DNA from: a virus
Reading direction: 5' to 3' (one strand)
IMG/VR virus record: IMGVR_UViG_3300022674_000023
Span: 1-48,246 of that record
Length of the DNA: 48,246 nucleotides
This document shows, piece after piece, positions 1-48,246 of this stretch (position 1 is the first letter of the stretch; every line of letters begins with the position of its first letter). The notes beneath the pieces were generated by a model, which had not been told where the DNA came from, made no database searches, and was given only the letters and a program-made list of their open reading frames with translations. The position numbers and the translations under genes were made by a program.

Positions 1-246
1 AAATGCACATTGAATCCCTTTATCTTTTCCGTTTGTTGTAGTATAACCATTATCTTCTAACAACTTAGAATATTCAGTCCATGCATCTCTTAATGTAAAT
101 AAATTCAAACCATTTTGAAATTGTGGTATTGAAGGGTAAAACTGAACAACTGGCATAGATTTTTTTATCATTTTAGTTGTTATCGGTAATAGGTTATCAG
201 GTGGATAACCAAATACATCTAATAAACTAACTTTATCAACGGCCAT
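1..246 (-). CDS. hypothetical protein, 3' end outside window (partial)
   Basis: The first 82 codons of a minus-strand gene that runs off the left edge. The reading frame is open from ATG at 246 to base 1, and AGAGAGGG lies just upstream as ribosome binding site. The protein begins MAVDKVSLLDVFGYPPDN. I recognise no domain. Its position directly downstream of the tape-measure-like gene makes a tail or baseplate role plausible, but that is inference from context only. Confidence 0.7.
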   Translation of the reverse strand, partial: MAVDKVSLLDVFGYPPDNLLPITTKMIKKSMPVVQFYPSIPQFQNGLNLFTLRDAWTEYSKLLEDNGYTTTNGKDKGIQCAF

Positions 247-261
247 TTTCTATACCCTCTC

Positions 262-3200
262 TTATCGATAATTGCCTTGAAATACCATTTGATCAAAATA
301 TGATGATGGATCAAATTTATTTCCGCCACCAGAATTTGTTGTATTTTGACTTTGACTTATGTTTGTTGTTACAGTTTGAACTGTATTTGCCATTGCGTTT
401 GCGCCTTGCATTGTTTTTTCGCCGATTGCTTTAGATGATTCTAAAATCTTTTTCCCTAAATCTTCGGCAATCATTTCACCGCTTGCTAACATCAAATTAG
501 CTTCTGTTACTACAATGTTACCTTTATCGATCATTGCAGCATATCTATCTTTTACACTACCTACTGTTTGAGCATATGTTTCTTTGCCCATTTTTGCTAA
601 CTGTGCCATTTCAGGTGAATTAATTTTATCAATTGCAGCAGTCGTTATACCAGCTTTAGCTTGTTGTGCAATCTTTTTTGGTTCATCAGATGACCACCAA
701 CTCTTAGCTGTGTTCCACCAACTCTTTCCTTTTTGCTTTGCTTTATCTACAGCACTAGGACCTTTCTTATCTTTTTCATCCATGAACCATCCAGCGCCTG
801 GTATCTTGGAAATGCCACCAACAATTTTATCTTTAATCTTTATAAATAAATCACCAATCCATTTAAATACCCCAATTACAGAATCGATTGGATTGGAAAT
901 TATATCTTTTATTTTTTGTATATTTTCTTTTCCAATTACAGTTTTTGTAAGAGAGAATATACCCTTTGCAATTCCTTTTAATAATTTGAAAGGTAATGAC
1001 AAGATTGTAGATATGACTGACCATGCATTTTCAAATGTAAAAATCTCATCAGCTTTTGTTTTCACCCAATCCCATACACTGTTTATCTTATCACCAAACC
1101 ATCCACCTATAGAACCAAATATATTTCCAGTTTTATCTTTTACCCAATCCCATACACTAGATATTTTATCCAATGTCCAGTCTCTCAGTTTCATATTGAG
1201 TTCCCAGACTTTTTTAAATGGCCATGTGATAACAGATATTAACAATTTAAATTGACTTTTTACTCTTTCTACATACCAAGTTGTAATCTTAGCAACTGTT
1301 TTGAAAAATCCAGTTTCTTTAAATTTTTCCCACATTCCCTGTATGGCATGAATTGGAATCATTATTAATTTTTTCATAGCAAGAACTACTTTTTTAATTT
1401 TTGCTCCCAACCAATCTAAACCTGTAGCAATTCTTTTCCCTCCAACAAAACCAAGAATACCACCAGCTAATGCTCCAATACCACCACCGATAGCTGCTCC
1501 AAGAGGACCAAAGAACATTCCAGCGCCAGCTCCAATCATTCCACCTTTTCCCATTCCCATCATTGCGCCTTCAACACCGGCTCCTGTTCCACCAAGAAAT
1601 CCACCAATACCTGCCGATGTTTTACTTGTTCCCCATTTGTCAGCCAATTTAACAGCTTGAAATGCTTCATAGACACCCAACGCAACACCGGCAGCAATAC
1701 CACCTGCACCTGCTAATTTTGGACCCATACCCATTGGTAATTTGAAACCGCCTTTTGCAAACCCACCTGCTCCAGACAATAATCCACCCAATACTTTTTT
1801 ATTGAGATATCTACCAATGGTGTTTTTCCAAAATTTAGAAATCATTCCTTTTAGAAATCCCCAACCCATAAGAATCCATTGTACCCATTTCTTATCTTTG
1901 AGACTCTTATTTACTTTCTTTGTTAGCTTGGTTCTTTCTTCAGCCATTTCAAATAATTGTTTATCTTTTTTAATTTTCTTAGCAATTGGCATTGCTTTTA
2001 CTTCTAATTTATTTTTCTTAACATAAATATCTGCTGCTTCGTATAATTTATTTGGTCCTTTTGCTTCTTTTCCACCAGCAGAACCCAAAGCATATTCTCT
2101 CTGTCCTTCCCATGTGCCAGCCAGACCAGTTAATTTCTTTCCTAATTTTCCAACACCACCAAGACCAGGTATCTTGCCTGCCAGTCTCATTGCTCCACCG
2201 GTTAATGCTCCAGCGAGTCTAGCAGTTACACCTGCAATCGACCATGTACCTGTTCCAATACCTTTTAGACTTGGATATTTTTTACCTGTTATTGTTGATG
2301 CTGTATCTCTTGTAGCAGTTGCAATAGCTTTCAATAGATTGAGCATATTATCATAACGCCACATTGATTCAACAAACATTAGACCTGAATTTTGATTTAA
2401 TGCTTTTAGTGGTTCTGCCGCTCTTGATAAATATCTTCCGTAACCACCTCTTGTTTTGAATAATGCATAAACAGGTTTCCATGTTGTTAGTGCAAGAAGT
2501 TTAATATAACCTTTACCTAATATAACAGCATTCCTGAATACAGGATGCTTTTCAATCATTCTACTCCAAACTTCTGGCCAAATTTTCATTTCAGCGCCGA
2601 ACTCTTCTCTAATAGCAATCAATTCACGAAGCTGTCTTACTTCAATTGGATCCTTATATCTTTCTTTTTCTTCTCTTAAAATCTTGAAGAAACTTTTAAC
2701 CATTCCTGTTTTTTTATCTTTTCCAAACATTCCTTCATCTGGATGTTGAATCATGGAACTCATAGCTTTAGATGTTGCAGCTTGTTGCATAGTCATTTTT
2801 GCTACAATCTTGCCAATGTTCTTTGCAACACTTGTACTCTCATCCATTCGCTCCAGGAGCTTCTCAACCGGCATTACTACTTCCGCCGCATGGAGCTTAG
2901 CTACACCCTCTTTTCCAACAACACCGCCCTTGGCCATGTGTGGAATCTTACCTTTAACCTGTCTTGTTAATTGATCATTGCTTGGTTTTTTACCATCTCT
3001 TCTAAAGATACCTGCAAGACTTCCAAACGCTTTACCAATTGAAGTTTTCATTCTCTCTGCTGCACGTTTGAAAACATCTGTTTCCATAAACTTTGCAACA
3101 AAGTAACCATATATAGGAGTTGATTTGGCAAGGGCCATTGCAACTACACTTTGTTTATTAAAACTAATATCTTGACTTATAGCTTTACTATAATCACCAA

Positions 3201-3504
3201 TTGCATCTTTTGTTGCCTTTGCTGTATCTATTGTTACTGTTTTAACACCAGTTGATAATGCACTAACGGTATCTTGAAGTTTATCAAGAACTTTAACCAT
3301 CGATGATTGAACCGCACTGATCCCCTCAGAATCATCAACCATTTGTTTGGTTTCAGTAATGCGTTGTTTTACATCCTTCTGCATGTTCGAGACAGTTTTA
3401 GATACATTGCTTATGTTTCCAATTCTATCTTGTTGTGCATCAGCGGTTTGTGTAATACTTCCTCTTAGATTTGATGGAGGAGCATTATCATCACGAATAG
3501 CCAT
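262..3504 (-). CDS. tape-measure-like tail protein
   Basis: A 1080-residue protein with the look of a phage tape measure protein, which sets tail length and is threaded through the tail tube. The N-terminal ~100 residues are polar and helical. Around residues 190-215 there is a MAKGGVVGKEG...LHAAEVVMP stretch; such a glycine-rich turn followed by a 'sEvVmPv' strand is common in tape measure proteins. The middle (about 590-700) is glycine/alanine-rich and hydrophobic (GGIGALAGGILGFVGG), as expected for a segment that can enter membranes, and is followed by tryptophan-containing repeats (VWDWVK occurs twice around 785-830). AGGAG precedes the ATG. It sits with terminase and baseplate-hub genes. 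It could instead be another large internal virion protein; the assignment rests on composition and context, not on one diagnostic motif. Confidence 0.65.
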   Translation of the reverse strand: MAIRDDNAPPSNLRGSITQTADAQQDRIGNISNVSKTVSNMQKDVKQRITETKQMVDDSEGISAVQSSMVKVLDKLQDTVSALSTGVKTVTIDTAKATKDAIGDYSKAISQDISFNKQSVVAMALAKSTPIYGYFVAKFMETDVFKRAAERMKTSIGKAFGSLAGIFRRDGKKPSNDQLTRQVKGKIPHMAKGGVVGKEGVAKLHAAEVVMPVEKLLERMDESTSVAKNIGKIVAKMTMQQAATSKAMSSMIQHPDEGMFGKDKKTGMVKSFFKILREEKERYKDPIEVRQLRELIAIREEFGAEMKIWPEVWSRMIEKHPVFRNAVILGKGYIKLLALTTWKPVYALFKTRGGYGRYLSRAAEPLKALNQNSGLMFVESMWRYDNMLNLLKAIATATRDTASTITGKKYPSLKGIGTGTWSIAGVTARLAGALTGGAMRLAGKIPGLGGVGKLGKKLTGLAGTWEGQREYALGSAGGKEAKGPNKLYEAADIYVKKNKLEVKAMPIAKKIKKDKQLFEMAEERTKLTKKVNKSLKDKKWVQWILMGWGFLKGMISKFWKNTIGRYLNKKVLGGLLSGAGGFAKGGFKLPMGMGPKLAGAGGIAAGVALGVYEAFQAVKLADKWGTSKTSAGIGGFLGGTGAGVEGAMMGMGKGGMIGAGAGMFFGPLGAAIGGGIGALAGGILGFVGGKRIATGLDWLGAKIKKVVLAMKKLIMIPIHAIQGMWEKFKETGFFKTVAKITTWYVERVKSQFKLLISVITWPFKKVWELNMKLRDWTLDKISSVWDWVKDKTGNIFGSIGGWFGDKINSVWDWVKTKADEIFTFENAWSVISTILSLPFKLLKGIAKGIFSLTKTVIGKENIQKIKDIISNPIDSVIGVFKWIGDLFIKIKDKIVGGISKIPGAGWFMDEKDKKGPSAVDKAKQKGKSWWNTAKSWWSSDEPKKIAQQAKAGITTAAIDKINSPEMAQLAKMGKETYAQTVGSVKDRYAAMIDKGNIVVTEANLMLASGEMIAEDLGKKILESSKAIGEKTMQGANAMANTVQTVTTNISQSQNTTNSGGGNKFDPSSYFDQMVFQGNYR

Positions 3505-3515
3505 ACTTTAAACTC

Positions 3516-4406
3516 CTATGCCATATCTTTAAAGATCTTTTTGATCTTTGGATGTGTCGGATATATTTCTGTTAGGACGCATATGACTTCAGATATAGAT
3601 GATAATTCTTGATAGACTCCTGCTACATTATTAACTTTTCCAAATGAGTCTTTGTATGCTCTATCGAGTGGGCCAAAAATATCTATGTTTTGTCTATACA
3701 CCCTTATAAACTGATCAAACTGAACCATTGATAATTTAACTGCAACAATTAATTTTGTTAGTAATATTCTAAAATTATCATCACTTAACTCAGAATGAGG
3801 TTTTAATTGCTTCTCTAATAAATAATAATATTTTGTTAATTGTTTATTTAATTGATACCCTCTATTATATTCATATTTAGCTAAAAATTTAATAATTGGT
3901 TTTACATCTGGTTTTGTTTTTAGTCGAAACATTCTTGAAAATGCTGAAATATAAAATCTTTCTAATTCAGGCATGAATGTTTTTAGAAATTTTCCTCTTG
4001 CTCTATCAGCATATAGATGAACACATTCATGCATTGTTGTACTTGCTAATTCATCATCTTTTGCAGTCCCGATGAAATTTGTATTGTTATCAACTAAAAT
4101 AAAAACACGCTTTTGTTTCATGTGATAAAATCCTAACATATCTTTATCAGCGGGGTTTCCAAACATTTTATGTTTAAAAAAACGAAACATATTTTTAGAT
4201 AAATAACAAGGAACGATTAATTTCTTTTTCATTACAAGGGTTTCTACTTGTTTGTATATACCTGTAGCTCTACCTGCGGCACCCATTGATTTCATAAACG
4301 CTTTTCTTAAACCTTCTGATGAATAAAACTTTTGACCATCAACAGTAGCTTCAAGTTCAAGACCAATAGGGACAGCAAATAGTTCCTTTAAATGTTTTTC
4401 ATCCAT
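3516..4406 (-). CDS. putative zinc metallopeptidase-like protein (HExxH)
   Basis: A 296-residue protein with the sequence TTMHECVHLYADRA at residues 123-136. HECVH (126-130) fits the zinc-binding HExxH motif, and the surrounding threonines and hydrophobic residues fit a gluzincin/minigluzincin active-site helix. The third zinc ligand is not obvious; E148 in MPELERF is one candidate. The rest is mostly helical and unrecognised. It is wedged between terminase and the tape-measure-like gene (3-base gap to terminase, RBS AAGGAA), so a role in processing virion proteins or in DNA packaging is possible but unproven. It could also be a catalytically dead structural protein. Confidence 0.5.
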   Translation of the reverse strand: MDEKHLKELFAVPIGLELEATVDGQKFYSSEGLRKAFMKSMGAAGRATGIYKQVETLVMKKKLIVPCYLSKNMFRFFKHKMFGNPADKDMLGFYHMKQKRVFILVDNNTNFIGTAKDDELASTTMHECVHLYADRARGKFLKTFMPELERFYISAFSRMFRLKTKPDVKPIIKFLAKYEYNRGYQLNKQLTKYYYLLEKQLKPHSELSDDNFRILLTKLIVAVKLSMVQFDQFIRVYRQNIDIFGPLDRAYKDSFGKVNNVAGVYQELSSISEVICVLTEIYPTHPKIKKIFKDMA

Positions 4407-4409
4407 TTT

Positions 4410-6056
4410 TTATTCCTTATTATATAAATCCATTATATCAACAAAACCAAGATTTTTATCTAAATTATTTTTAACAGATTTCATAATGGCTGCATTGCTT
4501 ATTTCTGATGGCAAATCTGTATTATAACCAACAATATCTTTCATCATTTCTACTGTTCCAGAATAACCATTACCATCTGTTTCTAATAATAGAGGTGGAT
4601 CATATTTTCTTACATAAAAACAACAAGCTGTAGATAAAGCTAAGTCATCGTGACAACCTGTATCAGCTTCAACTCTACCACTCGTTTTTGAAACCAACCC
4701 TGTTAATTCAAGAGCAAGTCTTTGTGATCTAACAGACTCGGGGTATTCTGTCATATATGAATATAATGCATCAATCATTAATGGTCTTGTTTTTGCATTA
4801 TTTGAAAGACCTGGAACAATTGTATTTGGTCCACGTTTTTCTTTATATAATCTTGTTGCAAAATTTGATTGATTCAAATGTTCAACAACCTGATTACCAT
4901 ATGAGTTTGATTCAACTACAATTGGACCATTTCTATATTGAGTTGCAGCTATTTCAACAACCTTTAAGAAATCCAATACCTTACACTTGCCTTGATATTC
5001 CCATACCTGTTCAAGTGTTTGATAATCCCAAACAGTAATTGCAGATTTATCGTCTCCATGTTCAGGTGCAGTATCGACTCCTATCATATATTGTTTATGT
5101 GGCAACGCTTCAGCAAATCTCCATATCTCACCATTAAATACTTTTAATTTTTCTATTGGTTCAACACATGCACCTTGTATTTTTTCAACTGTATCAGCTT
5201 CAAAGAATGAACCTTCTGCTGGCAAGAATTTCAATTCCAACTCTTGAGCAATCTTCTTTGGATCATGATTGAACAATTTACATTGTGTTTTATACCAATG
5301 TGGATCATCAGCTAATTCAGGAATCATTTTCCAATGAATTACAAATGGTTCAAATATATCATCCCTTGAAATAGCTCTCATATATTGTTCAAAATACCAT
5401 TGACCAATACCAATTGTTTTGTTCGGTGTTGAAAGAACAATTGTTCCGTATGGAATACCTGCCTTTCTTGCTTGCATCTGATTTGTTGATAGAGCTGGAA
5501 CCATTGATGTCCAAGCTGCTTCAACATGTCCAACAAATGCTGCCTCATCGATTACCAAAAATGTCAATGCCTTACCACGAAGGGTCTTATCAGGAGCATT
5601 TGGATTGACTGGGGATGCATAAACTTTTGAACCGTTTGTCAAAATAAATGAACGCTCAGTTCTTTTTGCAAGACCACGTCCTTGTGAACCACCCATTGGT
5701 TTCATCCAATCAGGTAATTTTTCAACCATGCCGCGAATAACTCTTGCAAAATCAGTAGCTTCTGCTCCATCCTTTGAAATAATCCCAATAACAACATTAT
5801 TAAAGAATACTGTCAACCATGCAGCATATGCCTGTACAATTGTTGAAATACCAATTTGCCTACTCTTTAAAACCAATACATATTTTTTTCTTTCGATTGT
5901 ATCAATAAGCTCTGATTGTTTATTGTATGGTTTTAATAAGACGTCTTCGCCCGGTATTTCAATTTTAATATAATTAGCACAGAAATAATGAAAGTCATTT
6001 TTACATCGTAAATACTCTGCAATATATTCATCAATGACTTTATGTGCTGTTTGCAT
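4410..6056 (-). CDS. terL: terminase large subunit (DNA packaging ATPase and nuclease)
   Basis: The motor that pumps DNA into the prohead and cuts the concatemer. At 548 residues it is close to the usual length. The N-terminal ATPase domain has a Walker A-like SRQIGIST (65-72), a Walker B with the catalytic acid in FLVIDEAAF (166-174), and the coupling motif LSTPNKTIG (209-216). The C-terminal RNase H-like nuclease shows its three acidic positions: IGVDTA (D328), VVESNSYGNQ (E382) and CHDDLALS (D470/D471). This is the T4 gp17-type arrangement. AAAGGAGA lies before the ATG at 6056. No small terminase subunit could be recognised in the window. Confidence 0.95.
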   Translation of the reverse strand: MQTAHKVIDEYIAEYLRCKNDFHYFCANYIKIEIPGEDVLLKPYNKQSELIDTIERKKYVLVLKSRQIGISTIVQAYAAWLTVFFNNVVIGIISKDGAEATDFARVIRGMVEKLPDWMKPMGGSQGRGLAKRTERSFILTNGSKVYASPVNPNAPDKTLRGKALTFLVIDEAAFVGHVEAAWTSMVPALSTNQMQARKAGIPYGTIVLSTPNKTIGIGQWYFEQYMRAISRDDIFEPFVIHWKMIPELADDPHWYKTQCKLFNHDPKKIAQELELKFLPAEGSFFEADTVEKIQGACVEPIEKLKVFNGEIWRFAEALPHKQYMIGVDTAPEHGDDKSAITVWDYQTLEQVWEYQGKCKVLDFLKVVEIAATQYRNGPIVVESNSYGNQVVEHLNQSNFATRLYKEKRGPNTIVPGLSNNAKTRPLMIDALYSYMTEYPESVRSQRLALELTGLVSKTSGRVEADTGCHDDLALSTACCFYVRKYDPPLLLETDGNGYSGTVEMMKDIVGYNTDLPSEISNAAIMKSVKNNLDKNLGFVDIMDLYNKE

Positions 6057-6084
6057 TTATATTCTCCTTTATAATTTGTTCTAA

Positions 6085-7338
6085 TTATTGCTGAGCAATA
6101 TTCGATCTTGACATAAATATTTTTGCGCCGGCTTCCCATGTTGTAGCTTTCATGAATTGAATACGACTACCTTTTAAAATATATGATCCAGAAAGTTTCA
6201 TATGTTCATCAACGTGACTTACAACTTTAACATGCTCACCAACAGCCATTAAATTTAACAATGGAAGATTTCCATTAACATCAGCAGATAATGTAGCCAT
6301 ATCCAAAATATTCTGAGCTAAATTTGCATGAATAAAAGTTTGGTCATCATCATACCCTGTTTGATCTTTTTCATAACCAATTCTTATATCAGATGATATC
6401 GCTGTTTTGTTATAATATATTTCTGGATTATTCTTTTCCATTACACCATATGATTTAGCAATTTCTGCAAGATCAACTGTGTGTATTTTTGATAATGCAT
6501 TGCTTGGTTTTACTATATATTTAATAGATGGAGATTCAACAGAAAATACAGAATTTCCTTTATATGTGCTTTCAACTGCTTCTTGAGAATAAAATACAGT
6601 TGGATCATCAGATTCAAAAACATCTTTTTGATCGCTATCAGTTGCTGTCAAATACAACGTAATTATTTGTGCCATATTTGCTTTTTTATTTAAATTTTGT
6701 ATTTTAACTTTATTATCATAGGTTGTATGTATGGCAACTGGTCCATTAAATATTCCATATGTTCTATCTAAATAGCTGATAACATTATATACAGTCGTTG
6801 GTGGGATAAGTAATTGATCTATTGCTAATGTACTTCTTCCCATTGAATCATAATTTAATTCTGCAAATGTATAAGTATTTATAATATCTGAAATTATATC
6901 ATAAGGGGTTTTGTTAAAATATATCTTATTCACCATTGTTGACATTGTAGCATATGCGTTAGTACATACGGTTTTAAATCTTGTTACAGATCTTTCTTTT
7001 TGATCTGATTGATAATTTTGTTGCACTGGAGCATATTCAGCAGTTGTATTGATATACATTAAATCAAATTCAACATCAGCAGCAAACCCAGATCTTTCTT
7101 TTCCAATCATTTTAATGATTAATTTGATTGGCTGTTGTCCAAATAATGAATCCTTTAAAATATCCCGCGGATCCATAAATACATCCAAAATTATATGTTG
7201 ATATGGAGTTGTTATAGACGACTGTAGTTGGACTCTAACTAGATCAGTTGAGTAATCTTCTTCCCCGATTCTCAAAGAAAAATCGTATGTTACATCAGGA
7301 TGCCATTCACTAATTAGAGGGGTACTCGATTGTGCCAT
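6085..7338 (-). CDS. baseplate hub-like protein (gpD/gp27-type fold)
   Basis: A 417-residue protein likely to form part of the central hub under the tail tube. The N-terminus (about 14-60) reads like a hub beta domain (SLRIGEEDYS...VRVQLQSSI). About residues 145-200 carry the pattern of late-control/gp27-like hubs: NKTPYDIISDIIN followed by IPPTTVYNVISYLDRTYG, where successive short helices pair with beta strands. The C-terminal part (LMAVGEHVKVV...LSGSYILKGS) is a final beta domain. RBS AAGGAG precedes the start. The call rests on pattern and on neighbouring tail genes; a related tail protein of similar fold would look the same. Confidence 0.6.
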   Translation of the reverse strand: MAQSSTPLISEWHPDVTYDFSLRIGEEDYSTDLVRVQLQSSITTPYQHIILDVFMDPRDILKDSLFGQQPIKLIIKMIGKERSGFAADVEFDLMYINTTAEYAPVQQNYQSDQKERSVTRFKTVCTNAYATMSTMVNKIYFNKTPYDIISDIINTYTFAELNYDSMGRSTLAIDQLLIPPTTVYNVISYLDRTYGIFNGPVAIHTTYDNKVKIQNLNKKANMAQIITLYLTATDSDQKDVFESDDPTVFYSQEAVESTYKGNSVFSVESPSIKYIVKPSNALSKIHTVDLAEIAKSYGVMEKNNPEIYYNKTAISSDIRIGYEKDQTGYDDDQTFIHANLAQNILDMATLSADVNGNLPLLNLMAVGEHVKVVSHVDEHMKLSGSYILKGSRIQFMKATTWEAGAKIFMSRSNIAQQ

Positions 7339-7367
7339 ACTATACTCCTTTTTTTATATTTTGTTCC

Positions 7368-7411
7368 AAAAAAAATGAGAGGGGGGTGACCATCTCAGCA
7401 CCCCCACTCTC
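7368..7411 (-). terminator. Rho-independent terminator
   Basis: On the minus strand a GC-rich hairpin with arms GAGAGTGGGGGTG and CACCCCCCTCTC (one bulged T) and a 10-base loop is followed by an A and eight T residues. It lies just after the stop of the 301-residue gene at 7433 and before the baseplate-hub-like gene, so it should end or attenuate the transcript arriving from the right. Confidence 0.85.
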
Positions 7412-7432
7412 GTCCCATAGCCAATGGGTTGA

Positions 7433-8338
7433 TTAAAGCTGTTCCAGAACCTCATACATACGACGAGGTATAACCAATACACTCTCCGCTGCATTCTCAA
7501 GCATTCGTTTCATATTGAGGTTTGGTTCAAAGCTACTGTATCTGACAATCGCCAGAAATATCTGCCAGGACGAAGGCAGACCGGCATCAGCAGGCTGTAG
7601 CTCTTCAAGTAATGTCGATATCGCATCACGGCGTTTCTTGCCGTATTTTTCAATGACATCAAGCACACCAAGCATTTCATCCTCGGTGACCTGATTGTTA
7701 AAACTCTGTGTGATCATATCCGTAATGTTTTCAGTAAATACGTTCATGTAAGATGTGATTGTTGAACGCATTTCGGTAGTAGCATTTTGAATATGAACCT
7801 GCCGTAGCTCACCAAGAGAGAAAGCAAAAATAGTGCGATCATTGTTATACTCCATAGAGATACCGAAAGCAATAGAAGCAGCCCTGGTGCCATTATAGCT
7901 GTTATTGACGACCATGACCGGGAGGACATCTCCGGCTTGTGGATGTTGTTGGCTACTTTGAATAATGATTTCATTTCTTAGCCTCGTATGATCCCAAGTC
8001 ATTATTGGGTTTTCTCTGACGATTGGCAAGCCAACTTGTTGAATTGAATCTCTAACACTGTTACATAATACTTCATTTCCGATAAATTGATAAATATCAG
8101 AAACATAGCCGGCATATTCGAAGTCTACATCGGCTGTTGGTCTTGTATAGATAGCTATAAGAGGAGTAGGCATACCATCAGTTGGATGTCGTTCTCTTTC
8201 ACTGACGTTTATCATCCCTGTAAATAACTGTCTATAAACAACTTCAGAATACATATCGGCATATGTGTATAATCCTTTATGTGCCCCTATCGTTGTTAGA
8301 CCCATTTCTTGTGCTCTCTGAGCAAATGGTTCTCTCAT
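7433..8338 (-). CDS. hypothetical protein, weakly DUF932-like
   Basis: A 301-residue protein of unknown function. The central part (VMVVNNSYNGTRAASIAFGISMEYN, about 141-165) resembles the 'NSYDGS...G' core of DUF932 phage/plasmid proteins, and the C-terminal third is helical (VLDVIEKYGKKRRDAISTLL). DUF932 has no settled biochemical role. The ATG at 8338 has GGAAGGAAA before it and the gene overlaps the upstream 130-residue gene by 62 bases. A strong terminator follows it, so it may be the last gene of its transcript. The N-terminus looks partly disordered. Confidence 0.7.
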   Translation of the reverse strand: MREPFAQRAQEMGLTTIGAHKGLYTYADMYSEVVYRQLFTGMINVSERERHPTDGMPTPLIAIYTRPTADVDFEYAGYVSDIYQFIGNEVLCNSVRDSIQQVGLPIVRENPIMTWDHTRLRNEIIIQSSQQHPQAGDVLPVMVVNNSYNGTRAASIAFGISMEYNNDRTIFAFSLGELRQVHIQNATTEMRSTITSYMNVFTENITDMITQSFNNQVTEDEMLGVLDVIEKYGKKRRDAISTLLEELQPADAGLPSSWQIFLAIVRYSSFEPNLNMKRMLENAAESVLVIPRRMYEVLEQL

Positions 8339-8669
8339 AATGATTTCCTTCCAATACTTTATTCATTTCTTCACTTAGCATTTCTGCTAGACCTTCTTTA
8401 AACATATCAAGATTTGTGTCTTTTAATTTTAGATTCGCAAGTATTCTTGAAAAATGTAGAACAGCTTTTTCAATATCGGCTGATCCATGATCACCGTTTC
8501 GATCTTTTCCAATTTCAACTCTTCCATCAGAGTAAACATATATAGCTACATCAGCTCGAAACATTTTTTCACGACGAGTTGGGCGGGTTATTTGAAAACC
8601 ACCACCCCCGCCACAATCACCAGATGATTTTGAATGAAAACGTGGCCCTTTTACATATACGCCGCTCAT
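8277..8669 (-). CDS. hypothetical protein with glycine-rich N-terminus
   Basis: A 130-residue protein of unknown function. Residues 17-25 are a Cys/Gly-rich stretch (GDCGGGGGF). A beta-rich section follows (ADVAIYVYSDGRVEIGKD), then a helical C-terminal half. GGAGAG precedes the ATG at 8669, which overlaps the stop of the methyltransferase-like gene by four bases. Its own 3' end overlaps the next gene by 62 bases, an unusually long overlap for this genome. Confidence 0.6.
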   Translation of the reverse strand: MSGVYVKGPRFHSKSSGDCGGGGGFQITRPTRREKMFRADVAIYVYSDGRVEIGKDRNGDHGSADIEKAVLHFSRILANLKLKDTNLDMFKEGLAEMLSEEMNKVLEGNHYERTICSESTRNGSNNDRGT

Positions 8670-9244
8670 ACTCTCTCCGCTTTAAACCTCATGTATATAT
8701 CACGACCATCATATTTGAACGCCGGATCTATACTAACAATCCTGAATCTTTTTTCTAATTCAAAGAAATGTTTTGCTCTCTTGGGAGTCCAAATTGATGC
8801 ATGTGGGCAAGATGGTTCATTCAACAATTCCGTTGTTAGTAAAATATTTTTAGCTGCAAAATCTGACATATTCGGATTATCGTTTAAAATCATTTCAGCC
8901 AATTGAATATAATTCGGAACAATTATATCAACAATTGCGCCGGGTTGTGTAACCGTCGAAAGTAGATAAATGAAATACTCCAATTGTGTAAACGATACAT
9001 GCTCAAGGAATCGATAAACACATATTTGATCGAAGTATAATTGTGTCCTTTCCATAAATTCAAATGCATCTGCTTTACAATAAAATGTTCTTCCAGTTGT
9101 AGGTTTTGCATGTATTGATTGTTCGATAATAGATGGTTCCTGATGATTGTAATACATCGTATCTAAATTTATCAAATGGAAATAATCTAAATCTAATGGA
9201 AGCATTTTTCCTGCTGCAATATTCAAAGCTAATTTTTGTTTCAT
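8666..9244 (-). CDS. class I methyltransferase-like protein
   Basis: I place the start at the ATG at 9244 (192 residues, MKQKLALNIAAGKM), because GAGGTGA lies immediately upstream; a further in-frame ATG at 9268 would overlap the previous gene by 17 bases. The layout is that of a small SAM-dependent methyltransferase: an N-terminal 'LNIAAGKMLPLDLDYFHLINLD' region (quoted only as the LNIAAGK and LINLD pieces in the fold), then FLEHVSFTQLEYFIYLL and GAIVDIIVPNY, matching the 'hEHl...ll...L.pGG.l.i.vPn' pattern. The glycine motif (LNIAAGK) is degenerate, so cofactor binding is uncertain. The substrate is unknown. Confidence 0.55.
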   Translation of the reverse strand: MKQKLALNIAAGKMLPLDLDYFHLINLDTMYYNHQEPSIIEQSIHAKPTTGRTFYCKADAFEFMERTQLYFDQICVYRFLEHVSFTQLEYFIYLLSTVTQPGAIVDIIVPNYIQLAEMILNDNPNMSDFAAKNILLTTELLNEPSCPHASIWTPKRAKHFFELEKRFRIVSIDPAFKYDGRDIYMRFKAERV

Positions 9245-9251
9245 TCTCACC

Positions 9252-9983
9252 TCACTTAACAAATTCATACACGATGCTTTTCGTGAATGGGATTATATAA
9301 AAATCGAAATATCGTTGTTTGTCAATATCTTCCGGATCCATAATCTTTAATGTTTGTTCCGATACCTGCATCTCACCATAACGTGTAATGAAGATATTGA
9401 ATTTTCCATTCTTCAACGGGATTCCGAATAATTTTGTATCTTCTGAATTAAAAAATCTATCTTTTATATTTTGAAGACCTCTAAATATTGCTCCCTTTTT
9501 TCCGAAATTTAATTTACATATTTGTGAATAAATCTCATCCATTTGAGGATATCGAAATGGGACGCCTTTAATAGATGTCTTGAAGGATTGGTCGAGTGAT
9601 ATATATTTAGAGCGATCAATTGAACAGATAAATATTTGAAAGAAATTTCTTTTCTTTAGAGGAATCTTTCCAATTTCTGTTTCTCTTAATCCTCTTGTGA
9701 GTATCATACCATCGTATTGTCTTATAACAATTTCATCATCTTGAATTTTATTTCTTCGTATGTATTCATCAATGATAGACGCGGTTGTATTTCTTAATGT
9801 TGATGTCAACCTTGGATTCTTTCTCATCATTTTACCAATTGCAATATTTCTTCCTGTCTTATCATTTTCATTTAATTCTGATGTATCAAGACCCAAGTGT
9901 TTGATGATGTTATAATGACATGCTTCTATATCGTAAAGATATAGGTCTTTCATTATCAAATTTAAATTTTCATTTATTTTCAT
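9252..9983 (-). CDS. hypothetical protein, possible reduced polymerase-palm-like domain
   Basis: A 243-residue protein I do not recognise with certainty. Residues 14-28 (LYLYDIEACHYNIIK) resemble a polymerase palm motif A, with an acidic residue at the end of a strand followed by a helix. About 70 residues later comes IRQYDGMILT, a hydrophobic-Asp-Gly-hydrophobic hairpin like a motif C. Between them is a basic helix with RKNPRLTSTLR. No exonuclease domain and no full polymerase fingers can be seen, so this is either a very small relative or chance resemblance. AGGAG precedes the start, and the gene is led by a structured 5' region (9998-10075). Confidence 0.45.
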   Translation of the reverse strand: MKINENLNLIMKDLYLYDIEACHYNIIKHLGLDTSELNENDKTGRNIAIGKMMRKNPRLTSTLRNTTASIIDEYIRRNKIQDDEIVIRQYDGMILTRGLRETEIGKIPLKKRNFFQIFICSIDRSKYISLDQSFKTSIKGVPFRYPQMDEIYSQICKLNFGKKGAIFRGLQNIKDRFFNSEDTKLFGIPLKNGKFNIFITRYGEMQVSEQTLKIMDPEDIDKQRYFDFYIIPFTKSIVYEFVK

Positions 9984-9997
9984 AAGACTCCTGAGTG

Positions 9998-10075
9998 GGG
10001 GTGGACGAAGCGGGGCCTGTGGTTCTTGAATCGTTCACTCGCCGTATACTAAATCCAAGACACTTCGCCCACCCC
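9998..10075 (-). promoter_or_regulatory. structured RNA leader between genes
   Basis: The minus-strand RNA can fold into a 13-bp stem (GGGGUGGGCGAAG with CUUCGUCCACCCC, arms at 10063-10075 and 9998-10010) with one G-U pair. Inside lies a second 8-bp stem (CUUGGAUU with GAUUCAAG, 10052-10059 and 10025-10032). The G-U pairs occur on the minus strand, as expected if this strand is transcribed. The stem ends about 8 bases before the AGGAG of the 9983 gene. It could be a terminator without U-tract, a processing site or a cis-regulatory element. Confidence 0.5.
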
Positions 10076-10082
10076 AATTCAT

Positions 10083-10832
10083 TTACGCCAGGATACTGAT
10101 AATGACGTTATCAATCTGTAATAGATGATTGATGTCCGTCACTTCAGATTGTTTTTCGAGCAGCCATCCGATCACGGACTCAACTGTTGATAATTCATCA
10201 ACAGCTTTGCTGCTTTGTTTGTACAGTAATTGTAATGCTTCGAGATCAGCAGCCAAAGGCATTTTCACTATCACTTCTGCAGCTGGTCTTCTTACAACTT
10301 TAACTGATGTATCTTTTTTCTTTACTTTAACTACTTGATATGGCACAGGGAAATCGTTAATCATGTTACAGAAAACACAGATCAGACCTGTTCTTACTCC
10401 GTAACATTTGACGACGATATCATCATATGGATAAACGATTTTGAAACCATTGTTGAAGATTTGCATTTCGCTTGCAGGGATTGCTAATACTGGCTGAACA
10501 TCTGCATTTTTAAACACTTGCAAATCTCTGCTGGGATGCCCATCAACTTCACCTTGACCATCCATGACAGCCATGATCAATGTTTTGCTTGAATCGACAC
10601 CGCGGATTGCGACTTTTACTTGACTGATATTGTCAAATGCCGCACTGTTTGCTTCGAACCAGCCGTTTAATGGGGCAATTGAAATTGATTCGGCTTCAGG
10701 TTCGGCTTGTGTTTCTTCTACTGGAGCTTCTTCTGCCGAAGCTTGTTCTGTTGGAAGATCTAAATTTGATTCTTCGAATACTGGAGGTTGTGCGTTTTCT
10801 TCTCTTATCATATCTGATAAATTTTCGTTCAT
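10083..10832 (-). CDS. hypothetical protein with acidic N-terminus
   Basis: A 249-residue protein of unknown function. Residues 1-50 are low-complexity and strongly acidic (EEAPVEETQAEPEAES), probably disordered. The remainder (about 55-180) is beta-rich (VKVAIRGVDSSKTLIMAVMDG) and ends in helices with LLEKQSEV. Its bases are somewhat more GC-rich and codon choice looks more regular than in neighbouring genes, suggesting high expression. The RBS is AAAGGAG. A DNA- or protein-binding role would suit the acidic tail, but nothing identifies it. Confidence 0.65.
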   Translation of the reverse strand: MNENLSDMIREENAQPPVFEESNLDLPTEQASAEEAPVEETQAEPEAESISIAPLNGWFEANSAAFDNISQVKVAIRGVDSSKTLIMAVMDGQGEVDGHPSRDLQVFKNADVQPVLAIPASEMQIFNNGFKIVYPYDDIVVKCYGVRTGLICVFCNMINDFPVPYQVVKVKKKDTSVKVVRRPAAEVIVKMPLAADLEALQLLYKQSSKAVDELSTVESVIGWLLEKQSEVTDINHLLQIDNVIISILA

Positions 10833-10852
10833 GTTTTAAAAGTCTCCTTTTA

Positions 10853-11206
10853 TTATTTTTTCCATTTTCTGCTGTCTGCTTCTAAATCTTGTCTCCACTT
10901 GTCGGGATCTATTTTAGCATATGTTTCTAATGCGGCACCTGATAATGCCATTATTTTAATAACTTCCTCATATGCTTTTACTGGAGCTGAACCATCTTGT
11001 TCATATTCCATACAGGTTACCATCCACTCCGGTAATTCATTTTCCCATTTTCCGGCGTAAGCATTTAACGCTCTATCACAATACTCCCTCAAGAATATAA
11101 GAAAACTGGGAAATGATAAAGCTTCTACTTTACTATAATCACCGAAAATACATTTTTCATAATCACGCTCTTTTTGATATAGTGCAAATAATTCTGCAAT
11201 TGTCAT
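10853..11206 (-). CDS. hypothetical protein
   Basis: A 117-residue, mostly helical protein with many aromatic residues (LREYCDRALNAYAGKW, WMVTCMEYEQDG). I recognise no family. The GGAAGG ribosome site lies in the end of folE2, and the ATG overlaps the folE2 stop codon (ATGA), so translation is likely coupled to folE2. Coupling suggests, but does not prove, a related role. Confidence 0.65.
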   Translation of the reverse strand: MTIAELFALYQKERDYEKCIFGDYSKVEALSFPSFLIFLREYCDRALNAYAGKWENELPEWMVTCMEYEQDGSAPVKAYEEVIKIMALSGAALETYAKIDPDKWRQDLEADSRKWKK

Positions 11207-12051
11207 ATGAATCGCCTTCCGTCGAAACCATTATGTATTCCCTTCCAATTTATAGCAATAGCTTCTGATGTATGAATCGATTCTTCATGACTACACTTAA
11301 CAATCCAATCGTAAATATCATCTCTCTCGTCAAGAGATTGTGATATTTTGCGAATTGCATCCTCAACAAACATTGGATTTTGTGCGGCCACTCTACCAAT
11401 TTCTTGTTCATCAATTCTTTTAATAATTGGATAGGGTATTGTATTTATTTTTGATTCTACTGTTTCGATGATGTCTTCCAACCATACATAATTTGGTTCA
11501 ACTATTTCTACCAATACGTCAGCAAATGATCTTTGGTTATGAGGATAACCATCTTCTTCTAACGCACCGCATAGTTCGGCAGAACAAGGACAATATGATG
11601 CATATTGAACATGAACACCTTGATAGAACCAGGTCATGTCCGTAGAATCATTCATCATTCTTTTCATTTCGAATTTACATTTGTAATAGATTGGAAATTC
11701 ATGATCGGTTTTAATTGATTTTCTCATAACAGGCATACGAAATTCAAACTTCATTGTCGCTGTATCTGTCTCGAGATTCTGAATAAGATCTTCAAGAATT
11801 TTGTTTATTAAAACTCTTTTTAAAGGTAGATCCAAATAAGGTTTCAATGTCAATAAAAGTCTTGACATTGATATGCCCTTGGTTCCCTCATCAAGACTTG
11901 CCGTCATTTGAACATTGGCAGTCAGTTGATGATGCCCACCATATTTAGACTCAAGTCTAAAAGGCACTTCAACATTTTCAACGCCTACTTGCATTATCGG
12001 AATATTTATTTCCGGTGCTGTGCATTGTACATCTGGTAATGAACATTTCAT
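11203..12051 (-). CDS. folE2: GTP cyclohydrolase IB (FolE2/MptA family)
   Basis: Converts GTP to 7,8-dihydroneopterin triphosphate, the first step of folate and of queuosine/7-deazaguanine synthesis. At 282 residues it matches the family. It shows the typical start around PDVQ (6-9), the KGISMSRLL motif (59-66, family GxHMSR), the metal/active-site CPCS (154-157), GYPHNQRS (169-175, family THSQRS), NPMFVED (225-231) and ESIHTSEA (257-264). The His of GxHMSR is replaced by Ser here (GISMSR), and His to Asn occurs in the HNQRS motif, so activity should be checked. QueD is encoded at 33349-33777. FolE2 enzymes work with metals other than zinc, known of the family. Confidence 0.9.
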   Translation of the reverse strand: MKCSLPDVQCTAPEINIPIMQVGVENVEVPFRLESKYGGHHQLTANVQMTASLDEGTKGISMSRLLLTLKPYLDLPLKRVLINKILEDLIQNLETDTATMKFEFRMPVMRKSIKTDHEFPIYYKCKFEMKRMMNDSTDMTWFYQGVHVQYASYCPCSAELCGALEEDGYPHNQRSFADVLVEIVEPNYVWLEDIIETVESKINTIPYPIIKRIDEQEIGRVAAQNPMFVEDAIRKISQSLDERDDIYDWIVKCSHEESIHTSEAIAINWKGIHNGFDGRRFI

Positions 12052-12284
12052 ATGTGTCCCTCACTATAGAATTTTTCTTCGATTTCGTCCGCCCATGTAT
12101 TAATAGTTGGCGTATCGATATCGTGCTCTTTATCATTTGAGCAATGGAAATCAAGGGTAGGAGTATCCCAAGCTGGACCCTCCCATGCATCATCTCTGGA
12201 TATTTTATCACCTTCGACTTTGAAGGATTTTGTTGGTACTATATAACTGAATACAATATCGTTACCACATTCTGGACAATTCAT
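12048..12284 (-). CDS. small zinc-ribbon-like protein
   Basis: A 78-residue protein beginning MNCPECGND. One CxxC knuckle (C3, C6) and a later HC...H pattern (HCSNDKEH, about 46-53) could bind one zinc. The remainder is acidic. It overlaps both neighbours in ATGA style (upstream 145-residue gene and downstream folE2) and has a strong GGAGG site. No function can be assigned. Confidence 0.6.
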   Translation of the reverse strand: MNCPECGNDIVFSYIVPTKSFKVEGDKISRDDAWEGPAWDTPTLDFHCSNDKEHDIDTPTINTWADEIEEKFYSEGHI

Positions 12285-12718
12285 ATATCAAGTGCCTCCG
12301 GATCGAAAATAAACTCCTGGTCTTTCTTGGGTGGTGCTGGTGCTTCTTCTGGCTCTTTTTTAGGTGGTGTTGTGCCGTCAATATAACCACGCATATATTG
12401 TTTAGCATCTTCTACATGATCACTAAAACCTTCTATATATTCATCGATTTTAATTTCATATGTTCTTGGTTCATCGATTTTAACTTCTTCTTCAGGATCA
12501 TATGCTTTTAGGCGTGGTGGGTCCATCACTCGATACCGAATTACAGGTTGTTCAGACTTATACTTCATTTGTTCCATCGCCAGATCACGTTTCATTTTCA
12601 GAAAATATTCTGCTCTATAATCGGATGGATAACTTGTTGTTCCTTCGGTGGAAGATGATGTTCTGCCGATAAACCGATCTCTCATCTCTTCCCAATTGGA
12701 AAATTCTGGATTGCTCAT
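12281..12718 (-). CDS. hypothetical protein
   Basis: A 145-residue protein of unknown function, charged, with a proline/glutamate-rich C-terminal tail (PPKKEPEEAPAPPKKD) that is probably disordered. The ATG overlaps the stop codon of the RNA polymerase beta gene by four bases and GGGAG lies upstream. Being translationally coupled to the polymerase gene, it might be an accessory factor, but the sequence does not show it. Confidence 0.6.
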   Translation of the reverse strand: MSNPEFSNWEEMRDRFIGRTSSSTEGTTSYPSDYRAEYFLKMKRDLAMEQMKYKSEQPVIRYRVMDPPRLKAYDPEEEVKIDEPRTYEIKIDEYIEGFSDHVEDAKQYMRGYIDGTTPPKKEPEEAPAPPKKDQEFIFDPEALDI

Positions 12719-15714
12719 TTGTGATTTACTCCCAATACAGTCAAATATGAATTTAATAACTTGACTGATTCTGGTACTGTATCGAATGTTTTTGTTTCAT
12801 CACTCAAATTTGATTCAATGAAACTTCTGATATATTTATTTTTCAAATCAATACAGTCTGATTTGGTCGTCAGGAACTCAAATAAATTGATCGGAGCATC
12901 ATGACCAATGATACAAGCTGTTTCCATTTCACCACATCGTTGACCACCTTTATTTTTTCTACCACCCAAAGGCTGGAGTGTTCTTTTTGCATAACTACCA
13001 ATACCTCTTGCAGCTAATTTTTCTTCTGCAATGTGAACCATTCGTAGAAAATAAACATAGCCAACTGATATTTCATTTTCGATGAATTGTTTTGAAACAG
13101 GATCATATAATCTTTGTTTGAAAGTTGTTCCTGTGTAATTCAATGCTTCTTTTAAATCTTCCATTTTAACTGATTCAAATGGAGGCTGAATTATTGTCAA
13201 TTGTTCAATGTATTCAGGAGTAATTTTCTTTGGCATATCGGCAACGAATTGTTTTGAATACCAATTATCTTTTGTCTTGTCAATGATTTTTATAAAACCC
13301 AACAAATAATCTTTGATTTCTTTTTGTGTATTATTTTCAAACATCTTATTGATATTTTGTTTCAAATCATAGAATGCCATTGTCAGATGTAATTCAAACA
13401 ACTGTCCAACATTCATCCTTGAAATAATACCCAGTGGGTTAATACAAATATCAAGAGTTCGTCCATCAGGTAATGTTGGCATTTTCTTTTCAGGAACAAT
13501 TCTTGAAATTATTCCTTTGTTTCCGTGTCTATTCGCAACTTTATCACCAACTTGAATCGGACGTTGATGAATGCCAATTATTCTAATATGAATCCCATTT
13601 ATCTTTTCTCTCTTTTGTTTATACTTCCCAACAAAAGATCCTAAATCCAAACCATTTTCTTTTATGATTTGGTTTGCTTGTTCTTTTGAAAATTTGTTTT
13701 GAATGAGTTTCTTCAGATCTTTTTCTTTATCACTTTGTGCATCTAATGTTTTTTCAACCCATTCTTTAAATTCAGGAATATCTGTATTCCACGTATTTGC
13801 AAATAATCTGACCTCAGGTATGATGAATTTCTTTTCAGTTTGTAGATATGTTTCTTCTCCAAATTGAGAATATAAATCATCAGATGTCAAACTTTGAATC
13901 CTTGCATATGGAGTATTCTTCCCAAGTGTTTCATATTGTTCTGGAAGTGGTTTATATTTTTCTGGATCAATTGATAACAGAACTTTATGTGGTGGTAATG
14001 TAAATGACAAATCTTTGTAATGGATTGATGTTAATGTATTTTCTTTCACAAGACGTTCTGAAATTGCAATTCCATCCTCGTAATTGTTACCGTAATAAAC
14101 CATTACACCTGTCAATAAATTTTTACCAAATGTGATTTCTCCATTTTTGCAATAATTACTCTCAGCTAAAATGTCACCAGCTTTAAATTTATCACCTGGT
14201 TTTACATACACATTCATAAAGTCCAAATGCTCAACATATATTTTTCGATATTCAATGTTAAACAATTCAACATCTCCATCAGTATATTCAACCATGATGA
14301 ATTTATCGTCCATGTGAACAATTTTCCCATCTTTCTTTGCACGTTTAACAAATTGAGTTTGGTCTGTATATAACCATTCACATCCTGATTGAACCATGGC
14401 TCTGTCAAACTTCTTCAACATAATTGATTGACGCATTTGTGATGATGCCATTTGAAGTCTTGTTTGGTCATCATGTTCACAAAACGGAACCATTGATACT
14501 GGTATTGATATTGGCTGTGAATCGCATGTATCGCTTGTAAATAACATTTTATCATCCAAAGAAACATTAGGTATCAGGTTCTGTAGAACACCGCAATTAT
14601 CACGGTCTGGCGTATCTACAGGGCATAATCTACCAAACATTGTTGGACATATATCTCTTAAATGTTTTGGAATATTCTCTCGTTTGAATCCACCTGGTCC
14701 TAATAGACTGATTCTTGATAGCTTTGTCAATTCTTCAATCGGGTTTATTGAGAAATCAAATTGTATGATATCCGACACATTACTTTCACTCAATATTTGA
14801 TTTGAGTTGATGTTGAATTTTGGCTGACGGGATGTTCTGTTTGAAAAGCACAAGTCAAATATGATTTTTGAAATCTTCGCAAATATCATATATTCAAAAC
14901 ATCTTACTCGTTTGTTTGTGAACAATGTATCATCGACATATTGATCTTGAATAATTTGAAGCAACTCTTCAATCAATGATCCCGTTTGCAAGAATTGAGA
15001 TGTCATTATATCTATTTTTGGAATAGCTTCAAGGGCATACACAATGTCTTCACCCTTTGATTTTGAATTGTATCTTGAATAATTTCGACCCAACTCTTGA
15101 ATGAAATCATCTTGTGTATAACCCTTTGATTCATCCCATGTCAAATGTAGGTCTTCAATTAAATTTTCATATAATACATCACTACCGGATTCAAATTTGA
15201 TATGTTTAAAATCAAATCTATCATCCATTGCTTCAGGTCCATAGAACGCAAACATTAATAAAGCAAGTGAAACCTTCTTGCCTAGAAAGCTAACTTTAAT
15301 AACAGGAGCTTCTTTATCTTTGAATAACATCAATGTTGCTACATTCGTTCTTAATTTTATTGTTTCTCCCCTTGTAACTACGGGAATGTCAAACAACTGA
15401 AATAACGGAATTTTTCTTCTACCGTTTATGACGATGTAATTTTTGTCAATGATCTTCGGTAGAAATATACTCAAATCAATATTCGAGTTTCCCTTTTGTA
15501 ATTTGATTGCTAAGGTTTGTTTAATTGTTCTAGATAATTCACCTGATGAAAATCGTGAATCTTTTATTCCTAATTCAGCTATCTGAAACCCTATTTCCTC
15601 TACTGGCTTAACTATTTGTGAAACAATGGGTAAGATTTTTTCATATTCTGTTTCTCTGATTGTGAAGATATTATTACCTTCGTCTTGAATTTTAAATACT
15701 GGGTTTATAATCAA
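12715..15714 (-). CDS. phage DNA-directed RNA polymerase beta subunit homologue
   Basis: A 999-residue homologue of bacterial RpoB (about 1340 in E. coli), forming one half of the catalytic cleft. Recognisable blocks in order: LGPGGFKRENI...GRLCPVDTPD (about 337-375; bacterial SALGPGGL...GRICPIETPEG), YGNNYEDGIAIS (about 540; WxGYNFEDSI), ANRHGNKGIIS (about 725; GRHGNKGV) and KGGQRCGEMET (about 925; GGQRFGEME). The order and spacing show one continuous beta chain, unlike phiKZ-type phages whose beta is split. The shorter length implies loss of lineage-specific insertions. Translation starts at TTG with GGAGGAA upstream. It lies just downstream of beta-prime, separated by one small gene. No alpha or omega subunit is seen, so assembly must differ from the cellular enzyme or use host alpha. 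Confidence 0.95.
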   Translation of the reverse strand: MIINPVFKIQDEGNNIFTIRETEYEKILPIVSQIVKPVEEIGFQIAELGIKDSRFSSGELSRTIKQTLAIKLQKGNSNIDLSIFLPKIIDKNYIVINGRRKIPLFQLFDIPVVTRGETIKLRTNVATLMLFKDKEAPVIKVSFLGKKVSLALLMFAFYGPEAMDDRFDFKHIKFESGSDVLYENLIEDLHLTWDESKGYTQDDFIQELGRNYSRYNSKSKGEDIVYALEAIPKIDIMTSQFLQTGSLIEELLQIIQDQYVDDTLFTNKRVRCFEYMIFAKISKIIFDLCFSNRTSRQPKFNINSNQILSESNVSDIIQFDFSINPIEELTKLSRISLLGPGGFKRENIPKHLRDICPTMFGRLCPVDTPDRDNCGVLQNLIPNVSLDDKMLFTSDTCDSQPISIPVSMVPFCEHDDQTRLQMASSQMRQSIMLKKFDRAMVQSGCEWLYTDQTQFVKRAKKDGKIVHMDDKFIMVEYTDGDVELFNIEYRKIYVEHLDFMNVYVKPGDKFKAGDILAESNYCKNGEITFGKNLLTGVMVYYGNNYEDGIAISERLVKENTLTSIHYKDLSFTLPPHKVLLSIDPEKYKPLPEQYETLGKNTPYARIQSLTSDDLYSQFGEETYLQTEKKFIIPEVRLFANTWNTDIPEFKEWVEKTLDAQSDKEKDLKKLIQNKFSKEQANQIIKENGLDLGSFVGKYKQKREKINGIHIRIIGIHQRPIQVGDKVANRHGNKGIISRIVPEKKMPTLPDGRTLDICINPLGIISRMNVGQLFELHLTMAFYDLKQNINKMFENNTQKEIKDYLLGFIKIIDKTKDNWYSKQFVADMPKKITPEYIEQLTIIQPPFESVKMEDLKEALNYTGTTFKQRLYDPVSKQFIENEISVGYVYFLRMVHIAEEKLAARGIGSYAKRTLQPLGGRKNKGGQRCGEMETACIIGHDAPINLFEFLTTKSDCIDLKNKYIRSFIESNLSDETKTFDTVPESVKLLNSYLTVLGVNHK

Positions 15715-15718
15715 ATTG

Positions 15719-15904
15719 TTATTCCTCCACCATTTCTTTAAGTTCTTGTAATGCTTTTTTTAGGATTTCGTCTTCTACATAATATGGATCTTCGTTCATT
15801 CTCAAAGCATTCATTATTAATTGTGTTAATCGGAGATCTGGAGCACGATACCAGATCTCTCTAATTAACGACAACATTGGTTCAATTCTTTGCGGGTCTC
15901 TCAT
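15719..15904 (-). CDS. small conserved protein, YihD/DUF1040-like
   Basis: A 61-residue helical protein (RDPQRIEPMLSLIREIW...PDLRLTQLIMNAL...YYVEDEIL). The pattern R-D-P-x-R-I ... P-D-L-R-L-x-Q-L-I ... Y-x-V-E-D is seen in small proteins related to DUF1040/YihD, which are common in bacteria and phages and of unknown function. The ATG overlaps the beta-prime stop codon and the gene ends five bases before the beta TTG, so it is sandwiched in the RNA polymerase operon. Confidence 0.65.
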   Translation of the reverse strand: MRDPQRIEPMLSLIREIWYRAPDLRLTQLIMNALRMNEDPYYVEDEILKKALQELKEMVEE

Positions 15905-18558
15905 CTGATTCGTTCACCCGTAAGAATCTTATCCATGACACCCGAATATCTACCTTCATATAAAATACCCTGAAGGATTGATCGTTTTGGATTTGAAAAT
16001 GCCATTGCTAATATCCAACTTTCTTGATTCGGAACACTTTGAATTGAATAATATTGTGGTTTGAAATTTTCTCTATTTGGAATCAATCTCCATTTGCGAT
16101 AATCAACCCACATTAATTGTGCAACAACACATTCGTAATGAATATGATGTATGTCTTTATCATATACATCGAATAATTCCGATACGATGTCTTCATATGT
16201 TTTCCCTTTAAATCTATGAAGCAATGAAGCGACAGCAGACAGATCACCAATGATATCTTTTTGTTCAATTGCGCCCTCTGTTTGACTTTGATCTCCTTTA
16301 ATTATAGCTGAGCCTGATGTGTGAAATGTCCTCAACACTAACTGGGTTGATCGTTCGCCTAGAGTTTGAGCGGCAATGATGCCAATAAATCTACTGTTTA
16401 ATTTCTTATACAAATCACCATAACATGTTTGACATATTTTTGGATTTTTGCATAAAATGGGACTTCGAATTTCAATTGTAGACCCCAACAGATCCATACA
16501 ATTGTCTTTTGTAATTTTAACTAAACCATTGGAACTTTTCATAAATCTATTGACTAACATCTTCGCTTTTCTTGGAGATGTTACTTTCACACTCAGAAAA
16601 TCTGTTGTGCCGCAATCTTCTGAATCCAAATCAATCTGCAAATTTGCACATGTGAAAATCAATTTTCTTGAAAGATATCCTGATGTTCCTGTATTCAATG
16701 CAACGTCAAGGAGTCCTTTTCTACAACCATATGTTGAAAAGAAAAATTCTTCTTGTGTTAACCCTTCTATCAGACTATGTTTAATTGGTTGCGGTAGAAT
16801 TTCTCCATCAAAATTTGATATGAACCCTCTTGTTAATATTAACTGTTTGACCTGATCCCAACTACCTCTGGCCCCTGAGTCAATAAGATATGAATACATG
16901 AATCTTTTTCTTAGTTCTTCAACAACTTTATCATCATTCAATGCCATTAATTGTTTACGTGGTTCATTGCTTGAATATAAAATATCTCGCATTGCACCAG
17001 ATCCTTCAAAATAACAATCTTCTAATGACATTGTACAACCAACTAATGTTGCATATTTGAATCCGATTTTCTTTATTTTGTCTAATATTACTGCGGTTAC
17101 TGGTTCAGGGTAATTGTCTTTTATATCATTTAATACATCCATTAAAATATTTTTATTAACAACGCCTTTGATACGTCTATAGCCTTCAGGTAAACATGAG
17201 TTGAAAATTTCTTCACCTTCAGGTTTCGATGTCAAGAAATATATTCCTAATACAATATCTTGACTTGGAGTTGTTGTTAGATCTTCATTTGCCGGACTGT
17301 TTAAATTTTTCGTAACAAACATTTTATCGATAATCTCAGCTTTTGCTTCAGGAGATACCGGAATATAAACAGCCATTTGATCTCCATCAAAATCTGCATT
17401 AAATGGAGGGCAAACTAATGGGTGTATTTTAATAACTTTGTCAAGAGAAACTTTAATATAAAAACCCAACATTCCTAATTTATGCAATGATGGTTGTCTG
17501 TTTAAAATACAAACTTCACCTTCAATTAATTCTTCAACAATTTTAAACAAGACTGGATCATCTGTTTCAATACATTGATCAACAAAATTGATTGCTTTAT
17601 TTAGGAGTTTAAAATGACCCAACTCTATAATTCTTTTTGCTATTGGAAGTTTAAACATTTCAAGAATCATTAAGTATGGTAATACACATTGATTTAAATT
17701 CAATGTTGGTTCTGGTGCAATAACAGCACGACCAGAAAAGTCAATTCGTTTTCCTAAAATGTTGCCACGAATCAGACCTTCTTTTTTCGCCATCTTTTCA
17801 AGTATTCTTGTGTATAATTCATTTACTACATTTTGCAACTGAGTGAAATATGTGTAATAAACATTTTTATCAGCATGGATGTTCATTACTGTATCTCTCA
17901 TAATTTCTTTTTTCGTTAAAATCTGGACATAATATCGATTGATTTTGTCCATTAATTGTTTTCCGCCGCCGCCCTTTGAAACAGGTCTTAAATCAGGAGG
18001 TAAGACTATGATTTTATTGATTAATAACGAATCCATGTTATTAAGAATAAGTTGCCATTCTTCTACATTTTCTGCTGCTAATGTTTTGGCCACTTTCTCA
18101 ACTAACATATAAATTGCATCAGTCTTTTCCCATACATCAGTTCCATCTGGAATAGATTCAGGATTGGTTGTAACGACAGGTTCATCCTGATCAAAATATA
18201 AAGAGCTCTTTTCACTTTTCATTAATTCGTCAATTGCGCCCTTTAGAACTTTTCCACCCAGATCGGTAACTAAATCATACATCAAAGGATTTACAACGGG
18301 CATTGGGAGAACGATTTTTGCAAATCTCTTTCTGCGTTCATCACTGTTTATAATATCAACCTTACATAAATCACACTGTCCGCCTGATTTTGAAATGCCA
18401 TAATAAGTTCCGCATTGACATGTGTAATTTTTGACAGGTCCAAAAATCTGCTCTGAAAACAAACCATCGGGATGAAACTTCTTTTTTCCTATTGTTTTCA
18501 ATGATGTAACTTCAGGCAACTCTTCGCAGAATGATTGGTAGTCGAGAATTTTTGGCAT
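15901..18558 (-). CDS. phage DNA-directed RNA polymerase beta-prime subunit homologue
   Basis: An 885-residue homologue of RpoC (about 1400 in E. coli) carrying the catalytic metal site. It has an N-terminal zinc-binding site (C47, C49, C62, C65 in CQCGTYYGISKSGGQC and DLC), the catalytic NADFDGDQMAVY (about 388-399) with all three aspartates, a second Cys cluster CKNPKICQTCYG (about 705), and the trigger-loop helix LGERSTQLVLRTFHTSG (about 735-750; bacterial GEPGTQLTMRTFHTGG). The C-terminus ends with the beta-prime tail pattern (FSNPKRSILQGILYEG). It is therefore a complete chain in a single gene. GGAGG precedes the ATG. It should transcribe a subset of phage genes; the promoter-recognition factor is not evident in this window. 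Confidence 0.95.
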   Translation of the reverse strand: MPKILDYQSFCEELPEVTSLKTIGKKKFHPDGLFSEQIFGPVKNYTCQCGTYYGISKSGGQCDLCKVDIINSDERRKRFAKIVLPMPVVNPLMYDLVTDLGGKVLKGAIDELMKSEKSSLYFDQDEPVVTTNPESIPDGTDVWEKTDAIYMLVEKVAKTLAAENVEEWQLILNNMDSLLINKIIVLPPDLRPVSKGGGGKQLMDKINRYYVQILTKKEIMRDTVMNIHADKNVYYTYFTQLQNVVNELYTRILEKMAKKEGLIRGNILGKRIDFSGRAVIAPEPTLNLNQCVLPYLMILEMFKLPIAKRIIELGHFKLLNKAINFVDQCIETDDPVLFKIVEELIEGEVCILNRQPSLHKLGMLGFYIKVSLDKVIKIHPLVCPPFNADFDGDQMAVYIPVSPEAKAEIIDKMFVTKNLNSPANEDLTTTPSQDIVLGIYFLTSKPEGEEIFNSCLPEGYRRIKGVVNKNILMDVLNDIKDNYPEPVTAVILDKIKKIGFKYATLVGCTMSLEDCYFEGSGAMRDILYSSNEPRKQLMALNDDKVVEELRKRFMYSYLIDSGARGSWDQVKQLILTRGFISNFDGEILPQPIKHSLIEGLTQEEFFFSTYGCRKGLLDVALNTGTSGYLSRKLIFTCANLQIDLDSEDCGTTDFLSVKVTSPRKAKMLVNRFMKSSNGLVKITKDNCMDLLGSTIEIRSPILCKNPKICQTCYGDLYKKLNSRFIGIIAAQTLGERSTQLVLRTFHTSGSAIIKGDQSQTEGAIEQKDIIGDLSAVASLLHRFKGKTYEDIVSELFDVYDKDIHHIHYECVVAQLMWVDYRKWRLIPNRENFKPQYYSIQSVPNQESWILAMAFSNPKRSILQGILYEGRYSGVMDKILTGERIR

Positions 18559-18564
18559 ATTATA

Positions 18565-18783
18565 TTATTCCTCCGGGTCTTTTAAATTTGTTTGAACGTG
18601 TGTTGCTAGTGCTTTCAGATGAAGAATCACAACCCTTGAAACAATTGATTCTATTTCAGGTATGATTGCTTTTATTATTTCTTGAGCATCTTCCTCTTTA
18701 AGCTTTGATTCTCTTTTGTCCAATATTCTTATGACAACATCTTCGACATAAGTTTCAATTGGATTTGTTTGTTTCTTTGGCAT
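18565..18783 (-). CDS. hypothetical small helical protein
   Basis: A 72-residue protein predicted to be almost entirely helical (VEDVVIRILDKRESKL, EIIKAIIPEIESIV). A strong AAGGAGGG ribosome site precedes the ATG. It lies six bases upstream of beta-prime and directly downstream of the E2-like gene. It might be an omega-like or other RNA polymerase accessory chain, but there is no omega signature (no clear 'RxxQL'), so this stays a guess. Confidence 0.6.
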   Translation of the reverse strand: MPKKQTNPIETYVEDVVIRILDKRESKLKEEDAQEIIKAIIPEIESIVSRVVILHLKALATHVQTNLKDPEE

Positions 18784-18792
18784 CTTCCCTCC

Positions 18793-19242
18793 TTATTTAT
18801 TTAACTGAACATACATAGACTTTAATTTTCTATAACGAACATTTTTACCAATTGGATTAAAAAAGCAATTATCTAAATAATAAGTTTGAATGTTTGTTAT
18901 GACTATATCCAAATATTCTTTTGTTAGATATATTCCTTTTTTGAAATCAGGCAAACAAAAAACATCTGTGTCAGGATCACAATTTGGATGATACCCAAAG
19001 ACTCTTACATAGAGGACTTTGTCGTTTTCTGTTGTTATTGTAAACCCATCTAAATGATACATTTCATTTACATATGTGATTTCATAAGCATTTTTATCCA
19101 TTATGATTCTATTTGGAATTATTTTCGTTATATAAATATGAGTCTTTTTATATAATTCCTTTCCGTTGGAGTCTCCAACAATAAAATGATGATCGTCAGG
19201 CCGCTCCGGTTTCTTCGAGTAATTCAACAAATGTTTCTCCAT
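18793..19242 (-). CDS. E2 (UBC-fold) ubiquitin-conjugating-enzyme-like protein
   Basis: A 149-residue protein of the size of a minimal E2 domain. FGYHPNCDPDTDVFCLPDF (82-100) aligns with the eukaryotic E2 core 'yHPNi..dG.iCLdil': HPN at 85-87 and a cysteine at 96, eleven residues after the His of HPN (ten in typical E2s). Then LTKEYLDIVITNIQTYYLDN (106-125) matches the 'WsPa.ti..iLlsIqsLL..Pn' helix, ending NP (129-130). This order of HPN, catalytic Cys and crossover helix is the signature of E2 enzymes that carry ubiquitin-like proteins as thioesters. The ATG at 19242 overlaps the preceding E1-like gene by 47 bases; a TTG a few codons later is an alternative start. The match is by eye only, but the context (E1, Ubl, JAMM) fits. 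Confidence 0.7.
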   Translation of the reverse strand: MEKHLLNYSKKPERPDDHHFIVGDSNGKELYKKTHIYITKIIPNRIIMDKNAYEITYVNEMYHLDGFTITTENDKVLYVRVFGYHPNCDPDTDVFCLPDFKKGIYLTKEYLDIVITNIQTYYLDNCFFNPIGKNVRYRKLKSMYVQLNK

Positions 19243-20101
19243 TCACGCTTCTTAATGTAACAATAAAATTTACTATATTGCATTGTTCTTTCACAATCTT
19301 TGATAATGCGTATATCAAATCATTTGAATTTCTTAATGAATTTTGAGGGATAACATCATATTTTGTTTTTGCGACTTGTGGTAATCTTTGCATCTGTCTA
19401 AATGGATCAAGGTTTCTTTCTCCAATGAATACTTCAACATCTTTTGTTTGATTCAAACATAAAATTGGATCAATGTTTTCTTCAAGACAATGAAGTCTAT
19501 CTCCAACATCTGAATCATAAATAATATCAATACGATTTTTATTACTGGTTTTCATAGCTTGATCTATAATTGATGGCAATAGATTTAAATCAATTCTTTG
19601 AACTAATTGATTTTGCTTCATTTCTTTTATTTGATCGCTACATATAATTTGTGATGCAAAGAAACCAGCTTTGTTCAATTCACTTTTTGATAATTGATTT
19701 CGATATGATCCTTTATAATGGTATTGACTCCTTATGTTTTTTCTGCAATCGATTATGAGTATTCTACCTGTTATATAAAGTCTAACATCAATTTCATTAC
19801 CCCTGTTACAAACAACATCTCTACAATCTACTACAAGATCACATTCTGGAAGTTTGGTTTTTCTTTCTTTATATTTTTCATGAATTGGAATGACACCAAT
19901 ATCATTCTCAATTAGTTCTGTCAATGCATCAACTTTAGTTTCCCCAATTTGTGATGCATTATATACTGAATTATGAATATTTCTACTTTCTAAAACATCA
20001 TAATCAACAATAACCAATTCTTCTATAGATTCCATTGTGGATATATTTTTACATACGGCCCCGCCAAGGGTGCCGAGACCTATCACAGCAATTCGCTTCA
20101 T
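19196..20101 (-). CDS. ThiF/E1-like activating enzyme with C-terminal extension
   Basis: A 301-residue protein. The N-terminal Rossmann fold has GLGTLGG (8-14), the ribose acid pair in VDYDVLESRN (D33, D35, N41), the adenylation-site lysine in GETKVDAL (K56) and the family's conserved aspartate in VVDCRD (D92). These are E1/ThiF/MoeB features for ATP-dependent adenylation of the C-terminal glycine of a ubiquitin-like protein. The usual arginine after N is replaced (RNIHNSVY). Cys154 is one candidate for a thioester cysteine. Residues 240-301 form an extra alpha/beta domain ending ETGAA, unknown to me. It overlaps the E2-like gene, so the pair is probably translated together. GGAG lies before the ATG. 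Confidence 0.75.
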   Translation of the reverse strand: MKRIAVIGLGTLGGAVCKNISTMESIEELVIVDYDVLESRNIHNSVYNASQIGETKVDALTELIENDIGVIPIHEKYKERKTKLPECDLVVDCRDVVCNRGNEIDVRLYITGRILIIDCRKNIRSQYHYKGSYRNQLSKSELNKAGFFASQIICSDQIKEMKQNQLVQRIDLNLLPSIIDQAMKTSNKNRIDIIYDSDVGDRLHCLEENIDPILCLNQTKDVEVFIGERNLDPFRQMQRLPQVAKTKYDVIPQNSLRNSNDLIYALSKIVKEQCNIVNFIVTLRSVNGETFVELLEETGAA

Positions 20102-20131
20102 TCACGGTGTTCTCCTTTCGATTAATGGGGA

Positions 20132-20155
20132 GGGGAGCTCCCGAAGGAGCCCCCC
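20132..20155 (-). terminator. strong UUCG-tetraloop hairpin between Ubl and E1-like genes
   Basis: On the minus strand GGGGGGCUCC-UUCG-GGAGCUCCCC forms a perfect 10-bp stem (one G-U) closed by a C(UUCG)G tetraloop, the most stable tetraloop type. No long U-tract follows (CCCCAUUAAUCG), so it may be a weak terminator, an attenuator or a 3' end stabiliser for the Ubl mRNA, lowering expression of the E1-like and E2-like genes downstream. Confidence 0.6.
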
Positions 20156-20169
20156 AATTGTGAAGGAGA

Positions 20170-20643
20170 TTATCCTTTCTTCCCGGCTGGTTTCAGGAAC
20201 TCAAGGGTGTCACCCGCTTTGAGTTTGTAGGTTCCGTCAACTTCTTTGCCGTTGACCAGGCCAGTGGAGAGTTTGTCCACGTTCAGAACTTCCCGAAGGA
20301 AATCCCCAACTTCGGCGACTGTGCGGCCAGCGACCGGAAAACGACCTGAAGATGCACCACATGATACCTGAAGGGTTGTGCTCAGGCGATCACCCTTTTT
20401 CAGGGTGGGTTTGGTGACTGAAGATTGGAAGGTTGCTTCCACTCCATCCAGGGGTTTTGCGGCGGGACCATCGGCTGCGATGGTTGCGGTGGTTGAACCG
20501 GCAACACCATGTTTGGCCATAATGGCGTCGATGATGACCGATTTGGGTTTCTTGGTGAATCCAACGATACCCAATTTCACTACCAGTTGACGAAGATCAC
20601 GAACGGTTTTTGCCTCTAGAGTTTCTCTTTTGTACTGTGCCAT
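20170..20643 (-). CDS. SAP/Rho_N-like plus ubiquitin-like (beta-grasp) protein with free C-terminal glycine
   Basis: A 157-residue protein in two parts. Residues 9-46 (AKTVRDLRQLVVKLGIVGFT...KSVIIDAIMAKHG) look like a SAP or Rho N-terminal helix-extended loop-helix, a nucleic-acid-binding fold. After a linker of Ala/Thr/Pro comes residues 84-157: two strands, the helix VAEVGDFLREVLNV, GLVNGKEVDGTYKLKAGDTLEFL, the ThiS/MoaD/ubiquitin-like pattern. The chain ends PAGKKG, so the glycine needed for adenylation is exposed without processing. Codons here are richer in G and C than in most neighbours, suggesting high expression. It lies between two E1-like genes and is the natural substrate of this cluster; as a carrier alone (sulphur carrier) it would be far from MoaD partners. 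Confidence 0.7.
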   Translation of the reverse strand: MAQYKRETLEAKTVRDLRQLVVKLGIVGFTKKPKSVIIDAIMAKHGVAGSTTATIAADGPAAKPLDGVEATFQSSVTKPTLKKGDRLSTTLQVSCGASSGRFPVAGRTVAEVGDFLREVLNVDKLSTGLVNGKEVDGTYKLKAGDTLEFLKPAGKKG

Positions 20644-20674
20644 GTTTTTAATTTCCTTTTCACTTTTTTTTGTT

Positions 20675-20688
20675 TGACTTGCAAGTCA
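20675..20688. repeat. 14-bp perfect palindrome upstream of the Ubl gene
   Basis: TGACTTGCAAGTCA is a perfect palindrome located between the stop of the E1/ThiF gene and the ribosome site (AAGGAAA) of the Ubl gene. On the minus strand it is followed by A residues, so it is not a terminator. It could be an operator or a short mRNA hairpin. Confidence 0.4.
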
Positions 20689-20689
20689 G

Positions 20690-21367
20690 TTAGTCTTTCA
20701 CGATTCTTGTTTGGGCACGAGCTGCCATCTGTGTAAGATCAAAATACACTTCAGACTTATCGTACTGCTTCTTGACAATTGCGTTATAAAACGCCCAACA
20801 CATAATGGTTGCAACACCGAGATTTGCGAAGTATAATTGTGGTTCTGCTGCTGCTAATTCTTCGCATGACATCTCTTCTGGTAACTTGTCGTCGGGTTTG
20901 GCAATCTCCGGATGATACGCACAAAGGTCGGGAGTAATATCTTTCCCATTTTGCCTGATGTAAATCTGTACGTTTCCATCAACCATATCATTGCCACCAG
21001 AAATCAAAGTAACATCTTGTAATTGCTTGCAATAATTTGAAAGAATCATTCTGGTTTTATGGTTATCTACGCAGCTAAATACAATATTGCCTTCTTTAAC
21101 AACTTCCGATAGATTTGTCTCGTTCACGAAGGCTGGGAATGAACTTACATTTAACATGGAAAACTGCATTTTAAGATCGGCAGCTTTCACTTCAGCTTTA
21201 TTACCCATTTGAGTGAAGTCTTGTCTTTCGAAATTTTTCGCTTCGTAAGAGTCTCCATCAACGAGTAACATGCTTGCGCTTGTTCCTGCTGAATAGGATA
21301 GATATCGGGCCATTCTTTCACATAACAATGACCCGACACCACCTAGACCAATAACAACTATTTCCAT
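20690..21367 (-). CDS. ThiF/MoeB-family E1-like adenylating enzyme
   Basis: A 225-residue minimal E1. GLGGVGS (7-13) starts the Rossmann fold; VDGDSYEAKNFERQDF (36-51) carries the ribose-binding acids D37/D39 and the N45..R48 pair of the 'D.D.v..sNl.RQ' motif; K61 is the adenylation lysine; SCVDNHKTR (98-106) gives the conserved aspartate D101. C168 in EEMSCEEL precedes AEPQLYFANL, matching the 'C....PQ...N' position of PRTRC-type ThiF proteins and so a candidate thioester cysteine. It activates a ubiquitin-like protein by AMP-ylating its C-terminal glycine. It sits between the Ubl and JAMM genes, the order seen in bacterial ubiquitin-like and PRTRC cassettes. Its start is nine bases after AAGGA. 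Confidence 0.85.
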   Translation of the reverse strand: MEIVVIGLGGVGSLLCERMARYLSYSAGTSASMLLVDGDSYEAKNFERQDFTQMGNKAEVKAADLKMQFSMLNVSSFPAFVNETNLSEVVKEGNIVFSCVDNHKTRMILSNYCKQLQDVTLISGGNDMVDGNVQIYIRQNGKDITPDLCAYHPEIAKPDDKLPEEMSCEELAAAEPQLYFANLGVATIMCWAFYNAIVKKQYDKSEVYFDLTQMAARAQTRIVKD

Positions 21368-21372
21368 AGTGT

Positions 21373-23196
21373 TTACAGTCCTTTTGCCGCTTTCTTCGCT
21401 TTTTCAAATAGAGATGCAAAGACGCCTGACTTTTTGTTAATTGGAGTTGAATCACTGCCTGGAACTGGAATACGTTCCTGATCTTGTTCAGCAATTCGGT
21501 TAATAGCCTCTTGATCCGAATCTAAATACATTCCGGAGTCCTTCTTTAGTTGTTCTTCCATTGGGTCTTCAATTGATTCTGCACTGTTTAATCTGGCAGC
21601 AGCAAGACTTTCAGCCATTGCATTTCGGATCTCGAATGGTTCAAACTCATACGGACAAAAGTTACACCTGTTGTCAAGTTCAAGATTTGCCACCATATTT
21701 TGATGACCACAATCCGGACAGGCGATGTAACCTGAATCTGTTACTTCGGACTTGTATTCAACAACGGCATGTGGATCCATTACTTGATTACCGCAGGTTG
21801 GACACTTTCCGTCATTCAAGAAGTCTTTTGTGAATGAACTTGCACAGGCACTACATTTAATCATGCCTGGTTCGAGTTCCTCGTTGTCAGACCCTTCAGC
21901 TTCCATCATGATCTCAGCGGCTGTAACTTCTACCAGGTAATCTTCACTCTGACATGTTGGGCAACACGCCATTACATCATCGGCGTCTTCATCGAATGAT
22001 AAATAATTGTTGCATCCCATACAATGATAATGAGTAAGTCCTGTATCATCCACTGGATCGTCGGCGACCACTTTATAATTTTCGCCTTCTAATTGTTCAA
22101 TTGCCCACGCAAGAATGGATTTTTTCGTTTGATCGTCCATGTGTTCAATCATCATATTAACTTTATGATTCTTGAATGTGCAATCATCACAAGGTGTCGT
22201 CTTCGGTTTTACCGTTGGTGGTATTGGTTTAGCTGGTATTAATGCACCAGATGATCCAACTACAACCGAAGGTGGCGGGGTCATGGTCTTAGGTTTGCCA
22301 GTTTTTGTATTTTTGACACCGTGACCTTGCCACCCCTTCCAGGCATTTTTGTCGTAATGAGGGTTATGTGCGTTATACCCATACCAACCCTGATCCCATC
22401 CTGAACCATAAGAATATATGTTTGTGTATGTTTTCTTCGATACACGTTCCATCCATTCGGCTGGGAATTTGGGGTCTTTCGCAAGACGAACACGATATCT
22501 CTGATCAAACTTCCGGCGGGTATAATATTTACCGGTTTTAACCTGGACCATTTTGTGCTTCGTTGAATCCCAACGCCATGTTGTAGCCGCTGGTATTTTT
22601 TCTTCTTCGTTAATATCAACTGTCAGTTCCATCTGATTAATATATTCACATGGATTTACAATCACCCGATGACCATTGGCTACAATTGATGCTGATACGC
22701 TAATATCATCATCTCTCATATTACCGAATGTTATATGAAGACCATCGAATGATTTTTCATCGTTGTCGTCAACACCTGAATGAAATGCTGACATTGAAGC
22801 ATGACTATGAATTGTACCGATCATATCCCATCCATCAATTGTGATGCCTTTATTATAATCCGCGGCACCACCACTGACTTCTTGAACAGGAACTACAATC
22901 TTGTGTTGTTTTGTTTCAAGATTGTAGAACAATAACACGATGGCCTCACCGTAATGTACTTTATATACTTCTTTGAAAAAGTTGATCACCTGTTGTGCTT
23001 TCTTTGCAGGGATCTTTCTGATATGCATCCTGGCCATCGTTTGGACGCTCTCAAGAATTGAAATGTTTTTTACTGGGGCGATACTATCCATTACGCCCAG
23101 CTTCTTCTTTAGAAAAATTCCCTCTTTACCGACAATATAACATATATCATCATCAGGAATTTCAGCTGTGCCATCATTCACTATCACTGGGAACAT
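21373..23196 (-). CDS. JAMM/JAB metallopeptidase with multiple zinc ribbons
   Basis: A 607-residue protein. The N-terminal JAB domain has E84 (GEAIVLLF) and HSHASMSAFHSGVD (130-143), a perfect HxHx7SxxD zinc-peptidase motif, the chemistry used by deubiquitinases such as Rpn11. Residues about 200-290 are aromatic and Gly/Tyr/Trp-rich (YGSGWDQGWYGYN). From about 330 onward come several paired CxxC knuckles: CDDC, CMGCNN with CPTCQ, CSAC with CPTCG, and CPDCG with CNFCPY, suggesting four zinc ribbons. A catalytic domain joined to zinc ribbons fits a peptidase that recognises a tagged complex and removes or matures a Ubl. It begins inside the end of the 880-residue gene (23-base overlap; RBS AAGGAG). 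Only the metal-site motif is decisive for function. Confidence 0.85.
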   Translation of the reverse strand: MFPVIVNDGTAEIPDDDICYIVGKEGIFLKKKLGVMDSIAPVKNISILESVQTMARMHIRKIPAKKAQQVINFFKEVYKVHYGEAIVLLFYNLETKQHKIVVPVQEVSGGAADYNKGITIDGWDMIGTIHSHASMSAFHSGVDDNDEKSFDGLHITFGNMRDDDISVSASIVANGHRVIVNPCEYINQMELTVDINEEEKIPAATTWRWDSTKHKMVQVKTGKYYTRRKFDQRYRVRLAKDPKFPAEWMERVSKKTYTNIYSYGSGWDQGWYGYNAHNPHYDKNAWKGWQGHGVKNTKTGKPKTMTPPPSVVVGSSGALIPAKPIPPTVKPKTTPCDDCTFKNHKVNMMIEHMDDQTKKSILAWAIEQLEGENYKVVADDPVDDTGLTHYHCMGCNNYLSFDEDADDVMACCPTCQSEDYLVEVTAAEIMMEAEGSDNEELEPGMIKCSACASSFTKDFLNDGKCPTCGNQVMDPHAVVEYKSEVTDSGYIACPDCGHQNMVANLELDNRCNFCPYEFEPFEIRNAMAESLAAARLNSAESIEDPMEEQLKKDSGMYLDSDQEAINRIAEQDQERIPVPGSDSTPINKKSGVFASLFEKAKKAAKGL

Positions 23197-25816
23197 TTAA
23201 AATACTCCTTGTATCGTTGGCAACTAGGTAGGGTGAAAAGAATTTTTCAGTTGTAATGTACATTCCATGAAAATTAGGAAATGCATTAACGAATCCAAGT
23301 TTATTCTCTTGGGATACTGAAAGACGAGGGTTAGGAATCGAATCAAATATTACATCTCTGGTAAACATTCTATCAAAGACATAGCTTTCTTCATACATAT
23401 GATAATAACCAAGATGAGCAGCACGAACTGTCCGTTGATCTCTCGGACGATATACAAGGTATCCACAATTGTTAGCGAATCTATTTTTCCCTTTAAGTAT
23501 ATCACCAGCTTGATATCTCATCTTAGATGGACTAATGGGTGCATGTTTTTTCGTTTTCCATGCTGCATCATCCATTTTAATTATATCAAAATTTTCAAGA
23601 ACATCACTGTACCACAGGGTAGCTGCATTTGAACACAATACTAATGGTTCTGGTCCGCCGGTATCATAAAGAAAACCGATAATGATGTTGGTGTCCTTTT
23701 TCGGAAACATGGAAATCCCTGTTTTATTTGCAACAATTTTCATACCAGCCGAAAGTTCTTCCCACCGATTTGTGATCTTACGGACTGAACCGATTTTAAC
23801 AGAATGGTGTCTAGTATCTATATAATCGATAGCTGACAACTTATCATTTTTATCAGTCATTGTAAATTTGATATCACCAGTTTCAGCATTCTGTACAAAC
23901 CCTTGAATCTGTTTGACAGTCAACATATCAACTGGGTCATCCCAATTTGCAACAACGACTTTATCACCGATTTCAAATTCAATCGGACCTGTGAAACTAT
24001 CAATACTGAACTTGTTTCCATTATCAAATATAAACTGATCTCTACACTGAGAAAAACTTGCACTTCTCAATTTAACAGCATACCTTGTTGTAATTCCTAT
24101 ATTTTCCAACACATGTGCTTTACTAAGTCTACTACCAGACCCAGTATTTTCTGATGCGTACATCAGTTGTCTTCCGACTGCAAACACTGGAGGTAATTCC
24201 CGCATCGATTGTTTTTCATAAACTCTGCGAATACGTGCTGAAGAAGTTGAGGTCATTGGTAATTCGTAATTATAACCTCTATCATAGCCACTATTTACTA
24301 TGAATTTCATCAACAGGTCATTTCCCATGCCAGTTGTTACTTCTTTAAAATCACATATTGATATCGGAATAACTGGAGTTGAATTATATCCATCGCTACG
24401 TAGAACAATATATTCCTTATCAGTAGTTAATACAAGATCAAAATACTCAGGATTTGAAACATCGATAATTTTTGTATCTTTTGAAATGTTATCCAAAATA
24501 TAATATTCATTACCGACCCGAGCTTCAATTTCTCCCTTAACTGACATTCTAATATAGAATATTTTCCGATATACATCATGACCATAATTATCTTTCATGA
24601 TCACGATATCGCCTGCCTTAAGCTCTTCTCCATTTGGTAGAATTGCAGTTGCCAGGTGACGTTCTTCTTTACATTTGGCCGATATATATTTACGAACTTC
24701 TTTAGTTAAACGCCATTTTAATAATCTTCCATCATGCCTTTGCAAACTAATATATGTTGGTTCAGGCATTCTACGAAAACCAAGATACGAATCAACATGG
24801 AGAACTTGGCCATGGTTATTTTTAAACATGTCACCTTGATCAACATAGATTTCATCCATAAACATCGAATTTGAAACATCGAATAACAATGGTTGAACTG
24901 AACCGATGCCGGGGACTTTCTCCATACCTTTATCTGAAGATTCGGTAAATAGTTGTCGTAATGTCGTATAACCGAACTGGCCGTTTTCACGGTCTCCCCG
25001 ATCATTTATCCAATTTCTTACTCGATCTGTCTCGGTACCAACTGTAATTTTTGGTTCCTGAATCCAATCAGCCGTATATACGAACATTGGATCAATATTT
25101 GAATAATATTGCCAGGTAAAATAATCACACAAACCTGGAGTGTGTTGATATGCTTGATAGTTGTAAATATAGTCCGGGTTGAATATTGTGGACCAATAGC
25201 ATGAAACTGCATGGTTTACATCTGCAAAAATACTTCTTTTTGGTCCCTTATGTATCATATCTCCAAAGCATATATTTTGACTTTCGCTAATGTTCAGGAA
25301 TGGAGCTTTCAGAAGTTGATCACTGAACCCAGATATCGGTTTTGTTCTGAAAAATATTTTACCTCCCAGACAATCATATCTTTTTGTAAATGCAAGAAAG
25401 AATACAACATACGGTAATGCCAATGTAAATTGAAATGGTCTTTCTGGATTTTCATCTTTCCATTTTTCATATCCATATTCTTTAATGTGTCCAGCGCTTT
25501 TCAATGCCTCATATTCATGAGACATATCTTTATCTACTGTAATTGTTCTGAACGCCGGCTGTTCTTCTATAACAACAAGGAACCCTTGATCTTGTTTTTC
25601 ATAATACCGACAATTCGGTGGAAATAAATGATCTACTTGATAATCCGTTTTCTTTAATGATGGATGTTCTTTAAGTTTGCTAATTAGTTCTGTTGTCCGA
25701 ATGATTCTTTTGTTTTTAATAGGTTTTGAATCATCTTTTTCGGTGTCTGGATATTCAGAAATCATAGACGTAGCGTAAAATTTGTTTAACCGTATTTCGT
25801 CCAACTCTGTTACCAT
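23174..25816 (-). CDS. large protein with prokaryotic E2 family D-like region
   Basis: I choose ATG at 25816 (880 residues), just after the previous gene's stop and with GGAG upstream; a GTG lies four codons earlier. Residues about 64-216 (numbered from this ATG) recall the PRTRC protein B / Prok-E2_D domain: LFPPNCRYYE...EQPAFRT, then ALPYVVFFLAF, KIFFRTKPISG, APFLNISESQNICFGD (Cys183) and NHAVSCYWSTIFNPDY, in the family order 'P.vlf...l..T.l...P..Nv...g.vC.G...W...f..s.f'. The remaining ~650 residues are beta-rich repeats (GEELKAGDIVIMKD, VGNEYYILD) of unknown fold, perhaps a scaffold. It overlaps the JAMM gene, so co-expression is likely. The E2 reading is weak and needs a profile search. 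Confidence 0.45.
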   Translation of the reverse strand: MVTELDEIRLNKFYATSMISEYPDTEKDDSKPIKNKRIIRTTELISKLKEHPSLKKTDYQVDHLFPPNCRYYEKQDQGFLVVIEEQPAFRTITVDKDMSHEYEALKSAGHIKEYGYEKWKDENPERPFQFTLALPYVVFFLAFTKRYDCLGGKIFFRTKPISGFSDQLLKAPFLNISESQNICFGDMIHKGPKRSIFADVNHAVSCYWSTIFNPDYIYNYQAYQHTPGLCDYFTWQYYSNIDPMFVYTADWIQEPKITVGTETDRVRNWINDRGDRENGQFGYTTLRQLFTESSDKGMEKVPGIGSVQPLLFDVSNSMFMDEIYVDQGDMFKNNHGQVLHVDSYLGFRRMPEPTYISLQRHDGRLLKWRLTKEVRKYISAKCKEERHLATAILPNGEELKAGDIVIMKDNYGHDVYRKIFYIRMSVKGEIEARVGNEYYILDNISKDTKIIDVSNPEYFDLVLTTDKEYIVLRSDGYNSTPVIPISICDFKEVTTGMGNDLLMKFIVNSGYDRGYNYELPMTSTSSARIRRVYEKQSMRELPPVFAVGRQLMYASENTGSGSRLSKAHVLENIGITTRYAVKLRSASFSQCRDQFIFDNGNKFSIDSFTGPIEFEIGDKVVVANWDDPVDMLTVKQIQGFVQNAETGDIKFTMTDKNDKLSAIDYIDTRHHSVKIGSVRKITNRWEELSAGMKIVANKTGISMFPKKDTNIIIGFLYDTGGPEPLVLCSNAATLWYSDVLENFDIIKMDDAAWKTKKHAPISPSKMRYQAGDILKGKNRFANNCGYLVYRPRDQRTVRAAHLGYYHMYEESYVFDRMFTRDVIFDSIPNPRLSVSQENKLGFVNAFPNFHGMYITTEKFFSPYLVANDTRSILNVPSDSE

Positions 25817-25817
25817 A

Positions 25818-26192
25818 TCATTCTCCACGATAAAATTTTACAAGTTTTGCAAATTGATGAATTATCTTCTTTGCGCTATTACCTTCGATTTTATGGACTT
25901 TGTTTTTTCTTGGTGGCTTGTCTTTCTTATCTAGCCTATATGTCCAGAAAACGCCAATATAATCTTCTTCACTTTCACGTTCAAGAGAAAGAAATCCAAT
26001 CTCCTTTTTTAACAAACCACTAACTTCAATAATTGCGAATTTATTTGGCCCCTTTGGTGCATGTTGAATATTTTTCATTCGGGGCATTTCTTCCTTCATA
26101 ATAATATCACAAAATTCTCTGATCTGTTGAGTCATATCAGTTGTTTTAATTTCACTGATAATTTTATCTAATGTCGTTGGCTCTTTCGCCAT
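25818..26192 (-). CDS. hypothetical protein
   Basis: A 124-residue protein of unknown function, with a helical N-terminus (LDKIISEIKTTDMTQQIREF), a strand-rich middle (FAIIEVSGLLKKEIGFLSLE) and a basic C-terminus (KKDKPPRKNKVHKIEG). GGGAGG precedes the ATG, which overlaps the upstream DUF2693-like gene by one base. The E2 region of the next gene follows after two bases. Confidence 0.6.
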   Translation of the reverse strand: MAKEPTTLDKIISEIKTTDMTQQIREFCDIIMKEEMPRMKNIQHAPKGPNKFAIIEVSGLLKKEIGFLSLERESEEDYIGVFWTYRLDKKDKPPRKNKVHKIEGNSAKKIIHQFAKLVKFYRGE

Positions 26193-26533
26193 TACTTATT
26201 ACCTCCCATTCGTTTAATGGGTTTGATCTTATACATTCTTTCTCCAGCTTGTAAATATTCAACATTGTTAAATGGAACAGATCTCCATCCCTTCTTTTCA
26301 AGGTCATATACATGAAGAATACCACTATTCTGCATCAGTTTTAATATGGCTGGTATATTAACTTTCTTCGGATGATCAATTTGTGGTATCTTTTGAAAGT
26401 TCAATGTACACTTCATAAATCTTGTTGTGCCATCCTTCTTTCTAAATTTAATATTTACTTCATCCTCTGAACTTACTTTATGCCAGAATTGAACTGCATT
26501 TTGAATAATTTCTGGATCAAATTCGTTTGCCAT
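26192..26533 (-). CDS. DUF2693/SH3-like small protein
   Basis: A 113-residue protein with FRKKDGTTRFMKCTLNF (about 30-46) and LHVYDLEKKGWRSVPFNNV (about 73-91). The pattern 'KKDGt.R...cTL ... v.D...g.wR.f...V' is that of the DUF2693 family of phage proteins with an SH3-like barrel, whose function is unknown. GGAGG precedes the start. Confidence 0.55.
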   Translation of the reverse strand: MANEFDPEIIQNAVQFWHKVSSEDEVNIKFRKKDGTTRFMKCTLNFQKIPQIDHPKKVNIPAILKLMQNSGILHVYDLEKKGWRSVPFNNVEYLQAGERMYKIKPIKRMGGNK

Positions 26534-26537
26534 TTAA

Positions 26538-27581
26538 TTATTTCCTCCGATCCAAATGTACTAGATCATCTGGACTTAAATCGTGATCGTCGATAATTTT
26601 GCTCATCAAATGACAAGTGTGATTACATAATTTACAATGCTTACGCTTGTCAGCACCTAGTATTGTTTGAGCAACACGATTCACTGAATAATCTTCCGTC
26701 TGTAAAAGATAACTCACGTTTGGAATCATCTTCGGAGTTAATACACCACGAATCCTTAAACACAAACGGATACTACCATCTGCATCAATTGATATATTGT
26801 GCAGGTTTCTTTCTATTTGACAATCCATATCGGATGGGAGAATACCCCATATTGCAGGCATCAATGTATTTTTCATATGAACATCTACATCATTATCTGA
26901 AATCAATTGAAACTGCTCGGCCAATACAGGAGATTGACCAACTAACAATTCTGGGTCTGAAACATTTGCAAAATCATAATATGGATTCTTTGCAATATCG
27001 ATAAATGTTACATCGCTGTTAATACCAGCTTCTGTTAATAATTGCACCAACTTATATAAATATTGTTGGTTATGTTTCATAACTGTTATTTCTGCAACTA
27101 CATCATCACATACTTCTTTCATCTTCTTCAGATTTTCAAAACCTGCGAGACTTTTTATAACGCTATCTTCATCCACATCTTCTGTTGCAAAGAAAACTGG
27201 ATCAACTGAAGCTGTGAATCCTTTAATGTTTCCCCGAACATCTTTTATCAATTTTTCAATCAACGGTTTAATCTGTTCGGTGTTATTTGAAATTATTGTA
27301 TAATGAATATCTTCATCGTTACAATAATTGATAATGTCAGCCAGGTCTTTACGGAGCATTGGTTCACCGCCATAAAAGATATGAAATGCATCTGGATTGT
27401 GTAATTTCAATAGAGATAAATATTTGATAACTTCATCGGTTGTCATTTCATTCTCGATATAATGTTTCATATCGGGATATTCTTCCGGCTTGTTATCATA
27501 ATTTTTAACTATTGCACAATAACTACATTTCAAATTACATCGCCTGGTCAACAACCAATTAACTATTCGTATTTTGCTCAT
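26538..27581 (-). CDS. radical SAM protein with SPASM-like C-terminal cysteines
   Basis: A 347-residue enzyme. RRCNLKCSYC (13-22) supplies the CxxxCxxC that binds the radical SAM 4Fe-4S cluster; FYGGEPML (about 69-76) is the SAM-binding GGE motif. The C-terminal third has cysteines in DCQIERNL, SIRLCLRIRG and KHCKLCNHTCHL, the layout of SPASM/twitch domains holding auxiliary clusters, as in peptide-modifying enzymes (PqqE, anSME). It lacks the QueE-type short insertion and is too long for QueE, so it is not an obvious 7-carboxy-7-deazaguanine synthase. It overlaps the FVTNSSS gene upstream by 23 bases, which makes that protein the nearest candidate substrate (inference). RBS AAGGAGA. Confidence 0.85.
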   Translation of the reverse strand: MSKIRIVNWLLTRRCNLKCSYCAIVKNYDNKPEEYPDMKHYIENEMTTDEVIKYLSLLKLHNPDAFHIFYGGEPMLRKDLADIINYCNDEDIHYTIISNNTEQIKPLIEKLIKDVRGNIKGFTASVDPVFFATEDVDEDSVIKSLAGFENLKKMKEVCDDVVAEITVMKHNQQYLYKLVQLLTEAGINSDVTFIDIAKNPYYDFANVSDPELLVGQSPVLAEQFQLISDNDVDVHMKNTLMPAIWGILPSDMDCQIERNLHNISIDADGSIRLCLRIRGVLTPKMIPNVSYLLQTEDYSVNRVAQTILGADKRKHCKLCNHTCHLMSKIIDDHDLSPDDLVHLDRRK

Positions 27582-27996
27582 TGGTCTCCTTCTTGAAGTC
27601 TTTTAATTTTGTATCAACAAGCCATCGGTCCATACTTTCTTGTGAAATTGGCTCAATCCGATTATTACCTTCACCACCAATTTCAAAAACGCTTAACATA
27701 AAGCCATGATTTTCACATATATTAAGTATAGTTTGATATGTACATGAATGAACTCCCTCATCTCCATAATACCAAAGATTTTCTCCAAATTTCAAATTTT
27801 CGAAATATTCTTCTTGTATATCTTTACGAACTTTTTCTATGGTTAAATCACCACAAATATCATAGTCACCCCATTCTTTTAAAACTTGTGCAAATTCTAT
27901 ATCAATTTCTTCTGTTGTTGGGGTGAAATCATTTGGTACGGCAACAATATAACCTGTTGATGAACTGTTGGTAACAAAGTCTCTTTTTATTTTCAT
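27559..27996 (-). CDS. FVTNSSS-motif protein
   Basis: A 145-residue protein starting MKIKRDFVTNSSSTGYIVAV. The N-terminal 'K.DFVTNSSS(S/T)(x)(F/Y)I' block recurs in many uncharacterised bacterial and phage proteins and is repeated in the 113-residue protein at 31419. The rest is acidic and varied, without a recognised domain. GGAG precedes the ATG, which overlaps the SbcC-like stop codon (ATGA). It overlaps the radical SAM gene. Being Ser-Ser-Ser rich and conserved, the motif might be a modification or targeting tag, but its role is unknown. Confidence 0.65.
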   Translation of the reverse strand: MKIKRDFVTNSSSTGYIVAVPNDFTPTTEEIDIEFAQVLKEWGDYDICGDLTIEKVRKDIQEEYFENLKFGENLWYYGDEGVHSCTYQTILNICENHGFMLSVFEIGGEGNNRIEPISQESMDRWLVDTKLKDFKKETNEQNTNS

Positions 27997-30182
27997 TTCA
28001 ACTCCAGTATTTCATCTGCTTCTAATTGTTCAACTTGTGTATGTGAAATTAAATAAATAGATTTTCCTATCTTTAATTTTGACAATATTTTTGAAACAAA
28101 TCCAATGTTTTCTTCATCTAAACTATCAAATATTTCATCAAACAATAATATATTTATATTAACATCTTGAACGCTTGACTGTAGATCACCAAGTGTCAAA
28201 ATGGTTGCAATATCAACAAGTCTCGTTTGACCACCAGATAATTGGATTCTTGAATTTGCTCTTGTGTATGTATCAAGAACATTAACTGAAATTTTGTCTC
28301 TGAACTCACCTGCTTTTGTTGCTGCTAATGTATCGAATGAAACGATATATCTACCATTTGTTAATTGATCAAGATACTCAGATACCTTTTCATTCATAAA
28401 TGGAACTGCTTCATCAATCAACATTGATGGGATACCTGATGGTGACCATGCAGATTTCCAAAATGCAGCTAATGTTTCTTCTTTTTGTAAATTCTTAAGA
28501 GCTTCATTTGATTCTTCTATCTTTTTATCAAGCTCTTGTTTTCGCATTTGATATGCAGCCAATTGAGTCATATCATACTCTTCAGTTTCTGCCATTTCCA
28601 ATCTTAACTCATGACCTTTCATTCCTTGTTGGATATTTCCGATCATGTGTTCAATTTCGCTACGGCGTTCATTTGACTTCATAACAACTGTTTTCATTTC
28701 ATTTAATTCACTTAACTTATGTGTTAAGTTATCAATGTATTCTGCATAATCAGCTTCAATTTTTTCTGCTTCTTTTTCAGCTAATTGTTTGACTTTTGTT
28801 ATTGTTGAAGCTAACTTAGTTGTGACTTCTGAAATCAATTTTATTTCATCATCTTTTAAATCAGAAACAACTATCTGAAATGAATTATGTTGTTGAGTCT
28901 TTTTTGTTTGTGCATCATTTAAAGATTCAAACAACTTTGTGTTTTCTGCATGTATTGACTTTTCTTTTCTTTCTATTTTTTCATATTGAATAACCATTTT
29001 CAATGCTTCATTTTCTAAATGGTCACGACATTCATCGTCAATATCACGAAGGCATGTTGGGCATTCGCCTTCGTCCAATTCAAGACTATTATTCAATTTA
29101 TCAATTTGAACTTGAATCATTTTTCTTTCGGTTTCAAGTGCTGATATTTTGGATGAATTATCTGCTCTTTCTTTTTTAATATCAGAAATTTCATCATCAA
29201 TTTTTGTCATTTCTTTTTGATGACTTGATAGAAAAGTTTCATACTTCGATCTTTGCTTTTCAACAATTCCTTGTTTTGCTTTTTCAGCGGCACCTTGAAT
29301 CTCAGAAATTTTTGAATCACGACTATTCATCAATTTTAATCTGGTTGTTTCTTTTTCGTTTTCGTGATATGTGATTCGTTTTTCTGTATCTTGTATCTGC
29401 TCAATTAGCTTTTCAATATCAGCTTTCAGATCAGGTAATTTGTTATAATCCCCTTGCCATTTATCAAGAAGTCTTTGAGAATCTTCAAGAGCTTTCTTTT
29501 CATTATCAATTTTTTCTTGACGTTCGATTTTAAAATTCTTTACCTGTTCCAACATTATATCGATTTGGTCTTCTGTATTTGCAAGAATACCACGATCAAT
29601 ACCAACTTGTTCAATGACCTTTTGTATGTTTTCTTTTATTGCTTTGAGATCATTGTCAGCTTCTTTATACCATTGAGTGTAAATATCCAGATCTAATATC
29701 TTTCTAAATATTTCTTTTTTATCTGAATCGACTAAATCAGTAAAGAAGTCTTTGACCTTTTGACCAAACATTAAAGTGTTCATAAATGATTTCTTTGAAC
29801 AAATTAATCTTTCAACTTCAGGAACAACTTCTCTATGACCTTTCTTATACGGATCTTCGCCATTCTTACAAATGGTTACTGTATTGTTTAGCTTTGTATA
29901 TTTATGATAACGGTCAACCTGGTAAGTATCGGTATTGATTGAAAATTTTACCCATGTATGACAATTCTTACCTACCCGATTATTTACAACATCATCCCCT
30001 TTTACTTTCTTACATGTTTCGCCATAAAGAGTAAAGGGTAGAGCTTCAAGAGACATTGTTTTGCCGATACCATTTGGACCTGTTATAAGGGTTAGCTTAT
30101 CATTTTCAAATGTCAGAATCATCGGATCAATGTATGGTCCGAAATTTTCCATTCCGACTTCATTAAATACTATATCTCTCAT
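27993..30182 (-). CDS. SbcC/Rad50-like recombination ATPase (T4 gp46 type)
   Basis: The large subunit of the SbcCD/MR exonuclease, which processes DNA ends for recombination-dependent replication. With ATG at 30182 (729 residues, GAGGGG upstream, stop of gp47-like gene two bases before), GPNGIGKT (35-42) is the Walker A. Two long coiled coils flank the zinc-hook CPTCLRDID (about 375). The signature LSGGQTRLVD (about 652) and Walker B ILLFDEIFDSLDEEN (about 683-697) lie in the C-terminal lobe. The length is between T4 gp46 (560) and SbcC (1048). It forms an operon with the gp47-like nuclease. Confidence 0.93.
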   Translation of the reverse strand: MRDIVFNEVGMENFGPYIDPMILTFENDKLTLITGPNGIGKTMSLEALPFTLYGETCKKVKGDDVVNNRVGKNCHTWVKFSINTDTYQVDRYHKYTKLNNTVTICKNGEDPYKKGHREVVPEVERLICSKKSFMNTLMFGQKVKDFFTDLVDSDKKEIFRKILDLDIYTQWYKEADNDLKAIKENIQKVIEQVGIDRGILANTEDQIDIMLEQVKNFKIERQEKIDNEKKALEDSQRLLDKWQGDYNKLPDLKADIEKLIEQIQDTEKRITYHENEKETTRLKLMNSRDSKISEIQGAAEKAKQGIVEKQRSKYETFLSSHQKEMTKIDDEISDIKKERADNSSKISALETERKMIQVQIDKLNNSLELDEGECPTCLRDIDDECRDHLENEALKMVIQYEKIERKEKSIHAENTKLFESLNDAQTKKTQQHNSFQIVVSDLKDDEIKLISEVTTKLASTITKVKQLAEKEAEKIEADYAEYIDNLTHKLSELNEMKTVVMKSNERRSEIEHMIGNIQQGMKGHELRLEMAETEEYDMTQLAAYQMRKQELDKKIEESNEALKNLQKEETLAAFWKSAWSPSGIPSMLIDEAVPFMNEKVSEYLDQLTNGRYIVSFDTLAATKAGEFRDKISVNVLDTYTRANSRIQLSGGQTRLVDIATILTLGDLQSSVQDVNINILLFDEIFDSLDEENIGFVSKILSKLKIGKSIYLISHTQVEQLEADEILELK

Positions 30183-30183
30183 A

Positions 30184-31203
30184 TTACCCCTCACACCTAT
30201 CGACTAACGAAAGAGCTTTATTTAAATACGCTTCTTGTTCGTCTTCAGGGATTTCTTTTATTTCTAAAAACTTTTGAAATTTATCAGCTTGAGACATTGA
30301 ACTTGTAATTCCTCTGTTCGTTATGTCTTTATCGATCTTGTCAATGACCATGAAATCATTATCTTTTCCAAGATCGATTGTTTCACGTTTTATTACTTTG
30401 ACCCAATGTCCTTCTTCTCTTGCTTCGTTAGCGAGTCGAAGAATCTCTTCCTTATTTGAGTGTTTGATGTCAAGTTCGATATGTTTTTTGTAACCTTCGG
30501 TTGGGATACTTTCGACTTCCAGAGTTTCTGTATCATACACCAAAAATCTTTTATCATCGTTTTTCTCCCCCCAATCTAATTGAATTGGTGATCCGACATA
30601 ATATAAACGAATAGATGGTCGGAGTATTTCTTGTGGTTTATGATAATGACCCAATAGAACAACTTCATATCGTCCATCTAAATCTCTTAAAGATATATCT
30701 GATACGATACTGATACCTGAATTTAACATTCCTTCACTTAAACCGAAATGTGATACCAATGTTCTTGCACTATTTTTCTTAATTATATTAACCATATCGG
30801 GTCCATATGGTACCATTAACATATCATCAATTGTTAGAGTTTCATTGAAAGGTACCCATGTTACTCCAGGTAGATTTTTTAATGGTTTTAGTGCTGAAAT
30901 TACATTATGACCTTTTCCTGATAAATCATGATTACCGTCAATGACATAAAATTTTAATTTATCAGACCAATGATGAAAGAAGTCAATCATTAAATCTTGA
31001 GCGATTGCATATATAATTGATTTGCCATGTAACAAATCTCCACCGATGGTCATTGTAGGAATATCATTATCAACAAGATATTGTGCCATTGAATCTAATG
31101 CTGATTTAATACTATGTAATCGCTCTGGAAGATTTGATTCATCTTCTAATTTGTCCTGGCCATATCTGGACAAATGTATATCTGCTGTATATCCAAATTT
31201 CAT
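30184..31203 (-). CDS. SbcD/Mre11-like exonuclease subunit (T4 gp47 type)
   Basis: A 339-residue calcineurin-like phosphoesterase. Metal-binding motifs appear in order: TADIHLS (D8, H10), IGGDLLHG (D56), VIDGNHDLSG (N91, H92) and LGHYHKPQ (about 193-200), the two-metal site of Mre11/SbcD/gp47. It partners the SbcC-like protein directly downstream (stop TAA and next ATG two bases apart) to degrade or trim DNA ends, possibly host DNA or to feed recombination. RBS GAGGTA lies in the upstream leader. Confidence 0.93.
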   Translation of the reverse strand: MKFGYTADIHLSRYGQDKLEDESNLPERLHSIKSALDSMAQYLVDNDIPTMTIGGDLLHGKSIIYAIAQDLMIDFFHHWSDKLKFYVIDGNHDLSGKGHNVISALKPLKNLPGVTWVPFNETLTIDDMLMVPYGPDMVNIIKKNSARTLVSHFGLSEGMLNSGISIVSDISLRDLDGRYEVVLLGHYHKPQEILRPSIRLYYVGSPIQLDWGEKNDDKRFLVYDTETLEVESIPTEGYKKHIELDIKHSNKEEILRLANEAREEGHWVKVIKRETIDLGKDNDFMVIDKIDKDITNRGITSSMSQADKFQKFLEIKEIPEDEQEAYLNKALSLVDRCEG

Positions 31204-31215
31204 ATTATACCTCGG

Positions 31216-31416
31216 TTATAGAGATTTTTCCTTCGTCACTTCTTTTAAATCATCTGTTTGTTCCATTGGTTGTTCAATTACAGGGCGCTTATCTTGTTCC
31301 TTTATGAGTTCTTGTTTGTATTTACCCCATATCGGAATTACTAGAGTAATAAGTATGCCTATTATCATAACAACAATCATTACTTCTATCAGTGTAAACC
31401 CTTTATTTCTTTTCAT
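31216..31416 (-). CDS. type IV prepilin-like (pseudopilin) membrane protein
   Basis: I choose ATG at 31416 (66 residues) because GAGGTAAAA lies upstream. It begins MKRNKGFTLIEVMIVVMIIG: the basic leader, glycine at -1, Phe+1 and Glu+5 are exactly the type IV prepilin/pseudopilin cleavage and helix motif. The transmembrane helix spans residues 7-27 and a charged, probably unstructured tail of about 40 residues follows, with no globular pilin domain. Prepilin peptidase of the host would be the expected processor. It is unusual for a phage gene; it may mimic or interfere with host pili or secretion, or simply reuse the hydrophobic helix. It sits between an FVTNSSS gene and the nuclease genes. 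Confidence 0.7.
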   Translation of the reverse strand: MKRNKGFTLIEVMIVVMIIGILITLVIPIWGKYKQELIKEQDKRPVIEQPMEQTDDLKEVTKEKSL

Positions 31417-31418
31417 TT

Positions 31419-31760
31419 TTACCTCAGCCATTCTTCGAATCGCCAAGAGAATGATTTTGATTCACCACCATCTCTTAACATGTAATCATAAACACGACCA
31501 ATTATCGTTCCATCTTCATCGCCAAATGCGATATAATTTTCTCCTGGTCTAAGGATTGCATTGTTGTTTTTCGCTGATTCTATCAACGCTTCGTGTGTCA
31601 ATTCTTCTCGGCCATTCCAAGTATAACAGTCAAGAAATTCTTTAACCAATTGTGGATTCTCTTTAGCAAAATCATCAACCATCAATGCTTTATCAGTATG
31701 ATTTGTAATTATAAATGCTGTTGAACTACTGTTTGTTACAAAATCTGATTTTAGTTTCAT
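31419..31760 (-). CDS. FVTNSSS-motif protein
   Basis: With ATG at 31760 (113 residues, AGAGGGAAT upstream) it starts MKLKSDFVTNSSSTAFII, nearly the same as the N-terminus of the protein at 27559. The rest differs (PGENYIAFGDEDGTIIGRV in the middle). The two therefore share only the leader-like segment. Its ATG overlaps the stop of the small Cys-rich gene upstream (TTG-started), so the two may be translated together. Function unknown. Confidence 0.65.
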   Translation of the reverse strand: MKLKSDFVTNSSSTAFIITNHTDKALMVDDFAKENPQLVKEFLDCYTWNGREELTHEALIESAKNNNAILRPGENYIAFGDEDGTIIGRVYDYMLRDGGESKSFSWRFEEWLR

Positions 31761-31927
31761 ATTCCCTCTGTATAACATTCTACAATGCTCATTTCTTCCA
31801 TACAATCAACACACATTGGTGCGCCATCATATATAACTTCAGAAACAGAACATATATCGGTATTCCTTTCACATTTCTCACATTCAAATGAAATGAGAAC
31901 AGCGTCTGGTTCTAGTATTTGTTTCAA
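31757..31927 (-). CDS. small Cys-rich (zinc-finger-like) protein, TTG start
   Basis: A 56-residue protein starting at TTG (31927) with GGGAGGTGAATATT just upstream, a strong site. It has CEKC (16-19), C26 and CVDC (39-42), enough for one zinc knuckle. The stop overlaps the ATG of the FVTNSSS gene. Automatic ATG-only searches would miss it. No function known. Confidence 0.6.
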   Translation of the reverse strand: MKQILEPDAVLISFECEKCERNTDICSVSEVIYDGAPMCVDCMEEMSIVECYTEGI

Positions 31928-31932
31928 AATAT

Positions 31933-33336
31933 TCACCTCCCGGATAATATATCTAATGCTACTTGATCATCAACGATATTCATTTTGTCGTCTTTGAAAA
32001 AGATATATTGGATTGGCCATCCTTTTTCATTGTAAAAATTGCGACGACCATAAAATGTATTTGCTATTTCAGGACAACCATAGTCAACCATATCAATTAT
32101 AATAGGAGTTTTCTTGTCTGGGTGTGTTCTTGTAACTCTTCCAGATAATTGATCAACATTTTTAATTGGTGAAGTCATTATAATACAATCTTTCCAAGGT
32201 ACATCGATTCCATCACGACATTTACCTGGAGTTGTATATGTAATTTTCTGTTCTAATGTATCAGCTTTAGCTGTGCCACAGAATTTTGACTTGCTTCTGA
32301 ATTGTGTTTCTTCGAGATGTTCATCAATTATTTTGATACGTTCGACCATACATATAAGATGTCTATTGACTCCTAATTTTGCTATCAACCCTCTGAGAGC
32401 TTCCCTGTAGGGTTTTGATTTTCGCATTAGATTAAGATACCTTGCACGTTGAAAACGACCCTCCCATCGAAGGTAGCGGCCCCTTCTAGGTGTATCTATT
32501 TCATAATCTAATAACAATACTGTAACCTTGGCTGGCATTGTTCCTTCGGTGTCTGTATCTGCAAATATACTTCCCAAATGATATTCAATTATATCTCCAT
32601 TACCGTCATATCGATATGGAGTTGCGCTTAAACCAAATGTTACTTTTGATGGAATGTGAATTGAACATTCTGAAAATGTTGGAGCACCTACTGTTGTATG
32701 AACTTCATCTCCAATAAACACTCCAACATTTGCATCATTTAATGCGGTCAAAAATTCTTCTCGTTTTCTTTTTAATAATGATATAAATGTTTGTACGGTT
32801 CCAATGATGATTGGTTTCTTCAATTCATCTTTAAATTTTACAGATGTTAATCTTGCAATGTTTTGCTCTTCGCAATCAGTGAATTGTAGAATCCTTTCTG
32901 TCCATTGTACTGCTAATGCGTCACGGTGAACGAGAATCATTACTTTCTTTTTTCTTTCACAGATAACATATATTGATATGACTGTTTTTCCAACTCCGGG
33001 AGCTAATTGAATAATCCCTTTATTGTTATTCATCATATAATCAATTGCTAACTTTTGTGTTTCGCTTCTGGGTGTAATATTATGTTTAATATTAATATCT
33101 TCGCCATCATGTGTAATGTCTTTAACATTTTCAATTGTGGCGTAATCATCTAAAGGAAAATATCGAGGCACAAGCAAAAACTTTTCAGATTCAATATAAA
33201 ACTTTTGTATTTCTATTGTTGGTGTTTGATATGCCTGAAATGTTCTTGTCAGTTTTTCTTTCACATCAATGTAAAATTGTGTATCTCTATATTTCTTTGG
33301 AATCAGTAACCCAGATCGTTTAATAACATCGACCAT
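31933..33336 (-). CDS. UvsW-like superfamily 2 DNA/RNA helicase
   Basis: A 467-residue SF2 helicase. Motifs: Walker A LAPGVGKT (111-118), motif Ia VHRDALAVQW (137-146), DEVH (210-213), SATP (237-240) and the motif VI QLSGRVTRTHP (about 421). An N-terminal ~90-residue part precedes the helicase core, as in T4 UvsW. In T4 this enzyme unwinds branched DNA and R-loops and helps switch from origin- to recombination-based replication. GAGGA precedes the ATG. It lies between QueD and the SbcCD-like pair. Confidence 0.85.
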   Translation of the reverse strand: MVDVIKRSGLLIPKKYRDTQFYIDVKEKLTRTFQAYQTPTIEIQKFYIESEKFLLVPRYFPLDDYATIENVKDITHDGEDINIKHNITPRSETQKLAIDYMMNNNKGIIQLAPGVGKTVISIYVICERKKKVMILVHRDALAVQWTERILQFTDCEEQNIARLTSVKFKDELKKPIIIGTVQTFISLLKRKREEFLTALNDANVGVFIGDEVHTTVGAPTFSECSIHIPSKVTFGLSATPYRYDGNGDIIEYHLGSIFADTDTEGTMPAKVTVLLLDYEIDTPRRGRYLRWEGRFQRARYLNLMRKSKPYREALRGLIAKLGVNRHLICMVERIKIIDEHLEETQFRSKSKFCGTAKADTLEQKITYTTPGKCRDGIDVPWKDCIIMTSPIKNVDQLSGRVTRTHPDKKTPIIIDMVDYGCPEIANTFYGRRNFYNEKGWPIQYIFFKDDKMNIVDDQVALDILSGR

Positions 33337-33348
33337 TACATCGTCCTC

Positions 33349-33777
33349 TTAATCTTCGGAATATGTTGCCTGAGACGTATCCGTTTCATAAATTGTAATG
33401 AAATCTACTTTAATGTCTCCAGCATACTTTGCTACTTCTGTACTGAAATATTCAAACATATCTCTCGACATGTTTTCCGCTGTTGGTTCATAATCAACAA
33501 CAATTACTTTTAGAAATGGCATTTGTTGTTGTAATTTCATGAACTTATCTGCGTCTGAGGAATGAATCATCATGGCATGATCTAGATGTTTGAAGTAATG
33601 TAATGCCATTGCCTTCACATCTCCGAAATCCATTATCATTCCATTTGGATTTAACCGTTCACTTTTCAATCCAATGATGACTGTATAATTATGACCGTGA
33701 AAATTCTTACATAAACCATCATGGCAACTGAGTCTATGACCCATTGAAAAAGTGAACTCTTTTGATATTCTGTACAT
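33349..33777 (-). CDS. queD: 6-carboxy-tetrahydropterin synthase QueD
   Basis: With ATG at 33777 (142 residues, AAGGGAGAT upstream) the protein is the usual length. It makes 6-carboxy-5,6,7,8-tetrahydropterin from dihydroneopterin triphosphate, the second step to 7-deazaguanine (preQ0/queuosine). Motifs: FSMGHRLSCHDGLCKNFHGHNY with the zinc-binding His residues and Cys23-type catalytic cysteine, MDFGDVK, LDHAMM and EPTAENMSRD, the PTPS/QueD series. It starts ten bases before the topoisomerase A-like stop. Together with FolE2 at 11203 it covers two steps; QueE, QueC and a transglycosylase are not visible here. Confidence 0.92.
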   Translation of the reverse strand: MYRISKEFTFSMGHRLSCHDGLCKNFHGHNYTVIIGLKSERLNPNGMIMDFGDVKAMALHYFKHLDHAMMIHSSDADKFMKLQQQMPFLKVIVVDYEPTAENMSRDMFEYFSTEVAKYAGDIKVDFITIYETDTSQATYSED

Positions 33778-33787
33778 ACGATCTCCC

Positions 33788-35092
33788 TTACTGAAAAGTG
33801 GAATATTGTTCAATTAAGAACTTATCTAAATTTTTGAGTGTTGCTGTATATTCTTCTTTTTGCGTAACTAATTCATTTGTATCAATCTCCAATGTTAGGA
33901 GTTTATTGATTTTATATTTATTCAAAAGATCTTTTACTGGATCTAAATTTGACATCATGTGTTGCCTTGCAATTGCTTTTAATGTATCTTCAACATTTAA
34001 TTTATTTCCGATGCATGATGCAATAGTTGGTCTAATCATTTCCAGTAACTCATATTCTTCAATTAGTGCGTCGAGTCTTCCGATTTCCTCATTCAGCATC
34101 CTCTTATTCATTTCAGAAAACATTTTGTATGTGTCTAATAGAAGATCATCGACTGGTTTTACAAGTACTTTACTGTTTACATCAACTACGGTTATTTCAA
34201 ATGATACCGAACCTTTAACAACTTCTTTCAATTTTTCTACAAAATCTTGATAGATTTTATCTCTGTTTCTTTCTCTTAACACTTGAAAAACAATTTCTGT
34301 ATCAACGGCTGATAGATCAGTGAACCCGATCATTCCTGAATCCAACTCTGCTGAAAATTTATTAAGGATTGTTTCAAATCTTTTACCGGGTGGCCACGAC
34401 CGTAATGTTAATTTATTATTTTTGGGATCTTCTTCGATGATCCCTTCAACATCAATCTTGTTTTTTCCTTTTGTTAGCAGTTTTTTCAATTCAGCAGGTG
34501 TTGAAGTTACCGTACAATCAGAAATCGGAACAGGAACTGGCTCTGTTTTTCTATGACCTAATAACCATAATAATCTTGCTTTCAATGAATCGTATGTATA
34601 ACAAGGAATAAATGTCTTATATCCGAAACCAATTCCTTGTGTATAATCGTTGCCTAGTAAACATAATGGCATCATTGTTGGTAGAAATACAGGTTCTTTA
34701 TCGCCCAATTCTGTAGGGACCTCAGGGCAATATTTAATATATTTGAACGCCAATTCCAATGTCCTTGGATTCATTTTACATTCTGTGTATCTTGGTGCTG
34801 CTGGACCCGTTGGTTCGACTCCAACATTTGAACCGAAATTACCTTGACCGATTAGAAACCCTTGTCGAACTAATTGAACAATCGTCCCGTAACATTCTCC
34901 ATGTGGGTGATAGTGTCCAGTGGTATATGAATCAACTTGCCGCGATTTTACATATTTAGCTCTTGCGATTTTGTAAGCTGACAATAATGCTCGACGCTCA
35001 ACGGGTTTCAAACCATCAAGATCTAAGGGAAAATTTCTGTAATTTGAATATTCCCCGTACTCCTTATACAACCTTGGCAATGTTTGGTCCAT
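33788..35092 (-). CDS. type II DNA topoisomerase, GyrA/ParC-like subunit (T4 gp52 type)
   Basis: A 434-residue DNA cleavage subunit. The catalytic tyrosine is Y102 in AAPRYTECK (family AARYTEAR). Other GyrA landmarks are LKPVERRALLSAY (29-40), HPHGECYGT (62-70) and NFGSNVG (85-91). It ends before the C-terminal beta-propeller of gyrase, as T4 gp52 and topoisomerase IV-like phage enzymes do, so it should relax or decatenate rather than supercoil. It works with the ATPase subunit at 38386. RBS not strong; overlaps the 136-residue gene by 29 bases. Confidence 0.95.
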   Translation of the reverse strand: MDQTLPRLYKEYGEYSNYRNFPLDLDGLKPVERRALLSAYKIARAKYVKSRQVDSYTTGHYHPHGECYGTIVQLVRQGFLIGQGNFGSNVGVEPTGPAAPRYTECKMNPRTLELAFKYIKYCPEVPTELGDKEPVFLPTMMPLCLLGNDYTQGIGFGYKTFIPCYTYDSLKARLLWLLGHRKTEPVPVPISDCTVTSTPAELKKLLTKGKNKIDVEGIIEEDPKNNKLTLRSWPPGKRFETILNKFSAELDSGMIGFTDLSAVDTEIVFQVLRERNRDKIYQDFVEKLKEVVKGSVSFEITVVDVNSKVLVKPVDDLLLDTYKMFSEMNKRMLNEEIGRLDALIEEYELLEMIRPTIASCIGNKLNVEDTLKAIARQHMMSNLDPVKDLLNKYKINKLLTLEIDTNELVTQKEEYTATLKNLDKFLIEQYSTFQ

Positions 35093-35474
35093 ACCCTACT
35101 CCCATTTTCGGAAAATTTATCCCTATGTGAACATGAGCTGTTTTCAAATCTTCGCCCTGCATAATTTTCAATGGATTGAATACTGTTTTATCTGCCATTG
35201 AATATGCATAAACCATGTGATGACTTCGCTTAAAGAAATATGAATAATCAGACAATTTACTATCTTCCCAAGGCCACGGCCATGGATGTCCCATTGATTC
35301 GATTATTCCTCTGTTCGCCATTAAGAAATCAATCACCAGTTCTTCATACATAGTGATATTGTTTTGTACTAAAATATTGCATGGTATTCTATGAGGTTGA
35401 CCATCCTGGCTAACACTCCCAATCCATTTCGGATCGTTCATACCAATATAGAAATCTGCTCGTGACCCCATCAT
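35064..35474 (-). CDS. hypothetical conserved phage protein
   Basis: A 136-residue protein (SRADFYIGMNDPKWIGSV..., then WPWPWEDSKLSDYSYFF) with many aromatic and proline residues. Similar-looking small phage proteins exist but I can name no family or function. GAGGAAAAG precedes the ATG; the 3' end overlaps the topoisomerase gene by 29 bases and the start overlaps the stop of the 100-residue gene. Confidence 0.6.
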   Translation of the reverse strand: MMGSRADFYIGMNDPKWIGSVSQDGQPHRIPCNILVQNNITMYEELVIDFLMANRGIIESMGHPWPWPWEDSKLSDYSYFFKRSHHMVYAYSMADKTVFNPLKIMQGEDLKTAHVHIGINFPKMGVGYGPNIAKVV

Positions 35475-35773
35475 TTCTTTTCCTCAATTATTCTGTCAAG
35501 AATGCCCATGAAGGATGGCACATCTCCATTTTCAAGCATCTTTGTGACTTCATATGGGGTCAATATTCTACGTCTCAGTTCTGTTTCTGCATCATGAACT
35601 GCATCGATCCACTCGGAGATTTTTGTATATGATAACTTGTCTCCGTCAAGAATTAAACGTCCGACCATTTCACAAATTGCATAATTCAAATCGCCCTTTG
35701 TTTCAATGAACATCAATAACTGTTCAATGTGATCGGACATTTCATGTTTATCTTTGTCTTTAATGTAAGGCAT
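35471..35773 (-). CDS. conserved hypothetical protein, MPYIK family
   Basis: A 100-residue helical protein beginning MPYIKDKDKHEMSD with GDLNYAICEMVGRLI and RRRILTPYEVTKMLENGDV. The 'MPYIK ... G.LNYAi ... RR...PYE..K..NGDV' pattern recurs in small bacterial and phage proteins of unknown function. RBS AGAGGTGA lies inside the end of the upstream small gene. Confidence 0.65.
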   Translation of the reverse strand: MPYIKDKDKHEMSDHIEQLLMFIETKGDLNYAICEMVGRLILDGDKLSYTKISEWIDAVHDAETELRRRILTPYEVTKMLENGDVPSFMGILDRIIEEKK

Positions 35774-35777
35774 ACGT

Positions 35778-35942
35778 TCACCTCTTTAGTTTACATTGTA
35801 CTGGACGTTTCCCTTTATGCGCTTCCAATATTTTTGGTTTTTTGCCTTTGCCCCATGAACATGTGAAATTGTTATTATCATCAATTTTCATTTTCTCACA
35901 TGAAGCACAATCAGTCGTTAATGTTTTTTTTCGTATTCCCAT
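35778..35942 (-). CDS. small Cys-containing protein (zinc-finger-like)
   Basis: A 54-residue basic protein with CASC (12-15), C28 and C50, which could hold one zinc. Start ATG at 35942 is preceded by AAAGGATA and it ends two bases before the RBS-coupled 100-residue gene. No recognised family. Missed by size limits of ORF searches. Confidence 0.55.
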   Translation of the reverse strand: MGIRKKTLTTDCASCEKMKIDDNNNFTCSWGKGKKPKILEAHKGKRPVQCKLKR

Positions 35943-35952
35943 ATGGTATCCT

Positions 35953-36318
35953 TTATTTTATCTTTTTTGTTGCACCCATACGGATTAATTTATATGCCGT
36001 TGGTATGTCAAGATCTTTTTGAAATTTAGCGGTGTAATATATTTTGTTTTTACGCTTATTAAGTTTAACCAATTTGGTTGTACTATTGGTTAATTTTCGC
36101 ATAACTTTTTGAATTATTTTTATATCACTACCGAAATATCTTGCGAAATCACTTGTTGTCAATTTGGCGTCTGATTTATTTAAACACCAAAGTATTTCTT
36201 CTCCGAGAGTTTTATATAATCGGGTTGGAGGTTTTATTACATCTCCATTAATTGTTTTAAGCATTCCGCGTCTGATTAACTTTTTCTCAAACTGTTTTTT
36301 CTGTATTACGGGATTCAT
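35953..36318 (-). CDS. hypothetical protein, possibly winged-helix
   Basis: With ATG at 36318 (121 residues, GGAGGGACTC upstream; a further in-frame ATG lies four codons earlier). The central part (GEEILWCLNKSDAKLTTSDFARYFG...IIQKVMRKL) and basic beta strand (LVKLNKRKNKIYYTAKF) look like a winged helix-turn-helix, suggesting DNA binding. It could be a regulator, but there is no family match I can claim. Confidence 0.6.
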   Translation of the reverse strand: MNPVIQKKQFEKKLIRRGMLKTINGDVIKPPTRLYKTLGEEILWCLNKSDAKLTTSDFARYFGSDIKIIQKVMRKLTNSTTKLVKLNKRKNKIYYTAKFQKDLDIPTAYKLIRMGATKKIK

Positions 36319-36335
36319 GAGTCCCTCCAAAAATT

Positions 36336-36599
36336 TTAGTCACTTTTTCCTTTATATCTTCCTTTGTAGTCATAATATCTAGTGCTATATTTTGATTCAA
36401 TAGCATAGCCCTGATATTGACCGTGCTCATTATAAAATCTGATTCGATTACTCTTTTGTCTTTGTTCCGAATATCCTTTATAATTACCACGGTCGTCATA
36501 ATGTCTTTCTCTTTGATAATAAGAGTCTGTATAGACTGGACTAATTGTGCATGATATAAAGAATAATGATAATAAACTAAGAATTAATATTCTTTTCAT
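36336..36599 (-). CDS. phage lipoprotein with tyrosine-glycine repeats
   Basis: An 87-residue protein with a clear lipoprotein signal: MKRILILSLLSLFFISC, the cysteine at 17 ending a lipobox-like FISC, for attachment to the host envelope. Three repeats follow, (Y/F)(D/N/Y)xxGxYxGYS-like (about 40-48, 56-66, 73-83). Phage lipoproteins are often involved in superinfection exclusion or lysis. Repeats and signal are clear; function is inference. Confidence 0.7.
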   Translation of the reverse strand: MKRILILSLLSLFFISCTISPVYTDSYYQRERHYDDRGNYKGYSEQRQKSNRIRFYNEHGQYQGYAIESKYSTRYYDYKGRYKGKSD

Positions 36600-36657
36600 T
36601 TGATTTTCTCCTTATTTAAGAAGCCAGAACTATTTTTCTGCATACTATATGGAAATT

Positions 36658-38073
36658 TCATATTGTTAATATATCTTTTGGAACATCAAATGATTGATTA
36701 TTATTAATTAATTGTTCAAATGTTAGCATTTGAATTTTGTCAACAGTTCCAACTTTTCCGTAACTCTTAGCTTCTCTTATCATGCCAGGGCTCATTCGAT
36801 CTGCAAAGGAAATATAAACTCCAATTTTTCCAGTTCCTTTTCCAACTTCTGAACAGAATGCTTTTAAATGACCGATACCAGCTCCGGAAGTAATTTGAAC
36901 TAATCCAGTTTCTTGTTTTCCTCTATATGGAAATACAAAATAACCATCAATTGAACCATCACCAACTTTTACTTTATTTCCAACTACATGTTGATTTTTT
37001 AGATAATATTTTACAGTTATTTCTTCTAGTTCAAATTTACTATTTTTGCCACTTCCAATAACATTAGCGTCAACCATTTTTCTTAAATCTTCAGCTGAAT
37101 TTGGTATTGCAAAAATAGTAAAATCTTTCTTTACTGTATTTTGCAATTCTTCTAATCTTCTTTGGGTTATTTGAAGAGCTCTCATGTTTATATCGGAGCC
37201 AATAAATTTTCTATTTAATTTATTTGCTACAGATATTGTTGTTCCCCCACCCATGAAAAAATCGGCTACAAGATCTCCTTCATTTGAGGAAGCTAATATG
37301 ATTCTTTCAAGTAATTTTTCTGGTTTTTGGGTCGGATAACCTATTCTTTCAGTTTTATTATTAGGTCCAATATTTGTTATATCATCCCACCAATCTTCAA
37401 CCATAGCTCCATCGCTGTATTTATATTTATACTCTCGATTGAATTTCTTAAATACTACAAATTTTTCTCCATTTTCTTCAATAATTTTATTGTTTGGGTT
37501 AATTCTTTCTATTCTGACTCTATCTGGATAAAAATTAGTATTTTTCGTTTTTCCGTAATATAATAAAACATCATGCTTTTTAGGGAATATAGTTTTTGAT
37601 TTTCCACCACTTTTATAACACCAAATTATTTCATTCTTAAAATTTCCCATTCCAAACACATAATCCAAGATGATTTTAACGTAATGACTCATTGTTGGGT
37701 CACAATGAAAATATAAACTTCCTGTGTCTTTTAACATTTCTCTCATATACCAACATCGAATACTCATCTTTGTTAAATATGAAATATATGATTTTGGAAG
37801 ACCTGTTGTTTCCAACATTTTCAGAAAGTTATATAGATTTGGAGACATTGTAGCCATGCCTTCCAATTCATCTAGATATGATACACTTGACCATGTATCC
37901 AAAAATGCTTCTTCTGTTAATTTTGAATCGAATAGAACATTATAATTTCTATTACTGTTAAACGGAGGATCTATATAAATAAGATCTATAAAATTTGTCT
38001 GACCTTTGGAATGCCAATCTCTTAGCAGATCAATACAATCTGCTAAATGTAATGTGTTTTCTAAATTTTCGTT
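36658..38073 (-). CDS. DNA methyltransferase (DPPF type, beta-class N6-adenine/N4-cytosine)
   Basis: With ATG at 38073 (471 residues), just after the previous gene's TAA. It has DLIYIDPPFNSNRNY (31-45), the catalytic DPPF motif, ahead of VADFFMGGGTTISVAN (about 270-300), the SAM-binding motif; this order marks beta-class exocyclic amino methyltransferases. KPEKLLERIILASSN lies just before, as in Mod subunits. No restriction gene is adjacent, so it is a solitary methylase, perhaps protecting phage DNA or changing its recognition. The C-terminal ~170 residues may recognise the target. RBS weak (GGCGGTGG). Confidence 0.88.
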   Translation of the reverse strand, partial: NENLENTLHLADCIDLLRDWHSKGQTNFIDLIYIDPPFNSNRNYNVLFDSKLTEEAFLDTWSSVSYLDELEGMATMSPNLYNFLKMLETTGLPKSYISYLTKMSIRCWYMREMLKDTGSLYFHCDPTMSHYVKIILDYVFGMGNFKNEIIWCYKSGGKSKTIFPKKHDVLLYYGKTKNTNFYPDRVRIERINPNNKIIEENGEKFVVFKKFNREYKYKYSDGAMVEDWWDDITNIGPNNKTERIGYPTQKPEKLLERIILASSNEGDLVADFFMGGGTTISVANKLNRKFIGSDINMRALQITQRRLEELQNTVKKDFTIFAIPNSAEDLRKMVDANVIGSGKNSKFELEEITVKYYLKNQHVVGNKVKVGDGSIDGYFVFPYRGKQETGLVQITSGAGIGHLKAFCSEVGKGTGKIGVYISFADRMSPGMIREAKSYGKVGTVDKIQMLTFEQLINNNQSFDVPKDILTI

Positions 38074-38075
38074 CA

Positions 38076-38336
38076 TTAATATGCCACCGCCTGTTGACCC
38101 CAAACTATTAAATCATTAAATGTTGTAACTGGTTGGGGTTTAATAATAAAGTCTCCATTGACTCCATTTTTGTTTCTTGTTTTAACCCAGAATTTTCTGG
38201 TGATCGGATGAATTGCTGCAACTACTTTATCATCCGTGATTCTTTTGATTGTATAAACTCCATCTGTTCTTGGAGTTTTTAATTCAAGACCAACTCTTTT
38301 TAAAATTGTATTGACTCTACAAAGTGTAAAATTCAT
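38076..38336 (-). CDS. hypothetical protein
   Basis: With ATG at 38336 (86 residues, MNFTLCRVN, GAGG upstream). Basic and beta-rich (VAAIHPITRKFWVKTRNKNG). The stop TAA overlaps the methyltransferase ATG (TAATG), so the two are likely expressed together, but no function can be given. Confidence 0.6.
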   Translation of the reverse strand: MNFTLCRVNTILKRVGLELKTPRTDGVYTIKRITDDKVVAAIHPITRKFWVKTRNKNGVNGDFIIKPQPVTTFNDLIVWGQQAVAY

Positions 38337-38356
38337 TTCTAACCTCATTTGCTTAA

Positions 38357-38391
38357 GGGTTAAGATTAACCCCTAGCAACAGAGGTTAACC
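38357..38391. repeat. two TTAACC palindromes ahead of the small gene
   Basis: GGGTTAAGATTAACCC (38357-38372) and GGTTAACC (38384-38391) are two related inverted repeats in the gap between the topoisomerase GyrB-like gene and the 86-residue gene. They could be a short hairpin or an operator; no U-tract follows on either strand. Confidence 0.35.
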
Positions 38392-40170
38392 ACCTACCAA
38401 TTTTCTTTTTTCTGCTGCACTTGAAAATAACTTTTCTAATGATTCAATGTCATTGCTATATTCTACTGGAGTTAGATGTCTTGTTCCTTCATCCAACAAA
38501 CATATTTTCAATTGATGTGGTGACAATTCTCCAAGTCCTTTAAATCGTGTGATTTGTTTTCCTCCCTGTCTTGCTTTGTCTAATTCATCCTCACTCCACA
38601 ATGGTTTGAATGTTTTCTTTTCATTGATGGCATATAATGGAGTTTGAGCAATATAATACAAACCTGCTTTCACGATTTCAGGTAGAAGAACAGCCATTGC
38701 CATTGACACTAAACATGCAATGTGACTTCCATCATGATCTGCATCTGTAGCACATATGATTTTGTTATATCTTACTTTATCAATATCAAAATGTGGACCA
38801 TATCCTGCTCCGATGGCCATGATTAATTCTTTTACTTCTTTGTTTTCTAATATGTTTTTCTTGGTTGTTGCATTTGGAATTGATTTTCCACGCAACGGCA
38901 ATACTGCATGAATCTTTGCATTTCTTGTTTGAATAATAGAACCACCTGCTGAATCACCCTCAACAATATATAATTCACCATCTCTCCTTGTACAATCTCT
39001 GAGCTTTGTGAATTTTGTTGACGCACGTCGCCCAGCTGTTCCTGTTTTCACTAATTTTCGTGAATCTAATTTCTTTCTATAATCTTGAAATCTTTTAAGG
39101 AGGGTTTCAAGTCTATCATCCTGTTCAAATATCTTTTCAATCTGTGGTCGCATTTGTTTTGTAAATGCTTCCATATCTGATTTGATATTGATAAGACGAT
39201 CTTTTGTTTGACCTGAAAATTTTGGTTCACGCAAATTCAAACTAAGATAAACTCTTAATCCAATCAATACATCTTGTAACTGAAAATCGAATCCCATTTT
39301 CTTTGCTTTCAATCTGAAAAATTCTTTTAACTGATCAAGAAAGCAATTTAAATGAACACCACCATCTGTAACGGGTAATAGATTTACTGATGATATATGT
39401 TTAGGTGTTAAACGTCCGTTTTGTTCGTATGTAAATAAAACATTGAATTTCTCCGGACCTCGTTGAACTTCAATTGGATATACTTCAACTTCATCTTTTC
39501 CTGTTAAACAATTTTGTTTGAAATATTCTAATGCTGTTAATTTAAATATTTCTTTTTCTCCGTCTATATATAAAACGAAACTGATATCTTCTGGCATTTC
39601 TGCTGATGCTGCTGTTAATCTTTGACGTATTCTTGTTAAATTTGGTTTTAGAGTTTCAAAGAATTTCTTATCTGGAACAAATTCTATTTTAGTTGCGAAT
39701 GGTCTTTGACCTTCATGTTTAATTACTTTTTTGTTTCGTAGCTTCGTGTCTTTAAAATTGTATGTTGCGTATTTTCCATCTCTACAAACTTCAACACGAT
39801 ATTCGCTACTTAATGCATTAACAGCAACGAGACCAACCCCATGCAATCCGGAGCTGATCTCATAAGCTGTCTTTTTATCTTGAAACTTCGCACCGGAAAA
39901 TAGCTTAGAGGAAATGGTGACAGGGGTATTATCTTCAATAGGAATACCCCTACCATCATCCAATACTGCAAATCTATTTTCTTTTGTATCAATTATAACA
40001 GCAATGATCTTAGCAAAACCGGCCAGTGCTTCGTCTAAAGCATTATCTAGAGCTTCTTCAATCAGATGAGCAGGATTGTTTGTATCCCCGATGTACATCC
40101 CAGGATTAAGTCGTATATGCTCAACTTCATCTAAAACTCTGACATCTTTTGCACTGTAAGATTTTGTCAT
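38386..40170 (-). CDS. type II DNA topoisomerase, GyrB/ParE-like subunit (T4 gp39/gp60 type)
   Basis: A 594-residue ATPase and TOPRIM subunit in one gene (in T4 it is split in two). ATP site: EEALDNALDEA with E39 and N43 of the GHKL fold, RGIPIE, GLHGVGLVAVNA. TOPRIM: EGDSAGG (about 405) and DADHDGSHI (about 478). The C-terminal LGELSP near the end is typical of GyrB/ParE. It pairs with the GyrA-like subunit 3.3 kb away. GAGAGGATGA precedes the start. Confidence 0.95.
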   Translation of the reverse strand: MTKSYSAKDVRVLDEVEHIRLNPGMYIGDTNNPAHLIEEALDNALDEALAGFAKIIAVIIDTKENRFAVLDDGRGIPIEDNTPVTISSKLFSGAKFQDKKTAYEISSGLHGVGLVAVNALSSEYRVEVCRDGKYATYNFKDTKLRNKKVIKHEGQRPFATKIEFVPDKKFFETLKPNLTRIRQRLTAASAEMPEDISFVLYIDGEKEIFKLTALEYFKQNCLTGKDEVEVYPIEVQRGPEKFNVLFTYEQNGRLTPKHISSVNLLPVTDGGVHLNCFLDQLKEFFRLKAKKMGFDFQLQDVLIGLRVYLSLNLREPKFSGQTKDRLINIKSDMEAFTKQMRPQIEKIFEQDDRLETLLKRFQDYRKKLDSRKLVKTGTAGRRASTKFTKLRDCTRRDGELYIVEGDSAGGSIIQTRNAKIHAVLPLRGKSIPNATTKKNILENKEVKELIMAIGAGYGPHFDIDKVRYNKIICATDADHDGSHIACLVSMAMAVLLPEIVKAGLYYIAQTPLYAINEKKTFKPLWSEDELDKARQGGKQITRFKGLGELSPHQLKICLLDEGTRHLTPVEYSNDIESLEKLFSSAAEKRKLVGG

Positions 40171-40367
40171 TCATCCTCTCTGTCTGTTACTGGTTTATTT
40201 TTAAACGGGGGGTATATAAAAATTGCAATTGCGACCCACATACTAGAGCCAACAATACATACTGGTCCCCCATTTGGTTGAAACGATCCTCCGAAAAGCA
40301 TGGTTGCTATATACACTGAAAACACTAGCAATAAATAACGAAACCATCCAATTTCTAATATTTTCAT
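40167..40367 (-). CDS. small membrane protein
   Basis: With ATG at 40367 (66 residues) overlapping the previous stop (ATGA). Two transmembrane segments are visible, YLLLVFSVYIATMLFGG and IVGSSMWVAIAIFIYP, with a short acidic C-terminus. Size and topology resemble small phage membrane proteins such as holins or antiholins, but no lysis genes are seen next to it, so this is open. Confidence 0.6.
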   Translation of the reverse strand: MKILEIGWFRYLLLVFSVYIATMLFGGSFQPNGGPVCIVGSSMWVAIAIFIYPPFKNKPVTDREDE

Positions 40368-41641
40368 AATTGCACCACCCAACCAGTACGATTCACTTGT
40401 TTTGCAGAACCATCTGGTGTAATAGCCCAAATTAATTTCTTGGGCAATCGTTTACGGGGTACAGCATTGATATCCTCTGTGTAACCATCTGTAAAAGCAA
40501 GGCAAACATCACAATTCAATTCTCTTGCTCTTTCAAGACCAGGTGTCAATGTTGTCCCTCCACGACCTTTAATATCAAATTGAATATCACGAACCTTTTT
40601 GACTCGATATTCTTTTTCAACTCCGGCATCAACTTCAAGGACTGTTGTGTGGCAATGTCTGTCTTTTTCAATAATATTTTTTACTCCGGACAAACCTTCT
40701 GCAACATCATCATTGCTCATGCTACCCGATGTATCAATAAGGATAACAATACGAAATGAGTAGTCTCTTTTTCTACCGGGAAATGGAGATATCGCTGGAA
40801 GCATTCCTGAATCCAACGAAAACACGTAAGTTCGTTTACGATTAATTGTTGTAAACGATCTTTGAAACTTGCTTAGACGTGTACCTCTAATTAACTTCCT
40901 GATTATCTGATAATAAGGTGCCTTTGGTGGAGCAAGAGCATCCTTAATTAAATCAGCTATATGGCCGGGAAGATTTCCACGATCTTGACTGAAGGTCTTC
41001 AAACTATCTTTGATAACAGTTTGGGTAAATGAATCAACCTTCCGTGATAACGAACTTAAATCGGGAACTCCTTTAACCTGCCAATTTTGATGATTATCCA
41101 ATCCGCCTGGTTCATAACCAAGACCTGGTTTTCCTGAACCACCTGGACCTGCAATTTCAATCCTTTTTGCTTTTCTTAACAGTTCCAGAAAATATGCTTC
41201 AGTTATTTTGCCTTCCTCCATGTCATACCTTGCTGGAAGACATACAGGCCAATTACGACCATTGATTGGGATTGGTTCTCTAATGTTAGATTGTACATTA
41301 ACTGAACAGTCTGCGGCAATATTCCAAATCTCAGCTTTTGACTTGGCCATAACATCAGTGACTTCATTGGCCATAACTCTCAACAAACGAGGGACATGCT
41401 TGTTTAATAAATGCATACCCTCATGCTCCAATACGGTAAGTATCGCCGCGTCTGATGTATTGTCTACATAGGGCGGATTATATACTAGTGATAACGAACC
41501 ATCACGTTCTGGAGCAACTCCCATTATCGATGGGATACCGGGATCAGGTCTTCTTCTGATTCTTGAAAACAAATAACCCCAATAATTATATTTGAGCACG
41601 TATTGTGCTACAAGGTTTTTTAGTCGCTCTGAGGTATTCAA
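40364..41641 (-). CDS. VWA-domain protein with N-terminal metallopeptidase-like domain (DUF2201 type)
   Basis: A 425-residue protein. LEHEGMHLLNKH (71-82) contains HExxH; ADCSVNVQ (about 109-116) follows as in DUF2201/PF13203 putative metallopeptidases. The C-terminal VWA domain has IDTSGSMSNDD (about 302-312), a MIDAS metal site. VWA proteins of this type act as partners of MoxR AAA+ ATPases, such as the one encoded 9 bases upstream at 41651. Together they are thought to remodel proteins or load metals. Starts at TTG with GAGGTGATCA. Confidence 0.8.
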   Translation of the reverse strand: MNTSERLKNLVAQYVLKYNYWGYLFSRIRRRPDPGIPSIMGVAPERDGSLSLVYNPPYVDNTSDAAILTVLEHEGMHLLNKHVPRLLRVMANEVTDVMAKSKAEIWNIAADCSVNVQSNIREPIPINGRNWPVCLPARYDMEEGKITEAYFLELLRKAKRIEIAGPGGSGKPGLGYEPGGLDNHQNWQVKGVPDLSSLSRKVDSFTQTVIKDSLKTFSQDRGNLPGHIADLIKDALAPPKAPYYQIIRKLIRGTRLSKFQRSFTTINRKRTYVFSLDSGMLPAISPFPGRKRDYSFRIVILIDTSGSMSNDDVAEGLSGVKNIIEKDRHCHTTVLEVDAGVEKEYRVKKVRDIQFDIKGRGGTTLTPGLERARELNCDVCLAFTDGYTEDINAVPRKRLPKKLIWAITPDGSAKQVNRTGWVVQL

Positions 41642-41650
41642 TGATCACCT

Positions 41651-42880
41651 CTACACTAATTTGCCTTCACCACATTCAACGACTGGATCGTAAAACTCTT
41701 TCTCGTATCGTTTAGATTCCTTCAATAGCGTGATGTGAATTTTTGTCATATATTTGAATGCTTCCGATGACCGTTCGAACTTGTCGATCTGTGTAATAAA
41801 GATCGCTGCTGTATCTATGGGCATCATGAGCAAAAATTCTTCCACATACTTCAAATTTTCTTTCTTATACTTCGGTCTTGTTGTTGTCATGTATGTACAG
41901 AACCCAACCATCAACTGACCGAGTTTGGCGTTGTTGCTTTCCTTCTTCAATTCCATGATCGCCGGTCTGACCGCTGGCAGATTTTCGAAAATCAGCTTCG
42001 GATTTATATCTTTCTTCTCCTGAGCAAATTCCAAAAACAGTTTGGTCATGTGTGTGTTCAATAGACCAGATGCCTTATGATCAATGACTTCGAAATTGAT
42101 CCCGCCATTCATTTGCATTTTCCATAGATGATCTGACAGCTTTTCATAGCTGGCGGGGTTTGCGTAAACCGAACCGACCTTTTGTGCTTGAAAATCATAA
42201 AGGAGTTCAGGGTGTGTCTGAATGAACTCGATAACCAAAGGATGAAACTCTTTAGAAATTGCATAATTCAAGAAGTCGATAGGGCTGACTTCTGTATAGA
42301 TGTGGAGCTGGCGTCTTAACCCTGCGGCATCTTCCATTGTGTCCATTGTGTATGCTGAATCGTCGGGGTTGTCAATGGAGATAACAAACCATCCCTTTGG
42401 AAATGGATATCTGTGAATCGCATACTCATTTTGAACTTGCCATAATAGCTGTTGTAATGTGTGGTCACCACGGGAAAATTCATCAATGACAAATATACCG
42501 AAGGTGTCTTCACCCTGTGGAACAAAATCAGAATACAACATCTTGAAACTGGTGAAGCCGCCGTTTGTCACAGGGAACGGAATAATAAAATCGTCCCTGG
42601 ACAAAACAGGCGCTTTAACCATGATGATGTCGAAAAGTTTTCCCATTTCGTTTGTGAGCTCTTCTGCCAGTTGGTAACATATCTGTGTTTTACCAACGCC
42701 TGCCGGTCCAACAATATGCCAACATTGTTTGTCAACATCTTTGCCTTGATTCCAGGCACCGAGGGTTTCTTTAATGTCTGATTTAATAAGTGTTTTGATC
42801 TTATCAATCGACAGAACGGAAATGTTCAACCGCTCATAGTAACTGAGTTCTTGATGCTGTGCAGCTTCGTCACTTGCCAT
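41651..42880 (-). CDS. MoxR-type AAA+ ATPase
   Basis: A 409-residue ATPase. Walker A GPAGVGKT (58-65), Walker B VIDEFSRGD (131-139), and downstream the sensor-1 region SIDNPDD (about 161-167) and arginine RRQLHI. Coupling with the VWA protein downstream marks it as a MoxR-class chaperone. The bases are relatively GC-rich, suggesting high expression. RBS AAAGGAT. Confidence 0.85.
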   Translation of the reverse strand: MASDEAAQHQELSYYERLNISVLSIDKIKTLIKSDIKETLGAWNQGKDVDKQCWHIVGPAGVGKTQICYQLAEELTNEMGKLFDIIMVKAPVLSRDDFIIPFPVTNGGFTSFKMLYSDFVPQGEDTFGIFVIDEFSRGDHTLQQLLWQVQNEYAIHRYPFPKGWFVISIDNPDDSAYTMDTMEDAAGLRRQLHIYTEVSPIDFLNYAISKEFHPLVIEFIQTHPELLYDFQAQKVGSVYANPASYEKLSDHLWKMQMNGGINFEVIDHKASGLLNTHMTKLFLEFAQEKKDINPKLIFENLPAVRPAIMELKKESNNAKLGQLMVGFCTYMTTTRPKYKKENLKYVEEFLLMMPIDTAAIFITQIDKFERSSEAFKYMTKIHITLLKESKRYEKEFYDPVVECGEGKLV

Positions 42881-42914
42881 TTTTAAATCCTTTCAAAACA
42901 GTTAGGGTAACATA

Positions 42915-43877
42915 TTAATCAAAATTTACATCATCGAAGCTGAAAACCTGTTGTGGTTTTTCAGCTTCTTTTTCTTCTTGTTTCGGTGCTTCATCAGGAG
43001 TGGAATCTGCTGGAGCAGATGAATCCATTTTCATTTGACCTTCACCTGATTGTCCTTCGCTTTGCTGCCCTCCACCATAACCTGTTGCAGGGGTGGCTGT
43101 TGCTCTGAGAGACCAATCGAATTTTTCATTGAATTTCTCTAAGGTGTTCTTTGAAACTTCAAGGATCTTCATGACTGCATCTTTTGGTAATTCAGCAGCA
43201 GTTTTTAATACAAATACATCTTTCATACCAAAATTGCTTGATTCTTGTCCCTTTGTAATATTGGTGACAAATCGTTTATTATTAACAACAGCTTTTTCAA
43301 ACTTCATTGATTCTGCTGTCTGTGGTTCGAATATCGGTGGCAAATCCATTTTATATGCATCACTCAAATAATCCGATACTCCTTTGTATTTCATTCCCTT
43401 GCCTCGGATAAAAACAAAAATCGGTTTCTTCTCGTCGGTTAAAATAGGACTTCCATCCGCATTACAATAAATGCCTGCAACGAGTATCTGTGATTTACAG
43501 GTGTTGCAGTAATCATTTACAGCTCTTTCGGCAGATGTTTGTGGGCAAGGTCTTGGTGTATTGTCGGGTAGTTTTGATGTGCCATACCATGGTGGTGCAG
43601 CAGGTTTGAATGAAAAGCATTCTGTACTTGCCCGACGATTTTGTGTAACTTCCTTGACCAAAATTTCTTTGGTGTGTGTGATGATCATATTCACTTCATC
43701 CAAATTGTACTTCACTCCACGAATTTGAAATTTCCCTGCAAGCTCTTCAATATTAATATGATTTGTTCTTGTTGTGCCTGCAATGTAAATGCTGTGGAAA
43801 AACTCATCTTCGGGTTTTATGGGTTCACGACTCTCATGACCAGTACCCATAAGGTCTGCATAATCTTCATATGACAT
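42915..43877 (-). CDS. unknown protein with acidic C-terminal tail, possibly ssDNA-binding
   Basis: A 320-residue protein. Residues 106-145 have Cys-containing elements (PCPQTS, DYCNTCKSQ, GIYC) that may bind zinc; the middle (KPIFVFIRGKGMKYKGVSDYL) is beta-rich; the last 60 residues are low complexity Glu/Pro/Gln and end FSFDDVNFD, like the acidic tips of ssDNA-binding proteins that recruit partners. The codon use suggests abundance, which fits a binding protein. This is inference; no OB-fold is proven. Confidence 0.5.
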   Translation of the reverse strand: MSYEDYADLMGTGHESREPIKPEDEFFHSIYIAGTTRTNHINIEELAGKFQIRGVKYNLDEVNMIITHTKEILVKEVTQNRRASTECFSFKPAAPPWYGTSKLPDNTPRPCPQTSAERAVNDYCNTCKSQILVAGIYCNADGSPILTDEKKPIFVFIRGKGMKYKGVSDYLSDAYKMDLPPIFEPQTAESMKFEKAVVNNKRFVTNITKGQESSNFGMKDVFVLKTAAELPKDAVMKILEVSKNTLEKFNEKFDWSLRATATPATGYGGGQQSEGQSGEGQMKMDSSAPADSTPDEAPKQEEKEAEKPQQVFSFDDVNFD

Positions 43878-43895
43878 AAAGCTAAATCCTCCTGA

Positions 43896-44471
43896 TTATT
43901 TATTCGGAACTAAGCACCAATTGGACTTGTTCCTGTCCTCCGGTAATGTTACCAACGAAAATTCATAATTGAACCAACATTTCATGTTTTGCTCCATCAA
44001 GCCACTCGAAATAAATTCTGATATTTTTTCATATGCTGGAAGGTCAACTAGATTTTCATCTTGAACTGTTATCGGATTAACTTTTCTAACTTTAGAATCG
44101 GTGATCTCGCCTGAAATTAATTTGGGGTGTGGACAATATACAATCACCATTTTATCGCCCACCATTCTAAATATTTCATTTTTATAGAAATAGATATTTG
44201 TATCTAAATCAAATAAAACCCCATTTGTTTTTAACACACGATCAATTGATGTATGTTGCCTGCATAGAATCCCATCGGATAATTTTTCCTTACATACTTC
44301 ACAGCTTTCGTGATCCGTTGTATATGTTGTTCGTATTTTAAAATCTGGATCAGCCGCTCGTTCGAAATATGAAAGGATTCTTCGTCTGTTTAGAATAAAT
44401 TTAATGATCGTTATGGGATATACTTCAACTCCCATACGTTCAAGAAATTTTTCCATTGATAATTGTTTCAT
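43896..44471 (-). CDS. hypothetical protein with Cys/His cluster
   Basis: A 191-residue protein. CEVCKEKL...ILCRQH (about 57-73) suggests one zinc knuckle. The remainder is mixed alpha/beta (TNIYFYKNEIFRMVGDKMVIVY) without a known family. The AAGGAG site precedes ATG at 44471. A long RNA hairpin (44524-44603) lies in its 5' leader. Confidence 0.65.
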   Translation of the reverse strand: MKQLSMEKFLERMGVEVYPITIIKFILNRRRILSYFERAADPDFKIRTTYTTDHESCEVCKEKLSDGILCRQHTSIDRVLKTNGVLFDLDTNIYFYKNEIFRMVGDKMVIVYCPHPKLISGEITDSKVRKVNPITVQDENLVDLPAYEKISEFISSGLMEQNMKCWFNYEFSLVTLPEDRNKSNWCLVPNK

Positions 44472-44523
44472 GAATACTCCTTCATGTAGTTAAGCGAGAA
44501 AAAAGCAAAAGAAATGTTGGTGT

Positions 44524-48246: not shown

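Follow-up and report, generated by a model that had tools for sequence, protein, structure and literature searches.

Ubiquitin-like (Ubl) conjugation occurs in eukaryotes and in bacteria, where it is known chiefly as an anti-phage defence or from plasmids. The type 6d operons of Iyer, Burroughs and Aravind encode a Ubl, a JAB, an E1 and an E2; in their E2-like protein a conserved Cys is followed by a His that is conserved absolutely, and their JAB-N has a strictly conserved Arg and Trp (PMC1779556). Here we describe a cassette that is probably a functional, reversible Ubl-conjugation pathway and that belongs to the core genome in a lineage of large phages. Apparently, no phage has been described before in which a complete gene set for attaching and removing a Ubl is part of the core. 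Open-licence literature on PRTRC and phages, on jumbo phages and ubiquitin-like proteins, and on phage KLEB27-3 reports no such phage system, and a survey from 2021 that covered 224 jumbo phages does not mention JAB, ThiF or Ubl.

The window analysed is a tailed-phage contig of 48,246 nucleotides, in which six genes on the minus strand (18793–25828) make up the cassette. The order is as follows: an 884-residue Prok-E2_D protein (E2D, 23174–25828), a 607-residue JAMM/JAB isopeptidase (JAB, 21373–23196), a 225-residue ThiF-type activating enzyme (E1a, 20690–21367), a 157-residue Rho_N plus β-grasp modifier (20170–20643), a 301-residue ThiF-like protein (E1b, 19196–20101), and a 149-residue E2-like protein (p149, 18793–19242). 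After p149 come p72 (18565–18783), a small protein recognised by synteny and kept in most relatives, and then the RNA polymerase (RNAP) subunits β′ (15901–18558, with Rpb1 domains) and β (12715–15714, with Rpb2 domains), all on the minus strand. Directly upstream, on the same strand, lie p124, a WYL_2 protein and a radical SAM protein (25818–27581), placed by Pfam (WYL_2, 1.9e-9; Radical_SAM, 3.7e-13) and synteny; they are conserved beside the cassette. The contig is assigned to a tailed phage by a terminase large subunit matching phrog_2 (6e-38) and a weak tape-measure match. The E1-E2-Ubl-JAB set is thus phage-encoded and lies upstream of the phage's own RNAP, as the earlier note had claimed. 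An Rfam scan of 15.5–31.5 kb found no RNA family, and a promoter scan gave signals no better than in shuffled sequences.

With RNAP as the sole bait, all six genes were found in the same order upstream of RNAP in 52 of 56 loci, and relatives collected with E1a or E1b as bait have this order wherever the contig has room. The catalytic residues of the cassette proteins are invariant in alignments of 60–78 distinct proteins, and cassette dN/dS against the nearest relative is 0.06–0.19, indicating purifying selection. By synteny, invariant residues and dN/dS, conservation is far above chance. That is, the cassette is a lineage core, near-universal at a fixed place and not sporadic. Typical accessory counter-defence genes do not behave in this way, and this bears on the idea of counter-defence, in which the phage genes would capture, remove or compete with host immunity of the Ubl type, such as Bil or type II CBASS. 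Host Ubl systems are active against phages (PMC10097602; Hor 2024 as cited in PMC12660748), and JAB could reverse conjugates, but removal needs no complete activating and conjugating set, and the nearest kin of the cassette are self-contained E1-E2-Ubl-JAB operons. Countering of host Ubl defences, which the earlier note had put forward, is therefore possible only, and we consider such a role quite improbable for a core set.

The cassette consists of two separable modules, E2D-JAB-E1-Ubl and E1b-p149, because each occurs alone: locus L165 has the first without E1b-p149, and locus L158 has the second without the other four genes. Searching the full L158 record with E1a recovered only its E1b.

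E2D has a Prok-E2_D core at about residues 60–260, with the catalytic Cys at C187, followed by a conserved extension of about 600 residues. The N-terminal 300 residues scored 25.5 bits (1.2e-5) against Prok-E2_D (PF14460; cut-off 25), the whole protein scored 23.4 bits, just under the gathering score, and the domain was found in 22 of 29 relatives (best 5e-12); this bears out the Prok-E2_D-like region noted before in a protein of about 880 residues. C187 is present in 61/61 aligned proteins. No His downstream of it is invariant in the alignment, where N217 and D219 are found instead. The extension has no significant family or PDB match (a NusG match, E 0.15, was disregarded), and INPHARED, searched directly with the E2D protein, gave no match. 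The gene may start at GTG 25828; an in-frame ATG lies at 25816. JAB has an N-terminal JAB domain, matching PRTRC_A (1.9e-9) and Prok-JAB (1e-3), and a tail of Cys-rich, zinc-ribbon-like repeats. Its JAMM motif is H130-x-H132-x7-S140-xx-D143, so the earlier description of an HxHx7SxxD peptidase with zinc ribbons stands. E84, H130, H132, S140 and D143 are conserved in 75/75 proteins, and no Arg or Trp is found among the 95%-conserved positions N-terminal of the JAMM core.

E1a (ThiF, 3.9e-20; PRTRC_ThiF, 4e-11) has all the canonical E1 marks, i.e., ATP-binding motifs, Arg finger and Cys. GxGGxG, D37, R48, D101 and C168 are kept in 77–78 of 78 proteins, and C168 itself in 78/78. The modifier has an N-terminal Rho_N-like domain (about residues 9–45), found in 19 of 22 relatives (best 1.2e-6), and a C-terminal ThiS/TGS-like β-grasp domain (about residues 80–157), with matches to ThiS in 25 and to TGS in 21 of 31 relatives; it is the β-grasp protein with a GKKG end that had been recognised in the letters. 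The terminal Gly, G157, is kept in 64/64. Forty-one of the 64 distinct modifiers stop exactly at KG, 16 carry one extra Cys, and other tails after KG are R, F, YK, LL and VILTK. Tandem modifiers of two units are encoded by L171/L225 and by a Cytobacillus plasmid. In KLEB27-3 (OM634661), a Bacillus phage that has been cultured, the modifier gene lies a few genes upstream of the E2D-JAB-E1 trio and specifies four repeats of 57 residues that all end in AGVKG, followed by a tail of 7 residues; the second and third repeats have the same protein sequence but differ at 32 of 171 bases. The tails after Gly, the tandem modifiers and the four-repeat, polyubiquitin-like precursor imply cleavage after Lys-Gly. 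Trypsin would cut a GKKG tail down to one Gly (+57.02), a remnant with the same mass as carbamidomethyl, and for this reason the GlyGly remnant assay is unsuited.

Polyubiquitin-like precursors also argue against a sulfur carrier, i.e., a Ubl thiocarboxylated like ThiS/MoaD that would pass sulfur to a cofactor or nucleoside with the help of the radical SAM neighbour. The ThiS/TGS matches of the modifier, the MoeB/ThiF matches of the E1s, and the conservation of a radical SAM gene close to a ThiS/MoaD-like modifier fit that role. Nevertheless, we regard it as very unlikely, given two proteins with an invariant E2-type Cys, an invariant JAMM peptidase, and cellular and plasmid relatives that have E2D and JAB without a conserved adjoining radical SAM gene.

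E1b also matches ThiF (6.9e-11), making two ThiF/E1-type proteins, as claimed. Its alignment has no conserved Arg at the finger position, and its only invariant Cys lies in a DCR motif. Without an Arg finger or a candidate transfer Cys beyond DCR, E1b does not resemble a second E1 of the usual kind. The earlier proposal of two linked pathways is reasonable, given that the modules are separable. An origin of E1b by recent duplication of E1a is not supported by the tree, which gives each a well-supported side, with long branches and an unsure placement. Foldseek with the whole of E1b returned only ThiF/MoeB/UBA5, for the Rossmann part. The AF2 model predicts a β-β-α-β-β C-terminal domain, for which no family or PDB identity was found. 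The end of this domain, TG(A/G)A, is strictly conserved in 63 distinct proteins, with synonymous variation of codons. Shine-Dalgarno overlap was rejected as the cause (GGAG in 35/62, start overlap in 29/62, synonymous codon variation). Given this end, E1b may itself be a modifier.

The p149 gene shares 47 bases with the end of E1b. The protein is the E2-sized HPN...C protein of the earlier note, with H85 and C96 kept in 68/68 and N87 in 64/68. The pair might not be a conjugation module at all: E1b could be an inactive ThiF fold and p149 an unrelated β-rich protein. The missing Arg finger is consistent with this, as is the structure search, in which the best PDB match of the p149 model (β-meander, Cys loop, helix; pLDDT 83) was the TSG101 UEV domain at a non-significant E=0.83; comparison with viral structures gave nothing useful. 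In contrast, H and C are invariant in a family of 19% mean identity, HPN-x8-C aligns at the same spacing with Pex4 and UBE2W-like E2s (alignments not significant), UQ_con is among the commonest, though weak, family matches, the top fold match is a UEV domain, and the E1b tail is constrained at the protein level. We therefore hold a non-conjugation role to be rather unlikely. Of the folds expected by the earlier note, Prok-E2_D and β-grasp (ThiS/TGS) were matched, whereas the UBC fold of p149 is supported by motif and spacing, with a non-significant structure search.

From the observed gene set, order, conservation and precursor forms, we infer each enzymatic step and the targets, as follows. 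The modifier would be made mature with a Lys-Gly end or, in relatives, as a short-tailed or tandem precursor, which JAB would trim after Lys-Gly. E1a would adenylate the terminal Gly and then take the modifier onto C168, from which it would move to C187 of E2D, the large C-terminal region of which would pick targets. These would then bear a covalent Rho_N domain, of nucleic-acid-binding type, until JAB takes off the tag. E1b-p149 would be a second, separable E1/E2-like pair. Our best guess for the targets is proteins of phage transcription or replication, or their host counterparts; the position next to RNAP may mirror expression timing only. A fuller scheme, in which a core gene-expression programme runs on a two-branch Ubl system, with the Rho_N tag on transcription or replication proteins and with E1b as a self-modifier whose TG(A/G)A end (β-grasp-like domain) is activated and passed to p149, is unlikely as a whole. 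The same enzymology might instead tag virion proteins or host takeover targets (host RNAP, nucleoid), which is conceivable though not probable. Large phages alter host proteins by other means (PMC7824862), but no structural gene adjoins the cassette within the window, its neighbours being RNAP, SbcCD and radical SAM genes; tagging of structural proteins, as suggested before, is thus possible only.

In this phage lineage, a putatively complete Ubl pathway belongs to the conserved core and sits with the RNAP genes, and relatives with polyubiquitin-like precursors include a sequenced isolate, KLEB27-3. If the proposal is true, bacterial viruses use their own ubiquitin-like signalling. The lineage would then be a tractable setting for the type 6d/PRTRC systems, which go back to predictions made in 2006, and would bear on how Ub systems pass between cells and viruses.

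How does the cassette compare with known systems? Bil, a defence with activity against phages, comprises host-encoded BilA–D, whereas the present set is phage-encoded. Phage λ TAPI/TAPK also pair a phage Ubl with a JAB, but they have no E1/E2 and are tail assembly genes. Type II CBASS Cap2/Cap3 share the E1+E2+JAB logic, and the TG(A/G)A end of E1b has a precedent there in modifiers that can terminate with one Gly or Ala; however, the CBASS E1 and E2 are fused, the modifier is cGAS, and the role is host defence (PMC10097602).

Our best reading of the profiles is that the cassette is related to the type 6d/PRTRC operons and lies outside PRTRC by curated cut-offs. Like PRTRC (TIGR03735–03738), it matches PRTRC_ThiF, PRTRC_A and, weakly, PRTRC_B, but its modifier and surroundings differ, and all its scores fall well short of the TIGR03735/36/37 cut-offs (37.4 vs 101.8, 42.7 vs 144.8 and 12.7 vs 131.5 bits). 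As in type 6d, there are four separate genes, a small Ubl with a conserved C-terminal Gly, a JAB, an E1 without rhodanese, and an E2 with Cys and without an upstream His. Unlike type 6d, E2D lacks the conserved His after Cys and the phage JAB lacks the JAB-N Arg/Trp, the Ubl is fused to Rho_N, the E2 has the ~600-residue extension, E1b-p149 is added, and the set is phage core. vB_BauM_KLEB27-3 (gp194–gp199) and the Cytobacillus plasmid pN497-ZHONG share the E2D-JAB-ThiF trio and have, upstream of it, a gene for a modifier that ends in KG; their polyubiquitin-like modifiers have four or two repeats and no Rho_N, E1b-p149 is absent, and their E1 belongs to a different clade. The closest E1 relatives are in E2D-JAB-E1-Ubl operons of Patescibacteria and Lentisphaerota (L095–L098, L100–L105). 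These have mostly 68–86-residue modifiers, without Rho_N, RNAP link or E1b-p149; the cellular sister operons sit among housekeeping genes on Patescibacteria-type contigs, and nearly all share the KG modifier end with the phage cassette.

The record, a 48,246-base fragment of a tailed-phage genome, carries all its identified genes on the minus strand, among them the terminase large subunit (4410–6056), a weak match to a tape measure (262–3504), RNA polymerase (RNAP) β and β′, gyrase A and B, and SbcC and SbcD. There is one tRNA gene, tRNA-Gln. Upstream of RNAP β′, the order of transcription is E2D (a Prok-E2_D protein, 884 aa), JAB (a JAMM peptidase, 607 aa), E1a (a ThiF-type E1, 225 aa), Ubl (the putative modifier, 157 aa), E1b (a second ThiF-like protein, 301 aa), p149 (149 aa), and the small protein p72. 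Because the cassette genes overlap or almost abut, and a terminator scan found only weak minus-strand sites, located within genes, the cassette looks like a single transcription unit. A radical SAM protein (26538–27581) is a conserved neighbour. At 40364–42880, a DUF2201 vWA metallopeptidase-like gene adjoins an AAA ATPase gene, as in MoxR-vWA pairs.

Viral loci numbered 24 with the E1a protein as bait, 59 with an E1b profile, and 56 with a Ubl profile, in overlapping sets. With RNAP β′ as an independent bait, all six genes were found in 52 of 56 loci having at least 8 kb upstream, near-copies being counted separately and the contigs being partly those of the earlier baits. Relatives' contigs reach 312 kb, and a deep branch (321 kb) has a ThiF protein only. 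Three records, each possibly a fragment, are incomplete: L165 has only E2D-JAB-E1-Ubl, L158 only E1b-p149, and L161 neither. The phage-type cassette with RNAP also lies on contigs L094 and L099, which had been assigned to Thermoplasmatales and Woesearchaeota MAGs; these are probably misbinned viral contigs, or else hint at hosts.

E1a matches ThiF (3.9e-20) and PRTRC_ThiF, JAB matches PRTRC_A (1.9e-9), and E2D matches Prok-E2_D, as do 22 of 29 relatives (best 5e-12). Alignments of 60–78 distinct proteins per family show the key residues to be invariant: E1a C168 and R48 (78/78 each), JAMM residues E84, H130, H132, S140, and D143 (75/75), and E2D C187 (61/61). Against the nearest relative, cassette dN/dS is 0.06–0.19.

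At its N-terminus the Ubl has a Rho_N-like domain, matched in 19 of 22 relatives with a best E of 1.2e-6, and at its C-terminus a β-grasp (ThiS in 25 and TGS in 21 of 31 relatives); the window's own Ubl falls under the curated cut-off for each. Rho_N-like proteins that resemble the Ubl N-terminal part and lack the β-grasp lie directly upstream of E2D in three loci (L079 352–714, L081 236–676, L090 near 240). K156-G157 is invariant in 64 of 64 distinct Ubls and terminal in 41; in the others it is followed by C (16), R, F, YK, LL, VILTK, or similar. One phage (L171/L225) encodes a 319-aa protein of two complete Rho_N-Ubl units, and a Cytobacillus plasmid modifier is two units plus Phe. In the cultured Bacillus phage KLEB27-3, gp199 (L001 6718–7425, OM634661.1 172930–173637), annotated as hypothetical, is a polyubiquitin-like precursor of four 57-aa units, each ending AGVKG, with an MPRIVVK tail. 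It lies upstream of gp196 (E2D), gp195 (JAB), and gp194 (E1). Its repeats 2 and 3 have the same protein sequence and differ at 32 of 171 bases, a likeness to polyubiquitin genes. The simplest reading is that JAB would cleave the precursor after KG.

Sister E2D-JAB-E1-Ubl operons occur on MAG contigs of Patescibacteria and Lentisphaerota, amid housekeeping genes in three (L097, L104, L105). The E1 tree places phage E1a beside these E1s, with moderate support for exact placement, plasmid and KLEB27-3 E1s in another clade, and E1b in a third. A Parcubacteria contig (L098 2–5868) has E2D-JAB-E1 sets duplicated in tandem.

E1b has ThiF-like features (G8xGxxG, D33, D35, K56, DCR) and, in the alignment of distinct proteins, no conserved Arg at the finger position. 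Its last 80 residues are predicted to fold as β-β-α-β-β. It ends in TG(A/G)A or near variants; of 63 distinct proteins, 62 finish in Ala. The codons here differ synonymously among relatives, and therefore constraint acts on the protein. The UFD of eukaryotic E1s recruits E2s, and the E1b C-terminal domain could recruit p149 similarly. Alternatively, since CBASS cGAS is conjugated via a C-terminal Gly or Ala (PMC10097602), E1b could itself be a modifier. Many relatives have an extra gene of an 'ARGxSICSxxD' motif family between Ubl and E1b (L005 11189–11755, L009 11231–11812, L017 2694–3242, others), absent there in the window. In p149, H85 and C96 of the HPN-x8-C motif are invariant (68/68 distinct proteins). 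Two E2s, Pex4 (5nkz) and a UBE2W-like enzyme (1yrv), align exactly at this motif in non-significant profile matches, and two p149 relatives match UQ_con weakly. The AlphaFold model (pLDDT 83) is a β-meander followed by a Cys loop and helix; its best PDB match, the TSG101 UEV domain, is not significant (E 0.83).

Direct observation covers the gene set, its conservation, the precursor forms, and the constant position beside RNAP; judged from sequence, the cassette would activate, conjugate, and remove Ubl. As targets we would guess proteins of phage transcription or replication. It is less likely that the tag goes on host or virion proteins, and roles in counter-defence or sulfur transfer are improbable.

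In the open-licence literature searched, no account of a comparable phage system was found. The closest known system is the type 6d operon, Ubl-JAB-E1-E2 (PMC1779556). Two of its marks are lacking: phage E2D has no conserved counterpart of the His that type 6d E2s keep downstream of their Cys, and phage JAB lacks the JAB-N Arg/Trp. Since, in addition, the cassette proteins do not reach the PRTRC curated cut-offs, we take the cassette to be a distinct branch that would work like a 6d/PRTRC-type system.
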